This document shows, one piece after another, positions 1 through 31,361 of a stretch of 31,361 nucleotides of DNA. This stretch comes from a virus. Numbering within the stretch: the first letter of the stretch is position 1; each line of letters opens with the position of its first letter. The notes under the pieces are model-generated. The model ran no database searches. It was not told the DNA's origin and was given only the letters and a program-made list of their open reading frames with translations. A program made the translations under genes and the position numbers. The stretch covers positions 1-31,361 of IMG/VR virus record IMGVR_UViG_3300012936_000087; one strand, given 5' to 3'.

Positions 1-1365
1 CCGACTTCTGAAATATCACACTATTCAAATCTAGATAACCTATTATTAGAAGATTCACCTGATGTAAATGCAATAACACATAAGTTAACAGAATTATTAG
101 TTCATGAACAAGTTTCAGCTGGTCAAACATTACTTGCATATGACGGAACCAATCATGTTTTTAGAGCAGATTCGAGTGGTGCAGAACAAAGTAGAAATGA
201 AAATGTTCAACTTTTCTCTCAAGGTCATAAAAATATAATACAGATAAATTCAGTTGCAAATAATATACTAAGAAAGAGAACAAGACAGGATACAAATCCA
301 AGAAGACAAAGTGTATCTGTTTCAGTTGAATATGACGGAAGTCAAAATGCATATGTCGTAAATGGTGTAAGAAGAAAAAGATTAGAATTAGAATCGGGAG
401 TCACATATGACTTTGGATATCCTTCGGGTCACCCTATCAGATTTTCTACTACATCAGACGGAGGACATAATAGTGGTTCCATGTATGAAACAGGAGTTGT
501 ATATGGTTCACTCCATACTTCAATAACTGTATCAGACTCTACACCCACAACATTGTATTATTACTGTATAAATCATTCAGGTATGGGTGGAGAGATATCC
601 ATAGCTGTGGGTACAAATGTAAATACTGATACTGCATTGAATATAGACATGGTTAATAATCCTTCTCATAGTCCATATGAAAGAAGAGCAGACCTATACA
701 GAATGGCAGAGTCAGGAATAATTTTAACTTCCTATCCACCTTTTGACGAAGAAGCTATTGTATTAGAAGACGGACATAGTAAAATTATTATAGAAGAAGA
801 AGCTTCTTTATTAAGAGAAGAAGCAAGTTTAGGTGATGGAATGGGTGCAATACTTACAACAGAAGATGGATTTTCAATAGGATTAGAATCAGGTTCGTTC
901 ACCTCTATGAATACAGAGTATATGGCTACTGAGAGAGTACAAACTCTTGCAAACTTCTTCCATACAACTGAAGCTGGTGAAACACTCGTATTAGAGGACG
1001 GTGGTATTATCCTAGACGAAAGGACACAGGGAGAAAAATTAACAACATATAGACCAGTTGGAAGTACAATAGGTGACCTAAATAAAATATCGACTCAAGA
1101 AACATATGATATAGCTTACTATCTTTTAGATGAAGATATATCTAACGATGCAGAAGAAGACCAAATTATTTTAGAAAACGGATATGGTTCAGTATTACTT
1201 GAGTCCTCACAGGAAAGTGGTTTAAGTATTGAAGACTTCGATGCATTCCTACCGAACATTAGATTGGGTGAAATTGACGAACACTCATTCAAAAGAACTA
1301 ATATTACATTTAGTGCAACAGTAAAATCGTCAAATATTACGAATTCAACTTTGAGTTCTTTATAA
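1..1365 (+). CDS. Virion structural protein with cupredoxin-like motif, C-terminal part (gp7 position)
   Basis: The reading frame is open from the first base, so this is the last 454 residues of a longer protein whose start lies outside the window; the ATG at 481 is internal. Residues about 130-200 hold a copper-protein-like pattern: His144 in GHPIRFS, then Cys189, His192 and Met195 in YYYCINHSGMGG. This is the His...Cys-x2-His-x2-Met layout of amicyanin-type blue copper proteins. The rest is acidic and contains repeated 'LEDG...LEE' segments common in marine phage structural proteins. It lies directly upstream of the gp8-like gene, where T4 and cyanophages carry baseplate wedge gene 7, so it may be the gp7 C-terminus. 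That assignment rests on gene order, not on sequence recognition. Copper binding is not shown. Confidence 0.75.
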   Translation, partial: PTSEISHYSNLDNLLLEDSPDVNAITHKLTELLVHEQVSAGQTLLAYDGTNHVFRADSSGAEQSRNENVQLFSQGHKNIIQINSVANNILRKRTRQDTNPRRQSVSVSVEYDGSQNAYVVNGVRRKRLELESGVTYDFGYPSGHPIRFSTTSDGGHNSGSMYETGVVYGSLHTSITVSDSTPTTLYYYCINHSGMGGEISIAVGTNVNTDTALNIDMVNNPSHSPYERRADLYRMAESGIILTSYPPFDEEAIVLEDGHSKIIIEEEASLLREEASLGDGMGAILTTEDGFSIGLESGSFTSMNTEYMATERVQTLANFFHTTEAGETLVLEDGGIILDERTQGEKLTTYRPVGSTIGDLNKISTQETYDIAYYLLDEDISNDAEEDQIILENGYGSVLLESSQESGLSIEDFDAFLPNIRLGEIDEHSFKRTNITFSATVKSSNITNSTLSSL

Positions 1366-1379
1366 ATAGTATATAAATA
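1361..1379 (+). promoter_or_regulatory. Two tandem T4-type late promoter boxes (TATAAATA)
   Basis: Perfect TATAAATA octamers occur at 1361-1368 (overlapping the upstream stop codon) and 1372-1379, 27-38 bases before the gp8-like start at 1406. TATAAATA is the T4 late promoter -10 element read by the gp55 sigma factor. A small 6-bp hairpin (1378-1392, loop TAT) follows the second box. An AACGGAG ribosome-binding site lies just before ATG 1406. Confidence 0.7.
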
Positions 1380-1405
1380 ATCTTATAGATTAACGGAGAA
1401 TTAAA

Positions 1406-2845
1406 ATGGCAGCAATTATAACGGAAAAGTTTAGAACACATAGTGCTAAACAATTCATTGAGGACTTTGGAGAATCAGCTTCCTCAACTTACATGTTCAT
1501 AGGTAGGTCTTACCCTTGGACAGATGACACTTCACCCCCTACACCAGCAAACTCTGTTGGTGAAAACATGGATGCATTTTCAGACATGGTTGCATTGAAG
1601 AAAATTTCTTCTGCAGATGTCACTCATGCAATTTCAAGAAAGAATTGGACAACAGGTACTACTTATGACGAGTATGACCACACTATTAGTGCAACTAACA
1701 CCTCATCAGGTTCAAGTGCAACTAATTTATACGACTCTAATTTCTATGTTATAACAGATGAGTTCAATGTTTACAAATGTATTAGAACAGGAAGAGCCGA
1801 TAATGGTTCAACCGTTGCATCAACTGTTAAACCAACAGGAACCAGTGCAACAGATTTAGTATCAACTTCTGATACTGGTGCTGGAACTGGACGAGGATAT
1901 CTTTGGAAGTACATGTATACTGTATCAGCTGCCGATACAATTAAATTTGTCACAACCGATTTTATGCCCGTTAAAACTATAGGAGCTCAAACAGAACTTG
2001 GAGGAGTATCAGACGATTCTTCCTCACAATGGCAAGTAGAAAACCAAGCAATAGACGGTGGAATCCTTCATGTTAAAGTAGTCAGTGGTGGAGCTGGTTA
2101 TACTCACAATGCAAGTGGATATACAGGTGTTGCAATCGATGGAGATGGTGCAAGTGGACAATGTACAGTTCATACTAAATCAGACGGAACTATCTCTCAT
2201 GTGACAGTCACAGCAAATGGTTCTAACTATAAGAGAGCTACAATTGATATTGACGGTATCTCAGGTATTGGAACTCCGTCAACAAGTGCAGTGGTGACAC
2301 CAATTATTTCACCACAATACGGTCATGGTGCAAACCCAGTTGAAGAACTAGGTGGAAACATGGTTATGATAAACTCTAGATTAGAGTTTGCAGAAGGTTC
2401 GGGTGATTTCCCAACCGACAACGATTTTAGAAGAATAGGTTTAGTACAAGACCCATTCTCTAGTGGTACAACAGTTGCAACAGGCCCCAACTATGCAGCT
2501 TATCATAAAATGACTTTATCTTCTGTGACAGGTCTTTCAGTAGACGATGTTATAAAAGATTCAGCAACAGATGGTACAGGAGTTGCAGTATCACGAGTCG
2601 TTTCTATATCAGGTAATGTAGTTTCACATATCCCACAAGCTAACAGTGCTGGTGGTTATGCAAACTTCGCTGCAAGTGATACAGTCTTTGTAGGTAGTTC
2701 AAACATTGGAACAGTATCAACAGTAGATGGTACATTCCCTGAAATAGTGAAATATTCAGGTAATATCTTGTATGTCGAAAATAGAGGTGCAGTGACAAGA
2801 GCTGCAGACCAAATCGAAGATATTAAACTGATTATACAGATGTAA
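1406..2845 (+). CDS. 8: Baseplate wedge subunit, gp8-like
   Basis: A 479-residue protein beginning MAAIITEKFRTHSAKQF and continuing with STYMFIGRSYPW. This N-terminal signature is typical of the gp8-type baseplate wedge proteins of marine T4-like phages. A second recognisable stretch is GYLWKYMYTVS near residue 165. In T4, gp8 is one of the wedge proteins that assemble with gp7, gp10, gp6 and gp53 around the hub. The start is supported by the CGGAG ribosome-binding site and the tandem late promoters upstream. The middle (about residues 215-310) is glycine-rich with repeated 'GGAGYT...GxxG' stretches that look like a beta-rich insertion. The call rests on N-terminal similarity from memory and on gene order. 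Confidence 0.75.
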   Translation: MAAIITEKFRTHSAKQFIEDFGESASSTYMFIGRSYPWTDDTSPPTPANSVGENMDAFSDMVALKKISSADVTHAISRKNWTTGTTYDEYDHTISATNTSSGSSATNLYDSNFYVITDEFNVYKCIRTGRADNGSTVASTVKPTGTSATDLVSTSDTGAGTGRGYLWKYMYTVSAADTIKFVTTDFMPVKTIGAQTELGGVSDDSSSQWQVENQAIDGGILHVKVVSGGAGYTHNASGYTGVAIDGDGASGQCTVHTKSDGTISHVTVTANGSNYKRATIDIDGISGIGTPSTSAVVTPIISPQYGHGANPVEELGGNMVMINSRLEFAEGSGDFPTDNDFRRIGLVQDPFSSGTTVATGPNYAAYHKMTLSSVTGLSVDDVIKDSATDGTGVAVSRVVSISGNVVSHIPQANSAGGYANFAASDTVFVGSSNIGTVSTVDGTFPEIVKYSGNILYVENRGAVTRAADQIEDIKLIIQM

Positions 2846-2858
2846 TTGATTTACATCT
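2838..2858 (+). terminator. Perfect 8-bp hairpin at the end of the gp8-like gene
   Basis: AGATGTAA (2838-2845) and TTACATCT (2851-2858) form a perfect inverted repeat around the 5-base loop TTGAT; the left arm ends with the gp8 stop codon. It is not followed by a T-run, so it is a poor intrinsic terminator. A role in mRNA 3'-end stability or processing between the gp8-like gene and the large downstream gene is as likely. Confidence 0.35.
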
Positions 2859-2879
2859 TAAACAACATAAGAGTAAAAT

Positions 2880-5800
2880 ATGGCAGAAAAGACTGATTTA
2901 AATATAGCACCCTATTACGATGACTACAATGAGTCTAAGAACTTCCAAAAGGTTTTATACCGAGCTGGAAGACCTTTACAGGCAAGAGAGTTAACACAAT
3001 CCCAATCTATCTTACAGAATCAGATAGAGAGATTCGGTGACCATTTCTTTGAAGAAGGTTCTATTGTCACAGGAGCCCAGTCTGATGTCGACTTTGATTT
3101 ATACTATGTCAAAGTAAAAACAGAAAACCCAAACTCAAGTGGTGATGCATCTGCAGAATCATACAGACAATCATATCATGGTCAACATTTAGTTGGTCAA
3201 ACTACAGGTGTTGTTGCAAAGGTAATATCATCTTCTGCAGAAACAACTACAGATAAACTTACACTCTTTGTCAGATTTGAAAGACAAGGAACAGATTCAG
3301 ACCACTCTGCAGTATTCAAAGCAGGAGAAACACTTGTTAAATGTGGATTCACAGACGCAGGTGTTGTATCAGAAGATACTTCAAGTAATAATGACTTTAC
3401 AGTAGAACAAACTTCCGAATCACCAGTAGGAAGGTGTTCAATTGCAAACATATCCGAAGGTGTAGTATTCATTAGAGGATTTTTCTGTAAGGTTGATAAA
3501 CAAGAATTAATTCTTGAGAAATATAATTCCAAACCTTCTTATAGAGTTGGTTTAACAATCAAAGAAGAACTGATATCAGCTGCAGAAGATTCTTCATTAT
3601 ATGATAATGCACAGGGAACTTCAAACGAAAACGCAGCTGGTGCTGACAGATTTAAATTCACACTAACACTTTCTAAAATTGCATTAACTTCTACAGAAGA
3701 TGCAAACTTTATTGAATTAGTCAGAGTCAATAAAGGTATTATAGAACTAAAACAAACAAGACCACTATATTCTGAAATAGAAAATACACTTGCACGAAGA
3801 ACATTCGATGCAAATGGTGATTTTATTACACAACAATTTACACATAATATTAGAGAACATTTAGACGATACAACAAACGCAGGTTTCTATCTCAAGAGTC
3901 AAGGTGGTGACGATAATAAATTCCTTTTCCAAATATCGCCAGGCAAGGCATATGTTAAAGGATATGAGATTGATAAGATTGGTACAACAAACTTAACAAT
4001 CAGTAAAGCAAGACAAACAAAAGAAATTAAAGGTGCAAAAACTCCTACAAGATTAGGAAACTATATTAAAGTACAAAACTGTTTTGGTTTCCCTGATTTT
4101 GGTAATGAAGCAGGAGCTCAGGCATTAGATTCACATGGAGTTTGTGAACTATTCCCAAGTACACTAACGCCAGGCAGTCTAGGTTCAGGTGACCATATAG
4201 GATTGGCAAGAGTTAGATATATTGACTCACATGACGATTCAGGAGATGCAGAGGACGGAGTAAATCTATATTTATTCGATGTGAAAATGTTCACAAAGAT
4301 TGGATACAGTTCTCATACTGGTTCTGCAAATGCTGGAGACAAACTTGTAGGTGGAACAAGTGGTGCAACAGGTATTATTGCATATGATAATAATTCAAAT
4401 GCAATATATGTCCATGATGTAAACGGTCAGTTTGCACATGGTGAGGCAGTCACTTCAACAGGAAGTGGAGACTTTGCTTGTACAATCGTAGGTGAAAACT
4501 ACAGAGGTATTGCAAACGAAGTTAGACCATATAACATTGACCGTGTAAGAGGTATAGGACAAGAAAGAGCAGACGCTAATGTTGCAGACTTTACTGCAGA
4601 TGTAATTTCAGACGGTGACAATGTATTATCAGGAACAGTCACCCTTTCAACAAGTAGTACAACTATAAATGGTTTCGGGACTAGATTTAGGTCGGAATTA
4701 AAAGAGGGTGATATTGTTGTAGACGGAGCTGGTAATGAAAGAGTTATTGCATCTGTGACAAGTAATATTGTTGCAACATTAACTGCAAATGCAGCTACTG
4801 CTGGTAGTGGTAATTTAACTAGAAGAAGAACAAAAGTATTTGACCAAGACCAAACTGCAGCTATCTTCTCATGGCCAAGAGATTATGTGAAGACACATAC
4901 TCCTGATGATATAACAGTTAAAAAACAAAAAATTATTTCTGCTTCAAGTGGTCAGGTCACAGTCACAACAGATGCAAACGAATCGTTCTTACAAGTTTCT
5001 AGAGATAACTTCCAGTTATCTGTATATGATTTAAACGGTACTTCAAGTGGTGGTGCGAATACACTAGGATTAGAATTAGACCCAGTCACAACTGCTGGAA
5101 GTAAAACAACTCCAACTGCTGATACTGAACAAATTCAATTTGCAACTTCAGCTGCAGACGGTGTTGATTATATTGTATCATATGCAGTCACATTAAATGC
5201 ACCTACAAGAAGACAAAAGAATATTAAAAGGTCTAGATGTGCATTAGTTTCAGCTGCAAGTGGTTCAGGTATCGAATACGGAACTGCATACAATCATAAA
5301 GACATAACACTAGGTGTTTCAGACTGTTTTGCAGTTAGAGGTGTCTATGAAGGAATTGGTGGGGCTACACCATTACCTCCAAGTGCAGTATTAGGAAGTC
5401 CATCAGGAACATTTGTAAACGAAGAAATCATTATCGGACAAACAAGTGGTGCAAGAGCAAGAATTATTAAGTATGCAAATGCTGGTACAACATTCTTCTA
5501 TTACACTAACAACCTTGTATTTACAGATACAGAAAGTGTTGTAGGACAAACTTCAAATGCAAGTGGAACAATCGGAACCCTAACAACTGGTTCAGATAAT
5601 ATTACAGATAGATATTTCTTTGACAATGGTCAGAGAGACGGTTTTTATGACTTTGGTAAAATTACACTAAAGCCAGGCCAACCAGCACCAAACAATTCAA
5701 TACTCATAGTATTTGATTACTTCACTTCAGCTGGTGGAGAGTTCTATGATGTAGAATCATATAGTAATATAGATTATGGTGAAATACCAGTTTACTCTCC

Positions 5801-8800
5801 AAACAAAGTAGACCTTGGTGGTTTAGAACCTGATGGACAATTTGAATTATCAGATGCATTAGACTTTAGACCAAGTGTAGGACAATTATTTACAGGTAAT
5901 ATATCAAGTGATTCACCTAATCCTGAAACACCATTTAATATTTCAACAGGATTAGGAAACAAAGACCCATTTGATTATTCTGAAAGAAACTTCAACGGTA
6001 CAGCTGCAGCTGCAACAGATACACCAGTACCAACAATATCTTCAACAGGAGATATTTCATTCTATACTTCTAGAATAGACAAGATATTCTTGTTGAGTGA
6101 CGGAAGGTTTGATATATCAACAGGAACACCTTCATTATCACCAACAAAACCAAAAGCTATTGACGATTCAATTGAAATGTTTGAATTGTTCATACCAGCT
6201 TATACCAAACACTTAGATAGAATAAGAGTAAGAACTTTTGACCATCGTAGATTTACGATGAAAGATATAGGTAGGATTAACAACAGGGTCACTAACCTAG
6301 AAAGAATTACTTCTTTATCTTTATTAGAAAAAGATACACAATCTGCACAAATATTAGATGCAGACGGATTCGATAGATTCAAATCAGGATTCCTCGTAGA
6401 TAACTTTAGAGGACATAAGATTGGTGATGTTAATCACCCTGATTATAAATGTTCTATCGATACAAAAATGGGTATGTTAAGACCTCAGACCTTTACTCAG
6501 TTCTTTGATATTGCACTGAATACAAGTTCTTCTTCTAGTTATCAGAAGACTGGAGACTTAATTACCTTACCTTATACAGAACAATCATATGTTGACCAAA
6601 AGGTTGCTTCAAGACACATTAATGTTAACCCATATCATGTCTTTGCATTTATCGGTAATGTTAAATTAACACCTGAAACAGATATATGGAATGATACAGA
6701 AAGACTTCCTGATGTTAGAATCAATAGAGAAGGAAACTTCGATGCAGTTCTAGCTGGAGTTGGAAACTCATTAGGAACTGTTTGGAACTCATGGCAAACA
6801 ACATGGGTCGGAGAACCTTCAACTGTATCAACAGAAGTACAATCAACTTCAGCAGGTTCATGGAATGGAGACCCATTACAGGGTGGAACATGGCAAGCTG
6901 GAACAGAAATTACAAGAGAGATTACAGAAACACCTGAAATACAAACAAGAACTGGTGTCACAACTTCTGTAGTAGAAGACTTTGTAGAAACAAGAAATGA
7001 TAGAATAGTATCTGTATCAATTATTCCATTTATTAGAGCAAGAACAATTGAGATAGATGCAACTAACTTGAAGCCAGGCACAAACCACTTCTTCTTCTTT
7101 GACGGAATTAGAGTGGACAAATATGTAAGACCTTTCGATACAAATTATTCAGTAGACGGTGGAACAACTGTGACTTCGAACTTAAAATCAGACGGAAACG
7201 GAAGATTAAGAGGATACTTCGAATTACCTAATAACAATACACAGAGATTCCCAACAGGTATGAGAGAATTAAGAATTACTTCTTCATTCTACAACTTGTC
7301 GAATCCACCTTCAACTGGTTCTGCAGTATACCAAGCTCAAGGATTATTGTCAAGTTCACAAACAGAAATTACTTCTACAAGAAATGGTAGAGTTATTACA
7401 CAACAAGTTTCAGGTACAAGACAATCACAAAGAAGAGGTGAAAGACTAAATGTTGGTCAGGTAGATACACAGGCACCTGATATCCCAAGAGATACAACAC
7501 CTCCTGTAGTTGAAATTACTCCTACTGAACCTGAACCAGTTGAAAGACCAGTAATTCCACCTACAATTTTTGTACCAACTGAAATACCAACACCTTTACC
7601 TGTTTTACCGCCAGAACCGCCTGCATTACCTATACCATTCCCTCAAATAGAAGAGGATTTCAGGTTTGGTGGTTCAAGACTGGAGAGAGGTTGGGGTGAC
7701 CCATTAGCACAATCATTTATTTGTGAGGCAAGTGGTGGAATGATGTTGACTTCGATAGACTTGTTCTTCCAAGCAAAATCAACTCACATGCCAGTATCGG
7801 TAGAAATTAGAAACATGGTGAATGGATATCCAGGCCAAACTGTATTACCATTCTCTACAGTCACAAAGAATCCAGCAGATATTAATATATCTCAAGACGG
7901 TTCGACTGCAACAACATTTACATTCGATTCACCAGTATTTGTAAACGAAAAAGTGGAATACTGTTTTGTAGTTTATTCAAACTCAAATGATTACGAATGT
8001 TTCATATCAAGAATGGGTGAAGCAGATTTAATTACTGGAGAAACAATTTCAGGACAACCATACGCAGGTTCATTATTCTTATCACAGAATGCTTCAACAT
8101 GGACTGCAGAACAAACAGACGACTTGAAGTTTAACATGAAGATTGCAAAATTTGATACTTCAAAAACTGCAAGTGTATACTTCGAGAATGTAGATTTACC
8201 AAATCAAAAACTTGCAAGGAATCCTATAACAACTACAGCAGGAAGTAATACTGTTAAGGTTGCAAGTTATATGCATGGTATGTATAATAAGAGTTCAAAT
8301 GTTCAGATATCAGGAGTCAAAGGAGACAGAGTAGGTTCTGTATTACAAATAGATAGTGCAGCTCTAGGAAGTGGTACTGCAACAGACGGAACTTATACTG
8401 CAAGAGTTCAAGATAGTTCAACAGGTTCAGGAACAGGATTAAAATTAAAAGTTGTTATATCAAGTAATGCAATTTCAAGTGTAGAAATTGAAGACCCAGG
8501 CCAAGGACATGCAGCTGGAGACGATATAACATTCCAAGACTTTGATAATGCAACAGACGGAAACGGTACTGTTGATTTGACTGTCAATGTGACAACTGTA
8601 GGTGAAACATTAGGTGGTATCCCAGTTGATGCAATTGGTGGTGCAAGTACAATAACATATGGTACTGGTATCACAGACGGTATATCAGAAGTTGGAATCG
8701 ACTCTTTCAATGTTGCAGTAGATATGACAAGTTATATTGCAGCCAATAAATTTGTAAGTGGATATACTGCATTAGAATCAACAATTGGTGGTGGGGATAA

Positions 8801-9635
8801 TGTAATGTCAAGTAGAAACTTCTACTATGACACTTTACATACTATGATTCCTTCAATATCATCAGGTTCTTCAAAAATTATTGCAAGTACAGAAACAACT
8901 GCAATACAATCACCCGAAGGACATATTGCAACAGGTGATAGTGCATATTCAAGAAGGTCAACAAATAACTTCATTACATTGAATGATAACTCTTACATTG
9001 ATAACCCAGGCATAGTTGCTTCACCAATCAATGAAACAAATAAAATGTCAAGTGTAAGGTCATTCAGACTATTATTACAAATGTTCAGTGCAAGTACAAC
9101 TGTTTCACCAGTATTAGATGTGGGTACAGTTGGTGCAATTGCAATTGCAAACAGAATTAATAATATTGATTCTTCAACTAATTTAAAAGTTGACGGTGCA
9201 AGTACAAATGCACTTGCAACGACAGGTGGTAAATCCTTACCCGCAGGAGTCACTCATGTGCCTTCTACGGAGCCAGAAGGAGATAATAATGCATTTGTAT
9301 ATGTGACAAGGAAAGTTAACCTTAAAACGCCTGCAACGACCTTAAAAGTTATTGCAGATAACTTTAGACCACCAAATACAGACCTTAAATTCATGTTTAA
9401 AATTATCAAGGCAGATGAAAACACACCTTTAGATGATATTGGATTTGAGTTCTTTAATACAGACGGGTCACCCGATAAAATAATCGAGGTTGACCAAAGA
9501 AACTTTAAGGAGTATGAATACACTGCAGAGGACTTACCTGAATTTACTGCATTTGCAGTCAAGATAGTAGGTCAAGGAACTAACTCATGTGTAGTTCCAG
9601 CTGTATCTGCGTTGAGGTGTATGGCATTAGCATAA
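2880..9635 (+). CDS. Giant DUF4815-type baseplate/tail-fibre structural protein
   Basis: A 2251-residue protein. The N-terminus (DLNIAPYYDDYNESKNFQKV, then LYRAGRPLQARELTQSQSIL) is the hallmark of DUF4815 virion proteins in marine myoviruses, where they occupy the T4 gp9/gp10 baseplate position. Residues about 100-900 contain several copies of a small beta module with a 'VGxTSGAxgxI' core. A proline-rich hinge of about 55 residues (about 1533-1592) separates this from a conserved domain at about 1600-1755, which starts near DPLAQSF and contains MLTSIDLFFQAKS, PVSVEIRNM and ISRMGE and is often seen in phage baseplate and fibre-connector proteins. The remaining C-terminus is beta-rich and ends in a conserved-looking RCMALA tail. 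It is probably a connector between the baseplate wedge and the fibres encoded downstream. Family membership is fairly secure; the exact structural role is inferred from position. Confidence 0.8.
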   Translation: MAEKTDLNIAPYYDDYNESKNFQKVLYRAGRPLQARELTQSQSILQNQIERFGDHFFEEGSIVTGAQSDVDFDLYYVKVKTENPNSSGDASAESYRQSYHGQHLVGQTTGVVAKVISSSAETTTDKLTLFVRFERQGTDSDHSAVFKAGETLVKCGFTDAGVVSEDTSSNNDFTVEQTSESPVGRCSIANISEGVVFIRGFFCKVDKQELILEKYNSKPSYRVGLTIKEELISAAEDSSLYDNAQGTSNENAAGADRFKFTLTLSKIALTSTEDANFIELVRVNKGIIELKQTRPLYSEIENTLARRTFDANGDFITQQFTHNIREHLDDTTNAGFYLKSQGGDDNKFLFQISPGKAYVKGYEIDKIGTTNLTISKARQTKEIKGAKTPTRLGNYIKVQNCFGFPDFGNEAGAQALDSHGVCELFPSTLTPGSLGSGDHIGLARVRYIDSHDDSGDAEDGVNLYLFDVKMFTKIGYSSHTGSANAGDKLVGGTSGATGIIAYDNNSNAIYVHDVNGQFAHGEAVTSTGSGDFACTIVGENYRGIANEVRPYNIDRVRGIGQERADANVADFTADVISDGDNVLSGTVTLSTSSTTINGFGTRFRSELKEGDIVVDGAGNERVIASVTSNIVATLTANAATAGSGNLTRRRTKVFDQDQTAAIFSWPRDYVKTHTPDDITVKKQKIISASSGQVTVTTDANESFLQVSRDNFQLSVYDLNGTSSGGANTLGLELDPVTTAGSKTTPTADTEQIQFATSAADGVDYIVSYAVTLNAPTRRQKNIKRSRCALVSAASGSGIEYGTAYNHKDITLGVSDCFAVRGVYEGIGGATPLPPSAVLGSPSGTFVNEEIIIGQTSGARARIIKYANAGTTFFYYTNNLVFTDTESVVGQTSNASGTIGTLTTGSDNITDRYFFDNGQRDGFYDFGKITLKPGQPAPNNSILIVFDYFTSAGGEFYDVESYSNIDYGEIPVYSPNKVDLGGLEPDGQFELSDALDFRPSVGQLFTGNISSDSPNPETPFNISTGLGNKDPFDYSERNFNGTAAAATDTPVPTISSTGDISFYTSRIDKIFLLSDGRFDISTGTPSLSPTKPKAIDDSIEMFELFIPAYTKHLDRIRVRTFDHRRFTMKDIGRINNRVTNLERITSLSLLEKDTQSAQILDADGFDRFKSGFLVDNFRGHKIGDVNHPDYKCSIDTKMGMLRPQTFTQFFDIALNTSSSSSYQKTGDLITLPYTEQSYVDQKVASRHINVNPYHVFAFIGNVKLTPETDIWNDTERLPDVRINREGNFDAVLAGVGNSLGTVWNSWQTTWVGEPSTVSTEVQSTSAGSWNGDPLQGGTWQAGTEITREITETPEIQTRTGVTTSVVEDFVETRNDRIVSVSIIPFIRARTIEIDATNLKPGTNHFFFFDGIRVDKYVRPFDTNYSVDGGTTVTSNLKSDGNGRLRGYFELPNNNTQRFPTGMRELRITSSFYNLSNPPSTGSAVYQAQGLLSSSQTEITSTRNGRVITQQVSGTRQSQRRGERLNVGQVDTQAPDIPRDTTPPVVEITPTEPEPVERPVIPPTIFVPTEIPTPLPVLPPEPPALPIPFPQIEEDFRFGGSRLERGWGDPLAQSFICEASGGMMLTSIDLFFQAKSTHMPVSVEIRNMVNGYPGQTVLPFSTVTKNPADINISQDGSTATTFTFDSPVFVNEKVEYCFVVYSNSNDYECFISRMGEADLITGETISGQPYAGSLFLSQNASTWTAEQTDDLKFNMKIAKFDTSKTASVYFENVDLPNQKLARNPITTTAGSNTVKVASYMHGMYNKSSNVQISGVKGDRVGSVLQIDSAALGSGTATDGTYTARVQDSSTGSGTGLKLKVVISSNAISSVEIEDPGQGHAAGDDITFQDFDNATDGNGTVDLTVNVTTVGETLGGIPVDAIGGASTITYGTGITDGISEVGIDSFNVAVDMTSYIAANKFVSGYTALESTIGGGDNVMSSRNFYYDTLHTMIPSISSGSSKIIASTETTAIQSPEGHIATGDSAYSRRSTNNFITLNDNSYIDNPGIVASPINETNKMSSVRSFRLLLQMFSASTTVSPVLDVGTVGAIAIANRINNIDSSTNLKVDGASTNALATTGGKSLPAGVTHVPSTEPEGDNNAFVYVTRKVNLKTPATTLKVIADNFRPPNTDLKFMFKIIKADENTPLDDIGFEFFNTDGSPDKIIEVDQRNFKEYEYTAEDLPEFTAFAVKIVGQGTNSCVVPAVSALRCMALA

Positions 9636-9838
9636 TGGGTATAAAGGTAGAAGGACATTCACATTTGGTAAGAGACGAAGAGTCTCATGCAATTATCAAT
9701 ACAGATGTCGAACAATATAGACTCACTATGAGAAGAAGACAAATCATGCGAACACAACGAGATGAGATAAATAGTTTAAAAGAAGATATGGCAGAGATTA
9801 AATCTCTATTAAAAGGATTAGTAAATAAAGATGGCTAG
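9635..9838 (+). CDS. Small conserved coiled-coil phage protein
   Basis: A 67-residue protein beginning MGIKVEGHSHLVRDEESHA. I chose ATG 9635 because it overlaps the stop of the DUF4815 gene by one base (TAATG), the usual coupling in this cluster; the open frame extends further left but only inside the preceding gene. Residues about 37-63 are charged with regular Leu/Ile spacing (INSLKEDMAEIKSLLKGL), which predicts a short coiled coil. Small proteins with this 'vkVeGHshLvRDe' start sit next to fibre genes in other marine T4-like phages. The function is unknown; a connector or oligomerisation role is a guess. Confidence 0.75.
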   Translation: MGIKVEGHSHLVRDEESHAIINTDVEQYRLTMRRRQIMRTQRDEINSLKEDMAEIKSLLKGLVNKDG

Positions 9839-11123
9839 AACAGTAAATAGAAATCAAACTATAGAAGAGTTTAGAAATACTTATAATAGTCTCGCTGGAG
9901 ATGTAGGAAGTTTAACTGGTTTAACTGGTACTATTTCAAATAGTAATAGTCTTGTAGATGCAATCAACGAAGTAGAAAACAAAACCTTCTTCTTTCAAAC
10001 ATTCGAATATGTTGCAACAGCAGGTCAAACTGTTTTTACAGGTACAGATAGAAACACCAACACACTTCTCATGAGAAGTGGAAGGTTTCAGGTATTTCAT
10101 AACAAAGCTTTAAGTTCTGAACATTTAGTCGAAGGTGATGATTATAGCATAGGTGCGCCAGATGGTCAAGGAAATTTTCAATCTATCTCACTCAATGTAG
10201 CTGCAAGTGTTGGTGATGTTATCACTATATATACATTTACTGGTTCTTCATTAGGAACTACTTCTTCAGCTGGTGGTGGTGGAACTGGTCAATTTACTGA
10301 AACAGCTGCAAATACAATTTACAATATCAACAATAATGGTGTTATTCTTAATGGAGATAGCACTTCAAGAACTACAACCTTACAATCAGGATTTACAATT
10401 CAATTAGCTGGTGCAACTTATGGTGAAGAAAACTTAACACTTGCAAGTGGTAAAACTTTATCTGCACCAACCATTACAGACGGTACTGCAACAATTACAG
10501 GTGGGGTAGGAACAGGATTTAGTTCAATAACTTCAACTGCATTAGTAGGAGCCTTAACAGGTAATGTCACTGGTGATATCACTGGTGATGTTAAACATGG
10601 TGGTTCAGTCGTACTAGACGCTTCTACAGGTGCATTGACTGGACAAGTATCAGATATTACAAATCACCAAATAACAGATTTGAGTGATGTCGATACTACT
10701 GCACCTTCTAACGGACAGATATTAGTATATAATTCTGGCTCAGGTAAATATGTTCCAACCGACCAACAAACTTCTGATACAGTGACAGAGGGGTCAAGTA
10801 ATTTATATTTTACAAACGAAAGAGTAGACGACAGAGTAAATGACTTATTACAAGCAGGAACGGGTATATCATTATCATATGACGACCCAAATGGTACACT
10901 TACAATTACTGGTGTTGCACAATTTACTACCTCAGATGCAAGAAGTGCTATCTCAGGTGGAGATGGTCTTGCATACAATTCATCTACAGGGGTAATGTCC
11001 GTCAACACTTCCAACGGGATAGAAATCAATAGTGACAATGTTGAATTAGATTATGAAATCGTATCTACTGCACCTACTGGTGTCGGTTCCACTGCAACTG
11101 GTCACCTTTGGTTTGTAGTATGA
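9831..11123 (+). CDS. Tail-fibre-like structural protein
   Basis: A 430-residue protein whose ATG overlaps the previous stop by eight bases. After an N-terminal segment (about 1-60), residues about 60-140 form a domain with 'TAGQTVFTGTDRN...QVFHNKALS...DDYSIG...GDVITIY'. This domain recurs in the 15307 gene ('EQVYLNGVKL...SDYTTTN...GDVVQVV'). A glycine/threonine-rich shaft follows, then one copy of the repeat EGSSNLYFTNERVDDRV plus GTGISLSYDD (about 320-360). The C-terminus (STAPTGVGSTATGHLWFVV) resembles that of the 697-residue fibre at 16893. This modular, beta-rich, Ser/Thr/Gly-heavy make-up is typical of marine phage tail fibres. No receptor-binding specificity can be read from it. Confidence 0.75.
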   Translation: MARTVNRNQTIEEFRNTYNSLAGDVGSLTGLTGTISNSNSLVDAINEVENKTFFFQTFEYVATAGQTVFTGTDRNTNTLLMRSGRFQVFHNKALSSEHLVEGDDYSIGAPDGQGNFQSISLNVAASVGDVITIYTFTGSSLGTTSSAGGGGTGQFTETAANTIYNINNNGVILNGDSTSRTTTLQSGFTIQLAGATYGEENLTLASGKTLSAPTITDGTATITGGVGTGFSSITSTALVGALTGNVTGDITGDVKHGGSVVLDASTGALTGQVSDITNHQITDLSDVDTTAPSNGQILVYNSGSGKYVPTDQQTSDTVTEGSSNLYFTNERVDDRVNDLLQAGTGISLSYDDPNGTLTITGVAQFTTSDARSAISGGDGLAYNSSTGVMSVNTSNGIEINSDNVELDYEIVSTAPTGVGSTATGHLWFVV

Positions 11124-11124
11124 T

Positions 11125-12600
11125 ATGGCTGACGAAATATACATAAACATTGGTTCAACTTTTCAACAACCTTATCAAGGTCAACGACCAGCCAATGCAC
11201 AAGAACCAAATATAAGGAATATTCAACAACCGAATATTAGAGATGCTCAGCAACCTTATCCTTTTGCATATAGAAATCCTTTTATATACGGAAACCCTGT
11301 AAACGCACAACAACCTAATATAAGGAATGCAAGACAACCTTTTACTTATAATAGAACTGGACAAACTCCATTTACTTATCAACACCAGTCACCTTTTACA
11401 TATAGGAATCCTGTAAGCGCACAAGAGAATAATCCTAAAAATGCACAACAACCATACCCATATATTGCAAATGGACAACAACCAAGTAATGCACAGCAAC
11501 CATATCCTTATCAAGCAACTGGACAACAACCAAACATAAGGGATAGGCAATCTCCATATACATACAACTACAGGTCACCAAACACATACATTTATAATAA
11601 ACCTGTACAAAGTCCTTATATTGGTCAAAGACAAACACAGATTCAGGGCCCATACATTTATACGAGTCGTACGCCTATATTTGAATCAGGAGATGTCTAC
11701 AGAGTACCAACCCCAGCTCAAAAACAAGGGCCTCATACTGGCCCCCAAACTTACAGTTTTCAGGCAAATGCTGTTGCTTCTCGGTCACCTTTTAGTACAA
11801 CACAAATCACGAGGACACCTACAATTTATCAGACAGGACAGTTATTTGGATTAATCACAATAAACTATCCATCATATCAGATTCAAACTGAACAGGAATA
11901 TAGATATTCTTTACAGAATGTTTCTAGACAGGTAGCTCAGGCAACATACACCAATCTCCAACAACCTGTTATAACTTATAACAATATTGGTGATGCAAGA
12001 CAACCTTATCCTGCCAATATACAACAACCTAATATAAGGGATATTCAAGAACCTCATACTTACGACCATAGGTCTCCGTTCACTTATGAGAGACAAGGTC
12101 GTTCACCATTTACATATAGACACCCATTCACATATGCAAGACAAGGTCGTACACCCTTTACATATCAGATACAAAGTCCATTTACATATCAAAACCCTGT
12201 GAGTGGACAGGAACCTAATATTAGAGGCGCACAACAACCGTATCCATATATTGCATCTGGCCAAACTCCGTTTACATACGACCATAGGTCACCTTTTACA
12301 TATCAAAATAATGTAAACGCACAACAACCTCTTACAACTCAGGGTCAAACACCTTTCACTTATAATTACAGGTCACCGTTTTTATACAACCATAGGTCAC
12401 CATTTATAATTCAACAAAACTATCCAACAACTAGAGAAATAGGCCCACATGCAAAAGTTAAAGGAGTATTTGTAAATAATGCTGGTTCAGTAAGTAAAGT
12501 TGATGAAGTATATGTGAATGCACCTCAAGGCCCACAACCTTCGGGTGTGGAAAAGATTCACCAATCTGTGCCGAATGCACAGTTCTTGAAAGGAAACTAA
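11125..12600 (+). CDS. Gln/Pro/Tyr-rich 8/10-residue repeat protein, copy A
   Basis: A 491-residue protein starting two bases after the upstream stop. Most of it consists of units with the core [Q/R]-x-P-[F/Y/N]-x-[Y/R], such as QQPNIRDA, QQPYPYIANG, RSPFTYNY and QTPFTYQH. The units have 8 or 10 residues, so two make an 18-residue (54-base) period, best kept in the last third. A less regular stretch (about 165-290) separates two repeat blocks. The last ~50 residues are non-repetitive (GPHAKVKGVFVNNAG...VDEVYVNAPQG). No signal peptide, membrane segment or catalytic motif is visible. Two relatives lie at 19007 and 20030. Its place among fibre genes suggests a virion fibre component; the fold and function are unknown to me. 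Confidence 0.75.
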   Translation: MADEIYINIGSTFQQPYQGQRPANAQEPNIRNIQQPNIRDAQQPYPFAYRNPFIYGNPVNAQQPNIRNARQPFTYNRTGQTPFTYQHQSPFTYRNPVSAQENNPKNAQQPYPYIANGQQPSNAQQPYPYQATGQQPNIRDRQSPYTYNYRSPNTYIYNKPVQSPYIGQRQTQIQGPYIYTSRTPIFESGDVYRVPTPAQKQGPHTGPQTYSFQANAVASRSPFSTTQITRTPTIYQTGQLFGLITINYPSYQIQTEQEYRYSLQNVSRQVAQATYTNLQQPVITYNNIGDARQPYPANIQQPNIRDIQEPHTYDHRSPFTYERQGRSPFTYRHPFTYARQGRTPFTYQIQSPFTYQNPVSGQEPNIRGAQQPYPYIASGQTPFTYDHRSPFTYQNNVNAQQPLTTQGQTPFTYNYRSPFLYNHRSPFIIQQNYPTTREIGPHAKVKGVFVNNAGSVSKVDEVYVNAPQGPQPSGVEKIHQSVPNAQFLKGN

Positions 12601-12613
12601 CCTAAATAGTATT

Positions 12614-12949
12614 ATGGCCATAATAGCAAACTTATATATCGACCAAGGAACAGATTTCAGTATTACTGTAGATTGTACAGATAGTGCTGGTGAGGTTTTA
12701 GACCTTACTGGATACACTTCAGCTGCACAAATAAGAAAAACATATAGTTCTTCTACTGTATCTGCAACTTTTGCTACAACTATAAATGCAAGTGCTGGAC
12801 AGGTGACTTTGACACTTACAGATACACAAACAAGTGGATTAGAAAGTGGTAGGTATGTTTATGACCTAAATATAACTAAGACTTCGACCTCAGAAACAAC
12901 CCGTGTTGTTGAAGGTCAAGCAATCTTAACCCCAGGCGTGACGAGGTAA
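12614..12949 (+). CDS. Small beta-sandwich virion protein (hypothetical)
   Basis: A 111-residue protein beginning MAIIANLYIDQGTDFSITVD, followed by 'GEVLDLTGYTSAAQIRK' and ending 'GRYVYDLNITKTS...VVEGQAILTPGVTR'. This pattern resembles the Ig-like N-terminal domain of baseplate-upper-protein (BppU-type) and related phage fibre proteins. It is followed two bases later by the 72-residue gene. It is probably a small baseplate or fibre accessory protein; the family call is by pattern only. Confidence 0.65.
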   Translation: MAIIANLYIDQGTDFSITVDCTDSAGEVLDLTGYTSAAQIRKTYSSSTVSATFATTINASAGQVTLTLTDTQTSGLESGRYVYDLNITKTSTSETTRVVEGQAILTPGVTR

Positions 12950-12951
12950 TT

Positions 12952-13170
12952 ATGGCAAATATTAAAGCAAGAGTTCTACAAGGAAACCAAATCAGAGCAA
13001 AACAGGTTGCAATTGGAAACTCTACTACAGTTCAGGCAGATTTATCACAAAAGTCAATCAATGAACTTTTAGATGTCAACGCATCAGAAACCGACAAAGG
13101 TTTACTCAATTATAATCAGGCCACCGATAAGTGGGAAACAACCAATACTATAGACGGTGGAACCTTCTGA
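12952..13170 (+). CDS. Small fibre-associated protein ending in IDGGTF
   Basis: A 72-residue protein beginning MANIKARVLQGNQIRAKQVA, with a middle segment SINELLDVNASETDKGLLNY like the 'disc' segments of marine phage fibres. Its last six residues, IDGGTF, are also the last six of the proteins ending at 15283 and 16893, so this is probably a conserved tail-module C-terminus and not chance. Spacing is two bases from the upstream stop. It is likely a small fibre or adaptor protein; its exact role is unknown. Confidence 0.7.
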   Translation: MANIKARVLQGNQIRAKQVAIGNSTTVQADLSQKSINELLDVNASETDKGLLNYNQATDKWETTNTIDGGTF

Positions 13171-13696
13171 TTTAATCGAGTATCAGTTAGACCTTCCAAC
13201 GATACCCGATAATCTAATCTTTAATACAGTATCAGACATTCAAAATAACTGTGAGGTTATTTACGATGCACATATGTATAAGACATACAAGGCACCTCAA
13301 GAATTGTATGATTGGTTGCACCCTCATATGGGAGATATTCTTAAATTTCATTTACAAGATACCATGCAAGTTAGATATCAGGTCATGACAGAACAATTAC
13401 CTATTCATAAAGATTATGATTCAAGAGGTGTCTATAAAGTTTTAAATTATCATATCACTACAGGTGGTGATAATGTATATACTAGGTGGTGGGATATGCC
13501 CGAAGATGCAAAATTAATATTTGCACACGGAGCTTTTGATTATCACATGGGTGACCATTACGACCAGTCTAAAAAAATATATGAAACTCTCATACCTACA
13601 AAAAAATGGCATATGTTAACAGTAAATGTTCCACATGATATAGGATATATCACCAGTCCAAGAATCGGACTTAGATTATGGAACAATTGGCTGTAA
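13157..13696 (+). CDS. Putative 2OG-Fe(II) oxygenase (Asp/Asn hydroxylase-like)
   Basis: A 179-residue protein with the spacing of a 2-oxoglutarate/Fe(II) dioxygenase: His84-x-Asp86 in LPIHKDYDSRG, then VLNYHITTGGDN, a WW pair near residue 111, a distal His160 (VPHDIGY) and Arg169/Arg173 (PRIGLRLW) that could bind 2-oxoglutarate. These enzymes hydroxylate side chains, nucleobases or small molecules. The start is uncertain: GTG 13157 lies inside the end of the previous gene and lacks a clear ribosome-binding site, while the next in-frame ATG would remove 39 residues but keep all putative ligands. It is the only enzyme-like gene inside the fibre module, which hints at a fibre-directed modification. 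The fold is inferred from motifs. Confidence 0.65.
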   Translation: MEPSDLIEYQLDLPTIPDNLIFNTVSDIQNNCEVIYDAHMYKTYKAPQELYDWLHPHMGDILKFHLQDTMQVRYQVMTEQLPIHKDYDSRGVYKVLNYHITTGGDNVYTRWWDMPEDAKLIFAHGAFDYHMGDHYDQSKKIYETLIPTKKWHMLTVNVPHDIGYITSPRIGLRLWNNWL

Positions 13697-13701
13697 GATA
13701 G

Positions 13702-13709
13702 TATAAATA
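13702..13709 (+). promoter_or_regulatory. T4-type late promoter box (TATAAATA)
   Basis: A perfect TATAAATA lies at the start of the 150-base gap between the oxygenase-like gene and the fibre gene at 13847. It would give a leader of about 130 bases, long for a T4-like late transcript. Confidence 0.6.
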
Positions 13710-13731
13710 CCTATATCAATCAAGGTGACAT

Positions 13732-13766
13732 TCAGTGAGTCACGACCCACATTGTGAGTGGACTGA
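13732..13766 (+). other. Imperfect stem-loop in the long leader of the 13847 fibre gene
   Basis: TCAGT (13732-13736) can pair with ACTGA (13762-13766), and inside it CCAC (13747-13750) with GTGG (13758-13761) around a 7-base loop, leaving a 10-base bulge on the 5' side. This is in the 150-base non-coding gap; the rest of the gap holds the late promoter, an AAAAGCTTTT palindrome (13802-13811) and the hairpin over the ribosome-binding site. No RNA family is recognised. Confidence 0.25.
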
Positions 13767-13825
13767 TTTATAATGTTCTTTCTCGGATAGTGAAGAGAAA
13801 TAAAAGCTTTTAATAAACTAAATTA

Positions 13826-13842
13826 TATTCCTAGGAGGAATA
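13826..13842 (+). promoter_or_regulatory. Ribosome-binding site inside a perfect 7-bp hairpin
   Basis: TATTCCT (13826-13832) and AGGAATA (13836-13842) are perfect complements separated by AGG. The strong Shine-Dalgarno AGGAGGAA (13833-13840) for ATG 13847 lies in the loop and right arm, so folding would mask it. Folding is inferred from sequence only. Confidence 0.5.
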
Positions 13843-13846
13843 AAAA

Positions 13847-15283
13847 ATGTCAACAGTAATTCAAATTAAGCGAAGTACAGGTGTCTCCGCTCCTACTGTT
13901 AGTAATCTTGCAGAAGGGGAATTGGCATATGTACAGGACAGGTCTAATTCGGGTGCTGGTGCAAAACTATACATTGAGTCAGTAGATTCAGATAACTCTA
14001 CTGCCCTGATTCACGCAATCGGTGGTAAGTATTATACTGATATACTTGCTGGTTCTACGGCGACTCCTGCCGACTTTAAAGTTGGTAATGGTTCGTCTAC
14101 AGGTGGTACTTTAAAACTTATGGAAGATACCGATAACGGTTCTCATTCTGTAGGATTAAAAGCACCTAATAGTGTTGGGAGTGATGTGGTATTCACATTG
14201 CCTGGCGCAGATGGTTCTGCAAACCAAGTAATCCAAACAGACGGTTCAGGGAACTTATCCTTCGCAACTTCAACTTCAACGGTTGCTGGTGCTTCAGATA
14301 CAGATATTTCAAGTGCATCATCAGGACATATCCTAATTCATGATGGTTCAGATTCATTTGATAACAAACCTATATCAGGAGACGCAACCCTTGCAGCTTC
14401 AGGTGCATTAACTATTGCAAATGACGCTGTAGACGCAGATAAATTGGCTGCAAGTGCAGTCGTTATCGGTTCTTTATCAGCAGGAATGTTGGTGACTGAA
14501 TCCGAGGGAATCGGTTCAAACGATAATGATACCACAGTTGCAACCTCAGCTGCAATTAAAGATTATGTCGATACACAGCTCACTGCTCAAGACTTGGACT
14601 TCCAAGCAGATTCAGGTGGTGCTTTATCAATCGATTTAGATAGTGAAACTCTTTCAATAGTTGGTACAGCCAACGAAATTGAAACAAGTGGTTCAGGTAA
14701 TACCGTCACAATCGGTCTTCCTGATAATGTCACAATCGCAGGAAACTTGACAGTTAGTGGTACAACTACAACTGTTAACTCAACTACTGTTTCTATTGCA
14801 GACCCAGTTTTCGAAATTGGTGACGATAGTTCAGACGACAACCTAGACAGAGGTATTAAATTTAAATACAACAGTTCAGGTGCAAAAGTTGGTTTCTTTG
14901 GATTTGACGACTCTACTGGAAAGTTCGTTGCATTAGGTTCTGCAACAGACAGTTCTTCAACATTCTCAGGTACAGCACTTGGTGCCGTATTCGGTGGATT
15001 AGAAGCAACAGGTCTTGCACTTTCAGGGTCTATCACTTCTATCGATGGTTCAGCTCCTACAGCAGGTCAGTTGTTAATTGGTCACGGTACTAACGGTGAC
15101 TTTGCAGCTGGTACTTTAACAGCAGGTGAAGGTATTGATGTCACAAATGCAGACGGAAGTATTACAATAGCGGGAGAAGATGCAACTACTACTAATAAGG
15201 GTATTGCAAGTTTCGCTAGTGCAAACTTCACTGTATCAAGTGGTGCAGTCACAATCACTGCTATTGACGGTGGTACATTTTAA
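13847..15283 (+). CDS. Tail-fibre protein with IxIKRS N-terminal module
   Basis: A 478-residue protein. The N-terminus ([20 protein letters not shown], then [10 protein letters not shown]) is the particle-proximal module widely seen in marine phage fibres, and it is shared with the 15307 gene (EIKFKRSS...LALGEIAIN). The body is Gly/Ser/Thr/Asp-rich with shaft-like repeats. A conserved block at about 325-365 reads [15 protein letters not shown]...DRGIKFKY...GFFGFDD; the related block in the 16893 fibre reads DALLELGNG...DAGLVIERG...FIGWDES. The protein ends ITAIDGGTF. It has a strong AGGAGGAA ribosome-binding site that may be masked by a hairpin, and its own upstream late promoter, so it likely begins a transcription unit. 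Probably a trimeric fibre; the receptor is unknown. Confidence 0.8.
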
Positions 15284-15306
15284 TTAATCGTCATTAGGAG
15301 GAAACC

Positions 15307-16131
15307 ATGGCAACAGAGATAAAATTTAAAAGGAGTTCGACACAGAACGATGTCCCCGCAGTCAGTGATTTGGCTTTGGGTGAAATTGCAATCAACACCT
15401 ATCACGGTAGAATGTATACCGAGAAAAACGATGGGTCAGCTGCAATTTCTGAAATCGGTTCTAATCCAGCTTCTCTAACAATCAATGATGCTATTACATT
15501 TCCTACCAGTGATGGTACAAGTGGACAAGCCCTAGTCACAAATGGTTCGGGAACCTTATCGTTCTCAACGGTTGGTGGTACAGGTTTAACAATTTTTACA
15601 TATTCTATTTCAGGTAATACAACTTCTATTACAGGTAATGACGATAACAACAATTCTTTATCCTACACAGCAGGAACAGAACAAGTTTATCTTAACGGTG
15701 TAAAATTAATTAGTGGTGGTTCAGATTATACTACTACTAACTCCACAACTATCACTTTAGCAGCAAATGCGATAAGTGGTGATGTCGTACAAGTAGTTGC
15801 CTATACAAGTGCAGACTTAGTACAAGGATACTACACGGCTTCATCATTCTCTGCAACAACGGCTGACCAAGTGTTATCGTCAAATGGCATTGCAAATAAA
15901 GCAATCAAATATGTCATTTGTGCAACTCACGCTTCTGCTGGAACTCATGCAGCGGAGGTTTTATTAATCAACAATGGTTCTAACTCATATTTCGTCCAGT
16001 ACGGTGATGTGTTTAGTTCCAGTTCGTTATTCTCGTTGAATTCAGATATTAACTCAGGTAATATGAGACTTCTCATTACACCAGCTAATACGAATACAAC
16101 TGTGGATACATTCCAAATAAGACATTCATAG
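15307..16131 (+). CDS. Tail-fibre protein
   Basis: A 274-residue protein with an AGGAGGAA ribosome-binding site. Modules in order: the N-terminal module at about 1-40 (IKFKRSSTQNDVPAVSDLAL, then GEIAIN); a short shaft (about 50-90); the 'QVYLNGVKL...DYTTTN...GDVVQVVAYT' domain (about 115-165) shared with the 9831 gene; and a C-terminal domain (about 200-274: KAIKYVICATHAS...AEVLLINNGS...QYGDVF...NMRLLITP). The C-terminal domain is clearly paralogous to the whole second half of the next gene. It is probably a short fibre whose C-terminal domain is exposed. The architecture is plain; its target is not. Confidence 0.75.
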   Translation: MATEIKFKRSSTQNDVPAVSDLALGEIAINTYHGRMYTEKNDGSAAISEIGSNPASLTINDAITFPTSDGTSGQALVTNGSGTLSFSTVGGTGLTIFTYSISGNTTSITGNDDNNNSLSYTAGTEQVYLNGVKLISGGSDYTTTNSTTITLAANAISGDVVQVVAYTSADLVQGYYTASSFSATTADQVLSSNGIANKAIKYVICATHASAGTHAAEVLLINNGSNSYFVQYGDVFSSSSLFSLNSDINSGNMRLLITPANTNTTVDTFQIRHS

Positions 16132-16142
16132 GAGGATAGGAC

Positions 16143-16553
16143 ATGGCTTTAAGTAAATCATTTAAACTTGCAGAACTTATCCGACATATCGAATACGATT
16201 CGAGTGATGATGTAATCAAAACAAGTAAAAGAACAGAGGATAAAAACAAAAAAAGAGGTTCAGATACTAAAACTGCAACCACTGAGTTTAACCTTGATAC
16301 TTTTGCACATGCAGACTTTAGAGCTGCAAGATATATCGTTGCAATGTCTAGAGGAACAGATTTCCATTCAACGGAAATCATGTTGGTTCACGATGGAACT
16401 ACGGTTTCATTAACTCAATATGGTGTTTTGCAAGACAATACACTTGCCACATTTGATGCAGACATCAGTGGTGACAATGTTAGACTTAAATGCACTCCAT
16501 CTTCGGCAACTTCGACCACAATCAAGTTTGACCGAACATTGGTAGACGCATAA
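16143..16553 (+). CDS. Small fibre-tip-like protein, paralogue of the preceding C-terminal domain
   Basis: A 136-residue protein with a GGAGG ribosome-binding site. Residues about 55-136 (FRAARYIVAMSRG...STEIMLVHDGT...LTQYGV...ADISGDNVRLKCTP) align by eye with the C-terminal domain of the 15307 fibre, position by position. The N-terminal ~50 residues are charged (EDKNKKRGSDTKT). It could be a free-standing receptor-binding tip or a spare domain for recombination. It is followed by an intrinsic terminator. Confidence 0.7.
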   Translation: MALSKSFKLAELIRHIEYDSSDDVIKTSKRTEDKNKKRGSDTKTATTEFNLDTFAHADFRAARYIVAMSRGTDFHSTEIMLVHDGTTVSLTQYGVLQDNTLATFDADISGDNVRLKCTPSSATSTTIKFDRTLVDA

Positions 16554-16560
16554 AGACTTA

Positions 16561-16593
16561 AATAAGGGGGATTTATTCCCCCTTTTCTTTTTT
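16561..16593 (+). terminator. Rho-independent terminator
   Basis: GGGGG (16566-16570) pairs with CCCCC (16578-16582) across a 7-base loop, extended by AA/TT, and is followed by TTTTCTTTTTT. It lies just after the 16553 stop and ahead of the next promoter-like box. It is the only convincing intrinsic terminator I see in the window. Confidence 0.85.
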
Positions 16594-16610
16594 ATTGAGG
16601 AGTTCTTTCT

Positions 16611-16618
16611 CATAAATA
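16611..16618 (+). promoter_or_regulatory. Late-promoter-like box (CATAAATA)
   Basis: CATAAATA differs from the T4 late consensus by one base. It follows the terminator and sits 44 bases before ATG 16663, so it probably restarts transcription for the second half of the fibre module. Confidence 0.45.
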
Positions 16619-16662
16619 AATGGTAATACATTCTAAAACTTTAATTTAGGGTACGGAGAAAC

Positions 16663-16893
16663 ATGGCAGATACTAAAAATTTCAGAGTAGAACATGGAAT
16701 CAATATCGGAACAACCGAAATAGTTAACTCCAGTGGTAAAGTACAAGCAACTGCAATATCTTCATTAGACACAGACGATTTAACAGAAGGAACGAACAAA
16801 TACTTTACTACGACTAGGGTGAATAACCATTTAGCAGATTCAGGTTCAGCAAAGACAATTAATAATGCTACAATAGATGGAGGAACATTCTAG
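16663..16893 (+). CDS. Short fibre N-terminal-module protein ending in IDGGTF
   Basis: A 76-residue protein (ribosome-binding site CGGAG). Its start, NFRVEHGINIGTTEIVNSSG, matches the start of the next gene (NFKIKNGLTVGTTEVIDSSG), and it contains one degenerate copy of the fibre repeat (LTEGTNKYFTTTRVNNHLAD). It ends in IDGGTF. The DNA encoding that DGG carries GGAGG at 16879-16883, correctly spaced to act as the ribosome-binding site of the next gene (GTG 16893). It may be an adaptor between baseplate and fibre, or the remains of a longer fibre. Confidence 0.7.
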   Translation: MADTKNFRVEHGINIGTTEIVNSSGKVQATAISSLDTDDLTEGTNKYFTTTRVNNHLADSGSAKTINNATIDGGTF

Positions 16894-18986
16894 TGGCCGC
16901 ACAGAATTTTAAAATCAAAAACGGTTTGACGGTTGGAACTACAGAAGTTATTGATAGTTCAGGTGATTTGACTGCTGCAGCTTTTGGAACTGCAGCTAAC
17001 GAGGCAATCGATGACCAAGTAAATACACTTTTAACAGCGGGAACAGGAGTAAGTTTATCTTACGATGATGCAGCTGGTACATTAACAATCACAGGTAATG
17101 TTGGAGATATTACAGGAGTAAATGCTGGTGCTGGTTTGACTGGTACTGCAACATCAGGTGATGCAACATTAAATGTTGGTGCTGGAACAGGTATTACTGT
17201 AAATGCAGATGACATTGCAGTTAATATGGGTGCATTTGATACAGACAACTTATCAGAAGGTTCTTCAAACTTATATTTTACAAACGAAAGAGTTGACGAT
17301 AGAGTAAATTCACTATTCACAGCTGGTACAGGTATATCATTAACATATGACGATGCAGCTAATACTTTGACCATTGACGGTCAAGTTGGAGACATAACAG
17401 GAGTCACAGCTGGTACAAACTTAAGTGGAGGAGGTACTTCGGGTACAGTCACACTTAATGTAGAACAACAATTAAACAACACAACTGCACCATACTATCA
17501 CAATGTAGTAGTGACAGTTAGTGGTGGTAAATTCTTATTTGACGGACAAACTTCTTCTCAATCTTTGAGATTAATGCCAAGTATCGTCTATAGATTTGAC
17601 CAATCAGACAGTTCAAACGGTTCACACCCATTAAGATTCTCTGAGTCCGAAGACGGAACAGAGATGTCAGATGGATACACAATTTATAACAAAGTAGGTA
17701 CGCCAGGCTCAAGTGGTGCATATACAGAAGTTGCATTCGACCAAGAAGCACCTTCAATTATGTACTTCTACTGTTCAAATCACAGTGGAATGGGTAATTC
17801 AGTTTATCTTGGAGACGAAAGTGGAGATATCGCAGGAGTCACAGCTGGAGACGGTTTATCAGGTGGTGGTACATCAGGAACAGTATCACTTGCATTAGAT
17901 TTAAATGAATTAACAGCTGCAACAGTAGACCCTTCTGCAGATAGTATTGCAATCATAGACGGTGGTTCTTCAAATGTAAGTAGAAAAGAATCTATAGCTG
18001 ACCTTGCAACGATGCAAGCTGGAGACGGACTAAGTGCATCAAGTGGTGCATTTGCAGTAAATGTAGATGACAGTTCAATAGAAACAAACTCCGATTCGTT
18101 AAGAGTTAAAGCATTAGGTATTACAAATGCAATGTTAGCTGGTTCAATCACAAATGCAAAATTAGCTAATTCAAGTATCACAATCGCAGGAGCTTCAACT
18201 GCATTAGGTGGAACTGTACTTGCAGACACCGATGCATTATCAGAAGGTTCTTCAAACTTATATTTCACAAACGAAAGAGTTGATGATAGAGTTGCATCTC
18301 TTATTGTTGGTGGTTCAAATATCACTGCAACTTATGATGATGCAGCGGGAACATTGACACTTGCTGGTTCGGCTGCATATGGTGACGCAGATGCAAGAGG
18401 TGCTATCTCAGTCACAGATTCGGGTGGAGACGGTTCACTTAACTACGATAATTCAAGTGGTGTTATTACATATGTCGGCCCAAATTCTGCAGAAGTAAGA
18501 GCTCATTTAAGTGCTGGAACTGGTGTATCATATTCAGGTGGTGAGTTTAGTATCGGTCAGGCAGTTGCAACAAACAGTAATGTTCAGTTTGGAAACTTAA
18601 CACTATCAGGTGACTTAACAGTTAACGGAACAACGACAACCGTATCTACTACTAATACAGTAGTTTCAGATGCATTATTAGAACTAGGAAATGGAACATC
18701 AGGTTCACCTTCAAATGACGCAGGTTTAGTTATTGAAAGAGGAAGTTCAGATAATGTGTTCATAGGTTGGGACGAAAGTGCAGATGCAATCACATTCGGT
18801 ACAGGTTCATTTACAGGTGCATCTACAGGTAATTTAACAATTACACCAAGTGCAGTAAACACTGGTGCAGTGACTATAACAAATGCAACAAACAGTGGTG
18901 GTACTGCAAGGAATGTTTATCAATCAACTTCTGCACCTACAAGTTCAGACGGTGCAGTTGGTGACTTATGGATTTTATACTCTTAA
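16893..18986 (+). CDS. Long tail-fibre protein with internal cupredoxin-like domain
   Basis: A 697-residue protein starting at GTG 16893, which shares its G with the previous stop codon and has GGAGG nine bases upstream. An N-terminal module (AAQNFKIKNGLTVGTTEV) is followed by a shaft containing repeats of LSEGSSNLYFTNERVDDRV plus 'AGTGISLTYDDAANTLTI'. Residues about 230-305 hold a cupredoxin-like block with His245 (SHPLRFSES), Cys294, His297 and Met300 (YFYCSNHSGMGN), mirroring the protein at the window's left end. Near the C-terminus are the 'ALLELGNG...GLVIERG...IGWDES' block and a final SAPTSSDGAVGDLWILYS, which resembles the end of the 9831 fibre. It is likely a main side or tail fibre. 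Confidence 0.8.
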   Translation: MAAQNFKIKNGLTVGTTEVIDSSGDLTAAAFGTAANEAIDDQVNTLLTAGTGVSLSYDDAAGTLTITGNVGDITGVNAGAGLTGTATSGDATLNVGAGTGITVNADDIAVNMGAFDTDNLSEGSSNLYFTNERVDDRVNSLFTAGTGISLTYDDAANTLTIDGQVGDITGVTAGTNLSGGGTSGTVTLNVEQQLNNTTAPYYHNVVVTVSGGKFLFDGQTSSQSLRLMPSIVYRFDQSDSSNGSHPLRFSESEDGTEMSDGYTIYNKVGTPGSSGAYTEVAFDQEAPSIMYFYCSNHSGMGNSVYLGDESGDIAGVTAGDGLSGGGTSGTVSLALDLNELTAATVDPSADSIAIIDGGSSNVSRKESIADLATMQAGDGLSASSGAFAVNVDDSSIETNSDSLRVKALGITNAMLAGSITNAKLANSSITIAGASTALGGTVLADTDALSEGSSNLYFTNERVDDRVASLIVGGSNITATYDDAAGTLTLAGSAAYGDADARGAISVTDSGGDGSLNYDNSSGVITYVGPNSAEVRAHLSAGTGVSYSGGEFSIGQAVATNSNVQFGNLTLSGDLTVNGTTTTVSTTNTVVSDALLELGNGTSGSPSNDAGLVIERGSSDNVFIGWDESADAITFGTGSFTGASTGNLTITPSAVNTGAVTITNATNSGGTARNVYQSTSAPTSSDGAVGDLWILYS

Positions 18987-19006
18987 TTGAGTGAGTGAGG
19001 AAATAA

Positions 19007-20008
19007 ATGGCGTCAGGTTCACAGAAGGTTAAAACCCCTTCGGGTTGGAATGCAACTCAAGGTGCTTGGGTAAAAACAGGCAGTTCGACTTGGAAGGCAG
19101 TAGACCAAATATATCTTAAGACACCCGATGGGTGGAATAATGCGTCTGGCCAAGAAGCAACTCAATCACCATATCCTTACATTGCAAACGCACAAAATCC
19201 AGTCATAAGGAATAGACAAACTCCATATCCATATATTGCTAATGCTCAAGAACCCAATATTAGGAATAGACAGAATCCATATCCTTACATTGCAAATGCA
19301 CAGGAACCAAATATAAGAGATAAACAAGAAGCTTATCCTTACATTGCGAATGCACAAAATCCAGTTATAAGAAATAGACAAACTGCATACCCTTATCAAG
19401 CAAATGCACAGGAACCAAATATTAGGAACCGTCAAAATGCATACCCTTATCAGGCAAATGGTCAAGAACCAAATATTAGGAACCGTCAAAATGCATATCC
19501 TTATATTGCAAATGCACAGGAACCAAACATAAGGAATAGACAGAATCCATATCCTTATCAGGCAAATGCACAGGAACCGAATATTAGGAATGCACAACAA
19601 CCATATCCGTATATTGCAACTGGTCAAGAACCGAATATTCGTTCTGCACAACAACCGTATCCGTATATTGCAAATGGTCAGGAACCTAATATTCGTTCTG
19701 CACAACAACCGTATCCGTACATTGCATCTGCACAACAACCGAATATAAGAAGTTATCAGTCACCGTTTACATATAACTATAGGTCACCCTTTACATACAA
19801 CTATAGGTCACCTTTTACATATAACTACAGGTCACCTTTTACATATCAAGCACCAGCAAGACAACCATTCATTGCAAGTGCAAGACAACCTTTTACATAT
19901 CAGGCACCTGCGAGACAACCTTTTACATATCAGAGTCCCTTTACATATATTGCAAGGACTCCTTATCAGTTGCCAGGCGGTGGTAGCCCAGGCCATCAAC
20001 AGAAATAA
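19007..20008 (+). CDS. Gln/Pro/Tyr-rich 8/10-residue repeat protein, copy B
   Basis: A 333-residue protein. The first ~45 residues are non-repetitive with two 'KTPSGW/KTPDGW' motifs (KVKTPSGWNATQGAW...AVDQIYLKTPDGWN), probably a small attachment domain. Residues about 50-320 are the most regular repeat array in the window: QEPNIRNR (8) alternating with QNPYPYIANA (10), about ten 18-residue periods. It then switches to 8-residue units (RSPFTYNY), including tandem 24-base copies from 19757, and to RQPFTYQAPA. It ends GGGSPGHQQK. A GAGG ribosome-binding site precedes the ATG. The fixed Pro and aromatic positions suggest a repetitive rod or solenoid. The function is unknown; fibre context suggests a virion role. 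Confidence 0.75.
   Translation: MASGSQKVKTPSGWNATQGAWVKTGSSTWKAVDQIYLKTPDGWNNASGQEATQSPYPYIANAQNPVIRNRQTPYPYIANAQEPNIRNRQNPYPYIANAQEPNIRDKQEAYPYIANAQNPVIRNRQTAYPYQANAQEPNIRNRQNAYPYQANGQEPNIRNRQNAYPYIANAQEPNIRNRQNPYPYQANAQEPNIRNAQQPYPYIATGQEPNIRSAQQPYPYIANGQEPNIRSAQQPYPYIASAQQPNIRSYQSPFTYNYRSPFTYNYRSPFTYNYRSPFTYQAPARQPFIASARQPFTYQAPARQPFTYQSPFTYIARTPYQLPGGGSPGHQQK
19757..19846 (+). repeat. 24-base tandem repeat inside repeat protein B
   Basis: Four consecutive near-identical 24-base units encode [Q/R]SPFTYNY (19757-19780, 19781-19804, 19805-19828, 19829 on), the last merging into the next repeat type. They differ only at a few third positions, so the array probably grew recently by slippage or unequal recombination and keeps the reading frame whatever the copy number. 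Confidence 0.75.
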
Positions 20009-20029
20009 TGGAGAGTATAGAGTAGAACA

Positions 20030-20896
20030 ATGGCACAATTACCTTACATTGCACAAGCTAGACAACCTGTTTCGGCACAGAACCCGTTCACTTATCCAGC
20101 GAACGCACAGAATCCGTTTACCTATAATGCACAGAATCCATTTACATATCCTGCGAATGCTCAACAACCGAATATTAGAAGTGCTCAGCAACCTACAATT
20201 AAGAATGCTCAACAACCTACAATTAAGAATGCAAGACAACCTAACACATATAACTATAGGTCTCCATTCACATATAACAGAACAGGTCAAACACCTTTTA
20301 CATATAATTACAGAAGTCCATTCACATATAATAGAACAGGTAGAACACCTTTTACATATAACTATAGGTCACCGTTCACTTATAATAGAACAGGACAATC
20401 ACCTTTCACATACGACCATAGGTCTCCATTCACTTACGAAAGACAGGGACAAACTCCTGATACCTATTCATATAGAAGTCCTTCAACATATCAGAGACAA
20501 GGTCAAACGCCTACGACATATGACCATAGGTCACCATTCACTTATGAAAGACAGGGACAAACACCTACAACATATGACCACAGGTCACCTTTTACCTATG
20601 AGAGACAGGGTCAACAACCTTCTACATACGACCATAGGTCACCTTCCACATATCCAAATACAGGTGGAACACCAGTGACATATGACCACAGGTCACCGTC
20701 AACATATGCAAGACAAGGACAAACACCTGATACTTATTCATATAGAAGTCCTTCAACATACCAAAGAACAGGTCAACAACCTTCTACATACGACCATAGA
20801 AGTCCTTCGACATATGCAAGGCAAGGTAGAACACCAGTTCCAAGATGGGACGGTGTACTATCACAACAGTGGCCAGGCTCACCAATAACCTCTTAA
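20030..20896 (+). CDS. Pro/Tyr/Thr-rich 8/10-residue repeat protein, copy C
   Basis: A 288-residue protein beginning MAQLPYIAQARQPVSA. After a short AQNPFTY/AQQPTIK block (to about residue 70) it becomes a regular array of 18-residue periods: RSPFTYNRTG (10) with QTPFTYNY (8), drifting to RSPFTYERQG with QTPTTYDH and to RSPSTYQRQG with QTPDTYSY. It ends with the non-repetitive PRWDGVLSQQWPGSPITS. It follows copy B by 21 bases. It lacks the KTPSGW head of copy B, so B and C may have arisen by splitting or duplication of one repeat gene. The many Ser/Thr next to Pro are possible modification sites. The function is unknown. Confidence 0.75.
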   Translation: MAQLPYIAQARQPVSAQNPFTYPANAQNPFTYNAQNPFTYPANAQQPNIRSAQQPTIKNAQQPTIKNARQPNTYNYRSPFTYNRTGQTPFTYNYRSPFTYNRTGRTPFTYNYRSPFTYNRTGQSPFTYDHRSPFTYERQGQTPDTYSYRSPSTYQRQGQTPTTYDHRSPFTYERQGQTPTTYDHRSPFTYERQGQQPSTYDHRSPSTYPNTGGTPVTYDHRSPSTYARQGQTPDTYSYRSPSTYQRTGQQPSTYDHRSPSTYARQGRTPVPRWDGVLSQQWPGSPITS

Positions 20897-20917
20897 AATA
20901 ACTCACTAAATAAAAGT

Positions 20918-22495
20918 ATGTTAGAAGCAATTAACACACTTGAGAAAGCACGCAACTTCGATTTTACTAAGAGAAGGTCTTTACATGAGAGACATTTAGG
21001 TACTGTAAATTTAGGTAGTTATGATTACAAAAATAGAGAATCAGAACAATCTAAAAATGCATTAGAAGTATTTGAATATGTCATGTCACAATGTGGGCCT
21101 ATTCGTTTAGTTCCATGGGAAAATATCAAAGAACACATAAACGAAAATAGAACTATGGGATTTGGTCAATTGAACCATAATTCTTATCAATATAACAGAT
21201 ATCTACATCTTGGTTGGACTGAAAAATTAAGACCCGACCACCCTATCGGAGGTGGTTCAATGGACTTCATGAATGTAGATGGAGAGTATCAAAAATTATC
21301 TTCTGTTAGTGACGACCCCGATTGTGATGAATTAAATGACGAAGAAGAAAATTCTATTTGTGCATGTTATTACCATTCTGCAAAAGCACATTGGTTAGTC
21401 AATAGTGTACAGAAAGAAGGACTAAGACAACCAGTTCAAGGACATACACATAGTCCTACTGGTTCAGAACCAGTTGATTACAGACTTACTATACACCCAG
21501 GCTCTATAAGAAGTAAAGTATTAGAGACAATGGACGAACCACATTTTCTAACATTAGTCACTGATTATGTAAATGCATATTCAGATATACCAGCATTAAG
21601 TTGTCAAGAGATATTAGATTACTTTGAGGGTTTATTAAAAGAACCAAATGAAGGGACTCTATCTGCCATATGGGTAGGAGAAGGAAAAATAGAATGGTCT
21701 TTATCAGCAGTAGGTGGTACAGATTTCCGAAACGAAGTTTTTGATTTTAATAGAAGAGTTTCAAAATTATGTAAGAAGAAACCAGTAAACATTTATCTCG
21801 GTTATGATTCTTCTCATGGAGAAGTTTATGAGGTTGCAGAAAAGTCCATATACAATGCAATAGAAAAATCAAAAAGTGGTGGACATGGAGCTGAGTTCTT
21901 TAATGATTACAAAGTAGAAGTTAAGAAACTTGACATAGCAACAATACCTGAATATAATAGAGATTATGCTAATCAATCAACTGAATTTACATACAGTAGA
22001 TTTTTAATCCCCTATCTTGAGAACTATGAGGGATTTAGTTATTTCATAGACGATGATTACATATGGGAACATACACCCATGTCATTATTTTATTTCTTAG
22101 ACCCTGAACATGCAGTTGCATGTGTACAATATGATTTTAAAAATCATGAAGAAACTAAATTTAATGGAGAGAAGAATATATCTTATCCTAAAAAGTTATG
22201 GTCTAGTATGATGATATTTAATAACGGACATGAAGATTGTAAAAAATTAACACCCGAAGTTGTCAATACACAAACTGGAAAATATCTACATCAGTTTGAA
22301 TGGACAAATCAAATAAGTAAGATACCTCATAACAAAATATGTACTGAGGGATACGATACTTTGAAAAAATCACACCATGCAGTTCACTATACAAGAGGTG
22401 GGCCATGGATAAAAGACATGGATTGTTCTAACATAAATATGTTGAACTACTATGAAAAACATAAAATGAGTAAACTTAAAAAGAAGGTTTACTAA
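20918..22495 (+). CDS. ParB-like domain fused to a GT8-like glycosyltransferase
   Basis: A 525-residue protein. Residues about 55-200 look like a ParB/sulfiredoxin-type domain (RLVPWENIKEHI; HWLVNSVQKEGLRQPVQGH; YRLTIHPGSIR). From about residue 288 a GT-A glycosyltransferase of GT8 type begins: VNIYLGYDSSHGEVYEVAEK at the nucleotide-binding strand, STEFTYSRFLIPYLENYEGF, the metal-binding DDD at 378-380 (FIDDDYIW), a substrate-loop region (KKLWSSMMIFNNGH), and the C-terminal HYTRGGPW (490-497) expected for metal/diphosphate binding. It should transfer a sugar from a nucleotide-sugar to an unknown acceptor. It directly follows the repeat proteins and opens the accessory block. The glycosyltransferase half is a confident call; the ParB-like half is tentative. 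Confidence 0.7.
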   Translation: MLEAINTLEKARNFDFTKRRSLHERHLGTVNLGSYDYKNRESEQSKNALEVFEYVMSQCGPIRLVPWENIKEHINENRTMGFGQLNHNSYQYNRYLHLGWTEKLRPDHPIGGGSMDFMNVDGEYQKLSSVSDDPDCDELNDEEENSICACYYHSAKAHWLVNSVQKEGLRQPVQGHTHSPTGSEPVDYRLTIHPGSIRSKVLETMDEPHFLTLVTDYVNAYSDIPALSCQEILDYFEGLLKEPNEGTLSAIWVGEGKIEWSLSAVGGTDFRNEVFDFNRRVSKLCKKKPVNIYLGYDSSHGEVYEVAEKSIYNAIEKSKSGGHGAEFFNDYKVEVKKLDIATIPEYNRDYANQSTEFTYSRFLIPYLENYEGFSYFIDDDYIWEHTPMSLFYFLDPEHAVACVQYDFKNHEETKFNGEKNISYPKKLWSSMMIFNNGHEDCKKLTPEVVNTQTGKYLHQFEWTNQISKIPHNKICTEGYDTLKKSHHAVHYTRGGPWIKDMDCSNINMLNYYEKHKMSKLKKKVY

Positions 22496-22525
22496 AAAAC
22501 ATTTATATGGTATAATGGAGATATT

Positions 22526-23077
22526 ATGAATGCATTAATTTATTGTGAAAACGGAAATCTTTTCGTTAGAAAACCAAACGGACTAGAATGGAGACATGAA
22601 CAAGTCGATAGACCTGAACTAGGATTTGAATACGAAGTTCTTATCTATGATGATATAGAATATAAAATTGAAAAATGGAATACCGAACTTCCCATGGAAG
22701 AACAAGATAGACTTCCTCTATCTGAATCAGATAAAGATTCCATTGAAGCATACATTGAAAATTGTGAACCACCACAGGGTGTAAATTTAAACAATCAATT
22801 TATTAGTAGAATTGCAAATGTTGTACATAGTAATGAAGAAACTCAAGCTATAAAGTATGGATTTGATAATATAGTAGAGGTGTTAATTGCATCTAGAGAA
22901 GGTTCAGCACACCCACATAGGTCAAATGCACGAAGAGTTTTAGAATACATAGACGCATTAGCAAATGTTGCAGAAGAAGTGTATAGAGAAATTTCAATTA
23001 CTAGAGAAGATACTCTTAAACCTTTAGAGGATTATCTCATGCAATTACCACCACCTAATGATGCAATAAGAAGGTGA
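22526..23077 (+). CDS. Conserved hypothetical protein
   Basis: A 183-residue acidic protein (MNALIYCENGNLFVRKPNGL...). The N-terminal ~55 residues look beta-rich, and the rest is helical with many Glu (EEVYREISITREDTLKPLED). I recognise no catalytic motif, signal peptide or membrane segment. Its TGA overlaps the GTG start of the 2OG oxygenase that follows, so the two are probably translationally coupled. The GGAG ribosome-binding site lies in the loop of a weak ATAAT/ATTAT stem (22512-22527). Confidence 0.65.
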   Translation: MNALIYCENGNLFVRKPNGLEWRHEQVDRPELGFEYEVLIYDDIEYKIEKWNTELPMEEQDRLPLSESDKDSIEAYIENCEPPQGVNLNNQFISRIANVVHSNEETQAIKYGFDNIVEVLIASREGSAHPHRSNARRVLEYIDALANVAEEVYREISITREDTLKPLEDYLMQLPPPNDAIRR

Positions 23078-23862
23078 ACAAAGGGACTCCAAAATGGGCC
23101 TTCAACGGGAAAGGACTTCCAAAAATAGATTCATATAATAAGTGGACTGTTAATTCACTTAATGTAAATTATATCGAAAAACCTTTTTATATCGAAGAAC
23201 TACCACTTGCAGAAAATGTCTATGTCATAGATGATTATTTAGCACCGAATCTGCATAGAGCATTAGACCACCACTTACAACATTGTTCGTGGCAAAAAAC
23301 TAATGAAGTAAAACAAGACGGTAGATGGTGGAGTAGTAGAGGTGGTTTACCAAATCATTCATTATGGGGAGCTGCATTCATGGGCCCAAATGGTGAAGAA
23401 GGATATTTGAACGGCCCGAGTGGTTATCCTAATTATTTAATTAAATGGTTAAATAGAAAACTTCAAACTGATTTTGGATTTGAATGGGTTAGATTTCAAT
23501 ATGCTGGTGCAAACTCACAATTACATGGACAACAAGGAACATGTCATAGTGATTGTCAAGACTATGACGATTGGAATCTTTCTTTCTTATATTATACCAA
23601 TCAGTTTTGGAATCCAAACTGGGGTGGTAGATTGAGATTTTATGATACGAATATTAAAGGTGGTACATTAGAAGACATGGACGAATATGAAATAGGTGCA
23701 GTAGATTTTGTACCTAATAGATTACTCATGTTTGACGGTAGAATACAACATGGAGCAGAGGCTCCTTCCGAAGATGCAAAATATATAGATAGAAAATCAA
23801 TAGTAATTAGAGGTGACGAATGTGTACTTCTAAACAAAGAAGATAGATATGCCAACCATTGA
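23074..23862 (+). CDS. 2OG-Fe(II) oxygenase, prolyl-4-hydroxylase-like
   Basis: A 262-residue protein with a double-stranded beta-helix layout: entry strand VYVIDDYLAP (about 49-58), iron ligands His158-x-Asp160 (GTCHSDCQDYDDWNLSFLYY), the characteristic 'WNPNWGGRLRFYD' strand (about 179-191), 'FVPNRLLMFDG' and distal His226 (RIQHGAEAP), then Arg240 (DRKSIVIRG) as the likely 2-oxoglutarate anchor. The order and spacing match the P4Hc-type phage family. It would use O2 and 2-oxoglutarate to hydroxylate a substrate, possibly Pro or another side chain; the substrate is not identifiable. It starts at GTG 23074, overlapping the upstream TGA. It overlaps the next gene by 14 bases. Confidence 0.8.
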   Translation: MNKGTPKWAFNGKGLPKIDSYNKWTVNSLNVNYIEKPFYIEELPLAENVYVIDDYLAPNLHRALDHHLQHCSWQKTNEVKQDGRWWSSRGGLPNHSLWGAAFMGPNGEEGYLNGPSGYPNYLIKWLNRKLQTDFGFEWVRFQYAGANSQLHGQQGTCHSDCQDYDDWNLSFLYYTNQFWNPNWGGRLRFYDTNIKGGTLEDMDEYEIGAVDFVPNRLLMFDGRIQHGAEAPSEDAKYIDRKSIVIRGDECVLLNKEDRYANH

Positions 23863-24757
23863 GTTTAGAACATATGATGAATATAGTCATGAATTCTTTA
23901 GACCTGTAGCAGCTAAAGAAGTGACACCTGAGTGGTGGAAAAAAATGAAGATAAGAGTCGACCACAGAGGTCGAGTTTCACAGACTATTAAGTCTTGTCC
24001 TTCAATGTTAGACTGGTTAACAATGGGATATTATATAATAGCAACTGTAGATATACCAATTAGAAATGGTTATAGTTGGAAATGGCCTGATGGGGATTCT
24101 AGATTTACTGTATCCGATTGTGAAAATTTTTCTCATTCACACCCAGCTTCTCAACTTGTAGACAGTATTAGTTATGACGGTGAAGACGGTATAGTTAATG
24201 ATGCATTTAAGATAACAAACTTTTGGAATATTAAAACACCGCCTGGCTATTCAGTTTTATTTTTAGACCCTTTCTTGTTTACTAATAAATACTTTGCATG
24301 TTGGCAAGGTGTTATAGACACTGATGGATTCAATGTAAATTTAGATAATGCACAATGCATTTTCTATCCAAAGGTAGACCATTCCTTTGTCATTGAAGCG
24401 GGAACTCCACTTGTACAGGTTTTCCCTTTCAAAAGAGAAGAATGGGCTGCAACATATTTCTTATCTAGTGGTAAGGATTTCTTAGAGAAAAATGCAATAG
24501 ACGATATGTCGATGCAAAAATGGCAAAGGAGAAGAGGTTTGCGTGAATTAGATGGAAGTGCAAACGACAAACTAAATATAGGTGGATATAGGAATGCCAA
24601 GATATGGCAACCTAAAAGTAAACTCTTTGATAAACCCAAAGAACAAGAACCACCACCTGAATGTCCTATGCATAAAAAGGACTTCAAGGATAAACAACGA
24701 GAGTTAACAGACTTGAATTGGGACGGGTCGGAGTCGAAAAAAATAGATAGAGAATAG
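23849..24757 (+). CDS. DUF6065-like conserved protein
   Basis: A 302-residue protein. Recognisable features are FFRPVAAKEVTPEWWKKM, QTIKSCPSMLDWLTMGYYI, NFWNIKTPPGYSVLFLDPFL, GVIDTDGFNVN and the closing GTPLVQVFPFKREEW. This layout fits the DUF6065-like family found in marine phages and bacteria, often beside 2OG oxygenases and glycosyltransferases. A Pro/Cys/Lys-rich tail (about 262-302, PPPECPMHKKDFKDK) is probably flexible. It overlaps the preceding gene and ends three bases before the next, so it is co-translated with two 2OG oxygenases. The biochemical function is unknown, and the family assignment is from memory of the pattern. Confidence 0.55.
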   Translation: MPTIEFRTYDEYSHEFFRPVAAKEVTPEWWKKMKIRVDHRGRVSQTIKSCPSMLDWLTMGYYIIATVDIPIRNGYSWKWPDGDSRFTVSDCENFSHSHPASQLVDSISYDGEDGIVNDAFKITNFWNIKTPPGYSVLFLDPFLFTNKYFACWQGVIDTDGFNVNLDNAQCIFYPKVDHSFVIEAGTPLVQVFPFKREEWAATYFLSSGKDFLEKNAIDDMSMQKWQRRRGLRELDGSANDKLNIGGYRNAKIWQPKSKLFDKPKEQEPPPECPMHKKDFKDKQRELTDLNWDGSESKKIDRE

Positions 24758-24760
24758 ATT

Positions 24761-25459
24761 ATGTCAGTTAGATTATTGTTCCCTACTCTTTTATTCAAAT
24801 ATGATTTGATAGAAGAGGGAATTTTGACAAGTGAATATCTTGACCAGTTGCGTCAAGACATGGACGCAATGCGAAAAAAAGACCCTACAGGTAGAAAAGT
24901 TTCGAATGCATACACAGGTTGGCAATCAAATGACGGTTGTAATCAAAGACCTATTTGGCAGAAAGCTATAAGGGCAATTAAAGATAAAGTAAACCATGAA
25001 GTATTACCATTTCACCATGTAGACACTTCTAAAATTCAATTGGACATGGGTAATATGTGGGCAAATATAAATGACAAAGGTGCATGGAATACTCCACATA
25101 GACATAATGGTTGTTGGTATAGTGGTGCATTTTATGTTAATGCAGAAGGTGATGAAGGTGATATTATATTTACAGATAAGAATGAACAAGTATTATATCA
25201 TTCTCCCATAAATACAAAAGTCGAAGACCACCACCGTGAAACCCCTACAACTGGAACTTTATTATTATTTCCTAGTGGACTATTACACATGGTCGCCCCT
25301 AATCAAACTGATAAAGATAGATATAGTGTTGCATTCAATATGAATTCTAAATGGCTCACAGATGAATTCATGTTCGACCCTAAAATCGATGACGATTCTA
25401 ATGAGAAAGTAAGGGGTTGGAATCTTTTTGATGTGGAAGGTGGTTATTTGAAGAGGTAG
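24761..25459 (+). CDS. Putative 2OG-Fe(II) oxygenase (TIGR02466-like)
   Basis: A 232-residue protein beginning SVRLLFPTLLFKYDL. The core has MWANINDKGAWNTPHRHNGC, then WYSGAFYVNAEGDEGDIIFTD (about 99-138), LLLFPSGLLHMVAPN (about 167-181) and DRYSVAFNMNS (about 186-196). This matches the TIGR02466-type putative 2OG-Fe(II) oxygenases common in T4-like marine phages. Candidate iron ligands are His113/His115 and His176, with Arg187 for 2-oxoglutarate. The proximal motif is HxH here instead of the classical HxD, so the second ligand is uncertain. It closes the accessory block just before the conserved neck genes. Confidence 0.7.
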   Translation: MSVRLLFPTLLFKYDLIEEGILTSEYLDQLRQDMDAMRKKDPTGRKVSNAYTGWQSNDGCNQRPIWQKAIRAIKDKVNHEVLPFHHVDTSKIQLDMGNMWANINDKGAWNTPHRHNGCWYSGAFYVNAEGDEGDIIFTDKNEQVLYHSPINTKVEDHHRETPTTGTLLLFPSGLLHMVAPNQTDKDRYSVAFNMNSKWLTDEFMFDPKIDDDSNEKVRGWNLFDVEGGYLKR

Positions 25460-25463
25460 TTTC

Positions 25464-25471
25464 CATAAATA
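25464..25471 (+). promoter_or_regulatory. Weak late-promoter-like box (CATAAATA)
   Basis: CATAAATA lies only six bases before ATG 25477, so a transcript started by the T4 spacing rule would be nearly leaderless. This could be a chance match in AT-rich DNA. Confidence 0.2.
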
Positions 25472-25476
25472 ACAAT

Positions 25477-25737
25477 ATGGAAATCACTATATCACCTTAC
25501 ATAATATGGAACCTTATCATAACGGTAATCATAGCACCGTTGGGTTTTTTGATTCGTAATGTACTATCTGAACAAAAAAGACTAGACATTCTTGTTAACA
25601 AAACTAGAGAAGAGATTGCGAAAGACTATGCCACTAGGGAACAGATAGAGGCCGATTTCGTAAGGATTCAGAACACTTTAAACAAGATTGACGAGAAACT
25701 CGATAGACTTCAGCATAAAACTTACTTCCAAGAATAA
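25477..25737 (+). CDS. Small membrane-anchored coiled-coil protein
   Basis: An 86-residue protein with one predicted membrane segment at about 8-27 (YIIWNLIITVIIAPLGFLI) followed by a charged helical, probably coiled-coil region (about 30-82: LSEQKRLDILVNKTREEI, then VRIQNTLNKIDEKLDRLQ). The topology would be an N-in or N-out single-pass anchor with a long helix. It sits directly before gp13. It could be a lysis accessory (holin/spanin-like) or a membrane-docking factor, but nothing in the sequence decides this and I assign no function. Confidence 0.65.
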   Translation: MEITISPYIIWNLIITVIIAPLGFLIRNVLSEQKRLDILVNKTREEIAKDYATREQIEADFVRIQNTLNKIDEKLDRLQHKTYFQE

Positions 25738-25743
25738 AAAAGG

Positions 25744-25751
25744 TATAAATA
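25744..25751 (+). promoter_or_regulatory. T4-type late promoter box for gp13 (TATAAATA)
   Basis: A perfect TATAAATA 27 bases before ATG 25779. By the T4 rule (box at about -13 to -6) transcription would start near 25757, inside the left arm of the inverted repeat at 25748-25778. Confidence 0.7.
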
Positions 25752-25778
25752 GTAGTATACGAGAGGAATACTACTATT
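25748..25778 (+). promoter_or_regulatory. 11-bp inverted repeat holding the gp13 ribosome-binding site in its loop
   Basis: AATAGTAGTAT (25748-25758) is perfectly complementary to ATACTACTATT (25768-25778). The 9-base loop ACGAGAGGA contains the GAGAGG Shine-Dalgarno, and ATG 25779 follows the right arm immediately. Read-through mRNA from upstream can form the stem, while mRNA started at the overlapping late promoter would lack most of the left arm. This is the known T4 gene e arrangement. Confidence 0.65.
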
Positions 25779-26594
25779 ATGGCAACACCGAACAGTAAAG
25801 CAACATTAAAAGAATACATTAAGAGAAAACTGGGAGCTCCTGTTCTAGAAATCAATGTGGACGATGACCAGTTTGATGACAGAATTGACGAAGCCGTTCA
25901 GTATTTCCAAGAGTACCATTATGACGGTTCTATCCGTGTATACTTAAAACATCAATTAACTTCTGATAATCTAGTGACTATGAGGTCAGACGAGACCTTC
26001 ACAGAGACTTCAGCTGGTACTCATGCATACACAGACCAACAAGTAAAACAACAACAAAATTATATCGTATTACCTGAGTTTGTTCTTGCAGTGAATAGAA
26101 TTTTCCCATTCACTGATAAACACAATCTCAATATGTTTGACCTTAGATATCAGTTAAGGTTGAATGATTTATATGATTTGTCTGCAACAAATATATTGTA
26201 TTATAACATGGTACAAGAACACATTTCTTTATTAGACAATATACTTGTCGGACAGGTTCCTATTAGATACAAACAACACATGAATAGATTGTATCTAGAT
26301 GCAGATATAGAAGCTCTAAATGCAAACGAGTTTCTTATCATTGAATGTCATAGAAAAATAGACCCTAACGATTTCACAGATATCTATAATGATATGTGGT
26401 TGAAAAGATATTCAACTGCATTAGTTAAATATCAGTGGGGTGAAAACTTATCTAAATTTCAAGGGATTACTTTGCCAGGCGGAATAACTTTAGACGCTTC
26501 GGAAATGAAATCTCAAGCACAAGAGGAAATAACAAAATTAGAGGAAGAGTCAAGATTAAATTATGAACTTCCAATCATGGACTTAATGGGGTAA
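25779..26594 (+). CDS. 13: Neck protein gp13-like
   Basis: A 271-residue protein beginning MATPNSKATLKEYIKRKLGA, followed by PVLEINVDDDQFDDRIDEAV and QYFQEYHYDGS, a signature of T4-like neck protein gp13 in marine phages. In T4, gp13 and gp14 close the head after packaging and form the site where the tail joins. The C-terminal half contains ECHRKIDPNDFTDIYNDMWL and ends in a glutamate-rich helix (EEITKLEEESRLNY). T4 gp13 is 309 residues. It is followed three bases later by gp14. Its start codon directly abuts an inverted repeat enclosing the ribosome-binding site. Confidence 0.85.
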   Translation: MATPNSKATLKEYIKRKLGAPVLEINVDDDQFDDRIDEAVQYFQEYHYDGSIRVYLKHQLTSDNLVTMRSDETFTETSAGTHAYTDQQVKQQQNYIVLPEFVLAVNRIFPFTDKHNLNMFDLRYQLRLNDLYDLSATNILYYNMVQEHISLLDNILVGQVPIRYKQHMNRLYLDADIEALNANEFLIIECHRKIDPNDFTDIYNDMWLKRYSTALVKYQWGENLSKFQGITLPGGITLDASEMKSQAQEEITKLEEESRLNYELPIMDLMG

Positions 26595-26597
26595 TAA

Positions 26598-27455
26598 ATG
26601 CCTACAAATGTATTTTTTAACCATGCAGTAGCAACTGAACAACATCTTGTAGAGGATTTGATTGTTGAGTCACTTAGAATGTATGGACATGATGTCTTAT
26701 ATCTACCAAGACAAATAGTAGAAGAAGACACGATTTTTACGGAAGATGTACAGGCCACATTCGGTGACGCCTATTCCGTTGAAATGTATCTTTCGAATGT
26801 TGAAGGTTATGAGGGACAAGAGGATTTAGCCACTAAGTTTGGTGTCGATATTAATGACGATGCCGAATTCATAATGAGTGTAAGAACATGGGAAAGATTT
26901 GTTTCCCTTGATTCAAACCTTGTAGTTTCTGCAAGACCTAACGAAGGTGATTTGATTTACTTCCCTATGACAGGTCATTTATTTGAAATCAGATTTGTTT
27001 CAGACCCCGACCCATTCTATCAATTAGGGAAAATATATGTTTTCAAAATGCAAGTATCCCTATTCGAATACAGTGGAGAGGATTTCGATACTGGTACTTC
27101 TGCAGACTTAGTAGAAGCAGACCAAGCTTACACAATCGAACTCACAATGACTGGTTCAGGAAACTACACTCATGGAGAGAATTTAACTACTGTTATTGAC
27201 GGAGTCACAACGACAGTTGGAGAGGTTGTACTATGGCAACCAAACGCAAACAAACTTACAATTAAGGATAACACTAGAACACTACAAGTTGGAGATGTAC
27301 TCACGGGTGTGTCTTCTACAACTGCTAGACCTATAGGAAGTATTGTAGATGTTCTAACATTTGAGAACTTATCTTCTGCACAAAATAAAGACTTCGAAGA
27401 TAAGGATAGTAATTACTTAGACTTTAGTGAAGTGAATCCTTTCGGTGAACCATAA
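26598..27455 (+). CDS. 14: Neck protein gp14-like
   Basis: A 285-residue protein with the gp14 signature MPTNVFFNHAVATEQHLVED, then SLRMYGHDVLYLPR and FGDAYSVEMYLSNVEGYEGQ. The end of the conserved part reads DPFYQLGKIYVFKMQVSLFEYSGE, split here as DPFYQLGKIYVFKM and QVSLFEYSGE. T4 gp14 is 256 residues; the extra length is a small beta insertion at about 185-250 (GNYTHGENLTTVIDGVTTTV) related to the 'attachment' modules in the DUF4815 protein. Its last base is shared with the ATG of gp15 (TAATG). It forms the head-tail neck with gp13. Confidence 0.85.
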   Translation: MPTNVFFNHAVATEQHLVEDLIVESLRMYGHDVLYLPRQIVEEDTIFTEDVQATFGDAYSVEMYLSNVEGYEGQEDLATKFGVDINDDAEFIMSVRTWERFVSLDSNLVVSARPNEGDLIYFPMTGHLFEIRFVSDPDPFYQLGKIYVFKMQVSLFEYSGEDFDTGTSADLVEADQAYTIELTMTGSGNYTHGENLTTVIDGVTTTVGEVVLWQPNANKLTIKDNTRTLQVGDVLTGVSSTTARPIGSIVDVLTFENLSSAQNKDFEDKDSNYLDFSEVNPFGEP

Positions 27456-28504
27456 TGTTCGGAACTTTTTTCTACAACGAAACTATTAAAAGGTCGATTT
27501 CTGTATTCGGTACTTTGTTCAATAATATACATACGAGCAAAATAAAAGCAGACGGGACAGTATTGTCTAAAAATTTAGTTCCAATATCTTATGGGCCAAA
27601 ACAAAAGTTTCTATTAAGATTACAAGACGATGTAAAAGCAAAAGACGGGAATGTCACTTCTATATCTTTACCTCGTATGGCTTTTGAATTGACAGGATTT
27701 GAATATGACGCGTCAAGACAACAAAATAAACTTATCAGAACTCAGAAAACAGTTTTAGAAACTTCTGATGTTGGAAAGAGAGGTTTTCAATATCAACCAG
27801 CACCATACAATTTAACCTTTACATTATCGATATTATCAAAGAATGCCATAGACGCATTACAGATAGTAGAACAAATACTTCCATACTTTCAACCTGAATA
27901 TACAGTATCAATGAAAATGGTTGATAGTATGAGTGAGGTAAGAGATGTACCAATCTTTTTAAATTCTGTTGCAATGGACGACCAATATGAAGGTGAATTT
28001 GTAGAAAGAAGAGTTATAGAATACACATTAGAATTTACTATGAAGACATACTTCTTTGGCCCTGTTTATACTGGAGAGGTCATTAAGAATGTTATTGAAA
28101 GAGATTATATAAACGATAGTGTTGCAGCTGGATTTACATCAACAGAAATTAATAATTCAGGATTGGTTAAGGAAGTCAAACACTACGAACCAGCCTTCGC
28201 TGCAAGGTCAAATGCAGTAGTCAACTCAAATACAGTCACTTTTCCAAGTGCAATAAATAGTAAGATAAGTGTTGGAGACGAAGTATTTGGTACAAATCTA
28301 ACAACGAATCCAACAGTTTCAAGTATTGCAAGTGATAAATTATCGATTGTATTAAGTAATCAAGTTAATTTTAGTGCAAACACAAACTTGAAATTCGTAG
28401 GTTCTGTTGACCCAAGTGATACATTTGTGGTTGCAGAAACCGTGACTTTTTATGATGAAGGTGGTGGTAATACATTTGAAGAAGACACCGCTAGTGATGG
28501 ATAA
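27455..28504 (+). CDS. 15: Tail sheath stabiliser / completion protein gp15-like
   Basis: A 349-residue protein beginning MFGTFFYNETIKRSISVFGT, with PISYGPKQKFLLRLQDD, LPRMAFELTGFEYDASRQQN and FQYQPAPYNLTFTLSI, all typical of gp15 in T4-like phages. gp15 caps the tail tube and sheath and docks the tail to the neck. T4 gp15 is 272 residues; the extra C-terminal part (about 245-310) is a beta module (NAVVNSNTVTFPSAINSKIS...GDEVFGTNLTTNPTV) of a kind also found in marine phage fibre proteins, followed by an acidic tail. It overlaps gp14 by one base. Confidence 0.85.
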   Translation: MFGTFFYNETIKRSISVFGTLFNNIHTSKIKADGTVLSKNLVPISYGPKQKFLLRLQDDVKAKDGNVTSISLPRMAFELTGFEYDASRQQNKLIRTQKTVLETSDVGKRGFQYQPAPYNLTFTLSILSKNAIDALQIVEQILPYFQPEYTVSMKMVDSMSEVRDVPIFLNSVAMDDQYEGEFVERRVIEYTLEFTMKTYFFGPVYTGEVIKNVIERDYINDSVAAGFTSTEINNSGLVKEVKHYEPAFAARSNAVVNSNTVTFPSAINSKISVGDEVFGTNLTTNPTVSSIASDKLSIVLSNQVNFSANTNLKFVGSVDPSDTFVVAETVTFYDEGGGNTFEEDTASDG

Positions 28505-28506
28505 TT

Positions 28507-28920
28507 ATGGCAAAAGAAATAGACCAAAAGTTAGATAATCTTCTAGATATCAACTCTGATATCAAACAAGAAACCCGATTAGTTAAATTACCTGATAGGG
28601 ACAAGAATATCGAATCAGACTACAGATATGCTAGAGAGAACCTCTACGACCTCGTAGAACGCGGTCAGGACGCTATAGACGGCATATTAGAACTATCCAA
28701 GGAGACAGAACACCCTCGTGCATATGAGGTTGCTGGACAACTCATAAAGACTGTATCCGAAACTGCAGAAAAGTTAATCGACATACAGAAGAAGTTGAAG
28801 GACTTAGAGAAAGAAGATAGTTCAGTAAGAACTCAACACAATCACTTATATGTCGGTTCGACAAGTGAATTGCAGAAGTTCTTAAAAAAGGAGTCTAAGA
28901 AAGATGGAAATTCAACCTAA
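28507..28920 (+). CDS. 16: Terminase small subunit gp16-like
   Basis: A 137-residue, largely helical protein: LDNLLDINSDI, then DYRYARENLYDLVERGQDA, IDGILELSKETEHPRAYEVA and GQLIKTVSETAEKLIDIQKK. This is the central coiled-coil oligomerisation region of T4-type small terminases, which form rings that regulate gp17 ATPase and nuclease during packaging. T4 gp16 is 164 residues; the N-terminal DNA-binding part is short here. The end overlaps the next gene by 17 bases. The position before gp17 supports the call even though another gene lies between them. Confidence 0.85.
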   Translation: MAKEIDQKLDNLLDINSDIKQETRLVKLPDRDKNIESDYRYARENLYDLVERGQDAIDGILELSKETEHPRAYEVAGQLIKTVSETAEKLIDIQKKLKDLEKEDSSVRTQHNHLYVGSTSELQKFLKKESKKDGNST

Positions 28921-29452
28921 CGAATACAACCCGATACCGATACCCGAAGTCACAGAAGGAGAACCATTTTGGTTATTAGCTCTAGGTCATTTAACTAGAC
29001 ACAACTCAAAAATATTTCAATTAGATACTTCAAAGTATGACGCATACGAAACATGGATAAGAGATAATGTTAAAGATAAAACAGTATGTGTATTGGGAAC
29101 TGGTGTAGGAACTTTATTACACCTTGCAGATTATTACGGTGCAAAAAAATGTATAGGATTAGATTCTGATAATTGGATATGTGTTTATTTAAAAGGTTTG
29201 TATCCACATATGGAGATACATAATTCAAATTATTACAAAGTAGAATGGCCAGAAGCAGACATATATTTACACAATGGTTGTACACAAACATTTTTACAGA
29301 GAGCAGAAAATTTAAACAAGAAAGTATTCCCACCTTTTTGTAATATACCACTCGTTATGAAAACAAGAGAAGACTTAATTACAGACGGTGTTATGGATTT
29401 TTCAGATACACATGCAAGAGCATATCAAGAACTTGGTAGGATAAATGGTTAA
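28904..29452 (+). CDS. Methyltransferase-like protein inserted between gp16 and gp17
   Basis: A 182-residue protein with a Rossmann-type motif at residues 60-72 (TVCVLGTGVGTLL) followed by the second-strand acid at Asp87 (KKCIGLDSDN), the layout of S-adenosylmethionine-dependent methyltransferases. The usual acid in motif I is replaced by Leu63. No clear catalytic motif (such as DPPY/NPPF or PC) is visible, so substrate and activity are open; DNA, protein or small-molecule methylation are all possible. It overlaps both neighbours (17 bases with gp16, 8 bases with gp17), so it is fully built into the packaging operon. It may be a degenerate SAM-binding protein. Confidence 0.6.
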   Translation: MEIQPNEYNPIPIPEVTEGEPFWLLALGHLTRHNSKIFQLDTSKYDAYETWIRDNVKDKTVCVLGTGVGTLLHLADYYGAKKCIGLDSDNWICVYLKGLYPHMEIHNSNYYKVEWPEADIYLHNGCTQTFLQRAENLNKKVFPPFCNIPLVMKTREDLITDGVMDFSDTHARAYQELGRING

Positions 29453-31049
29453 ACCAGTAAACGAAGGATACTTAGGGAACACCCTCATAAAAAGAGCTGG
29501 TGTCGAAACTCAGTATACCGAGGAAGAACTGAATGAATACATGAAGTGTTCGAAAGACCCTACGCATTTTATTGAAAAATATACACAAATTATATCACTT
29601 GACGAGGGTATGGTTCCTTTTCAACTTCGTGGTTATCAAGAAGACCTTATAAACTTCTATGACGAAAATAGATTCAATGTTGTTCTTGCAAGTAGACAGA
29701 GTGGTAAATCTATTACTTCGTGTGCATACTTATTATGGTATTTACTATTTCACCCCGAAGTCACCGTGGCTGTTCTTGCAAACAAAGGTGCAATTGCAAG
29801 AGAAATGATTGCAAGAATCGTGACCATGTTAGAGTCTGTACCATTTTTCTTACAGCCAGGCGTCAAGATTCTAAACAAAGGTTCTATAGAATTTGCAAAT
29901 GATTCTAAAGTTGTTGCAGCTGCAACGAGTTCTAGTTCGATTCGTGGTATGTCAATCAACTTACTATACCTAGACGAGTTTGCATTCGTAGACGATGCAG
30001 ATACATTCTATACTGCAACATATCCCGTAATCACCTCGGGTAAAGATTCAAAGGTTATCATTACCTCTACTGCAAACGGTGTGGGTAATATGTTCCATAA
30101 GATATATGAATCTGCAGTACATGGACAATCAGAATATAAACACTTTATAATAAACTGGTATGATGTGCCAGGCAGAGACGAAGAATGGAAAGAAATGACC
30201 ATTGCAAACACATCAGAAGCTCAGTTTGAACAAGAATATGGAAACTCATTCTTAGGTACTGGTAATACATTAATAAATGCAGATACCTTGTTAGGTCTCA
30301 AAGCATGGGAACCTGAATGGAATAGAGATAATATAAATGTATATAAGAGACCTATACAGGGTCACGAATATATTTGTACAGTAGATGTTGCAAAAGGAAG
30401 AGGTATGGACTATTCAACCTTCTCCGTGTTTGATGTATCTACGAAACCTTTTGAACAGGTTTGTACTTATAGAGACAGTATGATAAGTCCCATGCTGTTT
30501 CCCGATATTATAAATAAGTATGTAAAAGCATATAATGAAGCATTAGTCATAATAGAAAATAATGCAGAGGGTGGTATGGTTGCAACTCAATTGCACTATG
30601 ATATAGAATATCCAAATGTCTTTACCCAAGGTCAACTAAAAGCAGAAGATATTGGGGTCACTGTAAACAAAAAGATAAAAAGGATTGGGTGTTCTACCCT
30701 CAAAGAATTATTAGAAGAAAACAGACTAAATGTTATAGATAGAGCAACTATAACAGAACTCATGACTTTTGTCACGAAGGGTAATTCTTTCGAAGCTGAC
30801 AGAGGATATCATGACGATATGGTTATGAATCTCGTATTATTCAGTTGGTTTATCACTACTGAATACTTCTATAATCTAACTGATACACAGGTCAAAAACT
30901 TGTTATACGCAGAACAACAGAAGTTAATAGAAGACGATGTATTACCCGCGGGGGTGTTTGGAGAGGTAAAACCCGAGGAAACTACCTTTGTAGACGACCA
31001 AGGAGACCGTTGGTTCACTAAAGATATGTCAAATGAGATGAAATGGTAG
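29445..31049 (+). CDS. 17: Terminase large subunit gp17-like
   Basis: A 534-residue DNA-packaging motor. ATPase domain: Walker A SRQSGKS (83-89), Walker B LLYLDEF with Asp177/Glu178 (173-179), and coupling motif TSTAN (207-211). Nuclease domain (RNase H fold): Asp314 in TVDVAKGRGMDYS, Glu371 in VIIENNAEGG, and Asp457/Asp458 in GYHDDMV, matching the acidic triad of T4 gp17 (D401, E458, D542). T4 gp17 is 610 residues; this protein is shorter, as in many marine relatives. It pumps DNA into the prohead and cuts concatemers. It is followed by a late promoter and gp18. Confidence 0.95.
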   Translation: MVKPVNEGYLGNTLIKRAGVETQYTEEELNEYMKCSKDPTHFIEKYTQIISLDEGMVPFQLRGYQEDLINFYDENRFNVVLASRQSGKSITSCAYLLWYLLFHPEVTVAVLANKGAIAREMIARIVTMLESVPFFLQPGVKILNKGSIEFANDSKVVAAATSSSSIRGMSINLLYLDEFAFVDDADTFYTATYPVITSGKDSKVIITSTANGVGNMFHKIYESAVHGQSEYKHFIINWYDVPGRDEEWKEMTIANTSEAQFEQEYGNSFLGTGNTLINADTLLGLKAWEPEWNRDNINVYKRPIQGHEYICTVDVAKGRGMDYSTFSVFDVSTKPFEQVCTYRDSMISPMLFPDIINKYVKAYNEALVIIENNAEGGMVATQLHYDIEYPNVFTQGQLKAEDIGVTVNKKIKRIGCSTLKELLEENRLNVIDRATITELMTFVTKGNSFEADRGYHDDMVMNLVLFSWFITTEYFYNLTDTQVKNLLYAEQQKLIEDDVLPAGVFGEVKPEETTFVDDQGDRWFTKDMSNEMKW

Positions 31050-31069
31050 TTCATTAGAGTTAGCGAAGT

Positions 31070-31077
31070 TATAAATA
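31070..31077 (+). promoter_or_regulatory. T4-type late promoter box for gp18 (TATAAATA)
   Basis: A perfect TATAAATA 37 bases before ATG 31115, with an ACAGGAG ribosome-binding site between. A dedicated late promoter suits the high demand for sheath protein. Confidence 0.7.
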
Positions 31078-31114
31078 AAACAGTAAACAACTTTTACATT
31101 AACAGGAGAAAAAT

Positions 31115-31361
31115 ATGGCATTTCAAGTATCACCAGGCGTTCAGGTCAAAGAAATAGACTTGACAAATGTTGTGCCTGCAGTTTCTTCCACTGTTGGAGG
31201 ATTCGCGGGTGCGTTCAGATGGGGCCCTGTTGATGAAGTAGTATCAGTTTCAGATAGTCAAGGTTTAGTAGATAATTTCTATACACCAGCAAATACAAAC
31301 GCAGGTGCAGAGGATTTCTATTCTGCAGAGGCTTTCTTAAGATATGGTTCATCATTAAAAG
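31115..31361 (+). CDS. 18: Tail sheath protein gp18-like, N-terminal part
   Basis: The first 82 residues of a protein cut by the window end: MAFQVSPGVQVKEIDLTNVV, then STVGGFAGAFRWGPVDEV. The 'SPGVxVKEIDLT' start followed by 'G.FaG.frWGPv' is diagnostic of T4-like contractile tail sheath proteins. The order gp17-gp18 and the private late promoter agree. It polymerises around the gp19 tube and contracts during infection. Confidence 0.9.
   Translation, partial: MAFQVSPGVQVKEIDLTNVVPAVSSTVGGFAGAFRWGPVDEVVSVSDSQGLVDNFYTPANTNAGAEDFYSAEAFLRYGSSLK

What the first reader, a model, noticed from the sequence alone, without database searches (positions are those of the whole stretch)
11125..20896. Three proteins built from an alternating 8/10-residue repeat (18-residue, 54-base period)
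Seen: genes at 11125, 19007 and 20030 share units with the core [Q/R]-x-P-[F/Y/N]-x-[Y/R]. Long and short units alternate (8: QEPNIRNR, QTPTTYDH; 10: QNPYPYIANA, RSPFTYERQG), giving an 18-residue super-period. The Pro is almost invariant in the third position of each unit; the next positions vary between aromatic (PFTY, PYPY) and PNIR types. I do not recognise a named domain with this pattern. Inference: an extended rod or beta-solenoid with one rung per 18 residues, possibly an expandable adhesive or spacer fibre. The copies lie on both sides of the main fibre genes.
Basis: seen in the sequence. Interest (0 to 1): 0.75.

Follow-up and report, generated by a model that had tools for sequence, protein, structure and literature searches.

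The report
Two-protein antiparallel repeat zipper, phage appendage
In a group of marine T4-like phages, two neighbouring genes encode long repeat proteins whose repeat patterns are exact mirror images and chemically complementary. They appear to zip together head-to-tail, like the two strands of a double strand, into a long fibre of adjustable length that carries an exchangeable tip.

Summary
The repeats are real, but the 8/10 alternation (18-residue period) is regular only in genes 19007 and 20030. Spacings between successive [QR]xP motifs are even in 3,037 of 3,039 cases of 12 or less. Read backwards, the unit-length series of the 20030 protein (B) matches that of the 19007 protein (A): 27 of 29-30 motif positions coincide in antiparallel register. 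This holds in 40 non-redundant A/B pairs: mean match 94%, against 51% for non-cognate partners and 54% in parallel register. The true partner ranks first in 40/40, although arms range from about 190 to 560 residues. B's last residue always lies opposite A residue 31-33. Facing units are complementary: a TY-type unit faces a non-TY unit, TY never faces TY among 1,020 six- and eight-residue pairs, and Thr faces Ile at 607 of 660 eight-residue centres. The 11125 protein is the same zipper folded as one hairpin; a diverged RP-repeat family shows it independently. Best reading: a long antiparallel two-stranded beta ribbon (A:B heterodimer or hairpin) with a base module and exchangeable tip, probably a tail appendage. 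A single-chain 18-residue solenoid does not explain the mirror. 3D form, stoichiometry and presence in virions are untested.

The parts
19007..19156 (+). Protein A (P0002), N-terminal base module MASGSQKVKTPSGWN..TWKAVDQIYLKTPDGW
   Evidence: Conserved in 33 aligned relatives; the only partly confident part of the AF2 model (blocks at pLDDT 79 and 69); homologous module starts the single-chain RP-type proteins
19163..19957 (+). Protein A repeat arm: 8/10 units, then four 8-residue units, then 6+4/8/6+4/6/8
   Evidence: Unit ladder pairs with protein B in reverse register S=318; 27 ticks coincide
19958..20005 (+). Protein A tip tail (YQLPGGGSPGHQQK) projecting about 15 residues past B's N-terminus; replaced by a Hint domain or another globular domain in relatives
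20030..20827 (+). Protein B (P0003) repeat arm, antiparallel complementary partner of A
   Evidence: cognate partner ranks 1st in 40/40 pairs
20828..20893 (+). Protein B C-terminal base cap RTPVPRWDGVLSQQWPGSPITS, opposite the A base module
   Evidence: R, W, D, W, P invariant in 33 relatives; last residue always opposite A residue 31-33
11125..12600 (+). P0001: the same zipper as one hairpin chain (two separate genes in many relatives)
   Evidence: Self-mirror S=448, 16 coincidences of 19-23 against at most 10 in 300 permutations; split a/b gene pairs in 14 relatives
11200..11607 (+). P0001 outgoing arm (residues 26-161)
   Evidence: Ladder
11620..11985 (+). P0001 tip region (about residues 166-287), little or no mirrored repeat
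   Evidence: in split relatives the first gene carries a non-repeat C-terminal domain here
11986..12393 (+). P0001 returning arm (residues 288-423)
   Evidence: Ladder
12445..12597 (+). P0001 C-terminal base module AKVKGVFVNNAG..KVDEVYVNAP..IHQSVPNAQF
   Evidence: Conserved at the C-terminus in relatives; resembles the A base module by eye (not tested by alignment)
20918..22495 (+). Downstream gene with a glycosyltransferase-like C-terminal half; conserved neighbour (possible modifier, inferred)
   Evidence: phrog_28018; relatives annotated as glycosyltransferase or nucleotide-diphospho-sugar transferase; 71/71 loci have a repeat ORF within 0.8 kb upstream
23074..23862 (+). 2OG-Fe(II) oxygenase, conserved neighbour (possible prolyl hydroxylase of the repeats, inferred)
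   Evidence: PF13640 E=1.9e-7; the only PDB profile hit is a prolyl 4-hydroxylase, 6t8m, E=2.5e-4; 53/53 loci linked
24761..25459 (+). Second 2OG-Fe(II) oxygenase (2OG-FeII_Oxy_5), conserved neighbour
   Evidence: PF13759 E=3.8e-20; synteny

Best explanation
Proteins A (19007) and B (20030) are the two strands of one fibre. They pair antiparallel, residue by residue, over about 265 residues as a two-stranded beta ribbon. A's N-terminal module and B's C-terminal cap meet at the base; A's C-terminal tail and B's N-terminus meet at the tip. Register is held in three ways: the unit-length series (4/6/8/10/12 residues) are matched, side chains alternate strictly by residue parity, and a two-class complementarity makes a TY-type unit (xPFTYxx) face an I/N/P-type unit (xPNIRxx, xPYIANx, xPVSA, xPYPYIANA). 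The 11125 protein makes the same ribbon as one hairpin with its tip in the middle. Fibre length can change only when both strands gain or lose the same units at mirrored places. Tips are exchangeable (Gly-rich tail, Hint domain, other globular domains). Shown by sequence: register, mirror matching, complementarity, coupled length change, tip modularity. Inferred: beta ribbon, tail-appendage role, base attached to the virion and tip facing the host. Not determined: straight or wound ribbon, and number of ribbons per fibre (a trimer, giving six strands as in the T4 gp37 needle, is my leading guess).
For: Even spacing 3,037:2 and negative autocorrelation at every odd lag up to 59. Residues sort by ladder parity in both strands: Pro 98.7% on one face, Phe and Tyr 99.3% on the other, Ile 93% against Val/Leu 3%. 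Window A:B 27 ticks at S=318. 40 non-redundant pairs: 94% matched antiparallel, 54% parallel, 51% non-cognate, 39% unit-permuted; cognate rank 1 in 40/40; tick counts correlate r=0.95; base register A residue 31-33. A:A and B:B reach only 54% and 53%. RP-type single chains: 19-20 of 20-21 left-arm ticks mirrored in 15 of 16, base register 31/33. P0001-type split pairs: cognate rank 1 in 12/14 and 2 in 2/14. Facing-unit complementarity. Coupled indels between close relatives: both proteins change by the same 18, 26, 36 or 30 residues. Both partners occur together wherever the locus has room: 210 loci, and the 13 apparent exceptions were a start-motif variant or single-chain types. Position between a tail-fibre-like gene and neck genes, conserved synteny.
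Against: AF2 of A alone and of B alone is low-confidence, as expected if the partner is missing, but it gives no positive structural support. Some close relatives differ by 44 residues in B with no matching change in A (L022/L024, L051/L052), possibly collapsed repeats in metagenome assemblies. Two pairs match poorly (L270 18 of 29; L276 24 of 36-50), and some single-chain P0001 relatives (L151, L340, L349, L359) show no significant mirror. No virion proteomics or structure exists, and the tail role rests on gene position.
Confidence: 0.83

Rival explanations
1. Each protein is an independent single-chain beta-solenoid with one rung per 18 residues.
For: 8/10 alternation in two proteins; the AF2 monomer of B shows weak strands at 18-residue spacing.
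Against: Does not explain mirror matching with a separate protein or facing complementarity. Many relatives have irregular series (6,6,8,8,8,8; 8,6,4), and neighbouring units do not match in length. Foldseek found nothing significant.
Confidence: 0.04
2. A and B do pair antiparallel, but the two-stranded ribbon is wound into a helical tube, kinking at each QxP, instead of running straight.
For: The QxP positions coincide on both strands, as kinks shared by a bending ribbon would; weak 18-residue solenoid-like strands in the AF2 model of B; lag-2 and lag-3 unit-length matching exceeds shuffles.
Against: Lag-2 and lag-3 matching is also expected from tandem duplication; irregular unit series stack poorly.
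Confidence: 0.35
3. A parallel triple-stranded beta-helix like the T4 gp5 spike (octapeptide VxGxxxxx), formed by homotrimers of each protein.
For: Eight-residue units, even parity, phage tail context; gp5 repeat described in PMC4576200.
Against: Homotrimers give no reason for A and B to mirror each other; parallel-register matching is at background; the VxG motif is absent.
Confidence: 0.03
4. Low-complexity disordered spacers whose mirror symmetry is a by-product of periodic arrays or of DNA-level duplication.
For: Low-complexity composition; low pLDDT; strong tandem duplication.
Against: Permutation, non-cognate and A:A/B:B controls all fall to 39-54%; no DNA rearrangement reverses N-to-C order while keeping codons; 3,037:2 parity bias; TY:TY never faces in 6- and 8-residue pairs.
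Confidence: 0.03
5. Add-on hypothesis: the adjacent 2OG-Fe(II) oxygenase(s) hydroxylate the invariant Pro, and the adjacent glycosyltransferase-like protein may glycosylate it.
For: The cassette directly follows the repeat genes in 71/71 and 53/53 loci and (without the glycosyltransferase) after the RP-type repeat in L158. The best PDB match of the first oxygenase is a prolyl 4-hydroxylase, and the presumed metal ligands H158, D160 and H226 are invariant.
Against: All loci come from one virus group, so linkage may be inherited synteny; relatives of the oxygenase in cyanophages lie in the replication region without such repeats; the match to 6t8m is weak.
Confidence: 0.3

Closest known systems
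T4 long tail fibre gp37 receptor-binding tip (six-stranded antiparallel beta needle; PMC9659904)
   Same: Phage fibre in which chains run out and back as antiparallel beta strands with a receptor-binding end
   Different: gp37 is a homotrimer of one protein (own knowledge); it has no QxP units and no two-gene complementary arms; no sequence similarity was found between our proteins and any PDB chain
T4 gp5 / VgrG triple-stranded beta-helix (VxGxxxxx; PMC4576200)
   Same: Eight-residue units, in/out alternation, phage tail protein, adjustable length
   Different: Parallel intertwined homotrimer; different motif; no mirrored partner protein
Spectrin alpha/beta antiparallel heterodimer (own knowledge)
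   Same: Two long repeat proteins from separate genes associate side by side antiparallel with repeats in register
   Different: Triple-helical repeats of about 106 residues, not 4-12-residue beta units; no residue-level unit complementarity
Left-handed beta-helix proteins (LpxA/LpxD/GlmU; nominal top Foldseek rows, E about 1, probability 0.02)
   Same: Short beta repeats of about 18 residues per turn
   Different: No significant match; single-chain parallel coils; not mirrored
Hint/Vint (intein-like) domains
   Same: Form the tip module of some A relatives (PF14623 above cut-off in L077)
   Different: Absent from the window proteins; only an exchangeable tip

Membership tests
Single-chain beta-solenoid with 18-residue rungs | Constant rung length along the chain | tested here: not met
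   Unit series irregular in P0001 and many relatives; lag-1 equality at shuffled level, lag-2 above it
Single-chain beta-solenoid with 18-residue rungs | Structural similarity to a solved solenoid | tested here: inconclusive
   Low-confidence models, no significant Foldseek match
T4 gp37-type antiparallel needle | Out-and-back antiparallel course of the two strands | tested here: met
   Antiparallel register shown by sequence for A:B, P0001 and RP-type chains; strand conformation itself is inferred
T4 gp37-type antiparallel needle | Sequence homology to gp37 or other solved fibres | tested here: not met
   No PDB sequence hit; no PHROGs hit at E<=0.01
T4 gp37-type antiparallel needle | Three-fold oligomer with metal-binding HxH core | not testable with these tools
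   No complex prediction available
gp5/VgrG triple-stranded beta-helix | VxGxxxxx repeat | tested here: not met
   Motif is [QR]xP..; Val and Gly almost confined to odd positions
Known Pfam / PHROGs / NCBIfam repeat family | Profile match above cut-off | tested here: not met
Prolyl 4-hydroxylase-like 2OG oxygenase (window 23074-23862) | 2OG-Fe(II) oxygenase domain with HxD...H metal ligands | tested here: met
   PF13640 E=1.9e-7; H158, D160 and H226 invariant in 26 relatives
Prolyl 4-hydroxylase-like 2OG oxygenase (window 23074-23862) | Prolyl hydroxylase activity on the repeats | not testable with these tools
   Only the weak 6t8m profile hit

The most novel reading that the evidence does not exclude
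A protein double strand with a pairing code: two separately encoded repeat proteins (or two arms of one chain) recognise each other antiparallel over 190-560 residues through matched unit lengths and two complementary unit classes. It builds a phage fibre whose length can be edited by adding the same word to both genes at mirrored sites, with proline-modifying enzymes encoded next door.
Probability: 0.6. Interest if true: 0.95.

Novelty: categorically new. Interest (0 to 1): 0.9.

Why it matters
If right, this is a protein assembly specified by sequence complementarity between two chains over hundreds of residues, readable from DNA alone. It gives a direct rule for fibre length, pairing specificity and tip placement in marine phages. 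It turns genes that no family library recognises into a predictable appendage, shows coordinated evolution of two genes at mirrored positions, and suggests a programmable beta-ribbon scaffold. In the sequences seen, partner prediction works without a structure: the true partner ranked first in 40 of 40 genomes.

Tried and rejected
tblastn of the repeat proteins, their end modules and the RP-type protein against about 50,000 phage records found nothing credible; low-complexity masking limits this, but the nearest cultured phage by TerL, C48C1, has no such repeats in the stretches scanned. A residue-by-residue covariation map did not single out facing positions, because whole unit classes covary; class-level complementarity was used instead. 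Literature searches for the motif, for mirrored repeats and for prolyl-hydroxylated marine phage fibres found nothing relevant. I considered and rejected chance self-symmetry of periodic arrays (permutation, non-cognate, A:A and B:B controls) and a DNA-inversion origin (inversion gives the reverse complement, not reversed codon order).
Full report
WHAT WAS CHECKED. The window is a 31.4-kb IMG/VR virus record with a T4-like late-gene order. It has large structural proteins, tail-fibre-like genes, neck genes and a gp17-type terminase (29445-31049) that matches phage C48C1 at 56% and cyanophages at 44-46%. The three reported ORFs exist and consist of [QR]-x-P units. The 18-residue period is strong in the 19007 protein (A) and the 20030 protein (B), but weak in the 11125 protein (P0001), whose unit lengths are irregular. 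No profile library recognises the proteins.

RELATIVES AND THE EVEN-NUMBER RULE. Viral-contig scans with A and B returned 80 and 65 loci. In 92 non-redundant repeat proteins the distance between successive [QR]xP motifs is 4, 6, 8, 10 or 12 in 3,037 cases and odd in 2. Residue autocorrelation is negative at every odd lag from 1 to 59. In the paired arms, residues sort by position parity: Pro 98.7% on one face, Phe and Tyr 99.3% on the other, Ile 93% on the Pro face and Val/Leu 97% on the opposite face. Disordered spacers have no reason to keep such parity over hundreds of residues; beta strands do. That last step is inference.

THE MIRROR. A diverged family found through L158 has a homologous N-terminal base, a different repeat (RPTSYEVTIP and similar), a central non-repeat insert and a homologous C-terminal cap. 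Its RP spacings read the same outward and backward around the insert; 19-20 of 20-21 left-arm positions coincide under reversal in 15 of 16 members and 16 of 21 in L321, against permutation maxima of 13-17. Applied to the window, A's unit series reversed equals B's: 27 motif positions coincide at one register. The ladder also shows 6+4 residues in A facing a 10-residue unit in B, and A's run of FTY units facing B's NIR/TIK units. P0001 is mirrored on itself around its non-repeat middle (16 coincidences against at most 10 in permutations).

STATISTICS. Forty A/B pairs, each sharing less than 60% of 4-mers with any other, were tested. The antiparallel match averages 94% of motifs; best parallel register 54%; non-cognate partners 51% (95th percentile 69%); permuted unit order 39%. 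The cognate B ranks first among 40 for every A. Motif counts correlate at r=0.95. The last residue of B falls opposite A residue 31, 32 or 33 in every case, although arms range from about 190 to 560 residues; the single-chain RP family gives the same number (31 or 33). A:A and B:B matching is only 54% and 53%. The P0001 family, split into two genes in 14 non-redundant relatives, behaves alike: the cognate ranks first in 12 and second in 2.

PAIRING CODE. Where facing units have equal length they are complementary. For 8-residue units, TY-class (xPxTY) faces I-class in 598 of 660, with no TY:TY. The central facing residues are T:I or I:T in 607 of 660, Glu at position 1 faces His at position 7 in 245 cases, and Phe faces Arg or Ala. 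For 6-residue units, one partner is TY and the other is not in 302 of 360 (permutation mean 188, maximum 210), with no TY:TY. For 10-residue units, PYPY-type faces TY-type in 155 of 167. In the split P0001 family one partner is TY in 117 of 129 8-residue pairs (permutation maximum 97). In the RP family, an aromatic faces Val or Leu in 36 of 37 8-residue pairs. Either protein can carry either class, so this is a pairing relation and not merely a difference between two proteins.

COUPLED CHANGE. Among closely related genomes whose B proteins differ in length, A usually differs by the same amount (18, 26, 36 or 30 residues). Exceptions are 44-residue differences in B alone between near-identical contigs, which may be collapsed assembly repeats. 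Wherever a locus has room, both partners are present: 210 loci have both, and the 13 apparent exceptions were a start-motif variant or single-chain types. DNA inversion or duplication cannot create a reversed N-to-C order of similar codons, so selection for pairing is the simplest cause.

ANATOMY. Base: A's N-terminal module with B's C-terminal RWDG..WP cap. Arms: the zipper. Tip: A's tail, 10-25 often Gly-rich residues beyond B's start, or GGG followed by a Hint domain (Vint/Hint above cut-off in L077), or other unrecognised domains in L033, L045 and L062. In the P0001 family the tip is the middle of the chain, or the C-terminal domain of the first gene of a split pair. The RP-type proteins look like A and B joined through the tip. 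The position next to tail-fibre genes suggests a tail appendage (inferred). If strands run straight, the window A:B ribbon would be about 90 nm and the family range about 60-185 nm (my arithmetic at 0.33 nm per residue); a wound ribbon would be several-fold to ten-fold shorter.

NEIGHBOURS. Downstream, a glycosyltransferase-like protein, a 183-aa protein, a 2OG-Fe(II) oxygenase, a 302-aa protein and a second 2OG oxygenase keep their order in nearly all loci. Every glycosyltransferase locus with room (71/71) and every oxygenase locus with room (53/53) has a repeat ORF just upstream. The first oxygenase's only PDB profile match is a prolyl 4-hydroxylase. Modification of the invariant proline is an attractive but untested idea; inherited synteny is the null.

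STRUCTURE. AlphaFold2 on A and B alone gave pLDDT 43 and 46, and Foldseek found nothing significant. I could not model the complex. Pro lies on only one of the two alternating ladder classes on both strands, which fits non-hydrogen-bonded ladder positions (inference). Whether the ribbon is straight (as in the T4 gp37 needle, described as six-stranded antiparallel in PMC9659904) or wound is open; irregular unit series and absence of lag-1 length matching lean to straight.

VERDICT. The evidence points to an antiparallel, complementary two-strand repeat assembly in marine T4-like phages, not described in any source I could search. I call it categorically new with the caveat that a structure might show it to be an elaborate relative of known antiparallel fibre needles.

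Noticed in passing
window 1-1365 and 16893-18986: Both structural proteins contain HPIRFS/HPLRFS...YYYCINHSGMGG / FYCSNHSGMG, the His...Cys-x2-His-x2-Met pattern of a type 1 copper (cupredoxin) site; no Pfam hit at E<=0.01 for the 16893 protein.
   Followed up: no
L077:5073-6368, L129:4715-5998, L153:6579-7796: Relatives of protein A end in a Hint/Vint (intein-like) domain (starting GCF, many ending VHN or AHN), placed at the tip of the zipper.
   Followed up: partly
window 23074-23862: PHROG phrog_274 is labelled 'DNA endonuclease V', and many cyanophage records copy this, but the matching protein is a 2OG-Fe(II) oxygenase by Pfam.
   Followed up: partly
window 23849-24757: A 302-aa protein conserved between the two oxygenases has relatives in haloarchaeal tailed viruses (HF1, HRTV, HSTV; 25-34% identity); function unknown.
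   Followed up: no
window 20918-22495: The glycosyltransferase-like protein has an extra N-terminal half of about 290 residues (ParB-like appearance by eye) with no Pfam match; its cultured-phage relatives match only the C-terminal half.
   Followed up: no
window 28904-29452: A small gene between the terminase subunit genes has a SAM-methyltransferase-like motif (VCVLGTGVGT) but no Pfam match.
   Followed up: no
L154:19383-20405 (phage C48C1): The nearest cultured phage has, after its tail-fibre gene, a protein ending in PAPAPTPAPAPQPEPEP dipeptide repeats, another two-residue periodic, proline-rich tail-region protein.
   Followed up: no
L138, L153, L156: In some genomes the gene order of the pair is reversed (B before A), yet the mirror matching holds (L153 23 of 23, L138 25 of 25-26).
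   Followed up: partly
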